Shown here: piece after piece, positions 1 to 64,000 of the stretch
Layout of the letters: the number at the start of each line of letters is the position of its first letter
Numbering within the stretch: position 1 is the stretch's first letter
Assembly: GCA_040752835.1 (NCBI GenBank)
Contig: JBFMGG010000004.1
Location: 1-64,000, forward strand
Length of the DNA: 64,000 nucleotides
Source: Campylobacterota bacterium
GTDB taxonomy: Bacteria; Campylobacterota; Campylobacteria; Campylobacterales; Sulfurimonadaceae
Direction of reading: 5' to 3'
Notes under the pieces: model-generated
Told to the model about the DNA's origin: nothing
The model's input: only the letters and a program-made list of their open reading frames with translations
Database searches by the model: none
Program-made: the position numbers and the translations under genes

Positions 1-79
1 TGAGGTTATCAATTATGGTGTGTCAATCGATAAGCTGGCTCAGATGCTAGAGTCTGGACAGATGAGATTTGACGTTTAA
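1..79 (+). CDS. 3' end of an unidentified gene (partial)
   Basis: An open frame enters the window from the left and ends at a TAA at 77-79. It encodes the last 25 residues of a protein, ending ESGQMRFDV. The tail looks like a short amphipathic helix with IDKLAQMLESG. I do not recognise the family; a flagellar anti-sigma type protein was considered but the tail does not match FlgM as I know it. It converges on the pflA-like gene with 35 bases between the two stops. The upstream part is outside the window, so length and function cannot be judged. Confidence 0.5.
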   Translation, partial: EVINYGVSIDKLAQMLESGQMRFDV

Positions 80-114
80 GTTTCAGAGGGTCAAAAATGG
101 AAATCAACCACTTT

Positions 115-1602
115 TTAAAGAGACCCGTATTTTTTCTGCTTGAACAGCACCTGCGCCTTTTTGTAAAGTGCTTTGCGTCCGACGCTTTCGTTACCGTAGC
201 GCTGTATCAGTTCGTCGTATTTTTTGATCTGCCCGGTTGCATTGCTCTCCTGCTCTTCAAAAAAGAGGCCGTCTTTTGCACGCCGCACTTCCGCGACGTA
301 ATCTCCGTATTTGTATGTTTTGAGGTATTCGTTGAACCGTTTGAGCGCTTCGCTCTTGCGGTCTGCCTGAGCAAGACGCAGCCCGAGATTTTTCAACAGT
401 ACTTCGTGCTCGGCGCTTTTGGGATCGGCACCGTTGAGAAGTGATTCGGCGATTCGTATTCCCGTCTTAAAATCTTTGCGGTATACGAACGTATCGGACA
501 TGTTGATCGCATCGTTGCGCACTTTCGTAAAATATTTCGGATTGGCTTTGATGATTTTGTCGGCATATTCGGCCGCTTTGTCCGTATTCCCGCCGCTCAG
601 TTCCATCTGCGCGAGCCTGAACGCCGCCTGGGATGCGACATCGACGTCCTGGGTCGTATCCAGCGCTTTCTGGTAATAGTACATGGCGCGTTTGGGCGAT
701 CCGCCGAATTCAACCTGCTTGGCCTTGTAAATCATTCCCACGGCGGCGAAAGGGCTGTCGCCGTGTTCCTTGAACAGACGGTCGTAGAAATAATCGGCAT
801 CCGCCGTCTGTCCGAGTTTCCCGTAGGCATTGGCCGTGTCGGCGAGGACTTCGGCGACATGCTGATCGGACGAATAATCGCGCAGAAACTGTTTGGCGAT
901 CTCGACGACCTTTTCATGGTTCCCGCGCTCGTGATAGGCCCGGATCTGATGAAGCATCAGCTCACTTCGGAATACCGTTTTCGGGTAATGTTGCAGGGTG
1001 TACTCGGCCAAATCCAGTACCTGTGCATAGTCTTTGGCGTCATATGCCTTTTTCATATGCATGTAGTCGGTAACGTCCTGGGCCCGCGTAATTTTGATCG
1101 GATTGCCCTTAAGGTCGAGTCCTCCGACATAGGGCTCGATGTTCTTTTCGATTCGGACCGGAAAATTGATGGCCGACGATCTCGGCGGCGGCGCATCAAG
1201 CAGAGGGGGTATATACTCATACCCCATCACGGTCCACTGTTTCGCTTTCGCCGTCTGCGCGGCATAAGTCTGCGTCGATTTCGCGAGACTGAAGGCGACG
1301 GGATAGAGTTTCATTTTTTTCTTGGGGAAAATCGAGACCGTATAGCCTTTGGAAGTTGCGGCTCCGGTAATTTTGAAATGGGCGTTTTCGATCGGTGAGA
1401 ATTTTTTCGGCGAAAGGGGGGAAAAACGGCAATCGATCCGTTTGGTTTCGTCGAACTCGTTGTTCAGGGCACGACATTCAAAGGGGATATTGTCCTGAAG
1501 GTGCAGAATACTGTAGGGCCTGGAATCTTCTTTACCGCTTTGGAGCGTGAGCTCCATCGCAAAAAGGGGAAAGCAGAGGGATAGAGCTATCCAGTACCGC
1601 AC
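115..1602 (-). CDS. pflA: PflA-like TPR protein, short form
   Basis: This 495-residue protein has an N-terminal hydrophobic stretch (residues 1-16, ending near FAME) that looks like a secretion signal, a beta-rich segment to about residue 150, and then TPR-like helical repeats to the end. It lies directly after nuoN, the place where Campylobacter jejuni and Helicobacter pylori carry pflA, a periplasmic TPR protein needed for flagellar rotation that forms part of the motor scaffold with PflB. Those proteins are about 790-800 residues from memory, so this one lacks roughly the last 300. The start is GTG at 1602 with a strong AAGGGGG ribosome binding site. Identity rests on synteny plus TPR architecture; the shortened C-terminus may make it partly or wholly non-functional. 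Confidence 0.7.
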   Translation of the reverse strand: MRYWIALSLCFPLFAMELTLQSGKEDSRPYSILHLQDNIPFECRALNNEFDETKRIDCRFSPLSPKKFSPIENAHFKITGAATSKGYTVSIFPKKKMKLYPVAFSLAKSTQTYAAQTAKAKQWTVMGYEYIPPLLDAPPPRSSAINFPVRIEKNIEPYVGGLDLKGNPIKITRAQDVTDYMHMKKAYDAKDYAQVLDLAEYTLQHYPKTVFRSELMLHQIRAYHERGNHEKVVEIAKQFLRDYSSDQHVAEVLADTANAYGKLGQTADADYFYDRLFKEHGDSPFAAVGMIYKAKQVEFGGSPKRAMYYYQKALDTTQDVDVASQAAFRLAQMELSGGNTDKAAEYADKIIKANPKYFTKVRNDAINMSDTFVYRKDFKTGIRIAESLLNGADPKSAEHEVLLKNLGLRLAQADRKSEALKRFNEYLKTYKYGDYVAEVRRAKDGLFFEEQESNATGQIKKYDELIQRYGNESVGRKALYKKAQVLFKQKKYGSL

Positions 1603-1624
1603 TATTCCCCCTTTCGTAAGATGA

Positions 1625-3130
1625 TTAATAACCGCTATTATACACGAATAAAGTTATGACTTCCAACAACGGATTGACCGCGAAAACGGCAAAAATCGTT
1701 CCGACGGCCGCGACACCGATAATCGTTTTGAGCGAAAGCGATGCGTTCATCAGGTAGTATTTATCGTACCCGACCATCGGCTCCTTCATGAACATGAAAA
1801 CGATCAGTTTGAGGTAGTAATATCCCGCGATCGCCGAGTTAAGCGCCATAATCAGCGCCAGCAGCGTATAACCGGCACTGACGGCGGAGCCGATCATGTA
1901 CATTTTGCCCCAGAACAGGCCAAAAGGCGGAATACCCGCCAGAGAGAGCATAAACAGACCCATCATGATCGCCGCCATCGGCATCGTTTTGACCATTCCC
2001 GAGAATTTTTCGTAAGGGTGGTCGGAACTCTGCCCCGGAAGAAGGTTCTTCTGACGGTTGACCCACAGCATGGTGAAAGCCCCGAGATTGGTGAAACTAA
2101 ACAGCGCCCAGTACAGGAAAAGACCCGTGTTGGCCTGCGTCGTACCGATCAGGATCGCCGCCATGACGAATCCGGCATGGGAAATCGAACTGTAGGCGAG
2201 CATCCGCTTGACATCGGTCTGGACCAATGCCCAGATGTTGGCGGCGGTCATGGTCACGACGACCCCGATATAGAGGATCACCTGCAACCATACCACACCG
2301 CTGTGGACGAGGAACTCGAACAAACGCATCGCGACGACGAACGCCGCGATTTTCGGAACGATCGACATGTATCCGGCAAGCGCCGCGGACGACCCTTCGT
2401 AAACGTCGGGAGTCCAGGTGTGAAACGGTACCATCGAGAGTTTGAACCCGAATGCCGCGATCATGAAAGTGACGGCGATCAGGACGTATCCGATGTTGCT
2501 GTAGTGATCTTCCGCAAGGACGGTGGCGATCTGGTTGATCTCGACCGAACCGCTGATCGCGTAGAGAATCATTGCACCGAACGCGTAAAAACCGGCCGCA
2601 AGCGCACCCATCGTAAAATATTTGACCGCCGCTTCAAACGATTTGGAGCGGTTGTGCAGCGCGATAAGGGTATAAAGCGCCAGTGAAGCCGTTTCCAATC
2701 CGACGAAGACAAGAATCAGGTTGTCGGTGGCGACCATGAACTGGAAACCCGCGATCATGAACAAGAACAGGGCGAAATACTCCGGATAGTTGTACTCGTG
2801 AAACCGTTTGGAGGTAAGTGCCAACGGAATAAAGAGCATCGAACCGGCCACGATGATGATCTGGGAAAGGATCGCGATCCCGTCCATCAGCATGACGTCG
2901 AAAAATCCAAGCACCGTTCCGTTTTTCAGGAAGACACCCCCGAAATCGATCAGGGCCCCCAAATCCAGAAGCAAGAACAACAAGGCGACCATGACGTACA
3001 GAGACTTGTGGAGTCCCTCTTTGACCAAATCGATCATCAGGATCGACAGTGCACCGACAATGGCGATGAGCATCGGAGCGAGCGTCGCGAGGTTCAGCGA
3101 CGCCAGCGATACGTTAACGGGCTCCAACAT
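1625..3130 (-). CDS. nuoN: NADH-quinone oxidoreductase subunit N
   Basis: This is a 501-residue polytopic inner-membrane protein with about 14 hydrophobic segments and the Mrp-antiporter-like signature of NuoL/M/N. It includes the conserved KxPFHxWxPDVYEG segment near residue 230 and the AYSSISHAG helix near residue 315. It is one of the three large proton-pumping subunits of complex I. Its ATG shares a base with the nuoM stop (TAATG), which implies translational coupling. It is the last nuo gene, 22 bases before the pflA-like gene. Confidence 0.96.
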
Positions 3131-4680
3131 TAGTGTGCCTCCTGCATTGTAATGATCCCGTTCGACTCGGAGAGGTTCGGGATACGCGCCTTGGCTTCGG
3201 CGCTTTGCGCTTTGTCGTGCATCAGCTGGATGACCGATTCGACGCTGTTATTGATGGGTTCGAGAACCGGTTTGGGATAAACCCCCAGCCAGATCGCGAT
3301 GATTACGAGGGGAACCAGGCCCACCATTTCAACTTTGTTGACGTCTTTGAGATTCTTATTCTCTTCTTTGGTCACCGGCCCGAAGAACGCTTTTTTGTAC
3401 GCCGAGAGCATGTAGATCGCGCCGACGATGATCGCCACACCTGCAGCCAGCGTCATCGCGTGGGACTGTTTGTAGAACCCGAGCAGGCTCAGGAATTCCC
3501 CGACGAAGTTGATCGTCAGCGGCAGACCGACCGATGCCATCATCATGATCCCGAAAATGGTCGCATAGCGGGGCATCACCGATGCCAGGCCGCCGAATTC
3601 GCTCATCAGTTTCGTATGGCGGCGGTCGTAAATCACTCCGACAAGAAGGAAGAGCGCGCCCGAAACAACCCCGTGCGCGATCATCAGGAATACCGATCCG
3701 CTGACCCCTTCGACGTTCAACGCGAAGGTACCGAGAATAATGACCCCCATGTGCGAAATCGAGCTGTAGGCGACGACTTGTTTGATGTCTTCCTGGGCGT
3801 AGGCGACCATTGCCGTATAAATAATCATGATGATCGCGATGATCGCGATCGGGAACATGAAAAAGACCGATGCGTCCGGAAAAAGCGGAAGCGAAAAACG
3901 GACGAACGCGTAAGTTCCCATTTTGAGCAGAATTGCCGCAAGGATCACCGAACCGATGGTCGGTGCCTGACCGTGGGCATAGGGCAGCCACGTATGGAAC
4001 GGAAACATCGGAACTTTGATCGCGAATCCGAGGAAGAACGCGACAAAGAGCCAGATTTGAAAGTTCTCGGGCAGAATCAGACGATACCACTCCAGGATCG
4101 AAAAGCTCCACGCCCCCGTCGCCTGATAGTAAAAGTACGCCATGAAGAGCATCCCCACGAGCATCACCAGCGATCCGGCAAACGTATAAAGGAAAAACTT
4201 GATCGACGCATAGATACGCAACGGTCCGCCCCATGCACCGATGATGTAGAGCATCGGAACGAGCGAGAGTTCCCAGAAGACGTAGAACACGATGGCATCC
4301 AACGCCGCAAACACGCCCACCATCGTCATTTCAAGGAACAACAGGGTGATGATCATGTCTTTGACGCGGCGTGTTTCGGTCAGCGACGCGATACCGATCA
4401 ACGTAAAGAACGTCGACAGGATAATAATGAAAAGCGAAATCCCGTCAACCCCGAGCAGGTAGTTGATACCGAATGCCGGAATCAGCGGTGCGGCTTCCAT
4501 AAACTGCATCCCCGAAACCATCGGGTCGTACGCATACCACAACCACAGGGAGAGGAAAAACTCGATCCCCGCCACGGCGATACCGTAAGCGCGGATACTG
4601 TCTTGTCTGACAACGAACCCGAACATCGCGGCCAATGCCGGGAAGAAAATCAAAAGCGATAAAATATGATCCAACATCAT
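3130..4680 (-). CDS. nuoM: NADH-quinone oxidoreductase subunit M
   Basis: This 516-residue membrane protein belongs to the antiporter-like NuoM family. Visible landmarks are [18 protein letters not shown] near residue 220 with the conserved lysine and histidine, AYSSISHMG near residue 310, and a glutamate in the fifth helix region (FWELSLVPM). It forms one of the proton channels of the complex I membrane arm. The gene has two consecutive ATG codons at its start (4680 and 4677), either of which could initiate. It lies 6 bases after nuoL. Confidence 0.96.
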
Positions 4681-4686
4681 TACTCC

Positions 4687-6573
4687 TTAAGCGCCGACCG
4701 CGTTGTAACCCACGGTAAAGGCAACGGCAAGCGCCAGCAAAACGACCAGGCCGACCACCATCCAGCGTAACATGCTGGAGAGGTTGCCGTTCTGGATATC
4801 CCGGGTATTCTCACCCGTTTTGTAGATCGCGTTGGCGATCGCGTCGACGGTAGCGTCGACGATTTTAAGGTCGATCTGCTTCCATGCGATTTTCGAAAGT
4901 TCCAGATAAGGCTTCGAAAACACTTCGTCGAAAAACTTCGGAATATAGTACTGATTCCACAGCAGTTTGTAGCAGAAACGGTTTTCCATTTTCGAGGTTC
5001 CGTCCGGAACGCTACTCCAGTTGGCGTATTTTTTATACGCGAACAAAATCGCCGCGATGACGAAAAGCTGCGTCCCGATCGTCATGATCCAGTAGGTCAT
5101 CTCGCTGTGGACATGGTACTGCGTCGACGGAAGCAGGTTGATCACCAGCTGATAATAGGTCATTTTGAACGCCCCGGCGATCACCGCAAGGACGAGCAGC
5201 GGGCTCATCGCGACCAGCATGAATTTATACGCTTCGTGCGGATGGATGCCGAAGAGTTTGTAGCGCTCTTCCCCGTGGAAGATCAGAGCGACCAGACGGA
5301 ACGAATAAAACGCCGTCAAGCCCGCCGTGAGCAACAGAACCGTATACAGCACGTAGTGGTGCTCGACGAATGCTACCTCGAGGATCAGGTCTTTCGAGAA
5401 GAAACCGGCCAACGGATAGATTCCCGCCAGCGCAACCGATGCGACCGTCATCATCACGAAGGTCCCTTTCATCACTTTGCGCAGGCCACCCATTTTGAAC
5501 GGGTCGAGTTCGTCGTGCATCGCGTGCATGACGTTACCTGCACCGAGGAACAGGAGGGCTTTGAAAAATGCGTGGGCCATCAGGTGGAAAAGAGCGACCC
5601 AGTAGGCGCCCAGACCGGCCGCAACGAACATGTATCCCAGCTGCGAGAGCGTCGAATAGGCGATAATCCGTTTCATGTCACGGTTCACGAGCGCCATCGA
5701 AGCGGCGAAGAACGCGACAAAAGCACCGAGGCTGGCGATAAAGAGCCCGACATTGGGGATCAGATCGTAGATCGGGTTGGAACGGACGACCAGATAAACC
5801 CCTGCCGTTACCATCGTCGCGGCATGGATAAGGGCCGAAACGGGCGTAGGGCCTTCCATCGCATCGGCCAGCCAGGTATGGAGCGGAAACTGCGCCGATT
5901 TACCCATTGCCCCGATGAAGAGGAAAATACCGATCCAGGTCACCACTTCCACCGGAAGGTTTCCGATTTCGGAAAACACGACGTCGTACTGCAGCGAACC
6001 GATGTTCCAGTAAACCAGAAAGAGTCCGATCAACATCCCCAGGTCGGCGATACGGTTCATGATGAACGCTTCGTTCGCCGCCCATGTGGCCGATTCTTTG
6101 TGGTACCAGAATCCGATGAGTCCCCACGAGCACAGACCGACCCCTTCCCATCCGATGAAAAGTCCCGCAAAGTTGTCGCTCATGACGAGAACCATCATCG
6201 AAAACACGAATGCCGACAGCCATGAGAAAAAGCGGTTGAATCCCTTGTCGTGGTCCATGTACCCGATCGAATAGATGTGAACGACCGTCGAGACGACGGT
6301 AACGACCATCATCATGACGACACTCACCTGATCGACGACGAAACCGAACGGAATGTACAGATCTCCCGTCGCCATCCACGTCATCAGTTCGACGTGTACC
6401 GTATGCCCGCTCATGACGTGGTTTAGCAAAACGGCGCTGCTGAGGAACGAAACGAACAGCAGACCCGACGTCACGTAGCCTGTGAGCTTGGTTTTGGGCG
6501 ACGCGCCGAAGAGCGCCGCAAACAACGACCCGGCCAGCGGAGCGAAGAGGGCAAGATATAAGTAGAGTTCCAT
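4687..6573 (-). CDS. nuoL: NADH-quinone oxidoreductase subunit L
   Basis: This 628-residue protein is the most distal antiporter-like subunit of complex I. Landmarks are the WEGVGLCSWGLIGFW helix near residue 145, GKSAQFPLHTWLADAMEGPTP near residue 230, and AYSTLSQLGYM near residue 310. After the antiporter core it has the long C-terminal part typical of NuoL, which would form the lateral amphipathic helix and a last membrane anchor (about residues 605-625). Length is normal for the family. It sits 3 bases after nuoK in the operon. Confidence 0.97.
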   Translation of the reverse strand: MELYLYLALFAPLAGSLFAALFGASPKTKLTGYVTSGLLFVSFLSSAVLLNHVMSGHTVHVELMTWMATGDLYIPFGFVVDQVSVVMMMVVTVVSTVVHIYSIGYMDHDKGFNRFFSWLSAFVFSMMVLVMSDNFAGLFIGWEGVGLCSWGLIGFWYHKESATWAANEAFIMNRIADLGMLIGLFLVYWNIGSLQYDVVFSEIGNLPVEVVTWIGIFLFIGAMGKSAQFPLHTWLADAMEGPTPVSALIHAATMVTAGVYLVVRSNPIYDLIPNVGLFIASLGAFVAFFAASMALVNRDMKRIIAYSTLSQLGYMFVAAGLGAYWVALFHLMAHAFFKALLFLGAGNVMHAMHDELDPFKMGGLRKVMKGTFVMMTVASVALAGIYPLAGFFSKDLILEVAFVEHHYVLYTVLLLTAGLTAFYSFRLVALIFHGEERYKLFGIHPHEAYKFMLVAMSPLLVLAVIAGAFKMTYYQLVINLLPSTQYHVHSEMTYWIMTIGTQLFVIAAILFAYKKYANWSSVPDGTSKMENRFCYKLLWNQYYIPKFFDEVFSKPYLELSKIAWKQIDLKIVDATVDAIANAIYKTGENTRDIQNGNLSSMLRWMVVGLVVLLALAVAFTVGYNAVGA

Positions 6574-6576
6574 ACA

Positions 6577-6882
6577 TTATCCTCGCATTGAAGTCATTTG
6601 ATCGAGATCGATCTTACCGGTACGTTTGTACCACACGATGAGCAGTCCCAGACCGACCGCTACTTCCGACGCCGCAATCGCGATGATAAAAAAAGCAAAC
6701 ATCTGTCCGCTCAGATCGCCGATGTAATGTGAAATCGCCGCAAACGCGATGTTGGTCGCATTGAGGAGGATTTCGGTCGCAAAAAACAGCATCAGCAGGT
6801 TTTTGCGGCGCATGACTCCGATCAGGCCGATCGCGAACAGCACGGTCGACAAAACCAGATAATGGGTAAGGGTAATTTCCAT
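6577..6882 (-). CDS. nuoK: NADH-quinone oxidoreductase subunit K
   Basis: This 101-residue protein has three membrane helices and the two conserved intramembrane glutamates of NuoK (FATEILLN and AASEVAVGLG). These glutamates are part of the proton-transfer path between the quinone site and the antiporter subunits. Length and sequence are typical. Its start codon abuts the nuoJ stop, with the overlap at 6882. Confidence 0.97.
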   Translation of the reverse strand: MEITLTHYLVLSTVLFAIGLIGVMRRKNLLMLFFATEILLNATNIAFAAISHYIGDLSGQMFAFFIIAIAASEVAVGLGLLIVWYKRTGKIDLDQMTSMRG

Positions 6883-7466
6883 CAGTGTTCCCCTCTCTCT
6901 TGGTGTGTTGGATTCGATGCGTGCATCATCTCAATCTCCTCTTCGGCCATCAACGTGAGCGATTTGTCCATTTTCTTGCCGGCGAGAACGATCCCCGCGA
7001 TCATCGCTACCAGGAGCATGACCGCCGCCACTTCGAACGGTACGAGGTATTTGGTAAACAAGACCATACCGACCGCCTGCGAGTTGCCCACTTCGGGGTT
7101 GATCGGGTAGAGCGCCTGGATGTTGTTGGAGACGATCGGTGCGACGAAAATCGCCACAACCAAAACGGCCGCCAGCACGCCGAGGACAAACACGATCTGA
7201 GGGTTGGTCCGTTTTTCGACGACGTTGCGGGTCGTATCGAAAAACATCATCCCGAACGCATAAAGTGCCATGACCGCACCGGTATAGACGATAATCTGGA
7301 TCGCGCCCAGGAAATCGGCACCGAGGATAAAGAAAAACGCCGAGATAAAAATCATCCCCGCCGCCATCGCCGTGATGGCGTAGAGTGCCTGCGACGTCAT
7401 GACGGTAATCGTAAACATGACAATCGTCAAGGCTGCAAACAGATAAAAAGCGATTGCTTCAAACAT
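6882..7466 (-). CDS. nuoJ: NADH-quinone oxidoreductase subunit J
   Basis: This 194-residue inner-membrane protein has five predicted helices. The third contains the family pattern YTGAVMALYAFGMM, which in structures carries the flexible pi-bulge that couples quinone chemistry to proton transfer. The cytosolic tail (about residues 165-194) is charged, with KKMDKSLTLMAEEEIEMM. It overlaps nuoK by one base and follows nuoI by 9 bases. Confidence 0.95.
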   Translation of the reverse strand: MFEAIAFYLFAALTIVMFTITVMTSQALYAITAMAAGMIFISAFFFILGADFLGAIQIIVYTGAVMALYAFGMMFFDTTRNVVEKRTNPQIVFVLGVLAAVLVVAIFVAPIVSNNIQALYPINPEVGNSQAVGMVLFTKYLVPFEVAAVMLLVAMIAGIVLAGKKMDKSLTLMAEEEIEMMHASNPTHQERGEH

Positions 7467-7475
7467 TCCTACTCC

Positions 7476-8105
7476 TTAATACGCAAGCGGGGTCTTTTTG
7501 ACCGACGCGTCGCTTCCCGGGATTACGGCACCGAAGCCCGGATACTCTTCCTGCGCTCCCGCCTTGAGCAGATCAAGAGGGGTGAGCATATCGTCTTTGA
7601 TGACGAAATGGGCACGCTGCTCGGAGGCGTTTTCATAACGCGGGCCGTGGACGATCGCCAGTTCCGGGCACACTTCCGCACAGTAACCGCAGAAGATGCA
7701 GCGCCCGAGGTTGATGCTGTACTCGGTCACCTCTTTACGGCTGTTCTCGTCGATCCGCGTATCCATCCGGATACAATCGGAGATACAGATCTTTTCGCAC
7801 AGTCCGCATCCGATGCAGCGCTCATATCCCGATTCCCACAAGCGAAGGAGCTTGTGAACCGCGCGGTAACGCGGACCGATCGGAAGTTTCTCTTTGGGAT
7901 ACTGGACGGTGTGGATGTCGAATTTGATCATCTCCCGCAGTACGACCCACAAACCGACGAACAGCTCGCCGCTGAACGTCCGGCGGACCACCTGTTTGAA
8001 CTTGTCCCATCCGCTCTCGGGATAGCTTTCGATATCGACGTAATAGTAGGCGCTTTTTTCGCTTACGTTACGGTCGGTAAATATCTCTTCGTGTCCATGA
8101 TGCAT
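7476..8105 (-). CDS. nuoI: NADH-quinone oxidoreductase subunit I (2x 4Fe-4S)
   Basis: This 209-residue peripheral subunit carries the N6a and N6b iron-sulfur clusters. Two CxxCxxCxxxC(P) motifs are visible: [11 protein letters not shown] near residue 98 and [12 protein letters not shown] near residue 137. It passes electrons from NuoG to NuoB. The N-terminal 60 residues form a helical, membrane-facing extension as in other NuoI proteins. It lies 12 bases after nuoH. Confidence 0.97.
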
Positions 8106-8117
8106 ACCACTACCCCC

Positions 8118-9107
8118 TTAGAACATCATCACGATGCCGGTAACGATAACGTTGAGCACGGCGATCGGCATTAAAACTTTCCAGCACAGCCACATGAGCT
8201 GGTCGGGACGGACATCCGGCCACGCGGCACGGGTCCATAGGAAAAAGAAGAAGAAAAACGCGACCTTGAGGATCAGCTGTACCGCCCCCGCAATCGTACC
8301 GTCACCGAAACCTCCGAGGAAGATGATCGCCATGACGAACGAAATAAAGAACATGTTCGCGTATTCCCCGATAAAGAACAGACCCCAGCGCATCCCCGAG
8401 TACTCGGTACCGAAACCGTCGATGATCTCGTGGTCGTTGGCCACGAGGTGAAACGGCGTACGCCCCGTCTCGGCAAACGCCGCAATCCAGAAAAGGATGA
8501 ACGCTACCGGCTGCGACCAGACGATCCAGTTACCGATCCCGCCGGCTTGGTAGTTGTTGATGTCGATGAGCGAGAGCGATCCGACCATCATCAAAGGCGC
8601 CAGAAGCGAAAGCCCCGTAATCACTTCGTACGAAATGAAGATCGCCGCACTCCGCGCCGCCGAGATCAGCGACCATTTGTTCGCAGAGGCCATACCCCCA
8701 AGCAGCGGGCCGTACAAACCGATCGCCATCACCCCAAGAACGTAGAGAATCCCGACGTTGATGTCGGCAACAATCGGATGAACGGTATAGCCCATAACCG
8801 TAAACTGGGGCCAGAACGGAATCGCCGCAGCCGCCATGAATGCGGTAGCCGCGGTGATGACCGGGGCAATTTTAAAAATCGGCTTGACGACGTTTTGGGG
8901 AACGATATCCTCTTTCGTGAAGAGTTTGATCCCGTCTGCCATGATCTGAAGCAACCCGTATGGCCCGACGTGCATCGGTCCAAGGCGACGTTGCATGAAC
9001 GCCAGAACCTTACGCTCGAAATAGGTACCGAACCCTGCAAGCGCGGAAAAAATCAACAAAATGACAACGATTTTGACGATCGTCTCAATAATGAATGCTG
9101 CATCCAT
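8118..9107 (-). CDS. nuoH: NADH-quinone oxidoreductase subunit H
   Basis: This 329-residue membrane protein has about eight helices and forms much of the quinone chamber at the junction of the two arms of complex I. Conserved loops are present: FERKVLAFMQRRLGPMHVGPYGLLQ near residue 30 and the acidic loop AETGRTPFHLVANDHEIIDGF near residue 210. Length is typical. It is 3 bases downstream of the second nuoG. Confidence 0.97.
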   Translation of the reverse strand: MDAAFIIETIVKIVVILLIFSALAGFGTYFERKVLAFMQRRLGPMHVGPYGLLQIMADGIKLFTKEDIVPQNVVKPIFKIAPVITAATAFMAAAAIPFWPQFTVMGYTVHPIVADINVGILYVLGVMAIGLYGPLLGGMASANKWSLISAARSAAIFISYEVITGLSLLAPLMMVGSLSLIDINNYQAGGIGNWIVWSQPVAFILFWIAAFAETGRTPFHLVANDHEIIDGFGTEYSGMRWGLFFIGEYANMFFISFVMAIIFLGGFGDGTIAGAVQLILKVAFFFFFFLWTRAAWPDVRPDQLMWLCWKVLMPIAVLNVIVTGIVMMF

Positions 9108-9110
9108 TGT

Positions 9111-11597
9111 TTACACCTTTTGAATTGATACACTCGTAAAACGGTAACCGTCAAACAGTGCTTCGGAATTGATCTCTGTGTCAAACGTCGGTAGATACGC
9201 GATATCTCCGTCGATTTTGCCGTCACAAATCACGCTTACCTTCAGCTCGCCGCGCGCCGAGCGGAGGGAGACGCGGTCCCCTTCGCCCAGCCCGTTGGCC
9301 TCCATGTACGCTTTGGAAGCGTACAGGCCGCCCCGGCTTGAGAGCTGATGGGCCCGAGCCGTGAACGCGGAGAACTGCAATACGGGATTGGCCAGGTAGA
9401 CGAGGCTTCCCGCCATCGCAGCCCCGGCGTCAAACGGAACGACGCTCTCATCGCCGCTTGTCGATACGGCGATGTTCTCCATAACGTACCCGCGAACCTC
9501 TTCCCCGCTGTTGGTGTAATAGTTCGGCAGGGCATCGAATTCAACCGCTTTGAACCCTTTTTCGACCGGGAGCTGTTTCGTGTACTCGACGGTCAATTTC
9601 GCATCAAGCCCGAGCGCGTTGGCAACGTCATTGAGGACATACCCTCCGTAGGGCAGCGCAACGTTGGTCGGGTTGACCCGTTTGTCGATTCCGCTCAGAG
9701 TCCCCTCTTGCTGGTTCAGTGCCGGCATATCCAGATCGCCGTTCCCCAGCGCACTGAGAGTGAAGTCGCCCGTCGTGTTGTAACCGACGGTGTAGCTGCC
9801 GCACTCCGAATCCAGGTCACAGATCATCGCTACGCCCAGCGTATTGGCAAGGTTCGGAATCATCGTCACGCTAAACGGCGTATATTTTTCGATCAACGCA
9901 ACCAGACGCGCACAGTTGGCGCTGTTGGGATGCGTATACAGGTCAGGACCTACCATCAGAGCGAATTTCTCTTTTTTGGCAAGGTATTTTTCGAGCGTTT
10001 CGGCAAATTTGTCTCCGGCGTTGAGCAGCGCGAACAACGCGTTGTCATCCATTTCGACCTCTTTGGAAACCTTTTTCTTGACCGTCTTGGTCACCTCTTC
10101 GCTCACCTCTTCCTCGACGCCGGTCTCTTCGTTGAGGACTTTCTTGGTCACCGTTTCGGTCACTTTCTCATCCACCGTCTCTTCGACGCTCACCGTTTTG
10201 GTCGAGTGGAATCCCGCCAGATACGAAACGATCCCGGCGGGCATGGCCGATTTGTCGCCGAAAAGGTCGAGGATCAGATACAGTGCCGCCTCTTCCATCA
10301 TCGGCGCATGCTGGATCTGGGTAACGTTTTTGGACATCTCTTGGATGACCGGATCGGCGATCGGGTGGAAATACAGCCCCGCACCCTTATTCATCGACAA
10401 CGCGTTGTTCATCGCGAAACGGGCGTTGGGGTTGTCGGTTTTGAGCGCGCTCCCGATCGAGACAACGAAATCGGCTTCGTGAACCTGTTTCAGATCGCCG
10501 CCGTAGAGGCTTTTGCCGCTGATCGTACCGTAGGCGTTCAGGAAGTTCTTAAATACGCGCGCTTCTTCATTGATGAGGCGATAGCCGTATTTGGCTTTGA
10601 GCTTCTGAAGGATCAATGCTTCCTCATTGGTGATCGTCGAGGTAAAGCGGATCGTATCGGCTTTTTTGAACGCTGCGATCGCCGCTTCGAATGCTGCGGG
10701 ATTTTTGACGACGCCGCGATTTTCAAAATCGTAGCCGTAGCGTCCCGCACCGCAAAGGGAAACGTAGTTCCACTCGTTTTTGACGCGGTAGATTTTAGGC
10801 TCGGTATTTTCGATGCTCGTGTGTTTGATGTCGTAGCTGAGCTGACATCCCGCCGAACAATGGGCGCACGTCGCGGGGATCTGTTTGTGTTCCCATGCGT
10901 TTGACGTATATTGATAGTCCGAACTCACCAGTGCGCCGACCGGACATACCGCCGAACACTCGCCGCAGTCGGTACAATCGAGCGTGTCGCCGCCGTTGGG
11001 GGCAATCAGCGACTTGTTGAGTTTGTTCCACATCGCGTAGGCGTCTTTGGGCATGCTCTCTTTGAATGCCGGGTCAATCGCGTCGCTGCCGCGGGCAACC
11101 GTCGAGAGGGCCGCATCCCCGATCATGTCTTTACAGACGGTGATACACCGTTCGCACATGATGCACAATGCGGGATCGTAGTGGATGAATCCCCAGTCCT
11201 GTGCCGGTTTGTGGGTGTCTTTGATCGCATAGGTCTGCGAGTCGACGCCCACTTCAAGGGTATAGTTTTGGAGTTCGCATTCGCCCGACTGGTCGCACAC
11301 GCCGCACTCCAGCGGGTGGTTGACGTCGTAAACTTCCATAATCGCGCGGCGCTCCAGCTCGATGTTGGGGGTAGTCGTCGTAATGTTCATCCCCTCTTTG
11401 GCTTTCGCGTTACACGCATAGACCTGTTTTCCGTCGGCTTCGACCAGACAGATACGGCATGCCAGCGTCGGCGAACACCGTGTCAGGTAACAGATCGCCG
11501 GGATAAAAATACCATTGGCACGCGCCGCGTTGAGGATGTATTCCCCCTCTTGCGTCTGAACCGTGCGGCCGTCTATGGTAATCGTTATATCACTCAT
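9111..11597 (-). CDS. nuoG: NuoG-type subunit, second copy (NuoG-b)
   Basis: This 828-residue protein is a complete NuoG. The N-terminal 2Fe-2S ligands are C36, C47, C50 and C62. The N5 site is H94, C98, C101 and C107. Two 4Fe-4S motifs follow (CIMCERCITVC and CTDCGECSAVCP, about residues 145-218), then an extra CAHCSAGC motif near residue 244 that fits the N7 cluster. The rest is the molybdopterin-oxidoreductase-like domain, which is non-catalytic in NuoG. A charged insertion of VTxTVxKKV type occupies residues 467-515. Its ATG overlaps the stop of the preceding nuoG (ATGA at 11594-11597), so the two should be made in step. Confidence 0.93.
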   Translation of the reverse strand: MSDITITIDGRTVQTQEGEYILNAARANGIFIPAICYLTRCSPTLACRICLVEADGKQVYACNAKAKEGMNITTTTPNIELERRAIMEVYDVNHPLECGVCDQSGECELQNYTLEVGVDSQTYAIKDTHKPAQDWGFIHYDPALCIMCERCITVCKDMIGDAALSTVARGSDAIDPAFKESMPKDAYAMWNKLNKSLIAPNGGDTLDCTDCGECSAVCPVGALVSSDYQYTSNAWEHKQIPATCAHCSAGCQLSYDIKHTSIENTEPKIYRVKNEWNYVSLCGAGRYGYDFENRGVVKNPAAFEAAIAAFKKADTIRFTSTITNEEALILQKLKAKYGYRLINEEARVFKNFLNAYGTISGKSLYGGDLKQVHEADFVVSIGSALKTDNPNARFAMNNALSMNKGAGLYFHPIADPVIQEMSKNVTQIQHAPMMEEAALYLILDLFGDKSAMPAGIVSYLAGFHSTKTVSVEETVDEKVTETVTKKVLNEETGVEEEVSEEVTKTVKKKVSKEVEMDDNALFALLNAGDKFAETLEKYLAKKEKFALMVGPDLYTHPNSANCARLVALIEKYTPFSVTMIPNLANTLGVAMICDLDSECGSYTVGYNTTGDFTLSALGNGDLDMPALNQQEGTLSGIDKRVNPTNVALPYGGYVLNDVANALGLDAKLTVEYTKQLPVEKGFKAVEFDALPNYYTNSGEEVRGYVMENIAVSTSGDESVVPFDAGAAMAGSLVYLANPVLQFSAFTARAHQLSSRGGLYASKAYMEANGLGEGDRVSLRSARGELKVSVICDGKIDGDIAYLPTFDTEINSEALFDGYRFTSVSIQKV

Positions 11598-13846
11598 CCT
11601 TCACTCCCCACCCTCGAAATTTTCACTTTTTCGAATCGGTAATTATCGTTTGCCGGTCCGTATGCCCCGTCGTATGAAGGGACCAGCGCGACGGTCCCTT
11701 TCAGGGAACCGTCGAGGACGAAAATCCTCTCTTCGCTTCCGGATCCGAATTCAATGCGAATTTTATCACCGTTCGCAATTTTTGCGGCAGCCGCAAACTG
11801 CGCCGAACCGCGCAGGGCTGTATCTTTTTCGAGCTGCCGGCTCTGCGCCGTATACGCATTGAACTGATTGACCGGATTGCAGCGGTAAACCACCGTTCCG
11901 TTGAATTCGGGCAGATCGTCCACCTCTTCGAGCGCTCCGCAGGCTTCGACGTCGACGTTTTCAAGGATGTAACCCCGGTTGTCTTCGCCCAGGGGCCCGA
12001 AAAAGTTGCCGAGCGAATCGAATTCACGCCCTTCAAATCCGCACGCTCCGGGGAGCTGCACCGTATAATCGATCGTATACGCCGCCTCGACGCCCAGTTT
12101 TGCGGCAACGTCGTTAAGGGTATAACCGTTAAACGCCACCGCTACGTTGGTCGGCAGCACCTGGTTGTTCATGCTGACGAACGTCCCCTCCTGCGAATTG
12201 AGTGCGGGTAGGGGAAGCTGCGCATTTGCAAGCGATCCCATCGTATAGATGCCCGGAGCATTGTAACCGACCGCTTCTGCCCCGGTATCGGCATCGAGGT
12301 CGCAGATCAGCGAAACGCCGACCGTATTGACGCTTGGTGCGGCGACGACGACCGAAAACTCCGTATACGTTTCGATCATCGCGCACAAACGCGCAATGTT
12401 CTCGCTGCGGCGGTGATTGAGCAGGTCGCTCCCGATGACGAGGGTCTTGCGCTTGGCACGACCGAATGTTTTGGCGAGGCGTTCAAACTCTTCGTCGCCG
12501 ACGTTGCTCTCGGCGCACAGGTATCCTTCATCAAGATCGTCGAAATAGCGGCGAATCTCTTCGGCGATGTCCGATTCTTTGAGGAGGGTTTTGGCGAGCA
12601 TCGCCGCGACCCCTTCTTCGGTCCCCACTTCGTATTTGACGTATTGCGTCACGACGTTTTGCAGCAACGCGTCTTCGAGCGGATGCATGTACACGACTTT
12701 GGCCCCGTTGTGGCGGGCCGCCGTCGTCACGCTGTAGCGCAATGCGGGGTTATCGGTGGAGATCCGCCCGCCGAATACGATGATGGCGTCGCTCGAAGCG
12801 ACTGCCTCGGTACTTCCCCCGTAACTCTTTTTGCCGCTGATCGAACCGTAAGCGTTCATAAAGCGGCGGTACGCACGGGCTTCTTCATTATACAGTTTCA
12901 CGCCGTGCGCTTCTTTGAGCTTTTGCAGGATCAGCGCTTCTTCGTTGGTAATCATCGAACCAAAACGGATCGCTTTGCATTTGCCGATCGCTTCTGCGGC
13001 ACGTGCCAGTTCCGCTTCGTCTTTTTCCGCGTCGATGTTGAAATCGAATCCGAATCGACCCGCACCGCACAGTGTCGTGTGCTCGAAGTCGTTTGTGACG
13101 CGGTAGATTTTCGGCTTGCCCCCAAATGCGTTCGAAGTGTGGCGCACCTCATAGGAGAGCGAACACCCTGCCGAACAGTGCACACACGTCGCGGGAACCT
13201 GACTCAACTCCCACGCGTTGGCGCTGTACTGGAAGTCCGAGCTCACCAGTGCACCGACCGGGCAGACGGCGATACACTCGCCGCAGAACGTACAATCGAG
13301 CGTCTCGCTGTTTTTGGGAATGACGGAAGATTTGTATCCCCCGAATTGCAGCGTAATCGCATCGTCTCCGATAATTTCGTTACAGACGTGAACGCATTTT
13401 TCGCACAAAATACACAGTGACGGATCGTAATTGATCAGTCCCCAGTGCTCGATTTTGCGGTGTTGCTCTTTAGCACTGAAGTGCTGGCGGTCAACGCCGA
13501 ATTCGAGCGTCTTGTTCTGCAGGTCGCACGCTCCGGATTTGTCGCAGACGCCGCATTCCAAGGGGTGGTTGACGTCGTACAGACGCATGATGTTCGTCCG
13601 TTCCGTTTTGAGTTTCTCCGAGTCGATCGTAACACAGAGCCCCTCGGTCGGAGGAGTCTGGCAGCTGAGGACGAACCCGTCGGTCTTGTCGGTCTCCACC
13701 ACGCACAATCGGCACGAGGCGCACGGCGTCGTTTTTTCAAGGTAGCACATCGTCGGAATGTAAAGTCCCGCTTTGCGCGCCGCCTGGAGGATCGTCTCCC
13801 CTTTTTGCGCAGTGACGGGCTGGCCGTTAATCGTAAAATTGATCAT
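11594..13846 (-). CDS. nuoG: NuoG-type subunit, first copy (NuoG-a)
   Basis: This is a 750-residue NuoG from the ATG at 13846, which follows a clear AAGGAGGG site. The frame stays open further upstream, but that stretch overlaps the previous gene and has no conserved sequence. Cluster ligands are all visible: C34, C45, C48, C62 (2Fe-2S); H94, C98, C101, C107 (N5); C145, C148, C151, C155 and C185, C188, C191, C195 (two 4Fe-4S); and CVHCSAGC at 221-228 (N7-like). A molybdopterin-type domain without obvious cofactor function follows. It differs throughout from the next gene, so this is an old duplication. Confidence 0.92.
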   Translation of the reverse strand: MINFTINGQPVTAQKGETILQAARKAGLYIPTMCYLEKTTPCASCRLCVVETDKTDGFVLSCQTPPTEGLCVTIDSEKLKTERTNIMRLYDVNHPLECGVCDKSGACDLQNKTLEFGVDRQHFSAKEQHRKIEHWGLINYDPSLCILCEKCVHVCNEIIGDDAITLQFGGYKSSVIPKNSETLDCTFCGECIAVCPVGALVSSDFQYSANAWELSQVPATCVHCSAGCSLSYEVRHTSNAFGGKPKIYRVTNDFEHTTLCGAGRFGFDFNIDAEKDEAELARAAEAIGKCKAIRFGSMITNEEALILQKLKEAHGVKLYNEEARAYRRFMNAYGSISGKKSYGGSTEAVASSDAIIVFGGRISTDNPALRYSVTTAARHNGAKVVYMHPLEDALLQNVVTQYVKYEVGTEEGVAAMLAKTLLKESDIAEEIRRYFDDLDEGYLCAESNVGDEEFERLAKTFGRAKRKTLVIGSDLLNHRRSENIARLCAMIETYTEFSVVVAAPSVNTVGVSLICDLDADTGAEAVGYNAPGIYTMGSLANAQLPLPALNSQEGTFVSMNNQVLPTNVAVAFNGYTLNDVAAKLGVEAAYTIDYTVQLPGACGFEGREFDSLGNFFGPLGEDNRGYILENVDVEACGALEEVDDLPEFNGTVVYRCNPVNQFNAYTAQSRQLEKDTALRGSAQFAAAAKIANGDKIRIEFGSGSEERIFVLDGSLKGTVALVPSYDGAYGPANDNYRFEKVKISRVGSEG

Positions 13847-13856
13847 CCATCCCTCC

Positions 13857-15893
13857 TTAGTGCGCGACCATCGCAATGTAATAACAGCGCATGCAGCGCT
13901 CCGCTTCGGAAAGTGCTTCTTCCTGCGTAAAGCCGTATTTGACCTCACGGTTGTTGTCTTTGCGTTCGTCGACCGTGAGGACTTCGCTGTGGGCTCTAGG
14001 CAATCCCGGAAGCCATCCTTTGATCTTCTCTTTCTTGTTGTAGACCTTGAGTTTACGGAGGTGGTCTTCCATAATCTCCTCGTCGGTGAGAGTGATTTCG
14101 CCGGTCTGCACATAGCGCGAAATCACCGAAGCCGCACGCTTGGCCTGTCCTACGGCGTTGACGATCGTCATCGGGCCGTATTCGCAGTCACCTGCCGCAA
14201 AAATCCCTTTGCGCGACGTCATGTAATCCTTGCCGTTCGTTTTGATCGTCGCCCATGAGGTGCGCTCGATCTCCCACTCTTCGGGAAGGAGTTTGAGATC
14301 GGCGCTCTGGGAAACGGCCGGAATCAGATAGTCCACGTCGATGTCGAACGACGCTCCTTCGATTTTCTCCAGCGTAGGACGTCCGCCGTTCGGATCGGGA
14401 ACCAGTTCGAAACGGTCCACCGTCAGCGATTTGAGGACGTCGTTTTCATCGTTCATTTTCGCAACCGCAGAGTGGAAAATAAATTCGACCCCCTCTTCGA
14501 CCGCTTCGTGGTACTCTTCGTAGGTCGTGTTTTTGATGATTGTCGCTTCGTCGCGGCGATAGAGCATAATCACTTTTTTCGCACCGGCGCGGATCGAACA
14601 GCGTACGACGTCCATCGAGGTGAACCCCCCTCCGACGCACGCAACCGTTTTGCCGGTCAGATCGACCCAGTTTGTCGGAAGCATGTGCCGCTTCTGGTCT
14701 GCTTCGTCGACCATGATGTCGTATTTGACCTGGAGGTTGATTTTATCGAGAAAATCGATCGCTCCCCAGTATCCCTGAATTTCTGGACGTTCGTTGTCAC
14801 AATAGACTTTTTTCGAAATCCGTGTTCCCGTCGCGACCAGGATGGCGTCATAGTCCTGTTCGAACTGACGCATCATGTCGGCGGTGACTTTCGTATTGGT
14901 GATAAAATTCACCCCCAAATCGCGAACCGCTTCGATGTCCTGATTGTATTTGTCGATCGGCATCCGGTATTCGGGAACCCCGACCGCGACTTCGCCGCCG
15001 AGAACCGGGAGTTCCTCGTACACGTCGACGTCGATCCCCTCCAGCGCGAGGTAATACGCTCCGGTCAGACCCGCAGGCCCTGCACCGATCACCGCCACTT
15101 TTTTGCCGATTGAGGACTTCTTCTGCGCAGGGTGGAAAAATCCGAAACCGTGATCGGTTTCGTAGTCGGCACCCAGACGTTTGAGCTCCATGATCGAGAT
15201 CGGTTCGTCGAGATTCGCGCGGCGACATTCGGTTTCGCAGGGATGGGGACAGACCCGTCCGCAGGTATGGGCCAGAGGCATCGTCTGGCGCGTCGCCATC
15301 AGCGAGTCGTCAAACCGCAAGTCCCGTACCCCTTCGATGTACGCAGGGATATCGACGTGCGCCGGACAGGCATCCATACAGGGGGCCGTGATCTTGGCGA
15401 TATAATTCGTATCGTCCATGTGGTAGTGTTTGGAAGGTTTTTGTCCTTCGATGCACGCCATGAATTCCGATTCGAAATGATTCATCAAATCCAGCAGCGG
15501 ATTGGGAACCGTTTTGCCGATTTCACATTTGGAGGTTTCCTGCATCGTACGGGAAACTTCCTTGAGGTGTTCCATGTCGGCTACCGAACCTTCGCCCCGC
15601 GCGATTTTATCGAGCAGGTCGTAGAGAATCCGCCCGCCCCAGCGTCCCGGTGCGCACCGTCCGCACGCTTCGGAATAGACCTGGTACTGGGCGGCGTATT
15701 CCGTAGCCAGACGAACGACGTCGACGTCCGGGCTGAACAGCGCGACGCCGTCCCATCCGATAAACGCTTTGGAAGAGGCGTGTTCGTTGTATTCAAGCGG
15801 TAGGTTATAGGCAGAATTTTGCCACTCTTCATCGGATTTTCCGATGTTGTTGACCTGCTCACCCCGCCACGTGGAGAAATAGACTTTGCTCAC
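13857..15893 (-). CDS. NuoF-like Fe-S / GltD-type FAD oxidoreductase fusion
   Basis: This 678-residue protein sits exactly where nuoF would be. Residues 60-125 resemble the NuoF cluster-N3 region (SEACGRCAPGRWGGRIL, with C77, C80, C123), but the third cysteine is Gly83. Residues 165-235 resemble the N-terminal double-cluster domain of GltD, with C172, C176, C211, C215, C219 and C223. Then comes a GltD-type two-dinucleotide flavoprotein: GAGPAG at 270-275 for FAD, GGGFTSMD at 421-428 for NAD(P), and the FAD-closing GIFAAGD at 563-569. There is no FMN/NADH Rossmann-like fold of true NuoF. It probably feeds electrons to NuoG, from NAD(P)H or another donor. Function is inferred from place and domains. 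Confidence 0.85.
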   Translation of the reverse strand: MSKVYFSTWRGEQVNNIGKSDEEWQNSAYNLPLEYNEHASSKAFIGWDGVALFSPDVDVVRLATEYAAQYQVYSEACGRCAPGRWGGRILYDLLDKIARGEGSVADMEHLKEVSRTMQETSKCEIGKTVPNPLLDLMNHFESEFMACIEGQKPSKHYHMDDTNYIAKITAPCMDACPAHVDIPAYIEGVRDLRFDDSLMATRQTMPLAHTCGRVCPHPCETECRRANLDEPISIMELKRLGADYETDHGFGFFHPAQKKSSIGKKVAVIGAGPAGLTGAYYLALEGIDVDVYEELPVLGGEVAVGVPEYRMPIDKYNQDIEAVRDLGVNFITNTKVTADMMRQFEQDYDAILVATGTRISKKVYCDNERPEIQGYWGAIDFLDKINLQVKYDIMVDEADQKRHMLPTNWVDLTGKTVACVGGGFTSMDVVRCSIRAGAKKVIMLYRRDEATIIKNTTYEEYHEAVEEGVEFIFHSAVAKMNDENDVLKSLTVDRFELVPDPNGGRPTLEKIEGASFDIDVDYLIPAVSQSADLKLLPEEWEIERTSWATIKTNGKDYMTSRKGIFAAGDCEYGPMTIVNAVGQAKRAASVISRYVQTGEITLTDEEIMEDHLRKLKVYNKKEKIKGWLPGLPRAHSEVLTVDERKDNNREVKYGFTQEEALSEAERCMRCYYIAMVAH

Positions 15894-15902
15894 GACGGTT
15901 CC

Positions 15903-16127
15903 TTATTTTTTGACCACGATGGTCCAGTCGGCTTCGTTGAACTTGAGCGAGTTCATCAGTTCGAACCCGAGTTCTTTGACCAGGTCAGCCGATTTTTGAA
16001 CCGGTGAAAAATCGCCGATTTCAAACAAAAAGATCACCACTTCTCCGGCTTTCGCCTCGTTTTTAAGGATCTCTCCCATCCGACCGTAAAAATCATCTTT
16101 GAGATGACGCAAATCGTAACGTTTCAT
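15903..16127 (-). CDS. NuoX-like small subunit replacing NuoE
   Basis: This 74-residue soluble protein has an alpha/beta look and no cysteine, so it cannot bind the 2Fe-2S cluster of true NuoE. Campylobacter and Helicobacter carry a protein of about 75 residues at the same place between nuoD and nuoG, annotated NuoE or NuoX, thought to replace NuoE. Sequence landmarks are RHLKDDFYGRMGEIL at the N-terminus and EADWTIVVKK at the C-terminus. It has 11 bases to nuoD and 9 to the fusion gene, within the operon. The role in the input module is inferred from position. Confidence 0.75.
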   Translation of the reverse strand: MKRYDLRHLKDDFYGRMGEILKNEAKAGEVVIFLFEIGDFSPVQKSADLVKELGFELMNSLKFNEADWTIVVKK

Positions 16128-16138
16128 CTTTTCTCCTC

Positions 16139-17365
16139 TTAACGGTCTACTTCACCGAAGACGATGTTGGTCGTCCCGATGATGGATACAACGTCCGGAA
16201 TGTAATGGCCCGGCAAAAGATCGGTCAGGATCCCCGTGTGCCAGAACGACGGCGCACGGAGTTTGAGACGGTACGGATACGCGTCTCCCTGTGAGTTGAT
16301 GTAATACCCCAGTTCCCCTTTGGGAGACTCGGTCGCGACATATACCTCGCCGACCGGAGGGCGCATCCCCTGCGTTACAAGGACGAAATGCTGCATCAGC
16401 GAATAGTTCTGCGTCATGATGTCGATTTTCGGAGCCGAAATGTACTGCGGAGCGTGCGCCATCAGCTCCGGGCCGGTCCCTTCGTACATATCGATTACCT
16501 GATACAGGATTTTCGCCGATTCGCGCATCTCCGCCATGTAGAGTTTGTAACGGGCATAGTTGTCCCCTTTGTCCGAGACCGGAACGTTGAACTCCACTTC
16601 GTCGTAGAGTTCATACGGTTCCTCTTTACGGATATCCCACTCGACGCCGGAGGCGCGGAGCATAATCCCCGAACAGCCCCAGCTCAGCGCCATCTCTTTG
16701 GAGATCACCCCGACGTTTTCCATCCGCATTTTCCAGATACGGTTGGAGTCGAGGAGGTCTTCGTAATCTTTGATGTTTTCGGGGAGCTTGTCGAGGAACT
16801 TTCTCAGATCGTCGATGAAGTTGTCCGGCAGATCGAGCGGTACTCCCCCGATGCGGACCGCGGCATGGGTCAGACGGGCGCCGCAGTAGTCTTCGATCAA
16901 ATCCATCAGGTATTCGCGCTCGCGGAAAGCGAAAAGGAAAACCGTCATCGCCCCGATATCGAGGGCCGTCGTCGCCAGCCAGAACAGGTGCGACATCAGA
17001 CGGTTCGTCTCCAGCAGCATCATCCGGATTACTTTCGCCCGGCGCGGCACTTCGAGGCCGATGAGGCGCTCGACGGCGAGGGCGAAGCCGTAGTTGTTCG
17101 AGCTCGATGCGATGTAGTCCATCCGGTCGGTGGTCGGCATGAACTCGTTGTAGATCATGTTTTCCGCCATCTTCTCCATCCCGCGGTGAAGGTACCCGAT
17201 GTCCGGATGGGCTTTGGTGATCTGCTCTTGCTGAAGGTGGAGCATCAAACGCAGCTGCCCGTGGGCAGAGGGGTGCTGCGGACCGAAGTTGAGGATCAGT
17301 TCGTTGTCGTCACGGTCGAACGTGATGTTTTCGAAAAAAGGTCTGAGTCTGTTGGGTTGTTGCAT
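16139..17365 (-). CDS. nuoD: NADH-quinone oxidoreductase subunit D
   Basis: This is a 408-residue 49-kDa-type subunit of the complex I connecting module, which together with NuoB forms the quinone-binding site. It keeps the family core: [13 protein letters not shown] near residue 28 with the quinone-site histidine, GYLHRGMEK near residue 58, and the C-terminal [18 protein letters not shown] ending. The [NiFe]-hydrogenase-type cysteines are absent, as expected. NuoC is a separate gene, not fused. It starts 9 bases after nuoC. Confidence 0.97.
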
Positions 17366-17374
17366 GCTTGATCC

Positions 17375-18181
17375 TTAACGGTCGCGATCGGTGATCGTAA
17401 CGGTTTTTTGTGCGTCGAATTTATCAATCATAAAGGCGCCGCCTTCTTCCTGGTACTGGACCGGTGTATCCGGCTCGCCCTGGCTGATATCGGCACCGCG
17501 CGGTACTTCGTGTCCCAGACGGGCGAAACGCTCGGTATCGTAACGGTCTACCCGTGCGCTGTCACGGTTTTCGGGCCCGATGATGTCACGCGCTTCTTTT
17601 CCGAAGATTTTGTCGACTTCATACCATTGCGCGAATTCATCCCCCTGGAGCGGATAGGTTTTGCGCAGCGGATACCCTTCCCAGTCATCCGGCATCAGGA
17701 TCCGTTTCATATACGGGTGGTTGTTGATGACGATTCCGAACATGTCGTACATTTCGCGCTCACTCCAGTCAGCGGAACGGAAGAGCTTCTCGACGCTTCG
17801 GATCGACTCTTTTTCGGCAATTTTGCATTTGACGCGGACGCGCTTGCGCTTGCTCATGGAGAGCATCTGGTAGAACACTTCGAATTTCCCTTCCTGCGCA
17901 AGCCAGTCGATGGCGCTCAGCTCGCTGAGCTGGCAGTATTCGCGCTCGTTTTTGAGGAGTTCGAGGACGCCGTAGTTGTCGGCGGCGTTGATGACGACCA
18001 CCATCTGCCCCACCTGGATATAGGCATCGAGAACCTCGAATGACGCTTTGATCGCGGCAAGGTCTTCGGCAAAAACCGCATCTTCGTTCACATCGCTTTT
18101 GGCAACCTGCGGGGCAACCCAGTAACGGTCGGTATAGTAAGGTTTTTTCTGTACGTTGTCTTTGGGCGTATAGGCTCTCAT
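17375..18181 (-). CDS. nuoC: NADH-quinone oxidoreductase subunit C
   Basis: This 268-residue protein contains the 30-kDa subunit domain. The diagnostic segment [15 protein letters not shown]-like (here [15 protein letters not shown], near residue 137) and the following [20 protein letters not shown] are intact. It has N- and C-terminal extensions of about 50 residues each beyond the core, as is common in Campylobacterota. It packs against NuoD in the peripheral arm. Its start and the nuoB stop share base 18181. Confidence 0.95.
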
Positions 18182-18690
18182 TACATCAACCTTTTTGGTT
18201 TTTGTGATTTATTCGCGCTTTCGCGACGGATTTTCTGCTGAAGCAGCATCACGGCGTACTGAAGGGTTTCAGGACGCGGGGCACAGCCGGGGAGGTAAAG
18301 ATCGACCGGGATGACGCGGTCAACACCCTGCACGGTCGCATAGGTGTTGAACATACCGCCGGTGTTGGCGCACGATCCCATCGAGATGACCCATTTGGGT
18401 TCGGTCATCTGGTCATACAGACGGCGGATAAACTCGGCGTGTTTTTTGGTCAGCGTCCCCGCAACGATCATCAGTTCCGCCTGACGCGGTGAGGCACGGA
18501 AAATCGTACCGAAACGGTCGAAGTCGTAGCGCGACGCACCCGAAGCCATCATTTCGATACCGCAGCATGCCAAACCGTACGTCAGCGCCCACAGCGAATT
18601 CGAACGCCCCCAGTTGACCACTTTGTCGATCGTCGTCAGTGCGACGGGCAAGCCGCCGTCTTTGAGATAATTTACTTGATGTTGTGCCAT
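18181..18690 (-). CDS. nuoB: NADH-quinone oxidoreductase subunit B
   Basis: This is a 169-residue subunit from the ATG at 18690, preceded by GAAGGGGGCG. A longer in-frame start at 18711 lies further inside nuoA and is less likely. It carries the terminal 4Fe-4S cluster N2 ligands in the classic unusual pattern: LACCGIEMM near residue 40 with adjacent cysteines, [10 protein letters not shown] near residue 105, and PGCAPRPE near residue 137. N2 delivers electrons to quinone. It overlaps nuoA by 19 bases. Confidence 0.96.
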
Positions 18691-19061
18691 TCGAGCGCCC
18701 CCTTCTTCCACGCGTAAACAAATCCGATCGCCAGCAACAAGATGAACATCATCATCTCGGCGAAACCGAACCAGCCGAGTAATTTAAAATCGATTGCCCA
18801 TGGAAACATGAATACGATTTCCACGTCAAACAGCAAAAACAGCAGCGCGAACAGGTAAAACTGCGTCGAAATACGGTTAGGCTGCTTGGTTACCTCCGGT
18901 CCGCATTCGTATACCGTCAGCTTCAGCTTTTCCGTATCTTTGGCCGCCAATGCGCGGCTGGCTAAGCGTGCGATTACCGTCGTGGCGTAAAACGCCCCGA
19001 ACGTCAACACAAACAGTACAAATACCCCGAAATAAGGATTTGCGACGTTGTAATGCTCCAT
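18672..19061 (-). CDS. nuoA: NADH-quinone oxidoreductase subunit A
   Basis: This 129-residue, three-helix membrane protein is the first gene of the complex I operon. The conserved loop YECGPEV near residue 56, with the cysteine that lies near the quinone site, and the [16 protein letters not shown] helix are present. The ATG is preceded by GAGGTCGGAATC. The operon promoter must lie in the 318 bases upstream. Confidence 0.96.
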
Positions 19062-19379
19062 GATTCCGACCTCTTAGTGGTTGATGGCATACCCCGAAAA
19101 CCCCATGAAAAAGGGCTCGGAAGTACGGTTTCTATAAAAACAGTTGTTGCACTATAACAAAAAGAGGATTAAACGAACCCTTATCATCTCCACATTTTCT
19201 GCGGACTGTAACGATAGGGAACAGATAAAAGAAGGTAAAGAAGAAAATATGTTAAATATTGTAACACATTGGGAGAAAAACGGTTTTAAAGTATCGAATT
19301 GCTACAATCCGCGAGGAAACCGTTCTCCCCCTCTCGGTCGAAAACGATGGGGAGTGCTACCATACGAATCAAATAGGGC
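19062..19379. other. intergenic region upstream of nuo operon
   Basis: This 318-base AT-rich gap separates the chemoreceptor gene and nuoA, both on the minus strand. It should hold the nuo promoter. The best -10 candidate on the minus strand is TATAGT (19151-19156), which would give a leader of about 80 bases. A plus-strand TGCTACAAT near 19302-19310 resembles an extended -10 but points away from any gene. I see no convincing coding sequence or tRNA here. Confidence 0.4.
19325..19354 (-). terminator. weak hairpin after chemoreceptor gene
   Basis: CTCCCC at 19325-19330 pairs with GGGGAG at 19349-19354, with a nested TCG/CGA pair inside. It lies 26 bases after the chemoreceptor stop. No strong U tract follows on the minus strand, so termination here is doubtful. 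Confidence 0.3.
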
Positions 19380-20474
19380 TTACTGTTTTTCCTGAAGCAT
19401 GCGGTCAAGGGTCGTAAATACACCGTCACTCGCATGTTCCATCTCTTCGAACGCACGTACCATCACATCCGAACCGATACTCTCGCCGTGCAGCAGGTCG
19501 AAAATTTTGTGCGTCGTATTGTGGACGATTGAATGGGGAGTTTCAAGCGCCCCGTAGCTTGGGGTCTGTTTAAAGAACTGCGCCCCTTCGCCCTGCTCGT
19601 ACCATTTGCCCAGACGGCAGTTGTGGTGGTCGACAAACGTAAACTGCTCTTTCCGTGTTACGGCGGAGAGGTAGGTGTTGACTTTCCACAAAACGTGGTC
19701 GAGTTTTGCAAGGCTCATGAAAACCCGCTCCGCGGTGTGTTCGGTGCTGCCGAAGGTCTCGCGCATCATCTGCGCGTTGGTATGCATATTGGTGGTAAAC
19801 GTCGCGATCGATTCGTTGGATTCGGAGATATTTTCCTGGATATTTTCGAATTTTTCCCCGATCGTCGTAACGTCCTGTTTCATCGACTGAAGCGAAATGT
19901 GGATTTCACTGATCGCTTTGTCGGTACGGTCGGCAAGCTTGCGCACTTCGTCGGCAACGACGGCAAAGCCGCGCCCGTGTTCGCCGGCACGGGCCGCTTC
20001 GATCGCCGCATTGAGGGCCAGCAGGTTTGTCTGGTCGGAAATGTCCTTGATCAGCCCCAGGATACTCGCAACGTCCTGGGCCCGTTCGGAAAGGGCCTGA
20101 ACCGTCCCCATCGAGTCGAGGGCCAGAGCATTGAGCCCTTCGAGCGTGGTCGAAATTCCCGATGCCTTGTCGCCGAGATCGATGATGTTTTCAAGCAGCG
20201 AGGTGGACTGGGCGATGTTTTCGCGCGACGAAGCGACCGACGCGGCCATATTCCCCTGAATATCGAGGAGGTTGCGCTTGAGCTGTTCGTTTTGATAGGT
20301 CATCAGCGCCGTGGCGTTTTCGCATTGATGCGATGCCGGTTGCTCGGCCATAAGCGCTTCGCATTCGAAGACGCGTTCCTGGAGGCGGCGGTTCTCTTCC
20401 TGCATCGCCTCATACGCTTTTTTCAGATCGTAAAGCTCGTTTTTCAGTGCCCTGTCATCGCCGAACCAACCCAT
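19380..20474 (-). CDS. soluble methyl-accepting chemotaxis protein with CZB domain
   Basis: This 364-residue protein has no membrane segment. It has an N-terminal coiled coil (residues 8-45) and a chemoreceptor signalling hairpin with the highly conserved tip [34 protein letters not shown] around residues 140-175. The C-terminus is a zinc-binding CZB domain with the signature [10 protein letters not shown] near residue 283 and further histidines at HSIVH. CZB receptors sense zinc or hypochlorite-type oxidants in other bacteria. The start at 20474 is chosen because AGGAGATGTT precedes it directly. It likely signals from the cytoplasm to the flagellar motor through CheA/CheW. Confidence 0.9.
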
Positions 20475-20514
20475 AACATCTCCTTCACGCACGGTATAGC
20501 ATCATTGTCGATGC

Positions 20515-20520
20515 ATTATA
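20515..20520 (-). promoter_or_regulatory. -10 box for the CZB chemoreceptor gene
   Basis: A perfect TATAAT on the minus strand lies 41 bases upstream of the chemoreceptor ATG, giving a leader of about 33 bases with a good AGGAG site. No clear -35 box is visible, as is common for sigma-70 promoters in Campylobacterota. Confidence 0.55.
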
Positions 20521-20565
20521 CTACGTTTGTGTTGCAGATTCGTTGCACGATTGCCTGGAAAACAA

Positions 20566-22302
20566 TCAGCGGTTGATGAAGCCCATCGATTTTTCTCCCT
20601 CGAAACTTCCCGAACGCTCTTTTTTGATTTCGGCGACGAAGTCATCAAGGCGGAACACCCCCTCTTTACGCGCGGCAACGTGGTAGGCGGTATTTTTGAC
20701 AATCAGATTGATCTGTCCGCCCGTCAGCGGATAGGAGATGAGCGCTTCAACGTCGAACCCTTCTTCGTACGGGGCATTTTTGGGAAGCATCATCTTCCAC
20801 AGCGACAGCCGCTGTTTCTGGTCGGGCTTCTTGAACTCGATCTTGTAGTTGAAACGGCGTGAAAACGCCTGGTCGATATTCTCGAGGAGATTCGTCGTCG
20901 CAATCAGTATCCCCTGGAATTTTTCGATCTGCTCAAGGAAGATGTTCTGCATCTGGTTGTGCATCTGGTCGGCCGACGATCCCACCCCTGACGAGCGTGA
21001 CGAGAGGAACTGGTCAGCCTCGTTGAGCAGCAAAATCGGTTCGGTTTTCGTCTGGCGCGTCAGATCGGCATAGGTATCAAAGATCTTGCGGACGTTTTTC
21101 TCCGATTCCCCGACGTACATCGACAGGATTTTGGAGCAGTCGAAACTGAGCACCTGCCGTTTGAGCGATTTGGCGAGCGAATGGGCCGTCAGCGTTTTCC
21201 CCGTTCCCGGAGGGCCGTAAAATATGATCCGCGCGTCGATCCCCGCCTTTTTGTCTTTGATCCCCCACTCGTGCAGGCGCGATACCACTTCCCGGTCGAG
21301 CTGGCGCATCAGGTTCTGAAGCGTCTGTTCGGTCGTCGGGTTCAAAACGACGTTCTCCAGCGACGTCGAAGGCTCGATCAGCTCGAAAATGTCCTGTTCT
21401 TTGATCAGCATGTCGAGCTTGAGCTTTCGCACTTTTTTCTTTTTCTGGGGATGCATGATCGACTGAAGCACCTCATCGACGATGTAAAAAGCCCTGGAGA
21501 TCCCGCCAAAGGGGTTGAGCATCTCTTCGTAATCGATCACATCCTCATTGATGAGCCGCGCGCCGTCTTCGAGAAGGGCGCGGTTTTTGATCCGTTCGTA
21601 GTCGTCGAAACTGATCAGGTCGATCAGTGTGTTCATTTCCCGCAGGTTCCCCTCCGTCGCGCTGTATTCTTCTTTGAGTAACGCGAGGAAAATCACCTGC
21701 TCTTTGGGCTCGAGTTTTTTGGTCTTGAAAAAACGGTCCAGTACGACATCGTGCGAAGTCTGCGCGATCCGCTCCTCGATCCGTTTTTCGAGGAGCTCGA
21801 GCTTTTTCTGGATCCGGTGGATCCCCAGGGAGTGCTCGTTGCCGTTGTGGCGGATGATGCTCATCTTCTGGTACAGCTCGATACGGAAAAACTGGTCTTG
21901 CAGGTATTCGAGATGATCGGCATAGGGCTTGATATCGGGAAGGGTCATCTCCAAAGAGCCTTCTTCAATCAGTTTCATGAAGACCGGTGTGAGGGCAACA
22001 GGGGTATTATAAAGCTCCAGCTGCGAAAGTTCGCTGATTTTGATCGGCGTGAACGAATGGTGGGTGAGCCATCCGAGTTCCATCAGCGTCTTGACTTCCC
22101 CGAAACGTGAAAGAAACGAATAGTCCTGCGCCCCGTATATCTCCTGGAGGAGTTCGGCGACGACGACGTCCTCTTGCCCCTGCAAAAATTTACGGGTCAG
22201 AAGCCGCAGGATTTTGGCTTCGTCGGCCGAGCATTTGAGATGCTGGAAAATATGGCTCTGTTCAATGACGGGATTTTCCAGAAAATCGATCAAATATTTC
22301 AA
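20566..22302 (-). CDS. AAA+ ATPase (Cdc48/SpoVK-like, COG0464 type)
   Basis: This 578-residue protein has a long helical N-terminal half (1-360) with a likely winged-helix segment and one AAA+ module in the C-terminal part. Walker A is GPPGTGKT near residue 366. The Walker B motif reads ILLLNEAD near residue 425, with Asn where most AAA+ proteins have Asp, while the catalytic Glu is kept. The sensor-1 ATTN (near 468) and an arginine pair SRRF (near 481) follow. It starts with TTG at 22302 after AAGGACAC. Substrate and role are unknown; single-ring AAA+ remodelling is the expected activity. Confidence 0.8.
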   Translation of the reverse strand: MKYLIDFLENPVIEQSHIFQHLKCSADEAKILRLLTRKFLQGQEDVVVAELLQEIYGAQDYSFLSRFGEVKTLMELGWLTHHSFTPIKISELSQLELYNTPVALTPVFMKLIEEGSLEMTLPDIKPYADHLEYLQDQFFRIELYQKMSIIRHNGNEHSLGIHRIQKKLELLEKRIEERIAQTSHDVVLDRFFKTKKLEPKEQVIFLALLKEEYSATEGNLREMNTLIDLISFDDYERIKNRALLEDGARLINEDVIDYEEMLNPFGGISRAFYIVDEVLQSIMHPQKKKKVRKLKLDMLIKEQDIFELIEPSTSLENVVLNPTTEQTLQNLMRQLDREVVSRLHEWGIKDKKAGIDARIIFYGPPGTGKTLTAHSLAKSLKRQVLSFDCSKILSMYVGESEKNVRKIFDTYADLTRQTKTEPILLLNEADQFLSSRSSGVGSSADQMHNQMQNIFLEQIEKFQGILIATTNLLENIDQAFSRRFNYKIEFKKPDQKQRLSLWKMMLPKNAPYEEGFDVEALISYPLTGGQINLIVKNTAYHVAARKEGVFRLDDFVAEIKKERSGSFEGEKSMGFINR

Positions 22303-22335
22303 AAGTGTCCTTGTATGGTGGTCTGTGTAAATCGT

Positions 22336-23181
22336 CTATCCCTGCAGCCCGTAGAGCAGCCGGATCTCTTCGGCCCAGATCGTCTCGTCGATCGTCTCCA
22401 GAACAAGCGGAATGTCGTCCATGCGCGGATCGTTCATGATGTAGCGAAACGGTTCGATTCCCAGTTTCCCTTTGCCGATCGAATCGTGACGGTCGACGCG
22501 GCTCCCCAGATCGGGTTTGGAGTCGTTGATGTGCATTCCCATCAGGTATTGGAAACCGACGATCCGCTCAAACTCGTTCCATGTCGCTTCGTACGCTTCG
22601 GGAGTGCGGATGTCGTAGCCGGCGGTGAACATGTGGCACGTATCGATGCAGACCCCAACGCGCGATTTGTCCCCGATCCGCTCGATGATGGCGGCAAGGT
22701 GTTCAAATTTCCATCCCAGGTTGCTCCCCTGGCCCGCGGTATTTTCGATCACGAGGCTCACCCCCTCGGTCACATCGAGCGTCTCGTTCATCGACGCGGC
22801 GATCCGGTCGATGCACTCCTCTTCGCTGATCTGCTTGAGGTGGCTTCCGGGATGGAAGTTGAGCCGATCGAGTCCCAGCTGCATGCAGCGGCGCGTTTCG
22901 TCGATAAACGCTTCCAGCGATTTTTGCCGCTTATCCTCTTCGGGGTGCCCGAGGTTGATCAGGTACGAATCGTGCGGAAGAACGTGCTTGGGCAAAATAC
23001 CGCTTTGGGCAAGGTTCTCTTTAAACAGGGCGATCGTCTCGTCGTCGAGAGGCTTTGCCGTCCACTGTTTCTGGTTTTTGGTAAAGAGGGCGAACGCCTT
23101 TGCCCCGATCGCCATCGCGTTGAGGGGGGCATTGAACACGCCGCCGCTGGCGGAGACGTGGGCACCTACATATTTGGCCAT
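22336..23181 (-). CDS. nfo: endonuclease IV (AP endonuclease)
   Basis: This 281-residue TIM-barrel enzyme cleaves DNA 5' of abasic sites during base excision repair, using three zinc ions. Family blocks are visible: GAHVSASGG at the N-terminus, LNFHPGSH near residue 107, [12 protein letters not shown] near residue 142, [15 protein letters not shown] near residue 176, and [17 protein letters not shown] near residue 211. The zinc-ligand histidines, aspartates and glutamates fall in these blocks. Length is normal. It lies 33 bases before the AAA+ gene on the same strand. Confidence 0.96.
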
Positions 23182-23211
23182 ATTGAATTCCTGATAGTTG
23201 ATAATGACATT

Positions 23212-24360
23212 TTAGCGCAGTTTGCGTATTCTCTCGGCGGCCTCTTGGAGTACCTCGAGCGGTTTAGAATAGCAAAAGCGGACCATGTTTTTCCCCGCAT
23301 CGTCATGGTAGAACGCCCGTCCGGGGACGGAGGCGACCCCCGTGGCCTCCAGAATGGCCATCGCTTTTTCAAAATCGTCATTTCCCGCCACGCCGCTCAC
23401 ATCGGTCATGATGTAGTACGCCCCCATCGGGAGGCTTGGGGAGAGACCGGCATCGCGCAGTGCGGCACAGAAGAGGTCGCGTTTGTGCTGATGGACGCGG
23501 GAGAGTTCGGCGTAATACTCATCCCCGAGCTTCTCCAGCCCGACCGCAGCGCCGATCTGCAGCGGCGCGGGGGCGCAGACGTAGATCAGGTCGTTGAACT
23601 GCGCCATCGCCTCGATGACATGAAGCGGTGCAATCGCATATCCCAGCCGCCATCCGGTAACGCTGAAAACTTTGGAAAACCCCGACATCGTAACGCAACG
23701 CTTCGCGAGGTTGGGGACCGAGAGAGCGGGGACATGAACGGCACCGTCGTAAAGAAAATGTTCATACATCTCGTCGCTGAAGACGATCAGATCGTGTTTC
23801 TCGGCAAACGCACCGATCGCTTCGAGTTCTTTGCGGGTATAGACCTTGCCGCTTGGGTTGGCGGGGTTGCAGATCACCATCCCGCGTGTTTTGGGGGTCA
23901 CCGCCGCTTCGAGGGCCTCCATGTCGAGTTCCCATTCGGGGGCTTCAAGCCGCACGAAGATCGGGACCGCCTCGATCGAGGTGAGTGTGGCGCGGTGGTA
24001 GCCGTAGTAGGGTTCGAACAGTATCACCTCGTCCCCCGGTTCGAGAAGGGAGAGGCACGCCGTGTAAAATGCCCCCGTCGCCCCGTCGCTGACCAGTACC
24101 TCGGAGGGAGAGACGTTGACACCGTAAAACCGTTTCATCTTCGCCGCAATCGCTTCGCGAAGACGGGACAGTCCTTCGGTCGGGGTGTAAATGTTGATCC
24201 CCTCGTCCATTGCCCTCTTCGCCCCTTCGATCACTTCGGAAGGAACGGGCAGATCGCATACCCCCTGCGCCATATTGATCCCGCCCGCGGCGTTGCAGGC
24301 CCCGGTCATCGACCGGATATGGGACTGTTCGATCGTCCCGCTGCGACGGCTGAGTTTCAT
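23212..24360 (-). CDS. pyridoxal-phosphate aminotransferase, class I/II
   Basis: This is a 382-residue fold-type I enzyme from the ATG at 24360, which follows GAGGAGCAAGC. The PLP lysine is in SGFSKVFSVTGWRLGY near residue 232, and the phosphate and ring contacts DGATG, NPANPSGK and DEMYEH are present. An N-terminal substrate-specificity block MAQGVCDLPVP is typical of aspartate/kynurenine-type aminotransferases. The exact substrate cannot be told from sequence; aspartate, aromatic or methionine-related amino acids are all possible. Confidence 0.88.
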   Translation of the reverse strand: MKLSRRSGTIEQSHIRSMTGACNAAGGINMAQGVCDLPVPSEVIEGAKRAMDEGINIYTPTEGLSRLREAIAAKMKRFYGVNVSPSEVLVSDGATGAFYTACLSLLEPGDEVILFEPYYGYHRATLTSIEAVPIFVRLEAPEWELDMEALEAAVTPKTRGMVICNPANPSGKVYTRKELEAIGAFAEKHDLIVFSDEMYEHFLYDGAVHVPALSVPNLAKRCVTMSGFSKVFSVTGWRLGYAIAPLHVIEAMAQFNDLIYVCAPAPLQIGAAVGLEKLGDEYYAELSRVHQHKRDLFCAALRDAGLSPSLPMGAYYIMTDVSGVAGNDDFEKAMAILEATGVASVPGRAFYHDDAGKNMVRFCYSKPLEVLQEAAERIRKLR

Positions 24361-24390
24361 GCTTGCTCCTCGTTCATAGAAAGAGCGCAA

Positions 24391-25623
24391 TTATACCCGA
24401 TACCGCAACACCTTCACGATTATGGCGACGAGGAGCACCCCCGACACAAACAGCAAAACCGCCCCCGTCTGCCACAGCCAGACGCTCTGCGACCATAACG
24501 AAACCGCGATCGCCGCCACCCCCGCAAGAGCGCTCCCCCATTGCGCGTCGGCCCACCGCGCCGGCAGGAGCTGATGGATCATCGGCACCTCTTCGTCGTC
24601 GATGCGGGGGGCAAAACGCTCGAACCACACCAGAAACGGCACGATCTTGTAAAGGTGGCCCGTAATCAAAAAACCGATAAATCCCGCCATCAGCAGCCAA
24701 TAAACGATCAGCCAGTACCGCCCGTTTCCCTCGACGTACGCATACAACGCCAGGGCCAGCGCCGCGACGAGGGCCATGAACGCGACGGCTGTCGAACGTT
24801 CCCAGATGTCGGCGTAACGGCGTTTTTTGGAGGTGAAAATACGGTAAACGACCCGAAGGTAATACAATACCGAAAACAGCGCCGCCCCCAGCGATACCCC
24901 TTCAAGCCATCCGATTTGCAGCAGCGCGGCGAGCATCATCGTCAAAACCGCCGCGATCATCGCATAAAAGCTGAGGGCATGATCGTTGTCGGAGAACCGT
25001 TCGCACGCCCCGAACATCGGGAGCAGTACCGTGCTGACCCCCATCACGTTGAGCAGAACGTATCCCCCCAACACGCTCATCAGATGCGCGTAGAGCCATC
25101 GCAAGGGATCGATCACCCACGCTCCGGCATATCCTCCCGCCATCGCGATTCCGACCGCCAGCCCGATTCCCAGGAAAAACGTGCTCCACTGCATCGACCG
25201 GGTCACCGCGGTTCGACGGCGGCTGCGCCGAACGGTCACGAACAGGTCGAACGCGAAAAGGGCCAATGCGGCGACGATCAAGACGCCTCCCGCCAAAAGC
25301 CAGGCGGGATCGCGGATAAATCCCGCAGCCAGGAGCACGCTCCCGACTCCGAGCATGGGGGCGATCCACACGAACAGGACCGGGTAGCGGTGATGCACCT
25401 CCCCGACAACGACGGAGAGCTGTCCCATGGCCCCCGCAATCACGCTCATCACGAATCCGACCATGTACGCGTGCACCCATCCCAAAACCCGCATATCACC
25501 CGCCGAAACGGCAGGATCGATAAACCACAGATACCCCATCGAGAGGGCGTAAAAGAACGTACCGGCGAGAAAATAGGGGGCAACGACCCGCAGAGGGAGG
25601 GAAAAATCGGGGGAAACGTTCAT
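24391..25623 (-). CDS. polytopic membrane protein, possibly heme-copper-oxidase-I-like
   Basis: This 410-residue protein has about 11-12 hydrophobic helices, an inside-positive loop VRRSRRR near residue 133, and almost no soluble domain. Histidines recur at helix starts: WVHAYMVGF near 49, LYAHLMSVLGGYVLLN near 178, and GHLYKIVPFLVWFER near 331. That spacing resembles heme-binding membrane families such as NnrS or heme-copper oxidase subunit I relatives, but I cannot assign a family. A -10-like TACAAT and an AAGGG site precede the ATG. It stands alone between the aminotransferase and a lipoprotein gene. Confidence 0.7.
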   Translation of the reverse strand: MNVSPDFSLPLRVVAPYFLAGTFFYALSMGYLWFIDPAVSAGDMRVLGWVHAYMVGFVMSVIAGAMGQLSVVVGEVHHRYPVLFVWIAPMLGVGSVLLAAGFIRDPAWLLAGGVLIVAALALFAFDLFVTVRRSRRRTAVTRSMQWSTFFLGIGLAVGIAMAGGYAGAWVIDPLRWLYAHLMSVLGGYVLLNVMGVSTVLLPMFGACERFSDNDHALSFYAMIAAVLTMMLAALLQIGWLEGVSLGAALFSVLYYLRVVYRIFTSKKRRYADIWERSTAVAFMALVAALALALYAYVEGNGRYWLIVYWLLMAGFIGFLITGHLYKIVPFLVWFERFAPRIDDEEVPMIHQLLPARWADAQWGSALAGVAAIAVSLWSQSVWLWQTGAVLLFVSGVLLVAIIVKVLRYRV

Positions 25624-25665
25624 CGCAAAACCCTTTTTTAGTGCCGATTGTAACCGATTAGGCCT

Positions 25666-26166
25666 CTAGCGTGATTGATTTTCGTCAAGATCGTTGATCC
25701 GGACAATAATGCCGTTAAGGCGGTCTTTAAAATAGATCTCCCCTTTCCCCCGTCGGTAGATAATATCCATTTCATCGTCGCGGACAAACTGGAAAAGTCT
25801 TCCGTCGCACATCTCCTCTTTCCCTTTCCCGCCGAAAATATCGTGGCCGAGGAGAACGCGTTTCATCGTATCGGCCGGGTAATCGGGGTAGAGATACTCC
25901 TTGACGAATCGCTCTTCGCTCATGCACCCCGCACTGACGCACACCTCACCGTCGATGCGGATCTTTTCGACCGCGACCCCGGCGGCAAAAAGTTCGAGTT
26001 CGACGCGCTCCCCGTCGCTTCGGAGGTATCCGGTGTCGGCGAATTTGAGTTTTGGGGTTTTGAGGGTAATCATTTTCGGTTCGCTGCGGGTGTAGTGTTG
26101 TTTCGTGGCACAGCCGCCGATCATCACGACGGTAAGACTAGCCCATAGGATAGAGAATTTTCGCAT
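25666..26166 (-). CDS. lipoprotein of unknown function
   Basis: This 166-residue protein begins with a lipoprotein signal: basic MRKF, a hydrophobic core and the lipobox MIGGC near residue 18. It should be lipidated and anchored to a membrane. The mature part has a CVSAGC pair (possible disulfide) and many charged residues, and I do not recognise a domain. The ATG at 26166 is preferred over 26175 because GAGGTGC precedes it. Its 5' end overlaps the 3' end of the aldo/keto reductase gene by 29 bases. Confidence 0.7.
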   Translation of the reverse strand: MRKFSILWASLTVVMIGGCATKQHYTRSEPKMITLKTPKLKFADTGYLRSDGERVELELFAAGVAVEKIRIDGEVCVSAGCMSEERFVKEYLYPDYPADTMKRVLLGHDIFGGKGKEEMCDGRLFQFVRDDEMDIIYRRGKGEIYFKDRLNGIIVRINDLDENQSR

Positions 26167-27056
26167 GCACCTCATCCAGTTTTTGAAGTATATCGCTGCC
26201 GAGCGTCACCTCCATCGCGGCGAGGGAAGCGTCCATCTGTGCCGCCGACGTGGCCCCGATGATCGTGGAGGCGACGAAATCGAACTGCTTGCTCCACGCG
26301 ATCGCCATCGTGACGGGGTGAATCCCCGCTTCGGCGGCGATGCGGAGGTACTCCTGGGTCGACGCGAGCGTTTTGTCGTTCAAAAACCGCGCGGCCATCA
26401 GCCGCTGGCGCTTGTTGGGGGATTTGACATAGTCGCTGAACCGCCCTGCGGTGCCCGGATTTTGGTTGTACTTTCCGCTGAGCACCCCTCCTCCCAGCGG
26501 CGAATAGGGGAGCAGCGAAATTTTCTCCTCCCGGCACAGCGCGGCGATCTCGGTCAGGTCGCGACGGTTGAGGAGGGAAAAATTGTTCTGGATCGATTCG
26601 AACCGGGCGAGTTTTTCGTATCTGGAAACCATCAGCGATTTCATCGTCCCGCGCGCGGTATCGTTGGAGGTTCCGACGTAGCGTACCTTTCCGCTTTGCA
26701 CGAGAGCATCAAACGCCCGCATCGTCTCTTCGATCGGAACCACCGTATCGGGCCAGTGCATCTGGTAAAGGTCGATGTAGTCGGTCCCCAGCCGCTTGAG
26801 CGATCCCTCGACGGCCCGTTCGATGTGGAAGCGGTCGCAGGCGGTAAGGCCGTGGCGGATCGGGGGGACGAACCATCCCGATGCGGCTCCCGCTACCTTG
26901 CTTGCGAGAATGACACTTTCTCTGGGCTTGGTTTTCAGCCACCGTCCCACGATCTCCTCGGTACGCCCGGCGAGTTTTTCGCTCGGCGGAACGGGATACA
27001 GTTCGGCGGTATCGAAAAAATTCACCCCCGCTTCGGCCGATATAGCGGTATTCCAT
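26138..27056 (-). pseudogene. aldo/keto reductase with N-terminal deletion and frameshift
   Basis: The body (294 codons downstream of 27025) is a clear aldo/keto reductase: NFFDTAELY with catalytic Asp and Tyr, ASKV with Lys, QMHWPD with His, and the NADPH-binding C-terminal block. The normal start MEYRYIGRSG is encoded from the ATG at 27056 with a strong AAAGGAGTC site. However, after ten codons the sequence jumps straight to the VNFFDTAE block, in a different frame. About 40 codons (strand beta-1, helix alpha-1) that join these blocks in relatives are missing. A GTG at 27025 could start a shortened 295-residue protein, but without the first barrel strand it is unlikely to fold. Probable recent pseudogene. 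Confidence 0.7.
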
Positions 27057-27163
27057 GTGACTCCTTTCGCCCTGCATTTCGGAGCGTCCCCTCCGGACTC
27101 CCTTTGTATCCTGCAATTGTATCCTACTTGATGCCGCGCCTACCCGATCAATTAATTTTTAGT

Positions 27164-27169
27164 TATAAT
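27164..27169 (+). promoter_or_regulatory. -10 box for the 110-residue protein gene
   Basis: A perfect TATAAT in an AT-rich stretch lies 31 bases before the ATG at 27201, with a GGAGG site between them. The gene is divergent from the aldo/keto reductase remnant. Confidence 0.6.
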
Positions 27170-27200
27170 AGAACAGAAACGTTTTCAATGGAGGATCACC

Positions 27201-27533
27201 ATGAACGACATTATCCGTGAAGCATACTCGCGATTCGGCGACATTTCCGATCTGCTTCGCTCGGGGAACCCAGGAGGGGAAGAGTATTACGTCCAACTGA
27301 GCGAAGCGACGCAGGATGCCTATGTGATTATGAACGAGGGGATGTGCGAAAATACGACCGTCTGCCATGAATGCGCGGCCCACCGCGATTTTTTACAGTC
27401 GATGATCGGCATCGTCGAAGACCTTGCATCGGGGGCGCCGCTCTCCAGCACCTATCAGAACGAACTGGAGAAGTACCGCCTCAAAGTCGGCGAAATCCTC
27501 AAAAAGATCGAAGGGGCCCTCGTCTCGATGTAA
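27201..27533 (+). CDS. small helical protein, unknown
   Basis: This 110-residue soluble protein appears all-helical and acidic. It has a C-x7-C-x2-C arrangement, with Cys in NEGMCEN and the pair in TVCHECAAH near residues 49-59, which could bind metal. A good promoter and ribosome binding site (GGAGG) precede it, so it is very likely real. It is followed after 68 bases by the Y-family polymerase gene. I do not recognise the family. Confidence 0.65.
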   Translation: MNDIIREAYSRFGDISDLLRSGNPGGEEYYVQLSEATQDAYVIMNEGMCENTTVCHECAAHRDFLQSMIGIVEDLASGAPLSSTYQNELEKYRLKVGEILKKIEGALVSM

Positions 27534-27601
27534 CAGGGTGCACAAGGTGCATTCTGCCATATTTTTCCCTTTCTCCCCGTTTTTGAATTACACTTTCCGG
27601 T

Positions 27602-28888
27602 ATGAGAATACATATCGATCTGGACTGCTTCTTTGTCTCTGCCGAACGGACCCTCGACGCTGCGTTAAACGCTCAGCCGGTCGCGATCGGGGGGCGCGGA
27701 GACCCGTATATCTTCTCGGGTGAGAATTCGAACCAGGAACTGCTGATCGACAACGGCGGCGCCTTTGTCGGCGCATTTTTTCATCGCTACCAGGGAGACG
27801 ACCTCCAACAGTACATCGATCCAGACGGGCGCATCCGCGGTATCGTCACCACCGCCAGCTACGAAGCGCGCGCCTTCGGCGTCAAAACCGGAATGAGCCT
27901 GCGCGAAGCGCTCGGCCGATGCCCCTCGCTGATCGTCAAAGCCCCCAACATGCGTCTTTATCACCGCCTTTCGCGTGCCCTTCGTGACTTTTTGCAAGAA
28001 CGAATCCCGCTGGTGGAACAAGCAAGCATCGACGAATTTTACGGCGACCTGGAGGGCTGGGTAGCGGACGAGGATGTCCCCGAATTCACCGATGCACTCC
28101 GCCATGCGATCAAAAAACATCTCCGGCTGCCCGTCTCGATCGGAGCCGCCCACTCCAAATACCTTGCGAAACTCGCTACCGACGAAGCCAAACCTTTCGG
28201 GTGCAAGACTCTCTTTCCCGACCAGATCGGCCCCTTTACCCGTTCCGTACCGGTCGAAAAATTTCCGGGGCTCGGGAAAAGCATCCAGCGCCGATGCCGC
28301 GAATACCGTCTCGAAACCCTCGGTGATCTGCTGCGGGCGGAGTCGCTCGTACGTTCCTGGGGACCGTACGCATCGGCACTGTACGACCGGATCAGCGGAA
28401 ACGATACGGGGGAGCTGAGTCTGCGCGCACCCCGCAAATCGATCGGCATTTCCCGCACCTTCGATCCGGTAGATGATCGGGACGAACTTCGCCGCCGCGT
28501 TTCGATCCTCGCCCGTCATCTCGCCTACGCGGTACAGAAACTCGAAGTCTATCCGACAACCTATACCCTCTCGATCCATTACCTCCACTACCCCAGAACG
28601 CACCAAAGCCTCACCGAACCGCGCCTCTTCAGCGAACGGCGTTTCCGAGCTCTGGCGTTGTCCCTTTTTGCGAAAGCCGACCTCCATCCCCTGGGGGCGG
28701 TGAACCATCTGGGGCTTTCGGCATCGCATTTCAGCTCCCAGACCCATCGGGTCTTTTCCCTGCTCGATTACGAATCGGACGTCCACGAGCGTTCCCTCGA
28801 TACCGCCGCCGTATCGATCCGAAATAAATACGGCCTCGACATGCTCCGGTGGGGAAACGAATTCTGTTCCAAAGAGAATTCGCTATAA
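27602..28888 (+). CDS. Y-family DNA polymerase (DinB/Pol IV-like)
   Basis: This 428-residue translesion polymerase has the catalytic DxD in IHIDLDCFF (residues 4-11), the steric block TTASYEAR near 83, and the second active-site pair in QASIDEF near 140. A finger/thumb region with helix-hairpin-helix FPGLGKSIQ near residue 221 and a little-finger domain follow. Compared with E. coli DinB there is an extra segment of about 43 residues (about 34-78) between the first strand pair and the TTASYEAR block. No ribosome binding site is visible, and TACACT lies 7 bases before the ATG. It likely forms a unit with the next gene, 10 bases away. Confidence 0.88.
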   Translation: MRIHIDLDCFFVSAERTLDAALNAQPVAIGGRGDPYIFSGENSNQELLIDNGGAFVGAFFHRYQGDDLQQYIDPDGRIRGIVTTASYEARAFGVKTGMSLREALGRCPSLIVKAPNMRLYHRLSRALRDFLQERIPLVEQASIDEFYGDLEGWVADEDVPEFTDALRHAIKKHLRLPVSIGAAHSKYLAKLATDEAKPFGCKTLFPDQIGPFTRSVPVEKFPGLGKSIQRRCREYRLETLGDLLRAESLVRSWGPYASALYDRISGNDTGELSLRAPRKSIGISRTFDPVDDRDELRRRVSILARHLAYAVQKLEVYPTTYTLSIHYLHYPRTHQSLTEPRLFSERRFRALALSLFAKADLHPLGAVNHLGLSASHFSSQTHRVFSLLDYESDVHERSLDTAAVSIRNKYGLDMLRWGNEFCSKENSL

Positions 28889-28889
28889 T
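28884..28889 (+). promoter_or_regulatory. -10 box very close to the DUF234 gene start
   Basis: TATAAT overlaps the end of the polymerase gene and ends 9 bases before the ATG at 28899. Transcription from it would give an mRNA with two or three leader bases, and there is no Shine-Dalgarno-like sequence nearby. Confidence 0.45.
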
Positions 28890-28898
28890 CCTCTCTAC

Positions 28899-29804
28899 AT
28901 GGATAAAAAACTCTTTTGCGATTTTTTTCACCGCAATCTTCCCTCCGACATGGAAGAGTGCATTTCGCTTTTTGCCCTTTTCGGAGGACTTGATGAAGCC
29001 ATCGATACCGACCAAAGCGTCGAAACGCTGCTCGAACGCCACGTTCTCGACCCCTTTGAAACCCATCGCGAAAAACTGATGGAACCGCTGGGGGAAGAAG
29101 GGCTGTACGTCCGTTTGCTGCGCGCCATCGCCGTAGGCGACCGCCGCCATCTCTCCGCTTACCGCCGCGCCCGAATCGGCAAAGAAAGAGGAAGCGAGGC
29201 ATTCGAATACCTCCGCCGTAGCGGTTACCTGACCCTCGAGCGCTCCCGTGAAATCCCCCCCGTTCGCCAACATCCCAAACAAAAATTCAAAAAAGAGATC
29301 GAACGCCACAAAATCAGCCACAAACTCCGCTTCGCAACGCCGTTCATCCGTTTCTGGTTTGCTTTCGTCGAGCCGTTTTCAGAAACGATACGCCGCGGAG
29401 AGTATGCCCCTTTTTGGGACTATTTCCATCTCCATGCCAACGCTTTTACGGGGTTTACGTTCGAAGAACTCTGCGGGCTCTATATCCGCGAAGTACTGGC
29501 CGGGCGGTTTGATGCGGAACTGCTCGATTCGGGAAGCTACTGGGACCGTGAAGTGGAAATCGACCTGTTTTGCGAGACGTACGAAGGGGAGACGTGGATC
29601 GGCGAATGCAAATGGACGAATCACAAAGTGAATAAAAAAGAGCTGCGCCATCTGGAAGAGAAATGCGCCCGCCTCTCGCTTGATCCCGATAAAATCTTTC
29701 TGTTTGCCAAGCGGGGCTTTTCGAACGAACTGACCCATCTGATCTCCCCGCGTCTGTATCTGTTCGACGCCGAAGAGCTGATGGCGTTAACTCGCCGCCC
29801 GTAA
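28899..29804 (+). CDS. DUF234-type protein with PD-(D/E)xK-like core
   Basis: This 301-residue protein matches the C-terminal part of archaeal-type ATPase fusions (DUF234) but lacks the ATPase. Residues 70-130 look like a winged helix (RRSGYLTLER). The C-terminal half carries VEIDLFCE (D222) and GECKW (E236, K238), the spacing of a PD-(D/E)xK nuclease fold. Whether it cuts DNA is unknown. Its 3' end overlaps that of the opposite J-domain gene by 18 bases. Confidence 0.7.
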   Translation: MDKKLFCDFFHRNLPSDMEECISLFALFGGLDEAIDTDQSVETLLERHVLDPFETHREKLMEPLGEEGLYVRLLRAIAVGDRRHLSAYRRARIGKERGSEAFEYLRRSGYLTLERSREIPPVRQHPKQKFKKEIERHKISHKLRFATPFIRFWFAFVEPFSETIRRGEYAPFWDYFHLHANAFTGFTFEELCGLYIREVLAGRFDAELLDSGSYWDREVEIDLFCETYEGETWIGECKWTNHKVNKKELRHLEEKCARLSLDPDKIFLFAKRGFSNELTHLISPRLYLFDAEELMALTRRP

Positions 29805-30575
29805 AGCGTCGTAGGCTTCCTGAAGAAGCTGAAATTTCTGGGTGTATTTGTTGATCACTTCGGGACTTTGCGTCTGTACCCGGTCGGGATGGTAGCGGCG
29901 CGCGAGTTTGCGGTACTGTTTTTTGAGATCGGCGGGTTTCGCCCCGACGGGGAGCTCGAAAATCGCATGGTAGCGGATCATCTTATCGATGCTTTCGCTG
30001 CTGAATCCCCACCCCTTGTACTGGCTGTAAAGCCGGCTCATGAATTCGTCGTCGTAACGGTAGTGAATCGCATAGTGGAGCACCTCTCGGCGGTTAAGCG
30101 TTTTTTCGAGACGTGCTTTTGCCGCCGCCGTACCCACATCGATGTCGATCTGGGTTGAGGTAGCGTTAATGACGAGGCTGGAGAGCTGCTGCTTGAGATA
30201 GCGCATGATCCATCCGTTGGGTGCGGTGAGGGTAAAGCGGACGCGGCTCGAACTGAACGCATAGAGTTCGATTTCGACTTTCTCTTCTTCGCGATAAGGC
30301 AGTTCGATCCGTACCGCCGCGGTTTTGCACCGCTTGAGCGAACGGCGGTAAAACGGGCTGGAAAGATCGTTGATCCGGGTAAACTCGTCGCTGAGGGTTT
30401 CGAGAAACTCCTCTTTTTTTCCGAGCGAACTCTCGTTGTTGAGCACTAACACCCCGTTATCCAGAAACAACGTATTGTGTATGTGGTGTTCGAAGAATTC
30501 TTCCATCCACGGTTGTTCCAGGGTGTTGGCTCCCCCCTGGACGAAGATGGCGTTATTGCGTAAAACGACTCTCAC
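29787..30575 (-). CDS. C-terminal J-domain protein
   Basis: This is a 262-residue protein if it starts at GTG 30575, just after GGGGGTTTCC; an upstream in-frame start would overlap the neighbouring gene. The last 60 residues form a J domain with helix II KKQYRKLARRYHPD, and the HPD motif that stimulates DnaK ATPase is intact. The first 190 residues are a conserved but unnamed region rich in beta strands, with VRVVLRNNAIFVQGG at the start. It is probably a specialised DnaK co-chaperone of the Campylobacterota. Confidence 0.8.
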   Translation of the reverse strand: MRVVLRNNAIFVQGGANTLEQPWMEEFFEHHIHNTLFLDNGVLVLNNESSLGKKEEFLETLSDEFTRINDLSSPFYRRSLKRCKTAAVRIELPYREEEKVEIELYAFSSSRVRFTLTAPNGWIMRYLKQQLSSLVINATSTQIDIDVGTAAAKARLEKTLNRREVLHYAIHYRYDDEFMSRLYSQYKGWGFSSESIDKMIRYHAIFELPVGAKPADLKKQYRKLARRYHPDRVQTQSPEVINKYTQKFQLLQEAYDALRAAS

Positions 30576-30628
30576 GGAAACCCCCGTTGCAGTAGTATTT
30601 GGTTTACTAAAGCAAAAGGAGTTCCACT

Positions 30629-31477
30629 TTAACGTTTGACAATCTCTCCGTAGCACTCGGGGCGGCGGTCGCGGATCAATCCCCAGTAATGACGGTGTTC
30701 CCGGATCGCCGCGGGATCGAACTCACCATAGAGAATCTCCTCTTTATCGCGCGAAGCTTCGGCGACTTTTTCCCCCGTGTGATCGGTGATGAACGAGGAG
30801 CCGTAAAACGTCAGCGTGCAGCTCTCCCCCGCTTCGACGCCGATCCGGTTGGCGGCGATGACGGGGACGATGTTGGCGGCGGAGTGTCCCATCTGCACCC
30901 GCTGCCAGTGCGATGCCGAATCGACCCCGATTTCGGGCTCGCTGCCGATCGCGGTGGGATAAAAAATCACGTCCGCCCCCATCAGCGTGAGGCTCCGGGC
31001 CGTTTCGGGAAACCATTGATCCCAGCAGATCCCGACCCCGACGTTGCCGTAACGGGTATTCCATACCTTGAACCCCGTATCGCCGGGCTCGAAATAAAAC
31101 TTCTCCTCGTAACCCGGACCGTCGGGGATATGGGTTTTGCGGTAATTTTCCATCACCGTGCCGTCGGCGTCGATCATGACCAGCGAGTTAAAATAATGCT
31201 CACCGTCTTGCTCGAAGTAACTGATGGGGAGGACAACTCCCAGCTCTTTGGCGAGGGCGCTGAAACGCGCGATCATCGGATGCCCTTCTCGCGGCCGGGC
31301 CCATTCGAAGTATTTTGGATCCATGTCCTTGCAGAAATAATACCCTTCAAACAGCTCGGGCAATAAAATGATCTGCGCGCCGTTTGCGGCGGCTGTACGG
31401 ACCATTTTTTCGGCTTTGGCCACGTTGGCGCTCTTGTCGGCCCCCATTTGCATCTGTATTGCCGCGACTTTTACCAT
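30629..31477 (-). CDS. aguB: N-carbamoylputrescine amidase
   Basis: This 282-residue carbon-nitrogen hydrolase has the catalytic triad in family context: Glu in LPELFEGYYF (residue 41), Lys in ENYRKTHIPDGPG near residue 113 and Cys in GVGICWDQWFPE near residue 147. The surrounding sequences fit AguB, which releases putrescine from N-carbamoylputrescine in the agmatine route of polyamine synthesis. No agmatine deiminase gene is in the window. It starts after AGGAGTCTATC, with a TATAAT box upstream. Confidence 0.9.
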   Translation of the reverse strand: MVKVAAIQMQMGADKSANVAKAEKMVRTAAANGAQIILLPELFEGYYFCKDMDPKYFEWARPREGHPMIARFSALAKELGVVLPISYFEQDGEHYFNSLVMIDADGTVMENYRKTHIPDGPGYEEKFYFEPGDTGFKVWNTRYGNVGVGICWDQWFPETARSLTLMGADVIFYPTAIGSEPEIGVDSASHWQRVQMGHSAANIVPVIAANRIGVEAGESCTLTFYGSSFITDHTGEKVAEASRDKEEILYGEFDPAAIREHRHYWGLIRDRRPECYGEIVKR

Positions 31478-31507
31478 TGATAGACTCCTGTGCTCTCTAA
31501 TAGCGAA

Positions 31508-31513
31508 ATTATA
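31508..31513 (-). promoter_or_regulatory. -10 box for aguB
   Basis: A perfect minus-strand TATAAT (in GCTATAATTTCG) lies 31 bases before the aguB start, with an AGGAG site in between. Confidence 0.6.
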
Positions 31514-31598
31514 GCACCCGAACCTCTCGGTACGCTAACGGAAGGGATCGAAAAGAAAAAAGGAAACGGAGAAAAAAAGGGGGGAAAGCCGAACGGAT

Positions 31599-33179
31599 CT
31601 ACATCCGGTCTTTGGCTTCGATCCCAAGAAGAGAGAGTCCCGATCTCAGCGACAGGGCGACCACCAGGAACAGCTTGAGAAGCTTCGCTTCCTCGTCGCT
31701 TCCGATGATCCGGTTATCGTAATAGAATTTGTGCAGACGACCGGCCAACACTTTGAGGTAATCGGGGAGTTTCTGAACCTGACGCGATTCAAACGCATCC
31801 TCGATGATCTCGGGCAGCAGCAGCGCTTCGAACAATAACGCGTCCGCATCGGCGCTGAGATCGTGCAGGTGCGTCGCCATGATCTCTTCCATGCTTTTGT
31901 CGCTTTTGGAAATCAGCGTCTGGATACGGGCATGTGCGTACTGGATATAGTAGATCGGGTTCGAACTGTCGGCGCGCTTGAGTTCTTCGACGTCGAATTC
32001 AAGCGCCGTATCGCTTTTTTTGCTCGCGAACATGAAACGAAGCGCATCGGCTCCGATCTCCTCGACGACGTCGCTCATGAGGATGACCGTCCCGGCCCGC
32101 TTGGACATCTTGAACGGTTCGCCGTCTTTGAGCAGACTGACCATCTGGGCAAGCTGTACCTCCAGCTTCTCGTGGTCGTATCCGAGGAACGTAACCGCCG
32201 CTTTGACGCGGGCGATATAGCCGTGGTGATCGGCACCCCAGATGTTGATGTAATGGCCGAACCCGCGTTCAAACTTCTGGTTATGATAAATGATATCCCC
32301 TGCCAGATAGGTCGGACGCCCATCTTCACGGACAACGACACGGTCATGGTCATCCCCGAGTGCCGAAGATTTGATAAACGTTTTCCCCTCGCTTTGATAA
32401 ACCCCGTGGCCCATTTTAGCCATAACGCGATCCCACTCACCGTACAGCGATGCTTCGCTGACAAACGTGTCGAAGTGGACGTTGACAGCGCGAAGGCTAT
32501 CGACGATCTGTTCGAGAATTTTGTCTTTCGCCCAGAGCGCGAGTTCTTTTTGGCGGCTCTCGTCACGAAGGGCTTCGGGGCCGAATTTCTCTACCGCTTC
32601 GTGGGCCAAGAGGCTCATGTACTCGCCGCGGTAATACTTCTCCGGCCATTCGACCTCTTCGCCCAATACCGTCGCACGCCCTTCGAGCTGGAGCGAAACG
32701 CCCAGCAGATCGATCTGGTTCCCCGCATCGTTCACGTAATACTCGGCGGTAATATCGTATCCGAGATGGCGCCCAAGACGCAGCAGGGTATCGCCGTACA
32801 CGGCACCGCGGGCATGTCCGATGTGCAAAGGCCCAGTGGGGTTCGCGCTGACGAATTCGAGGAGGATCGTCCCTTTTTTGTCGGCATTTCCGAATTCGCT
32901 GCCGTGGCTCAACGCCCACGAAGCGTACTCGTCGAGAAAATGTTCGGAGAGACGGAAGTTAATGTACCCTTTGACCGATTCAACCGCCGTAAACATCGAT
33001 TCGTCTCCGAACGATCCGGCAATCTCTTCGGCGATCGCCATCGGCGATTTGCGCAGTTCTTTGGCAAGAGAAAAAGCAATGGGAGTGGCGAAATGGCCGA
33101 AAGATCGATCTTTCGGCTTTTCGAGGATGACGTCTGTATTGAATTTATCGCGCAACAGCGCACTGACTCGCTGTTTCAA
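31599..33179 (-). CDS. argS: arginyl-tRNA synthetase
   Basis: This 526-residue class I synthetase attaches arginine to its tRNA. The HIGH motif is in GPLHIGHARGAVYGD near residue 117, and the KMSKS-equivalent is FKMSKRAGT near residue 357. The N-terminal Add-1 tRNA-recognition domain and the C-terminal DALR anticodon-binding domain (ending LSLLGIEAKDRM) are complete. It starts with TTG at 33179, 3 bases after the tatA stop. Confidence 0.96.
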   Translation of the reverse strand: MKQRVSALLRDKFNTDVILEKPKDRSFGHFATPIAFSLAKELRKSPMAIAEEIAGSFGDESMFTAVESVKGYINFRLSEHFLDEYASWALSHGSEFGNADKKGTILLEFVSANPTGPLHIGHARGAVYGDTLLRLGRHLGYDITAEYYVNDAGNQIDLLGVSLQLEGRATVLGEEVEWPEKYYRGEYMSLLAHEAVEKFGPEALRDESRQKELALWAKDKILEQIVDSLRAVNVHFDTFVSEASLYGEWDRVMAKMGHGVYQSEGKTFIKSSALGDDHDRVVVREDGRPTYLAGDIIYHNQKFERGFGHYINIWGADHHGYIARVKAAVTFLGYDHEKLEVQLAQMVSLLKDGEPFKMSKRAGTVILMSDVVEEIGADALRFMFASKKSDTALEFDVEELKRADSSNPIYYIQYAHARIQTLISKSDKSMEEIMATHLHDLSADADALLFEALLLPEIIEDAFESRQVQKLPDYLKVLAGRLHKFYYDNRIIGSDEEAKLLKLFLVVALSLRSGLSLLGIEAKDRM

Positions 33180-33182
33180 GGC

Positions 33183-33428
33183 TTACGCTTGCTTGACTTG
33201 GTCTTTGGGAGCTTCTACGCTGGCGGTCGTAGACGTTTCAACTTGCTTGGGGGCTTCGGGAGTGGCGGAAGCGGTAGGAGCGGCAGGCTCTTCTTCTTTC
33301 ATCTCTTTTTTGAAATTACGGATGCCCTGTCCGATTCCTTTGGCCAGATCGGGGATTTTTTTCGCACCGAACAACAAAATGACAATCCCGAAAATCAGTA
33401 ATAATTCGGTTCCGCTTGGCATACTCAT
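33183..33428 (-). CDS. tatA: Sec-independent translocase TatA
   Basis: This 81-residue protein has one N-terminal membrane helix ([25 protein letters not shown]), the amphipathic helix typical of TatA and a Pro/Ala/Glu/Lys-rich tail. TatA forms the pore through which folded twin-arginine substrates cross the inner membrane. The ATG at 33428 is preferred, with GAAGG upstream; a second ATG two codons later is also possible. It precedes argS directly, as in C. jejuni. Confidence 0.93.
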
Positions 33429-33463
33429 ACGCAGAATTCCTTCTCTCAAAAATTTAGCGTTGT

Positions 33464-33469
33464 AGTATA
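33464..33469 (-). promoter_or_regulatory. -10 box for tatA-argS
   Basis: TATACT on the minus strand lies 35 bases before the tatA ATG, within AT-rich DNA. It would give a leader of about 30 bases. Confidence 0.45.
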
Positions 33470-33520
33470 ACGGCTCATTGCTGTAACCGTCCTTATAAGA
33501 TTATGCGAACTTATACGCTC

Positions 33521-34144
33521 TTATCCTTGCGCTTCCCACCTCTGCACGAACTCGTTGATCCGGAGCGTAGGGATCTTCATGCGCGCGGCTTTGGCGATGG
33601 ACACCAGCACTTCGGCGGCGGTATCGAGATCGTCGTTGACCACCAGGAAATCGTATTCGCTGATCCGCTGCACCTCACGCTTGGCCATCTCGATCCGCTT
33701 GGCGATGATCTCGTCGCTGTCGGTAGAGCGGCCGTAAAGACGCCGTTTGAGCTCTTCAAGAGTCGGGGTCGTGATAAAGACCGACGTCGTAATATCGGCC
33801 AGCCGGTTCTGCACCGCGTCATGCCCCTGAACGTCGATATCGAAAATGACAAGCTTCCCTTCTTTCAATGCCTGCTTCACCGGTCCCAGGGACGTCCCGT
33901 AGTAATTGCCGTGGACCACCGCGTATTCGAGAAACATCTCCTGCTCGACGTCGCGCTTGAACTCCTCTTCGCTCACAAAGTGGTAGTGGACACCGTCGGT
34001 CTCTCCCTCGCGCATCGGCCGGGTTGTCGTCGAAATGGAAAAATAGGTAGGCCCGATGTGATCGATGATTTTGGCGATCAGGGAACTTTTCCCCGCCCCG
34101 CTGGGGCCGGAGAGGACAAGGATCGCTCCGCTTTCGAGATTCAC
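33521..34144 (-). CDS. gmk: guanylate kinase
   Basis: This 207-residue enzyme converts GMP and ATP to GDP and ADP. The P-loop VLSGPSGAGKSSL (near residue 9), the GMP-binding STTTRPMREGE (near residue 39), the YHFVSEEEF block and the lid region RLYGRSTDSDE are all present. Its ATG overlaps the stop of the acidic receiver-like protein gene (34141-34144), so the two are translationally coupled. Confidence 0.96.
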   Translation of the reverse strand: MNLESGAILVLSGPSGAGKSSLIAKIIDHIGPTYFSISTTTRPMREGETDGVHYHFVSEEEFKRDVEQEMFLEYAVVHGNYYGTSLGPVKQALKEGKLVIFDIDVQGHDAVQNRLADITTSVFITTPTLEELKRRLYGRSTDSDEIIAKRIEMAKREVQRISEYDFLVVNDDLDTAAEVLVSIAKAARMKIPTLRINEFVQRWEAQG

Positions 34145-35613
34145 TTGTCGTTCCCGAAATTGATGTTGATACTGATGTTAAGCCCTTTGAGCGATTTGGC
34201 GACCTCTTCGTTGGAGAGTGCCTTGAGCAGTGCCTGCAGTGCTTCAACCCCTTCGGCATGGGTCCCCTCCGTATCCGCCTCTGCTGCCGTGGGTTCTTTC
34301 GGCACGAGCGTTTCCGCCTGCAAATTCCCCGAAGCCTCGGCCAGCGCTTCGGCGCCCAATGATGCGAACTCGCTTCCCCCGACGCGGATTTCAGGCTCTT
34401 CTTCCACTTCTTCGCCGATCGCCAGCTTCAGCTCCCGCTCATCGAGGGTGTCGAACTCATCGAATCCTCCGCTCCCCGTTCCCTCATCGCCCAGATCGAA
34501 CTCTTCGAGTACCCCCGCATCGAGCTCCATATCCAGGTCTTCAGGTTCGAGTTCGTCCACCGCTTCTTGAATCTGGAATTCGAGTTCCCCGAACGCATCG
34601 TCGTCCATCAGCATTTCGTCGCTTTCGGACAGATCGGGTAGCGTGGCCGCCTCTTCGGACTCTTCGGACAAAAGCCCCGCCTCCGCAAAATCTTCGCCAA
34701 AATCAAACGCTTCGTCCTCCTCCAGTGCGGGAAGAAGGTTTTCCGGAACCTCTTCGCCCGCCATCTCCTCAAGGCTATCCTCGAACATCAGCTCCTCATC
34801 CGGCGATTCCGGGGCAACCGGCGCTTCTTCCACAGCCACATCGCTCTTGGTTTCGACCGCCGTTTCATCGCTTTCGGCGCCGAGCAACCCTTCCAGATCA
34901 AATTCCTCCGCTTCGGAAAGATCGGTTTTTTCACTTTCGACGAGCCCTTCGAAATCGAACGCATCGTCTTCGATTTCAGGTTTTTCGGGTACGCCGAAAT
35001 CGTCGATCCCCTTGACCGTGATTTCGTCCTCTTCGATCAGTGCGTCACTTTCGGCCGCTTCGAGCAACCCCTGGACTTCCTGGACTTCTTCGCTGTCGAG
35101 CACGGCGGTTTTGGGTGCTTCGTCGTCGTTAAACCCTTCCAGATCGTCAAGCGTAAAGTCATCGCCCGCCGCATCAAGATCATGGTCCAGAAATCCTTCG
35201 TCGTCATGGTCGATTTCAGCCAGGGTTTCTTGAAGGTCGATCGCATAGGGGTCTTCTTGCGCTGGGGCGGAAGGAGCCGCTTTTGCGGCGACGGCCATGC
35301 CTTTGTCGATCTGGATCAGCGTTTCGACCAGGTCGGTCGGCAAAAAGGGTTTGTTGATCACGTTGTCGAATCCGGCCGGTACGATATTGCCGCGTGTCGC
35401 CATAAAGAGGGCGCTTTTATAGGCGATACGTTCTTTAAGCGCCCCAAAAACCTCTTCACTGTACAACGCGTCGTCGATTACGAGCAAATCGTATTCGGTC
35501 CCGGAGACTTCGTCGGGGGATGCGGCGACACTCAGATCGTCTTTCGTTTTCTGTGCGCTCAGAGACACCAGTTTCTGGACTACCGGGTTGTCGTTAAAAA
35601 GCAAAATAGTCAT
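34141..35613 (-). CDS. highly acidic protein with receiver-like N-terminus
   Basis: This 490-residue protein begins with a receiver-like domain of about 105 residues: FNDNP after strand 1, VIDDAL with the candidate phospho-acceptor near residue 48, ATRG near residue 73 and the conserved lysine in NKPF near residue 88. Residues 120-420 are an extremely Glu/Asp-rich, low-complexity stretch without visible fold. The last 35 residues (ALLKALSNEEVAKSLKGLN) are ordered and amphipathic. Position between gmk and fliR matches the C. jejuni gene described, from memory, as a highly acidic protein. Function is unknown; a link to flagella or chemotaxis is only suggested by fliR nearby. Confidence 0.8.
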   Translation of the reverse strand: MTILLFNDNPVVQKLVSLSAQKTKDDLSVAASPDEVSGTEYDLLVIDDALYSEEVFGALKERIAYKSALFMATRGNIVPAGFDNVINKPFLPTDLVETLIQIDKGMAVAAKAAPSAPAQEDPYAIDLQETLAEIDHDDEGFLDHDLDAAGDDFTLDDLEGFNDDEAPKTAVLDSEEVQEVQGLLEAAESDALIEEDEITVKGIDDFGVPEKPEIEDDAFDFEGLVESEKTDLSEAEEFDLEGLLGAESDETAVETKSDVAVEEAPVAPESPDEELMFEDSLEEMAGEEVPENLLPALEEDEAFDFGEDFAEAGLLSEESEEAATLPDLSESDEMLMDDDAFGELEFQIQEAVDELEPEDLDMELDAGVLEEFDLGDEGTGSGGFDEFDTLDERELKLAIGEEVEEEPEIRVGGSEFASLGAEALAEASGNLQAETLVPKEPTAAEADTEGTHAEGVEALQALLKALSNEEVAKSLKGLNISININFGNDK

Positions 35614-35690
35614 GATCGATACGGCCCCTTTTCACTTGCTCTTGTTCTGCCAAAAGCTAAATGGTATGATTGTAACTAAAAAAAAATTAA

Positions 35691-36164
35691 ATGATAAAAC
35701 TTCTGGGATTTCTTTTTCCGTTTGCACTGCTTTTGGGGAACGAAACGTTCTTTCTCCTCCCTGACGACCAAAGCCGCATGCTCGCTTTTCTCTCCGAATC
35801 GCTCCGGAAATCGGATGATCCGGTCCTCGTCGCAACGCCGCGTCTGCACCTTCCCGAGCTCAACAAACTGCTTGTCAAAGCGGCTCGCAACGGATCGCGC
35901 GTTACATTGCTCCTCTCCGACCCGCAAGGCGACCCTCTCAACCTGATCCAGTACCGGGGAATCGAACTCTTGCTCTACCGCGCACGGCCGATGGAGGGGA
36001 GCGTTCTGCTCATCGGGAAGCGCAGCGTCTGCACCTTCCCGATTCCGCTCGTATCGGAAGCCGCAGAAAGTGAAGCCGCGCTCGTACGCTGCAGCGAAGA
36101 GGCCTCAGAGGCGCGCAAAGCGCTTATCCCCCTTCTGCGACGTTCGCGTCCCTATCTAGAATAG
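35691..36164 (+). CDS. exported PLD-like protein without HKD motif
   Basis: This 157-residue protein starts with a signal peptide (LLGFLFPFALLLG, cut likely near residue 16). The body resembles one half of a phospholipase D fold: strands LVATPRLHLPELNKLLVKAA and SRVTLLLSDP, then a GSVLLIGKRSVCTFPIP strand. The HxKxxxxD catalytic motif is missing where it would be expected, so it should be inactive as a phosphodiesterase. It is the only plus-strand gene in this block, and its end overlaps fliR by 9 bases on the other strand. Confidence 0.65.
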   Translation: MIKLLGFLFPFALLLGNETFFLLPDDQSRMLAFLSESLRKSDDPVLVATPRLHLPELNKLLVKAARNGSRVTLLLSDPQGDPLNLIQYRGIELLLYRARPMEGSVLLIGKRSVCTFPIPLVSEAAESEAALVRCSEEASEARKALIPLLRRSRPYLE

Positions 36165-36920
36165 CTTTTCGAGGAAATTATAGGCGCTTTGGGTCTGCGA
36201 CGTCACGATGGCCAGCGTTGCGGCAAGGGTCGCCATCAGTACGACGAACGACACCGCGATCTTGATCGGCATCCCGATCACCAGCAGGTTGAACTGCGGC
36301 ATCGTCTTCATCAGCATACCGAAAATGATGTCGGCGAGAATGGAGAGGGCCGTGATCGGAAACGCGATCATAAAGCCCACGACGAACATATTGAGCGTGG
36401 CATGCATGATGTACTGGAACAGCGAAGGGGTAATCATAAATCCCCCCAGGGGGACCTGCGATATCGACGCCGACGCGTAGAGCAAAATCCAGTGGTGCAG
36501 GTCGAAAACGAGTAGTATCATCAATGCGAGCAGAGCCAAAAACTGGCTGACGATCGGCATCGACACCCCCGATTGCGGGTCGATCGCCGAGGCAAGCGAA
36601 AATCCCATCATAAACGATATCTGCCCGCCGGCGAACGTGACAACGTGGTACGCCAACTGCAGTATCGTCCCGACCACCAGCCCAAAGAGCATCTCACCCA
36701 GAATGGCGACGGTAAGGCTCAACGCGTCTGTCGGGATGTTTAGAGGAGGGACGGCACCGAAAAAAAAGACGGTGAAAAAAAAGGCCATTGCCGCTTTGAC
36801 GCTGATGGGGATATTCATGTGGGAAAAAATGGGAACCGCCATGAATAGAGCGGTAAAACGGGTAAACAACAGCAAAAACGCTATCGTCCTCCCTTCGCTG
36901 AACAGCTGCGCCCATTCCAT
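36156..36920 (-). CDS. fliR: flagellar export apparatus protein FliR
   Basis: This 254-residue membrane protein has about six helices. It is part of the FliPQR core of the flagellar type III secretion gate. Family segments are visible: RFTALFMAVPIFSH near residue 22, FGLVVGTILQLAYHVVTFAGGQISFMMGF near residue 80 and the C-terminal FGMLMKTMPQFNLLVIGMPIKI near residue 200. Length is typical. It follows the ABC ATPase gene by 2 bases, the same order as I recall in C. jejuni. Confidence 0.95.
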   Translation of the reverse strand: MEWAQLFSEGRTIAFLLLFTRFTALFMAVPIFSHMNIPISVKAAMAFFFTVFFFGAVPPLNIPTDALSLTVAILGEMLFGLVVGTILQLAYHVVTFAGGQISFMMGFSLASAIDPQSGVSMPIVSQFLALLALMILLVFDLHHWILLYASASISQVPLGGFMITPSLFQYIMHATLNMFVVGFMIAFPITALSILADIIFGMLMKTMPQFNLLVIGMPIKIAVSFVVLMATLAATLAIVTSQTQSAYNFLEKLF

Positions 36921-36922
36921 CG

Positions 36923-37564
36923 CTACACCGCGTCTAGCGTCCCGTTTTGCATCCGGTATACACGGGTGCAGCGACGGGCCAACGCTTCATCGTGGGTCAC
37001 CAAGACCATCCCCGCATCACGCTTTTGAAGATACTCCTCGAATATCCCCATCACCTCTTCGGCCGTGGCATGATCGAGATTGCCCGTCGGCTCGTCCGCG
37101 AAAATGAGGCGCGGTTTTTTGGAGAGGACCCTGGCGATCGATACCCGCTGCTGCTGCCCGCCGGAGAGTTCGGTTACTTTTTGGGTAATGACGCGCTCGA
37201 TTCCAAGCCGCTCGAGCAGTTGCGGGTCGATCGTCTCGTTTGCCAAAAGGGCCGCGACTTCAAGGTTCTCGTACGCACTGAACCCTTTAAAAAGATAGTG
37301 GCTCTGATAAATAAGCCCCAGTTCGTGACGCCGGAGGCGAACCAATTCCGCATCATTGAGTGCGTAAATATCCCGCCCGAACAGTTCCACTCTGCCGCCG
37401 TTGGGACGCAGCATCGTCGAAAGGACATGCATCAACGTCGATTTTCCGCTGCCGCTCACCCCGACGATCGCAATCGATTCGCCGCTTTGCAGACCAAGCG
37501 ATATATCCTCAAACAGCGGATACTCAAATGCATGCGATAAGGATGTGGCGTTTATAAGTGTCAT
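36923..37564 (-). CDS. LolD-type ABC transporter ATP-binding protein
   Basis: This 213-residue ATPase has Walker [10 protein letters not shown] near residue 35, the Q-loop in [10 protein letters not shown] near residue 88, signature LSGGQQQR near residue 135, Walker [13 protein letters not shown] near residue 156 and the switch histidine in VTHDEA near residue 192. It belongs to the MacB/LolD/FtsE group, which works with FtsX-like permeases; none is adjacent. The substrate is therefore unknown, with lipoprotein release one option. The -10 box ends 6 bases before the ATG. Confidence 0.88.
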
Positions 37565-37570
37565 GGAGCA

Positions 37571-37576
37571 ATTATA
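37571..37576 (-). promoter_or_regulatory. -10 box at the start of the ABC ATPase gene
   Basis: TATAAT on the minus strand is separated from the ATG by only TGCTCC. A transcript would start on or next to the ATG. It lies just after the tsf terminator, so the ABC ATPase and fliR probably have their own promoter here. Confidence 0.55.
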
Positions 37577-37590
37577 GGAGAAATTAGATT

Positions 37591-37621
37591 AAGAAAAAGG
37601 AAGGGGTCCCGCCGAAGCGGG
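37591..37621 (-). terminator. terminator after tsf
   Basis: On the minus strand CCCGC-TTCG-GCGGG forms a perfect five-pair stem with a stable UUCG tetraloop (37608-37621). It is followed by a pyrimidine-rich tract with five T (37591-37600). It lies 20 bases after the tsf stop. Confidence 0.75.
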
Positions 37622-37641
37622 CAGAGGATGCGCCCGGAGGC

Positions 37642-38709
37642 TTATCCCATTTGTGCAGCGACTTCGGCAGCGAAGTCGGTGACTTGTTTTTCGATACCTT
37701 CGCCGACTTCATACTTGATGAATTCGACGATCTCGGCAGTACCGCCGTGTTTCGCGGCTTCTTTGGCAACCGCTTCGGCTACCGTCAAAGAGTCGTCCAT
37801 GACGTATTTCTGGTCAAGAAGCGCCAGCTCTTTGTCCAGCGTCGTGTTGTCGTCAACGAAACGGGCAAGTTTACCCGGGATGATGTTAGCCCAGATTTTC
37901 TCCGGTTTTCCCTCTGCGGCGAGTTCGGCTTTGATCGCCTCTTCCGCAGCCGCCATCACTTCGGGAGTGAGTTGTGACATAGAGATATACTGGGGAACGT
38001 TTTTAAGCGGTTTTTTCAAACGCGCAAGTTCTTCGTTCTCGGTTTTGATCGCTTCGATACGTCCGATTGTTTCGGCTTCGACGAATGACGCGTCGAAATC
38101 TTTGTACGAAAGGACCGAAGGTTTCATCGCCGCAGCGTGCATCGCGATGTTTTTGAGCATCGGAGCCATAAGCTCGGCCGTTTTCTGGCTGTCGCATTTG
38201 GCCGCTACGAGAACGCCTACGCGGCCGTTTGAGTGGACGTAGCCGTTCACCGCGCCGTTTTCGCCGGCATTGAGCGTTACGAAACGGCGGGTAACGATTT
38301 TTTCACCGATACGGGCGACTTGAGCAGTGAAATACTCCGAAAAAGTCCCGGTTTCGTATGACGACTCGTTCAGCTCTTCAAGAGTGCTGACGCCGGTCGT
38401 AAAAATGTGTGCCGCAGTATTGCCGACAAGGGCGATAAAACCGTCGTTTTTCGCGACGAAGTCGGTTTCGGAGTTGATCTCGACGAGCGATGCCGAAGCA
38501 AACGTATCGGCGACTTTCAGCCCCAGAAGGCCTTCTGCCGCAACACGGTCCGCTTTTTTGGCCGTTTGAGCCATACCTCGGTCACGGAGCCACTCTTTGG
38601 CTTTCTCCATGTCTCCTTCGGATTCGGTCAGAGCCTTTTTACAATCCATCATGGGCGCATCGGTTGCTTCCCGAAGCGCTTTTACCATTGCTGCTGTAAT
38701 TTCTGCCAT
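37642..38709 (-). CDS. tsf: translation elongation factor Ts
   Basis: This 355-residue protein regenerates EF-Tu-GTP. The N-terminal UBA-like domain ([20 protein letters not shown]) and the EF-Tu contact block [15 protein letters not shown] near residue 75 are intact. The long C-terminal part agrees with the larger EF-Ts of Campylobacterota. It follows rpsB by 2 bases in the usual rpsB-tsf unit. Confidence 0.97.
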
Positions 38710-38711
38710 GA

Positions 38712-39488
38712 TTACGCTTCCTCTGCGACTTCTTCGCTTGCCGCAGCTTCTTCGGCCGCAGCTTCAACCGCTACTTCTTCTTCGGCAACGGCTTCATCGC
38801 TTCCGCCGTTAGCCAGTGCTTTACCTTCGAGAACCGCTTCGGCCATTTCTTTACAGAAAAGCTGTATAGAACGGATCGCGTCGTCGTTACCCGGGATGGG
38901 GATGTCGATGACGTCGGGATCACAGTTGGTATCCAGAGGAGCAACTACTTTGATTCCGAGGTTGCGCGCTTCCTGAACCGCGATGTGTTCTTTTACCGCA
39001 TCGATAACGAACATCATGTCGGGAAGCGTTTTCATGTGGCGGATACCGCCGAGGTACGCGATCAGTTTTTGTTTCTGGCGTTCCATCATCAGCGCTTCTT
39101 TTTTGGTCAGAAGGTTAACCTGCCCGCTGCTTTGCATCTCTTCGATGATGTCGAGTTTGCGGATCGATTTCTGGATTGTCGGGAAGTTGGTGAGCATTCC
39201 GCCCAACCAGCGGTTGTCAACGTATGGCATGCCGCATTTTTCAGCCGCTTCGCGGATCGCTACGCGCGCTTGTTTTTTCGTACCGACGAACAGAACGGTT
39301 TTCCCTTCCGCCGCAGCGTCAACGACTTGCTGATACGCATTGCGGAAATAACGCAATGTTTTTTGGAGGTCGATGATGTAAATGTTTTTGCGGACGCCGA
39401 AAATGTATTTTTTCATTTTCGGGTTCCAGCGACGTGTTTGGTGACCGAAGTGGACACCACATTCGAGAAGGTCTTTCATTGTGACCAT
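38712..39488 (-). CDS. rpsB: 30S ribosomal protein S2
   Basis: This is a 258-residue protein from the ATG at 39488 (AGGAGTCACAC upstream); the open frame beyond that is leader sequence. The S2 blocks [19 protein letters not shown] near residue 7, FVGTKKQA near residue 63 and [15 protein letters not shown] near residue 84 are complete. The C-terminus ends in a Glu/Ala-rich tail of about 35 residues. It heads the rpsB-tsf operon. Confidence 0.97.
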
Positions 39489-39551
39489 GTGTGACTCCTG
39501 AGGAGAGATATTTAGTTTGTTCTTCGTTTTCTTGGGCGACCGCGGACAGGG

Positions 39552-39566
39552 CCGATGAACCATCGG
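39552..39566 (-). promoter_or_regulatory. hairpin in the rpsB leader
   Basis: CCGATG-GTT-CATCGG forms a perfect six-pair stem 64 bases before the rpsB start and about 75 bases after the likely transcription start. It lies in a GC-rich part of an otherwise AT-rich leader. S2 represses its own mRNA through leader structures in other bacteria; this may be an equivalent. Confidence 0.45.
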
Positions 39567-39639
39567 TTGCACGAGAACGGCGGTGCGCTTGCGATTTTTT
39601 TCTCGAGGCCGTCGTGAAACGGGAGAGAAAATCGTGCGG

Positions 39640-39645
39640 ATTATA
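39640..39645 (-). promoter_or_regulatory. -10 box for rpsB-tsf
   Basis: A perfect minus-strand TATAAT (in CAGTATAATCCG) lies about 150 bases upstream of rpsB, leaving a structured leader of roughly 145 bases. The 306-base gap 39489-39794 holds this promoter, the leader hairpin and the divergent DUF3373 promoter. Confidence 0.65.
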
Positions 39646-39736
39646 CTGAAATAGAGCTTAATTTAATCTGTGTTTAATGATGTGCGCAACGTCACGTTTT
39701 TATCACACAAATTTCAACTTATTCAAATTACTTTTA

Positions 39737-39742
39737 TATAAT
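39737..39742 (+). promoter_or_regulatory. -10 box for the DUF3373 gene
   Basis: TATAAT within CTTTTATATAATTTTTG lies 52 bases before the ATG at 39795. The upstream stretch is AT-rich with T-tracts, as in strong Campylobacterota promoters. Confidence 0.6.
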
Positions 39743-39794
39743 TTTTGTTAATATCGCCACACTACCTGACGCGCGGATGATCAGATAAGGAGAA

Positions 39795-41312
39795 ATGATG
39801 ACTCAACGGATAATGGTTTCGGTAGCCGCCGCGGCATTCCTGACAACCGGAGCGACCGCCAACGACGCTTTACTGGAGCGGTTCGAAAAAATGGAAAGAG
39901 AGATGGCGGCGCTCAAAGCCGAGCTCAATGCGCTCAAAAACGAAAACGCCAAACTCTCTTCGCGGCTTTCAACCCCTGATGCCGACGCTCCCAAAACAAC
40001 GGTCGCCTCATCGTCCAAACTCGATGAAACGCTCGAAGAGATGCAAGACCAGATCGACGATCTGAACAAAAAAACCAATAACGATAATCTCAAATGGGGG
40101 GTCGATTTCCGCACCAGCGTCGATAATCTCCGCTATGAAATGGCCGACGGAACCACCCGCAAAAACGATGCCCTTTTCAGCAACCGCCTATGGCTGAACA
40201 TGAGTTACGCCGCCAACGAAAACATCAGCTTCACCGGTCAGCTCGCCTACAACAAAATTTTCGGCGAACGCTCCATGGCCTCCTCTTCGGCGCCGTTCGA
40301 AGGATTTGACTGGGTCAGCAACGAATCGGCCTATAATGACGAGCTCCGCGTCCGCTCGGCCTATTTCCTCTACACCGACGACGAATTTTTCGGCGCCGAT
40401 GTCCCCTGGACGTTCAGTATCGGTCGGCGCCCCTCTACCGAAGGGCACCTGATCAACCTGCGCGACGATGTCGACGCTTCCTCGCCCCTGGCCCATGCGA
40501 TCAATGTCGAATTTGACGGGATGAGCGCCAAATTCGGCACCGAAGAGATCGTCGGGCTCGAGGGATCGTATTTCAAACTGTGCGCCGGACGGGGAATGAG
40601 CAATGCCGAACCCCGTTTTGCCGCGGCTCCCTACAGCGGTGAAGACGCACTTACGAGTAACAACGACATGGTCGGCATCATCGTCGTCCCCTACGACGAC
40701 AAACAATACAGTACCGGCTTTCAGTATACCTACGCGGTCAACCTTATCGACACCACCACGCCCAGCTCTACAACGATGGAAGCGGTAGGGGGGCTCCACA
40801 CCGCCACTGCGTTTGCAATGGTGAACGGCATCGGAGACGGGATCAGCGACTTCCTCGATGATACGACGGTATTCATCAGCGGTGCAATGTCGCGGACCGA
40901 CCCCGATGCGGGTAAACAGGGGATGCTCGGTTCGACCGACGCCAAAACCGGTTACAGCTACTGGATCGGTACACAGTTTCCCTCTCTCATCAGCGAGGAG
41001 GGACGCTGGGGGATCGAATTCAATCACGGTTCGAACTACTGGCGTCCCATAACGTACGGTGAAGATACTATGATCGGATCTAAAATCGCCGCACGGGGTG
41101 ACGCGTACGAAGTCTACTTTACCGAACCCCTCGTCGACGACATCCTTTCGTTCCAGCTCCGTTACACCTACATCGACTACGACTATACCGGAAGCAACGG
41201 TTTCTTCGGAAGTTCAAGCGGAACCCCCACCGCGATCGGCGACGTTTCCAGCGGCACCAGTGCCGTCGACAAAGCGCAAGACATCCGCGCCTATCTCCGT
41301 TACCGTTTTTAA
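39795..41312 (+). CDS. DUF3373-type outer-membrane beta-barrel protein
   Basis: This 505-residue protein has a signal peptide (cut near TTGATA-ND, residue 23), a coiled-coil segment (about 26-55 and 75-95, ERFEKMEREMAALKAEL) and then a long beta-rich domain with alternating aromatic/polar strands. It ends in YLRYRF, with a C-terminal phenylalanine as expected for BAM-inserted barrels. The combination of periplasmic coiled coil and barrel resembles DUF3373 proteins of the Campylobacterota, believed to be porin-like. The promoter and the AAGGAG site are strong, so it is probably abundant. Confidence 0.82.
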   Translation: MMTQRIMVSVAAAAFLTTGATANDALLERFEKMEREMAALKAELNALKNENAKLSSRLSTPDADAPKTTVASSSKLDETLEEMQDQIDDLNKKTNNDNLKWGVDFRTSVDNLRYEMADGTTRKNDALFSNRLWLNMSYAANENISFTGQLAYNKIFGERSMASSSAPFEGFDWVSNESAYNDELRVRSAYFLYTDDEFFGADVPWTFSIGRRPSTEGHLINLRDDVDASSPLAHAINVEFDGMSAKFGTEEIVGLEGSYFKLCAGRGMSNAEPRFAAAPYSGEDALTSNNDMVGIIVVPYDDKQYSTGFQYTYAVNLIDTTTPSSTTMEAVGGLHTATAFAMVNGIGDGISDFLDDTTVFISGAMSRTDPDAGKQGMLGSTDAKTGYSYWIGTQFPSLISEEGRWGIEFNHGSNYWRPITYGEDTMIGSKIAARGDAYEVYFTEPLVDDILSFQLRYTYIDYDYTGSNGFFGSSSGTPTAIGDVSSGTSAVDKAQDIRAYLRYRF

Positions 41313-41329
41313 GAGAAGATTTTTATATA

Positions 41330-41352
41330 CCGCCGGGATTTGATTCCGGCGG
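41330..41352. terminator. bidirectional terminator between DUF3373 gene and bcp
   Basis: CCGCCGG at 41330-41336 pairs with CCGGCGG at 41346-41352, with further inner pairs (GAT/ATT), in the 53-base gap between two converging genes. Short T runs lie on both sides, so it can serve both strands. Confidence 0.65.
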
Positions 41353-41365
41353 CCGCACTTTTCCA

Positions 41366-41836
41366 TCACCCGTTTTGCAGCGTGGCCAGTTCCTCTTTGA
41401 CTTTGGCAACATGATCTTTCACTTTCACGTTTGTCCATACCGCACGTACCGTCCCTTTAGGATCGATGATGTACGTCGAACGGACGATTCCCATATATTC
41501 TTTCCCGTAATTCTTTTTCAGCGCCCACACACCGTAATCTTGCATCATCTGCGTCGTCGGATCACTGAGCAGCGTGATGCCGAGGTTTTGTTTGGCAATG
41601 AAATTGCGGTGGGATTTGGTGCTGTCGGCACTTACCCCTAGAATGATCGCCCCGAGGTCGTCGTATTCGTCCATCGCGGCACTGAATTCACACGCTTCGG
41701 TCGTACATCCGGGCGTCGAATCTTTGGGATAAAAGTAAAGCACAATCCATTTACCCCGCAGATCGCGTGAACATATCTCTACATCATCCTGGTTACTCAA
41801 ACAAAAATCGGGAGCCGCAGTTCCTACTTCCAACAT
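41366..41836 (-). CDS. bcp: thioredoxin-dependent peroxiredoxin (Bcp/PrxQ)
   Basis: This 156-residue peroxidase removes hydrogen peroxide and organic peroxides using thioredoxin. The active site is PKDSTPGCTTEACEF near residues 39-53, with the peroxidatic Cys and the resolving Cys five residues later, typical of the PrxQ/Bcp type. It lies 12 bases after the aldehyde dehydrogenase gene and is probably cotranscribed. Thioredoxin and its reductase are elsewhere in the window. Confidence 0.95.
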   Translation of the reverse strand: MLEVGTAAPDFCLSNQDDVEICSRDLRGKWIVLYFYPKDSTPGCTTEACEFSAAMDEYDDLGAIILGVSADSTKSHRNFIAKQNLGITLLSDPTTQMMQDYGVWALKKNYGKEYMGIVRSTYIIDPKGTVRAVWTNVKVKDHVAKVKEELATLQNG

Positions 41837-41848
41837 GTAATTTCCTTC

Positions 41849-43264
41849 TTATAAAATAACAATCGATTTGATTTCGGTAAACTCTTCGATCGCAAAACGG
41901 GGGCCTTCACGCCCAACGCCGCTGAGTTTCACCCCGCCGTAGGGCTGTATGTCGAAACGCAGCGTCGGCATATCGTTGATGACGACTCCCCCCGCCTCGC
42001 ACTCGTCGATCATTTTCTTGACGTGGGAAAGGTTGTTGGTGAAGACCGAAAACTGCAATCCGTAGGGGGAATTGTTCATCCGCATCACCGCATCGTCGAT
42101 CCCTTCGACTTTCACCAGACTGACGATCGGGGCGAATACCTCCTCGCACACGATCTTCATCGATTCGGTCACATCGGCCATGACGCAGGGGTAAAAAATC
42201 CGCCCTTCCCGCCGCGGCGGCGTCAATGCCCGAGCCCCTTCGGCAATCGCGCTTTCTACCCAATTCATCGCTCTCATTGCCGCTTCGTCATTGATCAGCG
42301 GCCCCAGAAACGTCCCTTCGTCATAGGGGGAACCGACAACAAGCGCGGCGGTAGCCTCGGCCATCTTCGCGGCAAATGCGTCGTATACCGATGCATCGAC
42401 GTAAATGCGCTGCAGCGAGATGCAGACCTGCCCGGAATTGACGAAAGCGCCGATGGCGCAACGTTGCGCGGCATATTCGAGGTCGGCGTCCGCATCGATG
42501 TAAGTTGCGGCGTTCCCTCCCAGTTCCAGACTCACTTTTTTGATTCCGGCATTTTTGGTGATGATGTTCCCAACCCCGACCGATCCGGTAAAGCTGACGA
42601 CGCGCGGAATGTCGCTGGAGACGAGCGTGCCGCCCACTTCGGCATCGCCGTAAACGACGCTAAGGGCATCGGGAACGGCGTAAGGGCTTTCAATGAAAAG
42701 CTCGGCCAGCTTGTAGGCGCACAACGGCGCCTCTGGGGTCGGCTTCAAGACGACCGCATTACCCGACACCAATGCCGGGGCAAGCTTGTGCGCGACGAGG
42801 TTAAGGGGGAAATTGAACGGGGTGATCGCCACGATGACCCCCGCACTTTCGCGTCGCCAGTACGCGTGGGCGCTTCTTCCGCTCTCCATCGCGTCGGTAT
42901 TGATCGTCTCACCGTGCATGGTCCGCATCGTTTCGGCCGACAAGGTGATCGTTTCGATGCATCGGTCGACTTCAATCCGGGCATACGTTATCGGCTTGCC
43001 GACTTCGTCGCACAACACCCGCGCAAACTCTTCACGGCGCTCGCGAAGTCTCGCCGCGACGTCGTTGAGCCACGCGCACCGGCGATGCAACGGAGTTTTT
43101 CTGGCCGTTTTGGCCGCTTTTTCGGCAATCGTGAGGGCCCGCAGAGCATCCTCGGCACCGCATACCCCCCATCGGGAGACGACCTTTCCGTCATACGGAC
43201 TTTTCCGTTCGGCGTATCGGGCCGGTTGGGTCCGCGTCGATCCCATCCATACATGTGCATCCAT
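41849..43264 (-). CDS. NAD(P)-dependent aldehyde dehydrogenase
   Basis: This 471-residue enzyme has the aldehyde dehydrogenase fold. The cofactor block TPFNFPLNLVAHKLAPAL is near residue 148, FTGSVGVG near residue 222, the catalytic glutamate in SLELGGN near residue 244 and the catalytic cysteine in NSGQVCISLQR near residue 278. The sequence type resembles the lactaldehyde/glyceraldehyde-phosphate group rather than betaine aldehyde dehydrogenases, but the substrate cannot be fixed. A TATAAT box at 43317-43322 and AGGAATGCG precede the start. Confidence 0.88.
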   Translation of the reverse strand: MDAHVWMGSTRTQPARYAERKSPYDGKVVSRWGVCGAEDALRALTIAEKAAKTARKTPLHRRCAWLNDVAARLRERREEFARVLCDEVGKPITYARIEVDRCIETITLSAETMRTMHGETINTDAMESGRSAHAYWRRESAGVIVAITPFNFPLNLVAHKLAPALVSGNAVVLKPTPEAPLCAYKLAELFIESPYAVPDALSVVYGDAEVGGTLVSSDIPRVVSFTGSVGVGNIITKNAGIKKVSLELGGNAATYIDADADLEYAAQRCAIGAFVNSGQVCISLQRIYVDASVYDAFAAKMAEATAALVVGSPYDEGTFLGPLINDEAAMRAMNWVESAIAEGARALTPPRREGRIFYPCVMADVTESMKIVCEEVFAPIVSLVKVEGIDDAVMRMNNSPYGLQFSVFTNNLSHVKKMIDECEAGGVVINDMPTLRFDIQPYGGVKLSGVGREGPRFAIEEFTEIKSIVIL

Positions 43265-43316
43265 AGCGCATTCCTGTTGTCGAAATTGATTCTGATGAAT
43301 GTTTCAATTATACAAA

Positions 43317-43322
43317 CCCCCA
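43317..43322 (-). promoter_or_regulatory. -10 box for aldehyde dehydrogenase-bcp
   Basis: Minus-strand TATAAT (in TTGTATAATTGAAAC) lies 53 bases before the aldehyde dehydrogenase ATG. It probably drives both this gene and bcp. Confidence 0.6.
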
Positions 43323-43408
43323 CCTAAAATGAGGGAGAAGAAACCGTTTTAAGGAATCTCTTGATGAAAACCTCTTAGAATGTGTCCCAAAAATACGCAG
43401 GGGATTTT

Positions 43409-43858
43409 ATGCTGGAACTCAAGATTACTGACGGTGTTTTAGGGGTACGCCCGCCGGTGACCAAACCGCATCCGGGCTTTTATTTCCAGGTTGGGGAAGA
43501 ACGGTTTCGTAAACTGGTCGACGACCACTACGAGATGATACGCAACAGCGACATTTCGTTTTTGTTCCCGATTCATGACGAAGAGGATTTCGCCGCAGCC
43601 AAAAAACACGCCGCCGACTTTTTGATCCAGATCTGCGGCGGTCCCGATTATTTTGCCCAGACGCGGGGGGAACCGCGGATGGTGGGCCGTCACGCACCGT
43701 TTAGAATCGACGAGGCCGCACGCCGCCGATGGCTCGAATTTTACGCGAAGCTCCTCCCCGAACTCGAAAACGAGGGGGTCAGCCCCGAATACATCGAGTC
43801 GTTCTGGAATTACCTCGATGTCTTCTCGATCTGGATGATTAACACTCCGAACCATTGA
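43409..43858 (+). CDS. truncated hemoglobin, group II-like
   Basis: This is a 149-residue globin from the ATG at 43409 (AGGGGA upstream); a GTG nine codons earlier is less likely. The segment CGGPDYFAQTRGEPRM followed by GRHAPF contains the proximal histidine of the heme pocket and matches group II truncated hemoglobins, with a trailing tryptophan (RRWLEF). There is an N-terminal extension of about 25 residues with PPVTKPHPGFYF. Likely roles are oxygen, nitric oxide or sulfide handling. It ends in a good terminator. Confidence 0.85.
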   Translation: MLELKITDGVLGVRPPVTKPHPGFYFQVGEERFRKLVDDHYEMIRNSDISFLFPIHDEEDFAAAKKHAADFLIQICGGPDYFAQTRGEPRMVGRHAPFRIDEAARRRWLEFYAKLLPELENEGVSPEYIESFWNYLDVFSIWMINTPNH

Positions 43859-43868
43859 GAAGCCGAAA

Positions 43869-43895
43869 GCGGGGGTTTTCCCCGCACTCTTTCTT
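43869..43895 (+). terminator. terminator after the hemoglobin gene
   Basis: GCGGGG (43869-43874) and CCCCGC (43880-43885) form a six-pair stem with a five-base loop, followed by a T-rich ACTCTTTCTT. It starts 11 bases after the stop codon. Confidence 0.7.
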
Positions 43896-43989
43896 ATCGT
43901 CCGCCGCATCCCGTTCTTTTCTTCTTAATAAACCTTAAACCCCATCTTGGTTAAAATCTTCCAATTTTTTTCTACCGGAGACCTTTCTC

Positions 43990-44910
43990 ATGAACGAAGC
44001 CAAATACATTTGGATGAACGGCAAAATGCTCCCCTGGAGCGAGGCAAAAATTCACGTCCTCTCGCATACCCTCCACTACGGTAACGGAGCCATCGAGGGT
44101 ACCAAAGCGTACAAAACGCCCAAGGGATACGCGATCTTTCGCCTGAACGACCATACCAAACGCCTGATTGAATCGGCGAAAATGACCCTCATCAACGTCC
44201 CGTACACCATCGAAGAGCTCAATGCGGCCCAGATCGAACTTCTCAAGGCCAACGGCTTTACGGGGGAAAACGTCTACCTCCGCCCGATCGTCTACCTCGG
44301 ATACGGCGTCATGGGCGTTTATCACAAAGAAGCCCCCGTCGAAGTAGCGGTTGCGGCGTGGGAATGGGGCGCATACCTCGGTGAAGAAGGGATGAAACGG
44401 GGTATCCGCCTGAAAATCTCTTCGTTCAGCCGCCCGAACAACAAATCGAACATGGGAAAAGCCAAAGCGGTCGGAAACTACCTCAACAGCCAGATGGCCA
44501 AATTCGAAGCGGTCGAAGCGGGCTACGACGAAGCGCTCCTGCTGGATGATGAAGGGTACGTTGCCGAAGCGAGCGGTGCGGCGTTCTTTATGATTAAAGA
44601 CAGCGAGATCATCACTCCGCCCAACGACAACTCGCTCGCTTCGATCACCCAGAAAACGGTCATCGAACTGGCCGAATACCTCGGGTACAAAGTGACCCGC
44701 CGCCGCATCAGCCGCGAAGAGATCTACACCGCCGACGAAGCGTTCCTCACCGGGACCGCGGCGGAGCTCACCCCGGTGCGCGAAGTCGACGCACGGGTAC
44801 TCGGCGCCGGCGGACGCGGACCCATTACCGAAAAACTTCAGAGCGGTTATTTCGACATCGTCTGCGGACGCAATGCCGATTTCGACCATTATTTGACGTA
44901 CATTGACTAA
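43990..44910 (+). CDS. ilvE: branched-chain amino acid aminotransferase
   Basis: This 306-residue fold-type IV PLP enzyme carries out the last step of valine, leucine and isoleucine synthesis. Landmarks are HTLHYGNGAIEGTKAY near residue 28, the PLP lysine in NMGKAKAVGNYLNS near residue 158, EASGAAFFMI near residue 195 and the FLTGTAAELTPV loop near residue 252. A GGAGACC site precedes the ATG. The next gene is the SPFH protein, an order I also recall from C. jejuni. Confidence 0.96.
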   Translation: MNEAKYIWMNGKMLPWSEAKIHVLSHTLHYGNGAIEGTKAYKTPKGYAIFRLNDHTKRLIESAKMTLINVPYTIEELNAAQIELLKANGFTGENVYLRPIVYLGYGVMGVYHKEAPVEVAVAAWEWGAYLGEEGMKRGIRLKISSFSRPNNKSNMGKAKAVGNYLNSQMAKFEAVEAGYDEALLLDDEGYVAEASGAAFFMIKDSEIITPPNDNSLASITQKTVIELAEYLGYKVTRRRISREEIYTADEAFLTGTAAELTPVREVDARVLGAGGRGPITEKLQSGYFDIVCGRNADFDHYLTYID

Positions 44911-44959
44911 ATTTGGGTATAACTGCACCCATCCATTACAGATCAGAAGAGGACACTAG

Positions 44960-45994
44960 ATGGCCAGCGACATGAACGACTACTTCAACAAGAAGAAAAA
45001 CGAAAGCCAGCGGGGCGGAGGGTTTCAGACCCCAAAATCGCCGAAAATCGATTTCAATATGAACAGCCAGAAGGCGGGAATGCTCTGGCTGATCGGAGGA
45101 TTCGTGCTGCTGCTGATCCTGGCCAAACCTTTCGTCATCATCAACGAAGGGGAGCGCGGCATCCTCTCGACCAACGGAAAATACGAAGCCCAGGCCCTTC
45201 TTCCGGGTCTGCACTTCATCATCCCCCTGATCCAGCAGGTCTACGTCGTCGACACCAAAGTCCGCATCATCAATTACGCGGATAAAATCGACCGTGCCTC
45301 GACCACCGGAGACGGGATTCTGGTCAAACCGGCCATTACCGTTCTGGACAAACGGGGGCTTCCCGTTTCAATCGAGCTGACGGTCCAGTACCGGCTCAAT
45401 GCGCAGCTGGCCGCCCAGACGGTTTCGAACTGGGGCTTTAGCTGGGAAGACAAAATCATCGATCCGGTCGCCCGCGACATCGTCCGCAACGTGGTAGGGC
45501 AGTATGAAGCCGAAAACCTTCCCATCATGCGCAACACGATTGCGCAGAAGATCGAAAGCGGCATCCGCAGCAACGTCGGCCGCCAGAAAAACGGTCCCGC
45601 CGAGCTCGAATCGGTACAGCTGCGCGAAATCGTCCTTCCCCAAAAAGTCAAAGACCAGATCGAACGTGTCCAGGTCGCCAAACAGGAAGTCGAGCGGGCA
45701 CAGCAGGAAGTCGAAAGAGCCAAACAAGAGGCGTTCAAAAAAGAGACTGAGGCACAGGGGGTCGCCAACGCCCTCACCATCGAAGCCCAGGCCCAGGCAA
45801 AAGCCAATCAGCTGATTGCCAATTCGATCACTCCGGGACTTCTCAAACTCGAGCAGATCAAGGTACAGGGAAAATTCAACGAGGCGCTCAAAGAGAACAA
45901 GGACGCGAAAATTTTTCTCACCCCCGGCGGCTCTACGCCCAACATCTGGGTTGACATGAAAAGCGACCATACCCAGAAGGTCTCTTCGAAATAA
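44960..45994 (+). CDS. SPFH/prohibitin-family membrane protein
   Basis: This 344-residue protein has a soluble N-terminus (1-37), one membrane helix (AGMLWLIGGFVLLLILA, 39-56), an SPFH domain (60-230, including VVDTKVRIINY and SIELTVQYRLN) and a long coiled coil rich in Glu, Gln, Lys and Ala (230-300). It resembles prohibitins and HflK-type proteins that scaffold membrane proteases such as FtsH. A TATAAC box and GAAGAGGA site precede the start. Confidence 0.88.
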   Translation: MASDMNDYFNKKKNESQRGGGFQTPKSPKIDFNMNSQKAGMLWLIGGFVLLLILAKPFVIINEGERGILSTNGKYEAQALLPGLHFIIPLIQQVYVVDTKVRIINYADKIDRASTTGDGILVKPAITVLDKRGLPVSIELTVQYRLNAQLAAQTVSNWGFSWEDKIIDPVARDIVRNVVGQYEAENLPIMRNTIAQKIESGIRSNVGRQKNGPAELESVQLREIVLPQKVKDQIERVQVAKQEVERAQQEVERAKQEAFKKETEAQGVANALTIEAQAQAKANQLIANSITPGLLKLEQIKVQGKFNEALKENKDAKIFLTPGGSTPNIWVDMKSDHTQKVSSK

Positions 45995-46007
45995 CCGATC
46001 CCATCTC

Positions 46008-46021
46008 CCCTCTTCGGAGGG
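46008..46021 (+). terminator. UUCG hairpin between SPFH gene and hisIE
   Basis: CCCTC-TTCG-GAGGG forms a perfect five-pair tetraloop hairpin 13 bases after the SPFH stop, followed by only three T. It may terminate weakly or protect the 3' end. Confidence 0.4.
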
Positions 46022-46073
46022 TTTGGCAGGGGTTCAGCCGTGGACTCTTCCCAAATACGAAAAAGGTTTCCGC

Positions 46074-46748
46074 ATGAATCTCGATCATATCGACTGGCAA
46101 AAGTCCCCCCTCCTTCCCGTTATCGTCCAGGACTCGACGACCCTCGAAGTACTTATGATGGCTTACATGGACCGCGAAGCGCTCGAACTTTCCCTCTCGA
46201 CGAGAACCGCCCACTACTACTCCCGCTCCAAACAGCGCCTGTGGAAAAAAGGGGAAAGCAGCGGCCATCTGCAGCACATCGAGCGTTTTTTGCTCGATTG
46301 CGACAATGACACCCTGCTCATCCAGGTGCGTCAGGAAGGGGTCGCCTGCCATACGGGGCGTAAATCGTGTTTCTTTACCGACATCGAAACGGGCAGCGTC
46401 ATCTCCGAACCCCAGATTGACACCGCCGCAGCCTACGGAATCATCGACGAGCTCTACCACACGATTCTCAGCCGCAAAAATGCCGATCCATCAACCTCGT
46501 GGACGGCGAAGCTCCTCTCGAAAGGGGACAACGCGATCCTCAAAAAAGTGGTCGAGGAAGCGGGAGAATTCTCTTTTGCGATCAAAGACGGAAATGAGAG
46601 TGAAATTATTTACGAATGTGCCGATTTGGTCTATCACGTCCTGGTCGCGCTCGGACATAAAAATATCTCTCCCGACCGTATCAAACAAGAACTCGCACGC
46701 CGATTCGGGACAAGCGGGATCGCGGAGAAAAACTCAAGGCCTTCATGA
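46074..46748 (+). CDS. hisIE: bifunctional HisI-HisE histidine biosynthesis enzyme
   Basis: This 224-residue fusion catalyses steps 2 and 3 of histidine synthesis (phosphoribosyl-ATP pyrophosphohydrolase and phosphoribosyl-AMP cyclohydrolase). The HisI part (1-115) has LMMAYMDREAL, WKKGESSGH and the metal-binding GVACHTGRKSCFF. The HisE part (about 130-220) has the KVVEEAGEF acidic helix and YECADLVYH. The ATG at 46074 follows AAAAGG. It overlaps the next gene by ATGA. Confidence 0.96.
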   Translation: MNLDHIDWQKSPLLPVIVQDSTTLEVLMMAYMDREALELSLSTRTAHYYSRSKQRLWKKGESSGHLQHIERFLLDCDNDTLLIQVRQEGVACHTGRKSCFFTDIETGSVISEPQIDTAAAYGIIDELYHTILSRKNADPSTSWTAKLLSKGDNAILKKVVEEAGEFSFAIKDGNESEIIYECADLVYHVLVALGHKNISPDRIKQELARRFGTSGIAEKNSRPS

Positions 46749-47260
46749 AAACGTACATTCTCGATTTCATCGACCATCTTCTCGTTTACGACTATCTCCT
46801 CTTCGGAGCGGTCATACTCCTTTTCATCCTGATCCTCGGACTCGCCGTCTTTTTGCGCCATCACCTCGGGCTTGCCGTTTTTCTGGTGCTGGTGGCATTC
46901 GGGGTACTGACGGTCGGGAGCGCCGTGGGATACACGATGATGCACCGGTATCTCTTCAGTAACACCCTCGTCCTCTCGCAGGTCAAAGCACTCGAATTCA
47001 CCGAAGCGCTGCTGGTCAAAGGGGAGATCCGCAACACCTCAAAACGGACGTTCGGCGAATGTACCGTAAGCGTCGGGGTACACAAAGTGAGCGGTAACCC
47101 TTATCTGGACCGGATCTATCCCAATATCCCTTTTCAAAAAGCCTCCCTGAAAGTGGAAGAGACGATCAAGCCCAATCAATCAGCCCCCTTTAAACTCTTT
47201 GTCGAACCTTTCCGATATACCAAAGAATACAATATCACGGCAAAGGCGGATTGCAAATGA
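46745..47260 (+). CDS. DUF2393 family membrane protein 1
   Basis: This 171-residue protein has two N-terminal membrane helices (about 18-38 and 42-65) and a periplasmic or extracytoplasmic beta-rich domain with LLVKGEIRNTSKRTFGECTVSV, a pattern resembling an Ig-like fold. It fits DUF2393, a family known from Campylobacter and relatives. It overlaps hisIE and the following related gene by four bases each. Function is unknown. Confidence 0.75.
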   Translation: MKTYILDFIDHLLVYDYLLFGAVILLFILILGLAVFLRHHLGLAVFLVLVAFGVLTVGSAVGYTMMHRYLFSNTLVLSQVKALEFTEALLVKGEIRNTSKRTFGECTVSVGVHKVSGNPYLDRIYPNIPFQKASLKVEETIKPNQSAPFKLFVEPFRYTKEYNITAKADCK

Positions 47261-47787
47261 GTCCCTTAACGAGCTGGCATTATCTACTAATCGTTATTTG
47301 CGGTGTGCTGTTTCTCGCGGGAACGGTGCTGGCATTGCGAAGCCGGTCAAAATTTTCCGTTTTTCTGACCGTCGTATTGGTCATCGGCTTCTTTGTGGCG
47401 ATGCTTTGGCCCCTGATCAACGAAAGCGTTTACAAGGTACAGATTTCGAATCTGAGCGACGAGCGCTTTTACCAGTCCGAACAGATCCTTATCAAAGGGA
47501 CGGTGCGCAACGTCGGAAACCATCCCGTCGGGCAGGTGAGCGCCGTCTTAAAGCTCTCAAACATCAAAGGCGGCACTCACGCCAAAGCCTCGCAGTTCAG
47601 CGAACCGAGCGCGTTCGAGCAGCTCTTTCAGGACGACGATCCCGAATTCAAACGCCAGAACGTCTTCTCGCGGCACGTCATTGCCGAGAGCCTCAACCCC
47701 GGTGCCTCCAAAACCTTCAGGCTCCTCGTCGATTATCCGAGCCATTTCGACAAAGCGTCGTTCGAAGTCGAAGCGCAGGTCGATTAG
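47257..47787 (+). CDS. DUF2393 family membrane protein 2
   Basis: This is a 176-residue paralogue of the preceding protein from the ATG at 47257 (ATGA overlap). It has two membrane helices (about 9-27 and 33-53) followed by the same type of beta domain (QILIKGTVRNVGNHPVGQVSAVLKL), plus a longer loop with FQDDDPEFKRQNVF. The pair probably forms a heteromer. Its end overlaps that of the opposite radical SAM gene by four bases. Confidence 0.75.
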   Translation: MSPLTSWHYLLIVICGVLFLAGTVLALRSRSKFSVFLTVVLVIGFFVAMLWPLINESVYKVQISNLSDERFYQSEQILIKGTVRNVGNHPVGQVSAVLKLSNIKGGTHAKASQFSEPSAFEQLFQDDDPEFKRQNVFSRHVIAESLNPGASKTFRLLVDYPSHFDKASFEVEAQVD

Positions 47788-48746
47788 TATTTGAGCCCCC
47801 ACGTTCGGAGTGCCGCATTCACGTTTTTGAGCTGGTCGTTTTTGTCCCGGCACCACATCGGGGCGACGAGGGTATCGTCATCGATCCCCGCACTGATCCG
47901 CTGGACGCTCACCTGTGCGGGTTTAAGCCGCAGCGCTTCGGAAAGCACTTCAAGATACAGCTCCTGCGAAATCGGCTCGAATTCCCCACGGGCATACTCG
48001 TTGGCCAAAGCGGTCCTCTTTACCACGTAGAGAGGATGGTATTTCACCGAATCGATCCCCAACGCATACGCTTCTTTGGCCGTTTCGAGCATCATCTCCT
48101 TCGTCTCCCCGGGCAGGCCGAAAATGAGATGCCCGCACACGTTGAGACCGTAGCTTTTGGCTTTTGTGATCGCTTCTTTGACATTGGCGCTGTCATGGCC
48201 CCGGTTAATCCGCTGCAGTGTCGCGTCGTAAATCGACTGGATTCCGAATTCGACCCAGATTTCGGTCCGTTTTGAAAGTTCGGCGAGATAGCGCATCGTT
48301 TCGTCGGTAATGCTGTCCGACCTTGTACCGATGCTCAACCCCACGACGTTCTCAAACGAAAGGGCCTTTTCGTAAAGCGCTCTAAGGGTTTCCAGAGGAG
48401 CGTAGGTATTCGTAAAACTCTGAAAATAGACGAGAAATTTTTCGGCACCGTTTTCTTCGCGGAGTTTTTTGGACAGGGTTTCGAACTGCCACTCCAGCTG
48501 ACGAAGCTGCTGTTCCAAAAAAGGGTTTTCGGCGGAAGAGAGATTGAGAAAAAAGCCTTTCAGCGGGCGGGCGCGGTCAAGACTCGGACTGAACGAATCG
48601 TTCTCGCAGAAAGTACACCCCCCCTTGGCGACGGTTCCGTCGATGTTCGGACAGGTGAACCCCGAAATGGAAACGGGTACCTTGGAGACTTTGAAGCCGA
48701 ATCGGCGGTGCAGATATTGCCCGAACGTAAAAATCTGCTCCCGCAT
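47784..48746 (-). CDS. radical SAM protein, TIGR01212 (YhcC) type
   Basis: This 320-residue protein has the unusual cluster motif of this family: a cysteine in GFTCPN followed after 11 residues by CTFC (residues 32-47). Other landmarks are KFLVYFQSFTNTYAP near residue 103, VVGLSIGTRSDS near residue 135 and HLIFGLPGETKEM near residue 203. Members are predicted radical SAM enzymes of unknown substrate. It is 8 bases after purF on the same strand. Confidence 0.88.
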   Translation of the reverse strand: MREQIFTFGQYLHRRFGFKVSKVPVSISGFTCPNIDGTVAKGGCTFCENDSFSPSLDRARPLKGFFLNLSSAENPFLEQQLRQLEWQFETLSKKLREENGAEKFLVYFQSFTNTYAPLETLRALYEKALSFENVVGLSIGTRSDSITDETMRYLAELSKRTEIWVEFGIQSIYDATLQRINRGHDSANVKEAITKAKSYGLNVCGHLIFGLPGETKEMMLETAKEAYALGIDSVKYHPLYVVKRTALANEYARGEFEPISQELYLEVLSEALRLKPAQVSVQRISAGIDDDTLVAPMWCRDKNDQLKNVNAALRTWGLKY

Positions 48747-48754
48747 CGGGCCTC

Positions 48755-50107
48755 TTAGATGATGTATTTGCCCGTGAAACAGGCGGTACAGTAATTCTCT
48801 TCCTTGCCGTTGACGCTATGCAGAAGGGCTTCGTTGCTCAGGTATCCGAGCGAATCGGCTTCGATAAAAGCGCAGATCTCCTCGATCGACATGTTCGCCG
48901 CGATCAGCTTCTCTTTGTCGGGAGTATCGACGCCGTAAAAACACGGATCGGTCGTCGGCGGGCTCGAAATCCGCATGTGGACTTCGCGCGCGCCGGCGGC
49001 TTTGAGCATCCGGACGATCTGGCGGCTCGTCGTGCCGCGGACGATCGAATCGTCGATAACGACAAGGCTTTTGCCCTTGATCAGGTGCTCGATCGGAGAG
49101 AGTTTCATTTTGACCTTCAGGTCTCGCATCTCCTGCGTCGGTTCGATAAACGTACGGCCGATGTAGTGGTTACGCATGATCGCCATCTCGAATGGGATAC
49201 CGCTTTGCTGCGCGTAACCGATCGCGGCGGGAACACCGCCATCGGGAACGGGGACGATCATGTCAGCACCGATAGAAGGCTGCTCTTTGGCAAGTTCTTT
49301 CCCCATCGCTTTTCGCATTTCATAAACGTTTTGCTTGTAGACGTTCGAATCGGGACGTGCGAAATAGACGTATTCGAAGATACAGTGTTTCGGCGTCGCT
49401 TCGAAGACTTTGATCGACTGGGGGGCTTTCCCTTTTTCAAAAATCAGGAGCTCACCCGGTTCGACGTCACGGATATACTCCGCACCGATCAGGTCAAACG
49501 CACACGTCTCGGATGCGACGACGTACCCGTCGCCGACCCGCCCGAGACTCAAGGGGCGGAAACCGTGAGGATCGCGCATCGCAAACATTTTCGAGCGGCT
49601 GAGGAAGACCAGCGAATAGGCCCCTTCGATCTTTTTGACCGCATCGATGATCCGGTCGGTCAGATGGTGCTGATCGCTTTTGGCGATCAGGTGGATCAGG
49701 TTTTCGGTGTCCATGAAGGTCTGGAAAATCGCCCCTTTTTTGATCAGGGCGTCGCGCACCTCTTTGGCGTTGGTGAGGTTCCCGTTGTGAACGATCGACA
49801 TCTCTCCGAGGTCGTAGCGGGCAAAGACAGGCTGTGCATCCAGGATCGAGTCGTCTCCGGCCGTAGAGTAGCGGGTATGGCCGATCGCCATGTGGCCCTT
49901 GAGCGTATTGAGTTTTTGGGTATCGAATACCTGCGTCACGAGGCCGCGGTCTTTGATCGTGTAGAGTTTTTCGCCGTCCCCGGTGCTGATACCGGCCGCT
50001 TCCTGGCCGCGGTGCTGGAGTGCATGAAGAGAGAAATAGGCCAGTTTAGAGGCTTCCGGATGGTCAAAAATACCGACGACGGCACATTTTTCGTTTAAGC
50101 TACGCAC
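48755..50107 (-). CDS. purF: amidophosphoribosyltransferase
   Basis: This 450-residue enzyme catalyses the first committed step of purine synthesis. The nucleophile Cys8 lies behind a seven-residue propeptide (MRSLNEK), so maturation is needed. The cysteines in KHCIFEY, TDPCFYG and YCTAC fit the 4Fe-4S ligands of the Bacillus-type enzyme. The PRPP loop is VVIDDSIVRGTTSR near residue 345. It follows dapB by 9 bases. Confidence 0.96.
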   Translation of the reverse strand: MRSLNEKCAVVGIFDHPEASKLAYFSLHALQHRGQEAAGISTGDGEKLYTIKDRGLVTQVFDTQKLNTLKGHMAIGHTRYSTAGDDSILDAQPVFARYDLGEMSIVHNGNLTNAKEVRDALIKKGAIFQTFMDTENLIHLIAKSDQHHLTDRIIDAVKKIEGAYSLVFLSRSKMFAMRDPHGFRPLSLGRVGDGYVVASETCAFDLIGAEYIRDVEPGELLIFEKGKAPQSIKVFEATPKHCIFEYVYFARPDSNVYKQNVYEMRKAMGKELAKEQPSIGADMIVPVPDGGVPAAIGYAQQSGIPFEMAIMRNHYIGRTFIEPTQEMRDLKVKMKLSPIEHLIKGKSLVVIDDSIVRGTTSRQIVRMLKAAGAREVHMRISSPPTTDPCFYGVDTPDKEKLIAANMSIEEICAFIEADSLGYLSNEALLHSVNGKEENYCTACFTGKYII

Positions 50108-50116
50108 GCTGTTTCC

Positions 50117-50887
50117 TTATGCAAGTTCAAGACAGTCTTGGATCGAGTAAAGGCCGTTTGGTTTTCCGGCCAGCCATTTTGCCGCGCGAATCGCCCCCTT
50201 GGAGAAGGTGTTGCGGCTTGTCGCGGTATGGTGGAGTTCGACGAATTCCCCTTCATTGTAAAACCCGACCGTATGGCGTCCGACGATGTCTCCGCCGCGC
50301 AGCGCCATGACCGCGATCTCGTCTTTGGTCCGCTCGCCGATATTGCCGTTACGCCCGCTCACCCGCACCGCATCCAGATCGAGGTTCCGTGCGTCCGCCG
50401 CCGAATGGGCCAGCGTCAGCGCGGTACCGCTGGGAGCATCTTTCTTGTGGCGGTGGTGCTGTTCGACGATCTCGATGTCGAATCCCTCGAGGGTCTTGGC
50501 GGCGATGTGGACCAGTTTGTTCAGCAGCGCAACCCCCAGCGACATATTCGTCGCATAAAGGATCGGCATCGATTCGCTGGCCGTTTTGAGGAGATTCATT
50601 TGGTGGTTGTCCAGGCCGGTAGTCCCGATAACGAGAGGTCTGGGGTGTTTGATCGCCTGTTCAAGGAGAAGCTGCGTCGCTTCGGGAAGCGAAAAGTCGA
50701 TGATGACGTCCGACCCTTTGAGAAGCGTCGCCATATCGTTGGTCACCAGGACCGACGGATCAATCGAAAAATTGAGTTCATTGCGGACGTATACCGCACC
50801 CAGTGAAATCTCTTTTTCGTGCCGCAAATCTTCGATCAGCAGCTTGCCGACACGCCCTCCCGCTCCGAAAACACCTGCTCTTACCAT
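50117..50887 (-). CDS. dapB: 4-hydroxy-tetrahydrodipicolinate reductase
   Basis: This 256-residue enzyme of lysine and diaminopimelate synthesis has an N-terminal NAD(P) fold ([12 protein letters not shown], residue 7) and the family signature [18 protein letters not shown] near residue 143, with the catalytic histidine and lysine. [12 protein letters not shown] near residue 198 is also present. It is the first gene of a dapB-purF-radical SAM set, dapB and purF being adjacent in C. jejuni too. Confidence 0.95.
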
Positions 50888-50969
50888 CTGTGTGATCCCT
50901 ATTGTGCATTATTTCTAAGCGCATTTTACCGTTTTAGTGTTTAAAAAGGGCGTAAACGAAAACGCTCTT

Positions 50970-51905
50970 TCAATGATGGTCGACGTAAGCGATCGCCTGG
51001 AGCGCCGCCACCGCCCCGTCACCGGCCGCGCACACAACCTGCTTGGGAGCCTGTTCGCGCATGTCGCCCGCCGCAAAAAGCCCGGGAACCGACGTTTTCA
51101 TGCTCAAATCGACCTTGACCTCGCCCCAAGGTGTCATGTCGCACAGAAAACTGCCGTCTTCTTGGATCAGTACCTGGTTGTTGACGTTGTACCCGACAAA
51201 CGTAAAAACTCCCGGTACGTCGATATGACGTGTCGTTCCGTCCGCGAACGCGACCCGGATTCCGGTCACTCCCGACGTGTCGCCGACGACCTCTTCGGGA
51301 GTGGCGTTGAGGACCAGTTCGATGTTCTCGGTATGTTTCACCCGATCAATCGTACTCGGTGCAGCCCGAAACGTATCGCGGCGGTGGATCAGATAGACTT
51401 TCGCACAGATTTTTGCCAGGTAGAGTGCCTCTTCGAGTGCCGTATCGCCGCCCCCGATGACCGCCACTTCCTTACCTTTGTAAAAAAAGCCGTCGCAGGT
51501 GGCGCACGTACTCACCCCCCGTCCGAAAAACACGTCTTCGCCGACAAAACCCGCCCGCTTGGGGGTTGACCCCGTACAGACGATGACACTTTTGGCTTCG
51601 ACGCTGCTTCCGTCCCCTTTGTGTACGGTAAAAATCCCCCCGGCACCGCGCGACACGCGTACCACTTCGGCCATTTCATGTTTCAAACCGAATTTCTGGC
51701 ATTGCTCGGGCCAGGGGATCATCAGGTCCATCCCGCTGATGTGCCCCGTAACACCGGGATAATTCTCAATCTCCGAACTCATGGTAATCTGACCGCCGGG
51801 CATCCCTTTTTCAAACATCGTAACGTCCGCGAGCCCTCCGCGCGTAGTATAAAGCCCAGCCGTCAAACCGGCCGGTCCTCCTCCGATAATTGCACAATCT
51901 AGCAT
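50970..51905 (-). CDS. trxB: thioredoxin reductase
   Basis: This 311-residue flavoenzyme passes electrons from NADPH to thioredoxin. The FAD motif [12 protein letters not shown] is at residue 8, the redox pair CATC near residue 136, the NADPH motif [13 protein letters not shown] near residue 153 and the closing [11 protein letters not shown] near residue 280. It ends 82 bases before the dapB start. A TATAAT box lies at 51997-52002, after the trxA terminator. Confidence 0.96.
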
Positions 51906-51996
51906 CTGCCGTCTCCTGACTTGTTATGGTAGGAGCTTATCATACCCTGTTGTAGATAAACCAGCTCTTTTCGAACTAAACATACGGGATAAAAAA

Positions 51997-52002
51997 ATTA
52001 TA
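51997..52002 (-). promoter_or_regulatory. -10 box for trxB
   Basis: Minus-strand TATAAT sits in a very AT-rich stretch 92 bases before the trxB start. The TrxA terminator lies upstream, so trxB seems to have its own promoter. Confidence 0.5.
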
Positions 52003-52061
52003 ATTTAAATTACTATAATTAATACGTTGCAGGCGAAAATAACGAATAGCGTAAAAGAAGA

Positions 52062-52093
52062 GAAAAAGAGGTTGCCGCCGAGGCTCCGGCGGC
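52062..52093 (-). terminator. terminator after trxA
   Basis: GCCGCCG (52074-52080) and CGGCGGC (52087-52093) form a seven-pair stem with a six-base loop. On the minus strand it is followed by CTCTTTTTCTC. It starts 14 bases after the trxA stop. Confidence 0.8.
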
Positions 52094-52106
52094 GGAAAGG
52101 GGGTGA

Positions 52107-52424
52107 TTAAAGAAGTGCGTTGAGTTTGTCCGCGAACGCCTGTTTCGACGCGGCACCGACCATTTGCTCGACCACTTCCCCGTTTTTGAAGAAAAGGATG
52201 GTCGGGATAGAACGGATACCGTATTTAACGGCGATATCCTGCTCTTCATCGGTGTTCACTTTACAGATTTTGGCTTTGCCGTCGTAGTCGGCCGCCAGTT
52301 CTTCGATAACCGGAGCGATCATACGGCATGGTCCGCACCAAGGAGCCCAGAAATCGACCAATGCGACACCCTCTTTTGTTACTTCATCAAAGTTTGAAAC
52401 TGTCAATTCAATGTATTTACCCAT
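52107..52424 (-). CDS. trxA: thioredoxin
   Basis: This 105-residue protein has the classical active site WCGPC in FWAPWCGPCRMIAP near residue 28 and the cis-proline segment IRSIPTILFF near residue 72. It is the likely electron donor for Bcp and other reductases. Length is typical. TATAAT at 52459-52464 precedes it. Confidence 0.97.
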   Translation of the reverse strand: MGKYIELTVSNFDEVTKEGVALVDFWAPWCGPCRMIAPVIEELAADYDGKAKICKVNTDEEQDIAVKYGIRSIPTILFFKNGEVVEQMVGAASKQAFADKLNALL

Positions 52425-52458
52425 TGTTTTTCCTTGAGTTGCGAATGTTTATGGGGTC

Positions 52459-52464
52459 ATTATA
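52459..52464 (-). promoter_or_regulatory. -10 box for trxA
   Basis: TATAAT on the minus strand (GGCGTTATAATGACC) lies 34 bases before the trxA ATG, with AAGGA just before the start. A weak -35-like AAGACA is 18 bases further up. Confidence 0.6.
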
Positions 52465-52595
52465 ACGCCCCAATCTTTAAAATGTCTTATTACATAATGA
52501 TCACATTTTTTCTCAGGATCGCTCCGAAATATCTTAAGGATTTTTTGGAGATAATCAATAAAACAGAATTTTCAAGAAAGGTACCGGATCAATAC

Positions 52596-53528
52596 ATGAA
52601 GCGAAAGGGGTGGGTAATCGGTTGGATGGTTGCGGGAGTGCTGTTGCAAGCGGCCGAACCGATTGTACCGATTCCCCGTTCCGTTTCGTACGATCCGGAC
52701 AAAGCCGCCCTCGGCGAAAAACTTTTCGCCGATCCCATCCTTTCCAAAGACCGCACCGTCGCCTGCATTTCCTGCCACGACGTCTTCTCGAGCGGCGCCG
52801 ACGGCAAAAAAATTTCGACCGGCATTCGCAATCTACAGGGGACCATGAACGCACCGACGGTATTCAACGCCGCGTTTAACTTCGTCCAATTCTGGAACGG
52901 CCGGGCCAAAACGCTCAGCGAGCAGGCACTGGGGCCAATCCACAACCCGGTCGAAATGGGTCTTCCCCTCTCCGAAGCGGCTCGCCGGCTACAGTCGCAC
53001 CCCGAGTACGCCAAAGCGTTTGCCGCCCTCACGGGACGCGCGACCCTCACCCCCGACGACATCGCCGTCATGATCGCCGAGTACGAAAAAACCCTGATAA
53101 CCCCCAACGCCAAATTCGACCGCTACCTTCGGGGTGAAATACGCCTTTCTCCTCTGGAAGCCAAGGGGTACACACTGTTTAAAACCCTCGGCTGCGTCTC
53201 GTGCCACAACGGCGTCAACATCGGCGGAAACTCTTTCCAGAAAATGGGGGCCATCATCGCCATCCCCTACGATGCGAGAACCTCCGACCGCTATGCCCTG
53301 ACCAAGCGTCCGATCGATAAAAACGTCTACAAGGTTCCGACGCTGCGCAACATCGCGCGTACCGCTCCCTATTTCCACGACGGAAGCGCCGCGACCCTCA
53401 GCGAAGCGATCGCACGGATGTCGTACCACAACCTGGGAATGACCCTCACTCCCGCGGAGATTCGCGCTCTGGTCGCTTTTTTGCAGACCCTAAACGGGGA
53501 ACTCCCCTCAAAAACGGCCCGCCGATGA
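52596..53528 (+). CDS. di-heme cytochrome c peroxidase, periplasmic
   Basis: This is a 310-residue protein from the ATG at 52596, which gives a proper signal peptide (MKRKGW then a hydrophobic core, cut near LQAAEP). Two heme c sites are present: C57-I-S-C60-H61 and C200-V-S-C203-H204. The intervening FNAAFNFVQFWNGRA and the final YFHDGSA with LVAFLQTLNGEL fit the CcpA/MauG family. It reduces hydrogen peroxide in the periplasm with electrons from cytochrome c. It overlaps the next gene by ATGA. Confidence 0.92.
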   Translation: MKRKGWVIGWMVAGVLLQAAEPIVPIPRSVSYDPDKAALGEKLFADPILSKDRTVACISCHDVFSSGADGKKISTGIRNLQGTMNAPTVFNAAFNFVQFWNGRAKTLSEQALGPIHNPVEMGLPLSEAARRLQSHPEYAKAFAALTGRATLTPDDIAVMIAEYEKTLITPNAKFDRYLRGEIRLSPLEAKGYTLFKTLGCVSCHNGVNIGGNSFQKMGAIIAIPYDARTSDRYALTKRPIDKNVYKVPTLRNIARTAPYFHDGSAATLSEAIARMSYHNLGMTLTPAEIRALVAFLQTLNGELPSKTARR

Positions 53529-55567
53529 AACTCTCGCTCAAACTGATCCTCACCGTCATCCTGGGCGTCAGCGCGCTCAGCGCCCTATTTTTGTTCAAAT
53601 CGTTTTCCAACCGTTATTTCGTCCACCGCAACGCGATCGAGCTCTCCTTCAAAGAGATCGAAACGGCCCACAAACGCCTCGATTACCAGATCCTCCATAA
53701 CACTTTTTTTCTCTACACCAATCAAGACGACGTCAATCAAAAAATCACTTTGATCGGCGTCAAAATCGATGTCCTGCTGCACAATCCCCATATCGCCGAC
53801 GGCCATCCCGCAACCCTCGAAGAGCTCAGAAACCATGCCGAAGCGTTCGATGCGAAAGTACGTGCAATCTACGATTTTCAAACCGTCAACACCGTCATCA
53901 AAAATTCGACTGCCGCGATTTTGGCCCTGCAAAACCGCCTTTTCGCCCTTAAAGCCGCTAACGCGGCGGAACAGGAACTCTTTCGCGAAATCAGCCGTAT
54001 CAGCGGAGCCATTCTCCTCGCAAAAAACGGGATGGACGCGCAGCTGATCGCCTCGCTGAACGCTTCGATCACCTCTTTATCGAAAAATCGCCTGAACGAT
54101 CCGCTGAAAAATGACCTTCTTGAGCGTTCTATCGCCCATTTCAGGGTCATCGAGGAGTATTTTCCCCGCTACGTCCGCCATCTCGAGGAGATCAACGATC
54201 CCCAAGTCATCCGCTCCCTCCACCGCAGCAATGAAACGTTCCTGAACGAGTCGGACAGCGAACTGCGACTGATCAACTATTTTTCCTATCTGCTGGTCGC
54301 ATTGTTCATCATCAGCATCGGGCTGATCACCTTTTTTCTCATCCGCAGCGAAAAGGAGGCACGCCGCGATCCACTGACCCGCCTGCGCAACCGCAAAGCC
54401 TACGAAGAGAAAATACGCCACGCGTCCCGTAAACTGTCTCTCATCCTGATCAACATCAACAAATTCAAGCATTACAACGATTTTTACGGCGTTCAGGAAG
54501 GGGACCGTCTGCTGATCGAAACGGCGCGGCGGATCAAAACGATGGGATTTGCCGGAAACCATGTTTCCTACTACCGCCTTGGGGCCGACGATTTCGGTAT
54601 CCTTTTCGAAGAAAGTCCCCTTCTTTCCCTCGAAGAAGCGGCAAAAAGCGTGCTGCATCTGTTTCCGCGCGAGCCGATCGTCATCGACGGGGAAGTCCGC
54701 ACCCCTTCGATCACCGTCGCGGCATCGAACATAGCGCCCCTTCTCGAAAACGCCGATATGGCGCTCAAAAGCAAACAGCAGCACAACCCCATCTTCTATC
54801 ACGAAGGGCTCAATCTTCGCCAGGTGATCGAAGAGAACGTCACCAAAGCCAAAGAACTTCGTGAAGCGCTCGAAGAAGACCGGGTCATCCCCTATTTTCA
54901 ACCGATCGTCGCTCTCTCATCGGGGATGGCGGCGAAACACGAAGTGTTGGCGCGCATCGTCATGAAAGACGGCGAGGTCCGCTCCATCTATCCCTATTTG
55001 CACGTCGCCAAGGAATCGCGGCTTTACAACCCCCTTTCGCGTATCATTATTTCCAAAAGCTTCGCGATCATCGCCTCCCGTACAGGGAATTTTTCGATCA
55101 ATCTCTCGATCGACGATATCGAAAACAATGAAACGGTTGAACTCATCACGCAACTGCTGGAAAAGCATGAAGGGATCGGGAAAAGAATTATTTTCGAAAT
55201 CCTGGAGAGCGAGGCGATCGAGCGATACGAAGGGACGCTTGAATTCATCGCCCATGTACGCCGCTACGGGTGCCGGATCGCGATCGACGATTTCGGAAGC
55301 GGCTATTCTAATTTTGCCCGCATCCTCAATCTTGCCGTCGATATTATCAAAATCGACGGCTCACTGATCCGCCATCTCGACAACGATTCCAAAGCGGTCA
55401 CGATCGTTCAGACGATCGTCAACTTTACCCGTGCCGCATCCATCGAAACGGTGGCCGAATTCGTCCATAACGAAGCGGTGGCGCAGATCGTCCGATCCCT
55501 CGGGATCGATGCGGCCCAGGGATTTTATTTTTACGAACCTTCTCCTCTTCCGCTCAGCCCAGAGTGA
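53525..55567 (+). CDS. membrane-bound GGDEF/EAL protein with DAHL-like sensor
   Basis: This 680-residue protein has two membrane helices (about 7-24 and 252-274) around a helical periplasmic domain of some 225 residues that resembles the DAHL sensor type. A GGDEF domain follows (280-415) whose signature is GADDF at 353-357 rather than GGDEF. The EAL domain (440-675) has E463 in EVLAR, N516, DDFGSG at 578-583 and KIDG at 599-602. So the phosphodiesterase half looks active and the cyclase half degenerate. It likely degrades cyclic di-GMP in response to a periplasmic signal. It is coupled to the peroxidase gene by an ATGA overlap. Confidence 0.88.
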   Translation: MKLSLKLILTVILGVSALSALFLFKSFSNRYFVHRNAIELSFKEIETAHKRLDYQILHNTFFLYTNQDDVNQKITLIGVKIDVLLHNPHIADGHPATLEELRNHAEAFDAKVRAIYDFQTVNTVIKNSTAAILALQNRLFALKAANAAEQELFREISRISGAILLAKNGMDAQLIASLNASITSLSKNRLNDPLKNDLLERSIAHFRVIEEYFPRYVRHLEEINDPQVIRSLHRSNETFLNESDSELRLINYFSYLLVALFIISIGLITFFLIRSEKEARRDPLTRLRNRKAYEEKIRHASRKLSLILININKFKHYNDFYGVQEGDRLLIETARRIKTMGFAGNHVSYYRLGADDFGILFEESPLLSLEEAAKSVLHLFPREPIVIDGEVRTPSITVAASNIAPLLENADMALKSKQQHNPIFYHEGLNLRQVIEENVTKAKELREALEEDRVIPYFQPIVALSSGMAAKHEVLARIVMKDGEVRSIYPYLHVAKESRLYNPLSRIIISKSFAIIASRTGNFSINLSIDDIENNETVELITQLLEKHEGIGKRIIFEILESEAIERYEGTLEFIAHVRRYGCRIAIDDFGSGYSNFARILNLAVDIIKIDGSLIRHLDNDSKAVTIVQTIVNFTRAASIETVAEFVHNEAVAQIVRSLGIDAAQGFYFYEPSPLPLSPE

Positions 55568-55889
55568 TATTTTCGATCCATTCGATACCCTCTTCCCAAA
55601 CGATCAATGCGTCGACGCAGTAATCGAGGTTCAGCCTTTTTTGCTGCAGGTACGACTGTATCGCGCGGTTCAGTTTGGACAGTTTCGCGGGAGTGATATT
55701 GTGAACCGCCTGTTCGTAGGAACGGGCGCTTTTCACTTCGACGAAGCGAAGCACGTTCCCCTGTATCGCAATAATGTCGATTTCGCCGAAGCGGTTGTAG
55801 ACGTTGCGATCAATAATCCGCAGCCCCCTGCTGCGGAGATAGTCGCACCCGCGCTCTTCGGCCGCATTGCCTATCGCGCGGGTATGCAC
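55554..55889 (-). CDS. YraN/UPF0102 endonuclease-like protein
   Basis: This 111-residue protein belongs to the YraN family, which has a Holliday-junction-resolvase-like fold. Family blocks GNAAEERGCDYL at the start, NRFGEIDIIA near residue 31 and LRFVEVKSAR near residue 47 give the D/E-x-K type site (E, D, E-V-K). The biological role is not established. Its 3' end overlaps the GGDEF/EAL gene by 14 bases, and it starts 3 bases after the formate dehydrogenase-like gene. Confidence 0.9.
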   Translation of the reverse strand: MHTRAIGNAAEERGCDYLRSRGLRIIDRNVYNRFGEIDIIAIQGNVLRFVEVKSARSYEQAVHNITPAKLSKLNRAIQSYLQQKRLNLDYCVDALIVWEEGIEWIENITLG

Positions 55890-55892
55890 GGG

Positions 55893-57968
55893 TTACTCCA
55901 GGTAGTCGGGCTTGAGGACCTCGACTTTGACCGATTTGAACCGTGCGGTACGGATCAGTTCGTCGCATTCGTCTCCGAACAGAAAATTGATCCGGCTCTT
56001 CGCATGGTGAAACGTGGTGAACATCGTCCCTTTTTTGATCGTCGTGCTCACTTTGACCCGTAACGGCGCGCTTTGTCCGTACTCGCTCCGCAAAACCACG
56101 AAATCTTTGTATTCGAAAAAATCGGCATCATCGACACTGACGAGGAGGATATCCTCGTCGTGCGAACGGTGAAGTTTTTCGCACATATTCGTCTGTGCGG
56201 CGTTATTGTAATGGACAAGCACCCGCCCCGTCGTCAGATAATATCCTTCGTGCCCTTGACGTTCCAGGAGTTCTTGTACCTGTCCGCGCGGTTCGTATTG
56301 TTTGTAACGGAACGAACCCAGCTCGTCCTTGGTCCGGAACGCGTCGATATGAAGCACCGGCAGATCTTCTTCCTGTACCGGCCATTGCAGGCCGCTTAAG
56401 CGCGCGGCTTCGAGTTTTTCGTAACTTGCCCCACCGAAACGCAACGGTGCATCGACCCGGACACGTTCCCATACGTCACGCGGGCTGTTGACTCCCAGAT
56501 CGGTGCCGTAGCGTTTAGAGATTTCGGCGATTACTTCCCAGTCATCGGGCATCGTGACGTTGACCAGCGGTTGCGAAAGGTGCAGGCGGCGCTCGGCATT
56601 GACATAGACGCCCGTCTTCTCATAAGCGCTCTTGACGCCGAAAACGATATCGGCGAATTTGGTGATCTCGTTGTCGAACAACTCGTTGACGATCAGAAGT
56701 TCCAGATTCCCGAGGGCCGAGTGGATCTTGTTCTGGTTGGGGTGAATGTGGGCGATGTCTTCGCTGATGTTGAACAGGGCTTTGATTTCACCCCGCCCCA
56801 TCGCGTCGATCAGGTCGGGAGTCATCATCCCGACTTCCTTGGGAGGCTGATAGTCCGGGGCGTAATAAGGAAGCATTCCCACGTCGCACGTTCCCTGCAC
56901 GTTATTCTGTCCGCGCAACGGCATCAGTCCGGCTCCCCGTTTTCCGATATTTCCGGTGAGCATCGCCAGATGAGTGATTGCCATCACCGCATACGATCCG
57001 TCCAGATGCTCGGTGATTCCGAGTCCCCAGAAAAAAAGGCTTTTACGGGTCGCGTATTTGCGTGCGACCGTACGTACCTCATCGGCAAGCGGTTCATAAC
57101 CGGGAAGCTGCAAGAAGAAATCGGGATTCGCGTACGGATCGGAGAGGATGGCGTTTTTGTACTCCTCATACCCTTTGGTCCGTGTGTTGACGAACTCCGT
57201 ATTGACGAGATTTTCGCTGATGATGACGTATGCGAGCATGTTCAGCACCATCAGGTTGGCTTCATAAGGGATGCTCAGGTGCTCGCTTGCCGATTTCGAG
57301 AGCTGGATGCGGCGGACGTCGAGAACGGCCAGTTCCACCCCTTTGTTCTTGATGACGTCAAGCATCCGGTTGGCCACGATCGGATGCCCCTCGGTCGTAT
57401 TGGTCCCCATCGCTACCATATACTCGGTCTCGTAGATGTCGTCAAACGGGTTGGTTGCCGCACCCTCCCCGATCGTGGTGCGCATCCCTTTCAGCGACGG
57501 GGAGTGGCAGACACGGGCACAATTGTCCACGTGCGGCGAACCGACGACGTGACGGGTGAAATGCTGGAAAAGGTATGAGCTCTCGCAGCTCGTCCGCGCC
57601 CCTCCGATCGCTGCGAACGCGTGCGAACCGTACTGATCGGTAATGGCCCGCAGTTTCCGAGCGGCCAGCTCATAGGCGCTGTTGTAGCTGATTTCGTACC
57701 ATTCTGTCCCGACGGGCTCGAGATAATCCATATCCAGATCGGCAAACAGCGCGGCGTTTTTGGCGAGGAATGATTTGCGCACGCGTGCGTTCCGCAGCCG
57801 CTTTGAATGGGTCATGAAATCCCAGCCCTGTTTCCCTTTGATGCAAAGTCTTCCCTGGGAAACCGTCCCCTCTTCCTTGGCAAAAATCTTCCGGACCTTG
57901 TTGTCTTCGACCTCAGCGGAAATATCGCATCCCACACCGCAATAGGTACATACGCTGTCTATGACCAT
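55893..57968 (-). CDS. formate dehydrogenase-like molybdopterin oxidoreductase, Cys type
   Basis: This 691-residue enzyme has an N-terminal 4Fe-4S motif CTYCGVGC...GRLCIKGK (residues 7-45) and the molybdopterin domains of FdhF/FdhA. The metal ligand and neighbour are Cys-His in CARVCHSP near residue 151, in place of the selenocysteine common in Campylobacter. The formate-site GITEH near residue 325 and GAGLMPLRGQNNVQG near residue 346 support a formate dehydrogenase. No beta/gamma subunits, chaperone or Tat signal are adjacent, so it is probably cytoplasmic and its electron partner is unknown. Confidence 0.85.
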   Translation of the reverse strand: MVIDSVCTYCGVGCDISAEVEDNKVRKIFAKEEGTVSQGRLCIKGKQGWDFMTHSKRLRNARVRKSFLAKNAALFADLDMDYLEPVGTEWYEISYNSAYELAARKLRAITDQYGSHAFAAIGGARTSCESSYLFQHFTRHVVGSPHVDNCARVCHSPSLKGMRTTIGEGAATNPFDDIYETEYMVAMGTNTTEGHPIVANRMLDVIKNKGVELAVLDVRRIQLSKSASEHLSIPYEANLMVLNMLAYVIISENLVNTEFVNTRTKGYEEYKNAILSDPYANPDFFLQLPGYEPLADEVRTVARKYATRKSLFFWGLGITEHLDGSYAVMAITHLAMLTGNIGKRGAGLMPLRGQNNVQGTCDVGMLPYYAPDYQPPKEVGMMTPDLIDAMGRGEIKALFNISEDIAHIHPNQNKIHSALGNLELLIVNELFDNEITKFADIVFGVKSAYEKTGVYVNAERRLHLSQPLVNVTMPDDWEVIAEISKRYGTDLGVNSPRDVWERVRVDAPLRFGGASYEKLEAARLSGLQWPVQEEDLPVLHIDAFRTKDELGSFRYKQYEPRGQVQELLERQGHEGYYLTTGRVLVHYNNAAQTNMCEKLHRSHDEDILLVSVDDADFFEYKDFVVLRSEYGQSAPLRVKVSTTIKKGTMFTTFHHAKSRINFLFGDECDELIRTARFKSVKVEVLKPDYLE

Positions 57969-57993
57969 CGGATTCTTCTCCGCTTTAGCAGGC

Positions 57994-58746
57994 TTAGGCG
58001 CCCTTTTTAAAATTTGTGAAGTGTACTATTTTGTCTCTTAAGGGTTGCGGAAGCATCGAGACAATTCGTATCATTAAGTAAAACCTAAAAGGAAAGGCAT
58101 AACGGTGTTTTCGTCGCCCGATGGCGCGTGCGATCCGTTCCACCCCTTCTGCGGTCGGCATGAAAAACGGCATTTTAAAGCGATTTTTCTGCGTCATTTC
58201 CGAATCGATGAAACCGGGCATAATCGTCATTACCCTGATGCCGTGCGGTGCAAGCTGATAATGCAACCCTTCCGCATAGGCATTCAGCGCCCGCTTGGAG
58301 CTGCTATACGCAATCGACGTCGGCATCGTGAACAACGAAGCCAAAGAGGAGATAAAGACGATTTCCCCCCCTTTTTGCTCGATCAGTTTCGGGATTATCG
58401 GTTCGAGCAAGGCGTGGACGCTCAGGAAATTGGTCGCGAACAGCCGCTCGAAATCCTCAAACGGCGTCACCCCGCCCAAGTGCCCGACCGATACCCCGGC
58501 ATTGAGGATGATCCGATCGATCCGCTCCCGCGACAGGATTTCCCCGATCCGGCGCATCCGTTCAAAATCGGTCACGTCGGCTTCGATCGTCTCTACCTCC
58601 GCTCCGGCAGCACGGCACCGCTGCGCAACCGCCGCAAGCCGCTCGGCACGGCGGGCGATCAGCACCAGCGCATGCCCCTCTTGCGCATAATGGAGCGCCA
58701 GCGCTTCCCCCAGCCCGCTGCTGGCCCCCGTGATCACTATCCGCAT
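57994..58746 (-). CDS. short-chain dehydrogenase/reductase
   Basis: This is a 250-residue SDR from the ATG at 58746 (GGGAGTAGCG upstream). The cofactor motif TGASSGLGEA is at residue 6, NAGVSVG near residue 83, and the catalytic Ser, Tyr and Lys are in ISSLAS and YSSSKRAL (YxxxK, near residue 148). A C-terminal hydrophobic segment (FPFRFYLMIRIVSMLP) may attach it to the membrane. The substrate is unknown. It is divergent from the CvfB-like gene and shares a promoter element with it. Confidence 0.88.
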   Translation of the reverse strand: MRIVITGASSGLGEALALHYAQEGHALVLIARRAERLAAVAQRCRAAGAEVETIEADVTDFERMRRIGEILSRERIDRIILNAGVSVGHLGGVTPFEDFERLFATNFLSVHALLEPIIPKLIEQKGGEIVFISSLASLFTMPTSIAYSSSKRALNAYAEGLHYQLAPHGIRVMTIMPGFIDSEMTQKNRFKMPFFMPTAEGVERIARAIGRRKHRYAFPFRFYLMIRIVSMLPQPLRDKIVHFTNFKKGA

Positions 58747-58772
58747 CGCTACTCCCGCAAGGTAATTGTCGA

Positions 58773-58782
58773 TATAATTATA
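58773..58782. promoter_or_regulatory. palindromic shared -10 element for two divergent genes
   Basis: TATAATTATA is its own reverse complement and contains TATAAT on both strands (58773-58778 plus, 58777-58782 minus). On the minus strand it lies 31 bases before the SDR ATG, giving a normal leader. On the plus strand it ends 7 bases before the CvfB-like ATG, giving a leaderless transcript. Confidence 0.6.
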
Positions 58783-58785
58783 CCC

Positions 58786-59625
58786 ATGAATGAAACACTG
58801 CACATCGGGGAACTCAATACCCTCGTTATCGACCGTTCAACGGTCCCCGGACTTTTTTTACGCGCGCTGGACGGCAGCGACATCCTCCTTCCCAACCAGT
58901 ACGTGACGGAGTCGATGCACGTCGGAGACACCATCGACGTTTTCGTCTACACCGACAGCGAAGACCGTCCCGTCGCCACGACGCTCTCCCCCAAAGCGAT
59001 GCTGGGGGAAATCGCCTTTTTGGAGGTTGTCGATACGGCCCCGATCGGGGCTTTCGTCGACTGGGGGCTCATGAAGGATCTCTTCGTCCCCAAAGCGCTC
59101 CAGAAACGCCCGTTTACCGTCGGTGAAAAACGGCTGGTGCGGGTTATCCGTGATGAACAGACCGGGCGGCTGGTGGGAACCGAAAAAATCACCGGCGGCC
59201 TTGAGACTCCACCGAGGGATTTTTACCCCAACACCCCGGTCACTTTCATGATCATCGCAAAAACACCGCTGGGCTACAAGGCCATTGTCGACCACCGCTA
59301 TGAGGGGATGATCTACGCCAACGAGATTTTCGAAGAGGTGCGGGTCGGACAGATCAAGCACGGTTTCGTCAAACAACTGCGGAGCGACGGTAAGCTCGAC
59401 CTCTCGCTGCAAATGACCGGTAAGGCCAAAGCCTCCGGTGCGGCGGAGAAGGTGTATACGATGCTGCAAGCCAACGGCGGCATGCTCCCCTACAACTCCA
59501 AAACCGATCCCGAGCTGATCCAAAAAGCGTTCGGCCTGAGCAAGAAAAATTTCAAAGCGGCACTCACGCAGCTCGTCGCCGATCAAAAAATCATGGTCAA
59601 GGAGAACGGTATCTATGGGATTTAA
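58786..59625 (+). CDS. S1-domain RNA-binding protein, CvfB/YitL-like
   Basis: This 279-residue protein has the CvfB layout: S1-like modules in the first 215 residues (including APIGAFVDWGLMKDLFVP near 83 and IYANEIFEEVRVGQ near 180), then a C-terminal winged helix (KAFGLSKKNFKAALTQLVADQKI). Such proteins bind RNA and affect virulence-gene or ribosome-linked functions in Firmicutes. No ribosome binding site is visible; the -10 box sits just before the ATG. The next gene overlaps its end by 11 bases. Confidence 0.85.
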   Translation: MNETLHIGELNTLVIDRSTVPGLFLRALDGSDILLPNQYVTESMHVGDTIDVFVYTDSEDRPVATTLSPKAMLGEIAFLEVVDTAPIGAFVDWGLMKDLFVPKALQKRPFTVGEKRLVRVIRDEQTGRLVGTEKITGGLETPPRDFYPNTPVTFMIIAKTPLGYKAIVDHRYEGMIYANEIFEEVRVGQIKHGFVKQLRSDGKLDLSLQMTGKAKASGAAEKVYTMLQANGGMLPYNSKTDPELIQKAFGLSKKNFKAALTQLVADQKIMVKENGIYGI

Positions 59626-59833
59626 ACCACGCCGACGCAATCCGATCGTCCAGCTCAGACCCCGCCAGATCAGCTACGAAGAAGGTGGACGCCACATCAC
59701 GCTTCTCTCGCTCAACCGTGACACGATGGAGATCGAAGTCGAAATCAAAGAGGGGAACGTGAGCACTGTCGTCTCCGACTTCCCTTTCGCCCATCTTCCC
59801 AAAAAGATCAAGAAAGAGATCAACCCGCTATAA
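59615..59833 (+). CDS. small basic protein, unknown
   Basis: This 72-residue soluble protein has a basic start ([10 protein letters not shown]), a central beta-rich part and a lysine-rich end ([12 protein letters not shown]). It overlaps the CvfB-like gene by 11 bases in another frame, with AAGGAG inside that gene acting as ribosome binding site, so it is translated after it. I do not recognise a family, though it may be a conserved partner of the RNA-binding protein. Confidence 0.6.
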
Positions 59834-59834
59834 T
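59829..59834 (+). promoter_or_regulatory. -10 box for ppnP
   Basis: TATAAT overlapping the stop codon of the preceding gene, 28 bases before the ppnP ATG, with AGAAAGGAAC in between. Confidence 0.55.
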
Positions 59835-59862
59835 TCGCTTACGCAATTCAGAAAGGAACTTC

Positions 59863-60177
59863 ATGTCACAATTCGCCAATGTCACCATCGACAAAAATGC
59901 CAACGTCTATTTCGACGGCAAAGTCACCAGCCGTACCGTCCGTTTCGACGACGGAAGTGTCAAAACGCTCGGCATCATGCTCCCGGGAGAGTACACGTTC
60001 AACACCGGCGATAAAGAGATCATGGAGATCATGACCGGAGAGATGGAGGTTCAGCTTCCCGGTTCGGACGCTTGGATTTCAGTCAAAGGACCGCAAAGCT
60101 TCGAAGTCCCCGCCAACAGCGCATTCCACCTCAAAGTGGCAACCATCAGCGACTACTGCTGCAGTTTCGTCAAATAA
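59863..60177 (+). CDS. ppnP: pyrimidine/purine nucleoside phosphorylase PpnP
   Basis: This 104-residue single-domain cupin matches PpnP (formerly DUF1255/YaiE), which cleaves nucleosides with phosphate to free bases and ribose-1-phosphate. Landmarks are [38 protein letters not shown] and [13 protein letters not shown]. Length is typical. It ends in a hairpin terminator. Its base products could be used by Upp, encoded nearby. Confidence 0.93.
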
Positions 60178-60182
60178 CCAAA

Positions 60183-60204
60183 GCCGCCCGAACGGGCCGC
60201 TTTT
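60183..60204 (+). terminator. terminator after ppnP
   Basis: GCCGCCC (60183-60189) pairs with GGGCCGC (60194-60200) with one mismatch and a GAAC loop, followed by TTTT. It begins 5 bases after the ppnP stop. Confidence 0.65.
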
Positions 60205-60213
60205 ACCCCCGGT

Positions 60214-60789
60214 TCACCGTTTCAGGATCACTTCCAGCGCCTGATGCAGCGCGTGCGTCGTCGTACGGGTCTCCAGCAGGTGATTGATATGGATTTTTTC
60301 GGCCTGTTCTTTCATCGACGCCGAAACCGTATCGACCAGCAGCACGATATCGACTTCATCGGCGTTCCCCATCATCCGCAAGACCTTGATCACCGATTTG
60401 AAATCGGCTTTCTGATCGATAAAAATATAGTCCGGAAGCTCTTTTTTGATTCGTGCCACCGCTTTTTCCGCCTCCAGCGTCATCGTCACATCCGAATGTT
60501 TGTCGGAGGAGAGAATCGCTTTTTTAATCCGATGCGCATGATGTTCCTCGCATCCCAGATAGACGATGCTGCGCCGCTGCAGCGATTCAAGATGCGGAAT
60601 CAAATCGAACAGTGCCCGGTTTTCGTCTGAAAGCTTGTCGGTATTCAGCGAGTTGAGATAATATCTCAGATACGTGAGGCTCGAGAGCTGCCCGGTAATA
60701 TTGGAACGCCGGAAATACTCACGGATCGCTTTTGAGGCGCGGGCTTTTTTTCCAGAGGGTGAGGTCGAATGAATAAGCCAGCTTGTCAA
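60214..60789 (-). CDS. degenerate receiver-like segment, probable 3' part of a frameshifted gene
   Basis: This open frame of 191 codons has no credible start: the first possible codon is a TTG without ribosome binding site, and no ATG occurs before the middle of the domain. From KKARASKAIREYF onward it reads as a natural continuation of the upstream gene. Residues 70-190 resemble a response-regulator receiver fold (RRSIVYLGCEEH, DYIFIDQ, VDIVLLVDT) that lacks the usual acidic pocket and lysine. It is joined to the upstream frame at an A7 tract and is likely expressed only after a shift or a mutation. Confidence 0.6.
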   Translation of the reverse strand: MTSWLIHSTSPSGKKARASKAIREYFRRSNITGQLSSLTYLRYYLNSLNTDKLSDENRALFDLIPHLESLQRRSIVYLGCEEHHAHRIKKAILSSDKHSDVTMTLEAEKAVARIKKELPDYIFIDQKADFKSVIKVLRMMGNADEVDIVLLVDTVSASMKEQAEKIHINHLLETRTTTHALHQALEVILKR

Positions 60790-61672
60790 GCAAACGGGTA
60801 ATCTTTTCTTCGAAACGCCTCGCCTGAACCACGTATTTGGAGCGGAAACTCTCTTCGTTCTCGGTAATGATCATGTCGATAAACTGCGCCAGACGAAAAT
60901 TCTCCTCTTCCAATTCGCGCTTGAGATGGATGGCATCGACCGCTTTGGAACGTACGCTCGTCATTTTGGCAACCGCGATGGGGTATTTCTCGGAGGTTTC
61001 GGGAAGCTTTTTGAGAATATTTTCAAGCTTCGCCATCGCCCCCTCGGCCACGGCGATATTGATGTCGTGTTTGGCGATTGCTTCCTTGTTGGATTCAAGT
61101 TTGTGCTGCGCTTTTTGAAACTCGTCGTTGCGGTTCAAAAAGAGTTCGTAAAACGCTTTTTTGATGTGTCTCGAACGCTGCGTGAACCCGTCATAAATCT
61201 CGCTCAGGCGCATCAAATCGCGTGTGATTCCCGCAATTTCGGTATGTTTGAGGTCCAGATCCATGTCGACAAGGTTGTTGTAGGTGGTCATCAAAAACCG
61301 TCGCAGCTTTAAAAAATCGATTCCGTGAGGAACTTTTTCGTACGACGCGTACTGCGATATTTCATGATGGATGCCGCTGAAATACTCGTGGATAACGCTT
61401 TCGGTCGTAACCGCTTCTTGGAACTCCTCTGTGGCCACAGCGGTCTCTTTGCGGGTTTGCACCTGCCCGCTCTCGTCGCGTACGGCCCGTATTCCCACCG
61501 CATCACCGCCGCTTTCTTCGAAAGTGACCAAAATATCCGTTTCGGGGAGAACGTCGAGTTCTTCCCACTGGGCGATACGGAAAGGATAGACCTCTCCCGT
61601 ACTCGTCACAACCGAGCCTTCTCCTTTGCTTTCATCGTAACGGAGCACTTTTCCCCTGTATTTCATTGCCAT
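60719..61672 (-). CDS. cold-shock-like domain plus helical protein (5' part of frameshifted gene)
   Basis: The 317-residue reading starts with a small beta-barrel like a cold-shock domain (RGKVLRYDESKGEGSV, residues 5-65). A long helical region follows (85-310) with several coiled-coil-like stretches such as RELEEENFRLAQFIDMI. The natural sequence runs to SFDLTLWKK; after that the frame leaves an A7 tract and ends 8 codons later (SPRLKSDP). Removing one A would continue into the receiver-like segment and give about 485 residues. Function is unknown; nucleic-acid or signal-dependent control is possible. Confidence 0.65.
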   Translation of the reverse strand: MAMKYRGKVLRYDESKGEGSVVTSTGEVYPFRIAQWEELDVLPETDILVTFEESGGDAVGIRAVRDESGQVQTRKETAVATEEFQEAVTTESVIHEYFSGIHHEISQYASYEKVPHGIDFLKLRRFLMTTYNNLVDMDLDLKHTEIAGITRDLMRLSEIYDGFTQRSRHIKKAFYELFLNRNDEFQKAQHKLESNKEAIAKHDINIAVAEGAMAKLENILKKLPETSEKYPIAVAKMTSVRSKAVDAIHLKRELEEENFRLAQFIDMIITENEESFRSKYVVQARRFEEKITRLLDKLAYSFDLTLWKKSPRLKSDP

Positions 61673-61710
61673 TCGTACCGTAAGGCTCCCGCTTCGCGTT
61701 ATAGAATCTT

Positions 61711-61716
61711 ATTATA
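61711..61716 (-). promoter_or_regulatory. -10 box for the cold-shock/receiver-like gene
   Basis: Minus-strand TATAAT in AAGATATAATAAG lies 38 bases before the ATG at 61672, in AT-rich DNA with A-tracts upstream. Confidence 0.55.
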
Positions 61717-61745
61717 TCTTTTTGTAATAACTTTGTGATAGCGTT

Positions 61746-62423
61746 TTAGCGGCGTAGCTCGACATGCTCTTCGTCAATCCATCCTTCCCGTCCATACGCA
61801 CTCCACCCTTTCTTGGTCGCAATCCCGCTGACTTTGTATGCATTTCCCCGCTTTGCGGTCGACGTAAAAACGGTTTTACTCCGGTACGGGCGGCATTCTC
61901 CGTTTCGGGTGCATACCTCGGCCCCCTCTTTGGCGACGAGCGTCACCGGTTCGATCGCCTGGATCTCCCCCTCGGGCATATCTGAAACGGCGGCGGCAGA
62001 TCCAGCCTCCTTTTGCCGGTTCGGGGCGTCGTGTTTGCCGTCGATAATCTCCAGCAACAGCTTGCGCGCTTCGCGGTCTCCCTGTTTGGCCGCCTTGGAC
62101 AACCACAGCATCGAGTGATCCAAATTTTTGGGCACACCGCGCCCCGAGGCGTACATCAGCGCCAGATTATACTGCGCGTCGACGTATCCTTGTAGCGCCG
62201 ATTTTTCGTACCACGATGCCGCCCGCGTCTGATTGCGATCCACCGCGATCCCCCGTTCGTACATCACGCCGACCTCGAACTGGGCCGTCTTGTCTTCGCG
62301 CAGCGCATCGGTATAGATTTTCCAAAACGACTCCTGCACCTTTGCATTGGGGAGCGTGTTTTCGGCCGCCGACAATGTGACCAGCAAGGCCATAACGATT
62401 ATTACCCCGATTTTCCCGTTCAT
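61746..62423 (-). CDS. exported Sel1-repeat protein with SH3-like end
   Basis: This 225-residue protein has a signal peptide (cut near LSAAEN, residue 20). Two to three Sel1/TPR-type repeats follow (AQFEVGVMYERGIAVDRNQTRAASWYEKSA and AQYNLALMYASGRGVPKNLDHSMLWLSKAA). The C-terminal 65 residues look like a bacterial SH3 domain (SAYGREGWIDEEHVEL), which often binds cell wall. A disulfide is possible in CTRNGEC. It likely acts in the periplasm. It lies 12 bases after upp. Confidence 0.8.
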   Translation of the reverse strand: MNGKIGVIIVMALLVTLSAAENTLPNAKVQESFWKIYTDALREDKTAQFEVGVMYERGIAVDRNQTRAASWYEKSALQGYVDAQYNLALMYASGRGVPKNLDHSMLWLSKAAKQGDREARKLLLEIIDGKHDAPNRQKEAGSAAAVSDMPEGEIQAIEPVTLVAKEGAEVCTRNGECRPYRSKTVFTSTAKRGNAYKVSGIATKKGWSAYGREGWIDEEHVELRR

Positions 62424-62435
62424 CCGATTCCTTAT

Positions 62436-63056
62436 TTAAAGTGTGTTGTAGGCGCGGTCTCCCGCGTCTCCAAGTCCGGGAATGATAAATTTATTCTCAT
62501 CCAGTCCCAGGTCGATTTGGGCGATGTACATCTCGACGTCGCCGTGTTCGGATTCAACCCGTGCTATTCCCTCGGGCGAACCGATGACGTGAAGGGTGAT
62601 GATTTTTTCGGCCCCTTTGGCCTTTACCGTCGCAATTGCGTCGCAAAGCGATCCCCCCGTAGCCACCATCGTATCGACCAGTATCACCGTTTTGCCGCCG
62701 CAATCTCTCAAACGGTCGTAATACAGACGGCTTTCATGGGTGCGTTCATCGCGCTTGATCCCCAAAAAGCCCGATTCTACGTTCGCCAACGTTTCGATAA
62801 TCGCCTCGTGCATCGGCAATGCCGCCCGCAGAACCGAAACGACGACCAGCGAGGATTCGTCGATGAATTCCATTTGGGTCTCCCCTCTCCAGCTCCGGAG
62901 CGTTCTTGCCACCGTCGGCGTTTTCCTGAGCGCTTCGTTCAAAAGGATTTTTGTAATCTCCTTGATCGTATGGCGAAAAACGAGCGGCGTCAGACTGACA
63001 TCGCGCAGCGTGTTGACCAGGGTCGTTAAAAGGGGGGATCGGGGGTTGGTGCACAT
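62436..63056 (-). CDS. upp: uracil phosphoribosyltransferase
   Basis: This 206-residue enzyme converts uracil and PRPP to UMP in pyrimidine salvage. The PRPP motif VILVDTMVATGGSL is near residue 126, and LRAALPMHEAI near residue 75 and the uracil-binding end YIAQIDLGLDENKFIIPGLGDAGDRAY are present. The start at 63056 follows AAAAGAGACCCG. A TATAAT box is upstream, so it is not simply the tail of the infA transcript. Confidence 0.95.
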   Translation of the reverse strand: MCTNPRSPLLTTLVNTLRDVSLTPLVFRHTIKEITKILLNEALRKTPTVARTLRSWRGETQMEFIDESSLVVVSVLRAALPMHEAIIETLANVESGFLGIKRDERTHESRLYYDRLRDCGGKTVILVDTMVATGGSLCDAIATVKAKGAEKIITLHVIGSPEGIARVESEHGDVEMYIAQIDLGLDENKFIIPGLGDAGDRAYNTL

Positions 63057-63083
63057 CGGGTCTCTTTTGGTTCGATATGCGTA

Positions 63084-63089
63084 ATTATA
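63084..63089 (-). promoter_or_regulatory. -10 box for upp
   Basis: Minus-strand TATAAT (CACTATAATTACG) lies 27 bases before the upp ATG, within the 74-base gap after infA. Confidence 0.6.
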
Positions 63090-63130
63090 GTGAAATCGAC
63101 GGGAGAAACGCACCTGCAATGCAGGGCGTA

Positions 63131-63349
63131 TTATTTGTAGCGGTAAGTGATGCGCCCTTTGTCAAGGCTGTAAGGGGTCAACTCGATTTTCACCGTGTCA
63201 CCGGGGAGAATTTTGATGTAGTGCATCCGCATTTTTCCAGCAATATGGCACAAAATCACATGCCCGTTCGCCAGTTCTACCCGAAACGTTGCGTTCGGTA
63301 GCGCCTCAATGATCTTTCCGTCTACTTCAATGACATCATCTTTTGCCAT
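63131..63349 (-). CDS. infA: translation initiation factor IF-1
   Basis: This is a 72-residue S1-fold protein from the ATG at 63349 (AGGAAATAAG upstream). The canonical sequence [35 protein letters not shown] and [16 protein letters not shown] is complete. It assists start-site selection on the 30S subunit. It follows map by 10 bases, an arrangement derived from the end of the spc operon; rpmJ and rpsM do not follow. Confidence 0.97.
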
Positions 63350-63359
63350 CTTATTTCCT

Positions 63360-64000
63360 TTACGCGATTGATAATATTTCAGCTCTACCGTTGATAACCG
63401 CAACCGTATGCTCATAATGGGAGCCTTTCAGCCCGTCCGTGCTGACTACATCCCATCCGTTAGAAAGAATCTTGGATGTCCCTTCCCTGTGACAGATCAT
63501 CGGCTCGATGCAAAACACCATTCCGTTTTTGATCTTCGGACCCGCCTTGGGGTTGGGTCCATCAAGGTAATTGGGAATTTCCGGTTCTTCGTGGGGCTTT
63601 TTTCCGATCCCGTGTCCGCAAAATCCGCGCAAAGGGACGAATCCCCGCCCAAGGATGAATTTTTCGATCTCATGTGAGAGCTCTTTAAACCGCATCCCTT
63701 CACGGATGACGTCGATGGCGTGGTAAAGAGAATCTTTTGCGCACGCGATCAACGCTTCGTCTTCTTTGCTGATGGTTCCGACACCGACCGAAACGGCACC
63801 GTCTCCGAAGTATCCCCCTTTTTGGGTCCCCACGTCAAATCCTACAATGTCCCCTTCTTTGAGGGCATAGTCGGTGGGTATTCCGTGGATGATCACTTCG
63901 TTGACAGAGATGCAGACGGCATTGGGGAAACCGTAAAGGCCCTTGAAAGAGGGGGTGGCGCCTTGGCTGCGGATATACTCCTCCGCCATGGCATCCAGTT
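63360..64000 (-). CDS. map: methionine aminopeptidase (5' end outside window)
   Basis: This type I enzyme removes the initiator methionine. The visible 213 codons run off the window; the frame continues upstream of the internal methionine (residues ..[13 protein letters not shown]). The metal ligands are in [20 protein letters not shown] (two aspartates), [12 protein letters not shown] (histidine), FCIEPM (glutamate) and HYEHTVAV (glutamate). About 35-40 N-terminal residues are missing from view. Confidence 0.95.

Follow-up and report, generated by a model that had tools for sequence, protein, structure and literature searches.

Tandem NuoG subunits in the complex I operon of Campylobacterota and NuoY as a putative relic of one of them

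Canonical complex I has one NuoG, and in a Sulfuricurvum-like, sulfur-oxidising member of the Campylobacterota the nuo operon encodes two NuoG proteins one behind the other. This raises the question whether both are part of a single, enlarged peripheral arm or whether the cell assembles two alternative complexes with different donors, the two options offered by an earlier note on this DNA. The window, the whole stretch of 64,000 nucleotides that was analysed, contains the operon completely and on the minus strand, in the order A, B, C, D, X, FG, G-a, G-b, H, I, J, K, L, M, N. Every complex I subunit other than NuoG is present there as a single copy. The host genome (2.13 Mb in 11 contigs, 99.5% complete) has one locus only with this type of NuoG, and its closest named relatives are Sulfuricurvum MAGs (21 loci; top NuoG-a identity 87%). 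The operon parts, with the evidence for each, are:

18672-19061, minus strand: nuoA (Pfam PF00507)
18181-18711, minus strand: nuoB, four Cys, N2 site (Pfam PF01058; sequence)
17375-18181, minus strand: nuoC (Pfam PF00329)
16139-17365, minus strand: nuoD (TIGR01962)
15903-16127, minus strand: nuoX, 74 aa, homologue of H. pylori HP1264 (PF16514, 3e-40; PDB 2lxr, 4.4e-23)
13857-15893, minus strand: FG, NuoF C-terminal (N3) domain plus GltD/NfnB-type FAD-NAD(P) reductase (PF10589, PF14691, PF07992)
11594-13846, minus strand: NuoG-a, 750 aa (NF006305; ligands; full molybdopterin-oxidoreductase-like C-terminal fold)
9111-11597, minus strand: NuoG-b, 828 aa (NF006305; ligands; orthologue of the single Helicobacter/Campylobacter-type NuoG)
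11594-11597, minus strand: ATGA stop/start overlap of NuoG-a and NuoG-b (junction sequence)
8118-9107, minus strand: nuoH (NF004741)
7476-8105, minus strand: nuoI, two CxxCxxCxxxC motifs, N6a and N6b (sequence)
6882-7466, minus strand: nuoJ (NF005167)
6577-6882, minus strand: nuoK (homologues; equivalent position in related operons)
4687-6573, minus strand: nuoL (NF005141)
3130-4680, minus strand: nuoM (NF004505)
1625-3130, minus strand: nuoN (NF004444)

Directly upstream of nuoA, a chemoreceptor with a zinc-binding CZB domain is encoded (19380-20492). Two minus-strand ORFs elsewhere in the window (24391-25623, 410 aa, and 25666-26175, 169 aa) have no Pfam match at E 0.001.

Both NuoG proteins match the NCBIfam model NF006305 (871.5 and 1189.6 bits, cut-off 591), so that NuoG is already the name given to both by NCBI's model, and together with the ORFs these matches confirm the two complete tandem NuoGs of 750 and 828 residues that the earlier note had described. 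The 750 residues of NuoG-a are counted from an ATG at position 13846; its frame stays open as far as 14113. The junction of the two genes reads GGATGAGT, and the ATGA shared by the NuoG-a stop and the NuoG-b start was found as previously claimed. The two proteins are 52% identical across NuoG-b residues 4-421, the first half, and 39% identical across residues 484-828. Both evolve under purifying selection, NuoG-a like NuoG-b (dN/dS 0.072 and 0.068).

Alignment with E. coli NuoG showed that NuoG-a and NuoG-b each carry the ligands of N1b (four Cys), N5 (His and three Cys), N4 (four Cys) and N7 (four Cys). Each has in addition a second [4Fe-4S] set, at which E. coli NuoG has Y/S/S/L instead; both four-Cys sets are also visible in the aligned NuoG chain 7q5y_A (Aquifex). 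The ligand sets listed in the earlier note are thus all there, and for N7 the finding goes beyond the CxxCxxxC named in it, since the full set of four Cys is present. When only NuoG ORFs that reach 600 aa are counted, those of the window among them, the ligands of N1b, N5 and N4 do not vary in any of the 76 NuoG-a or 73 NuoG-b. This conservation excludes a chance origin of the ligand sets. The second [4Fe-4S] set is incomplete in 10 of the 76 NuoG-a and in none of the 73 NuoG-b, and N7 is lost in one NuoG-a and six NuoG-b. All 32 single NuoGs, from loci with one such gene, have complete N1b, N5 and N4; the second [4Fe-4S] is complete in 31 of them, and N7 in 15. In canonical complex I the electrons pass along N3-N1b-N4-N5-N6a; the clusters of this path are therefore kept in both NuoGs, and those off the path are sometimes lost. 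Since the extra [4Fe-4S] of NuoG-b is nearly invariant, in single-NuoG loci too, it is a candidate electron entry point.

The C-terminal part of NuoG-a is predicted to have a molybdopterin-oxidoreductase-like fold: residues 214-750 of the model superpose on 1aa6 with Z 26.7 (rmsd 3.2, 510 aligned) and the model on the complex I chain 4hea_3 with Z 24.4 (rmsd 11.2, 525 aligned). In the Fe-S region the AlphaFold model is of low confidence, with segments of pLDDT below 50 between residues 34 and 242. For NuoG-b the corresponding C-terminal domain was assigned from the family match alone.

Tandem NuoGs were found far beyond this genome. NuoG-a was matched in 120 of 121 genomes sampled from the host's family, and in a 71-genome sample of the phylum NuoG-b was matched at E <= 0.001 in 58. 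The statement that complex I contains one NuoG holds for canonical complex I, but in the host's family two NuoGs in tandem are the rule. An assembly artefact as their source is ruled out because the arrangement recurs in many genomes. The phylum sample yielded 59 loci, namely 51 epsilon-type nuo loci and eight with a short canonical-type NuoG (L103-L110). The 51 comprise 18 with the order X-FG-Ga-Gb and 33 with a single NuoG. In the 18 loci NuoG-b follows NuoG-a at a spacing of -8 to +6 bases, with start codons picked by alignment to the window's starts. FG is absent from all 33 single-NuoG loci, in which the remaining NuoG is the NuoG-b orthologue, and in 30 of them a short ORF of 230-350 aa, NuoY, lies between NuoX and NuoG. 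FG and full-length NuoG-a are jointly present or jointly absent in 52/52 loci, window included; neither FG without full NuoG-a nor the reverse was found among the 51 epsilon-type loci and the window. L108, L109 and L110 are second nuo loci, coding for short NuoG-like proteins of 507-527 aa, in genomes that have the epsilon-type operon as well, and canonical NuoE/NuoF were seen beside the second locus in L108 and L110.

In a larger sample of 298 genomes, 80 have an FG match at E <= 1e-150, and 79 FG loci were examined (the window, the 18 and 60 further ones; G027 was left out). NuoG-a lies downstream of FG in all 79, which come from many families. Among the 60 further loci NuoG-a is next in every case, cut short by the contig end in three, and NuoG-b is next in 56. 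Three of the four lacks are contig ends (L114, L141, L147). The fourth, L133:607-10113, is a real exception: where NuoG-b is expected behind FG and NuoG-a, there are unrelated genes on the minus strand, either through rearrangement or through misassembly. NuoG-b of L124 is spread over two ORFs of 315 and 538 aa, beside intact FG and NuoG-a. The single-NuoG loci L097, L098 and L102 have no NuoY, and NuoX abuts NuoG, which in L102 is split into two ORFs. Some length variation was also seen: in one lineage (L122, L132, L148, L151, L152) the FG open frames measure 735-966 aa and the NuoG-a open frame of L132 measures 1049 aa, both from stop to stop and both with extra segments.

How old is the second NuoG? 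In a tree built from the Fe-S region, with 59 rows left once near-copies had been thinned, all NuoG-a form one clade (SH-aLRT 96), and NuoG-b and all single NuoGs lie on the other side (support 84, not starred). The duplication is therefore older than the split of these families. On this tree the single-NuoG lineages carry NuoG-b orthologues and NuoG-a is a basal paralogue. The two-NuoG arrangement is old and conserved, neither recent nor local. A recent duplication is ruled out, as NuoG-a and NuoG-b part at the base of the epsilon-type NuoGs of the phylum. On a tree of eight other Nuo subunits (concatenated, 37 rows after thinning), in which the long-branch rows L064 and L068 are of unsure placement, the FG plus NuoG-a state changed at least three times. 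The two traits agree in 37/37 rows, but with three independent pairs only, significance is out of reach (sign test p 0.25).

What then is NuoY? A profile built from 30 NuoY proteins covers NuoG-a residues 344-748 in an alignment of 254 columns (HH score 351), and the NuoG-a stretch of about 505-640 has no counterpart in NuoY. The same profile scores 138 against NuoG-b, 136 against the single NuoG and 18 against E. coli NuoG. Five lineage subsets of NuoY each favour NuoG-a (145-330) over NuoG-b (22-85), and the C-terminal region gave a tree in which NuoY and NuoG-a group together, apart from NuoG-b, with a support of 100; score and tree rule out a fragment of NuoG-b. A NuoF relative is likewise ruled out, since the scores against E. 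coli NuoF (13.2) and FG (15.2) lie within the range of 20 column shuffles (10-22). A model of NuoY (mean pLDDT 78.1) matches molybdopterin oxidoreductases (Z 16.0, rmsd 4.6, 260 aligned), as does the NuoG-a model 214-750, which matches complex I chains too. Judged by these comparisons, NuoY, the protein in the position of HP1265 and Cj1574c and formerly regarded as NuoF-like, is a C-terminal relic of NuoG-a. In L097, L098 and L102, which have no NuoY, this part of NuoG-a is dispensable.

The link to the pathogens is given by the neighbouring gene. NuoX of the window matches 2lxr, the NMR structure of H. pylori HP1264, and NuoX of L071 is identical to it at 75 of 76 positions; L071 therefore comes from H. 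pylori or a close relative, and the next ORF, its NuoY, is HP1265 by position. In the literature, HP1264 is reported to bind FMN (PMC6269979), HP1265 is listed as 'NADH-ubiquinone oxidoreductase chain F (NuoF)' (PMC3561388), C. jejuni Cj1574c, in the place of NuoY, is reported to act as the mediator when flavodoxin passes electrons to complex I (PMC4178425), and a review names the pair nuoXY (PMC6682613).

The gene in front of NuoG-a encodes the putative input subunit. In FG a NuoF N3 domain (PF10589, residues 73-146) is fused with a reductase resembling GltD/NfnB (PF14691, PF07992), and the FMN/NADH domain of NuoF is missing. PF01512, the NuoF FMN domain, was not found in the 99.5% complete host genome and was present in 9 of 14 control genomes; the host genome has no canonical NuoF. 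The N3 positions of FG are C77, C80, Gly83 and C123, the third Cys being Gly in 78/78 FG, and the three-Cys site is thus fixed across all of them (residue 83 of the window's FG, 13857-15893). Eight further Cys (172, 176, 211, 215, 219, 223, 667 and 670), likewise invariant in 78/78, fit two [4Fe-4S] clusters. The last pair (RCxxC) is found at the C-terminus both in FG and in chain 9bov_A of NfnABC, the best PDB match of the GltD domain (2.1e-79), whereas in 4ylf_B the equivalent pair sits ahead of the domain. The second nucleotide fold has a conserved YRR, which we take to be an NADPH fingerprint and which suggests NADPH as the nucleotide. The arginine of the GVPEYR motif, R310, is conserved in 78/78 FG but is only suggestive as a sign of electron bifurcation.

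We consider it probable that both NuoGs belong to one complex I with a lengthened peripheral arm, in which they are placed in series, and that the Helicobacter/Campylobacter type is a stripped derivative of it. NuoG-b would occupy the canonical NuoG place and pass electrons to NuoI; NuoG-a would sit outside NuoG-b and carry FG, which would replace NuoE/NuoF. NAD(P)H, most likely NADPH, would give electrons to the FAD of the GltD domain, from which they would travel over the two [4Fe-4S] and the altered N3 to N1b-N4-N5 of NuoG-a, on to N1b-N4-N5 of NuoG-b, the two clusters of NuoI, N2 of NuoB and menaquinone. The membrane arm would pump normally, and the chain would be reversible and could be run backwards for autotrophy. 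In the flavodoxin-linked complex FG would have been lost and NuoG-a would have collapsed to a C-terminal scaffold, NuoY.

The main argument for placing both NuoGs in one complex is the survival of part of NuoG-a next to NuoG-b in a complex that works. The single copy of the other subunits, the translational coupling in 18/18 loci, the joint presence of FG and NuoG-a and the invariant N1b, N5 and N4 also favour one arm. Counted against it are that only three independent changes of state are available, that NuoG-b is missing in one locus and NuoY in three, and that the third N3 Cys is absent from every FG, which makes the step from FG to NuoG-a hard to explain chemically.

Alternatively, FG, NuoG-a and perhaps NuoX could be a separate, soluble NADPH-oxidoreductase module resembling Stn/NfnABC. 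It would reduce ferredoxin or flavodoxin, and its docking on a flavodoxin-type complex I, itself based on NuoG-b, would be no more than transient. The Stn/NfnABC enzymes are the nearest PDB relatives of the FG GltD domain, FG and NuoG-a are lost jointly, and NuoG-b by itself suffices in Helicobacter/Campylobacter-type loci. However, NuoG-a lies inside the operon and is coupled to NuoG-b, and its C-terminal relic is kept without FG in 30/33 single-NuoG loci, where it is reported to be tied to electron entry into complex I. This argues that NuoG-a belongs to complex I, and we regard the soluble module as unlikely.

The second option of the earlier note, in which NuoG-a and NuoG-b are alternative subunits of two complexes with different donors, found no support and is in our view very unlikely. 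It would explain two full-length paralogues with a complete wire in each; however, the rest of the complex is unduplicated in the operon, the NuoG genes are translationally coupled, the NuoF FMN domain is missing from the genome, NuoG-a never occurs without FG among the loci examined, and its relic shares an operon with NuoG-b. The first option, the enlarged arm, is the one that the evidence supports. Least probable is that NuoG-a is a redundant or chiefly structural duplicate with no role in electron transfer, as NuoY, which keeps the C-terminal part without any cluster, and the ten NuoG-a without a complete second [4Fe-4S] might suggest, since its N1b, N5 and N4 ligands are invariant, its purifying selection resembles that of NuoG-b, and the loss of the cluster domain coincides exactly with the loss of FG.

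The single enlarged arm can be compared with three known systems. Epsilon-type complex I of Campylobacter and Helicobacter has nuoX/nuoY instead of nuoE/nuoF and uses flavodoxin as donor. The window shares with it the operon order, NuoX instead of NuoE, the lack of a NuoE/NuoF FMN module and the NuoG-b orthologue, but has full-length NuoG-a and FG where NuoY stands and no separate short NuoY. With canonical complex I (E. coli, Thermus) it has in common subunits A-D and G-N, N1b, N5, N4 and N7 in NuoG and the molybdopterin-like C-terminal fold; it differs in having two NuoGs, an extra [4Fe-4S] in each and no NuoE, and, compared with NuoEFG, a GltD-type NAD(P)H entry and an incomplete N3 without the NuoF FMN/NADH domain. 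The electron-bifurcating transhydrogenases Stn/NfnABC (Sporomusa, Caldicellulosiruptor) also combine NuoF-like, GltD-like and NuoG-like parts in one assembly, as is predicted here. In these enzymes, however, GltD is fused to NuoG, whereas here it is fused to the NuoF C-terminal remnant and encoded in a complex I operon, and their NuoE/NuoF keep flavin and clusters, whereas the host genome has no flavin-binding NuoF-like subunit (no PF01512).

A bolder version, which we think rather improbable, is that the FG flavin bi- or confurcates. Complex I would then couple NADPH together with ferredoxin or flavodoxin, as a carrier of low potential, to menaquinone via the doubled NuoG wire, would run backwards on proton-motive force and would be the ancestor of the flavodoxin-only Helicobacter/Campylobacter enzyme. 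If so, reverse running would make NADPH and reduced ferredoxin for CO2 fixation.

In the open-licence literature, including PMC2147049, PMC4584964, PMC4674564 and PMC5401914, we found neither tandem NuoGs of Campylobacterota described nor NuoY recognised as derived from NuoG; an earlier mention is possible. A complex I with two full NuoGs would break the one-NuoG rule. The Fe-S sites of E. coli complex I number nine; here 15 full sites are predicted (FG 2, NuoG-a 5, NuoG-b 5, NuoI 2, NuoB 1), plus the altered N3. NuoY, a puzzling subunit of major pathogens that has been labelled NuoF, gains a concrete evolutionary origin, and electron entry in the flavodoxin-linked complex becomes a directly testable question. 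For the abundant sulfur-oxidising autotrophs, the likely link between NAD(P)H and quinone can now be named.
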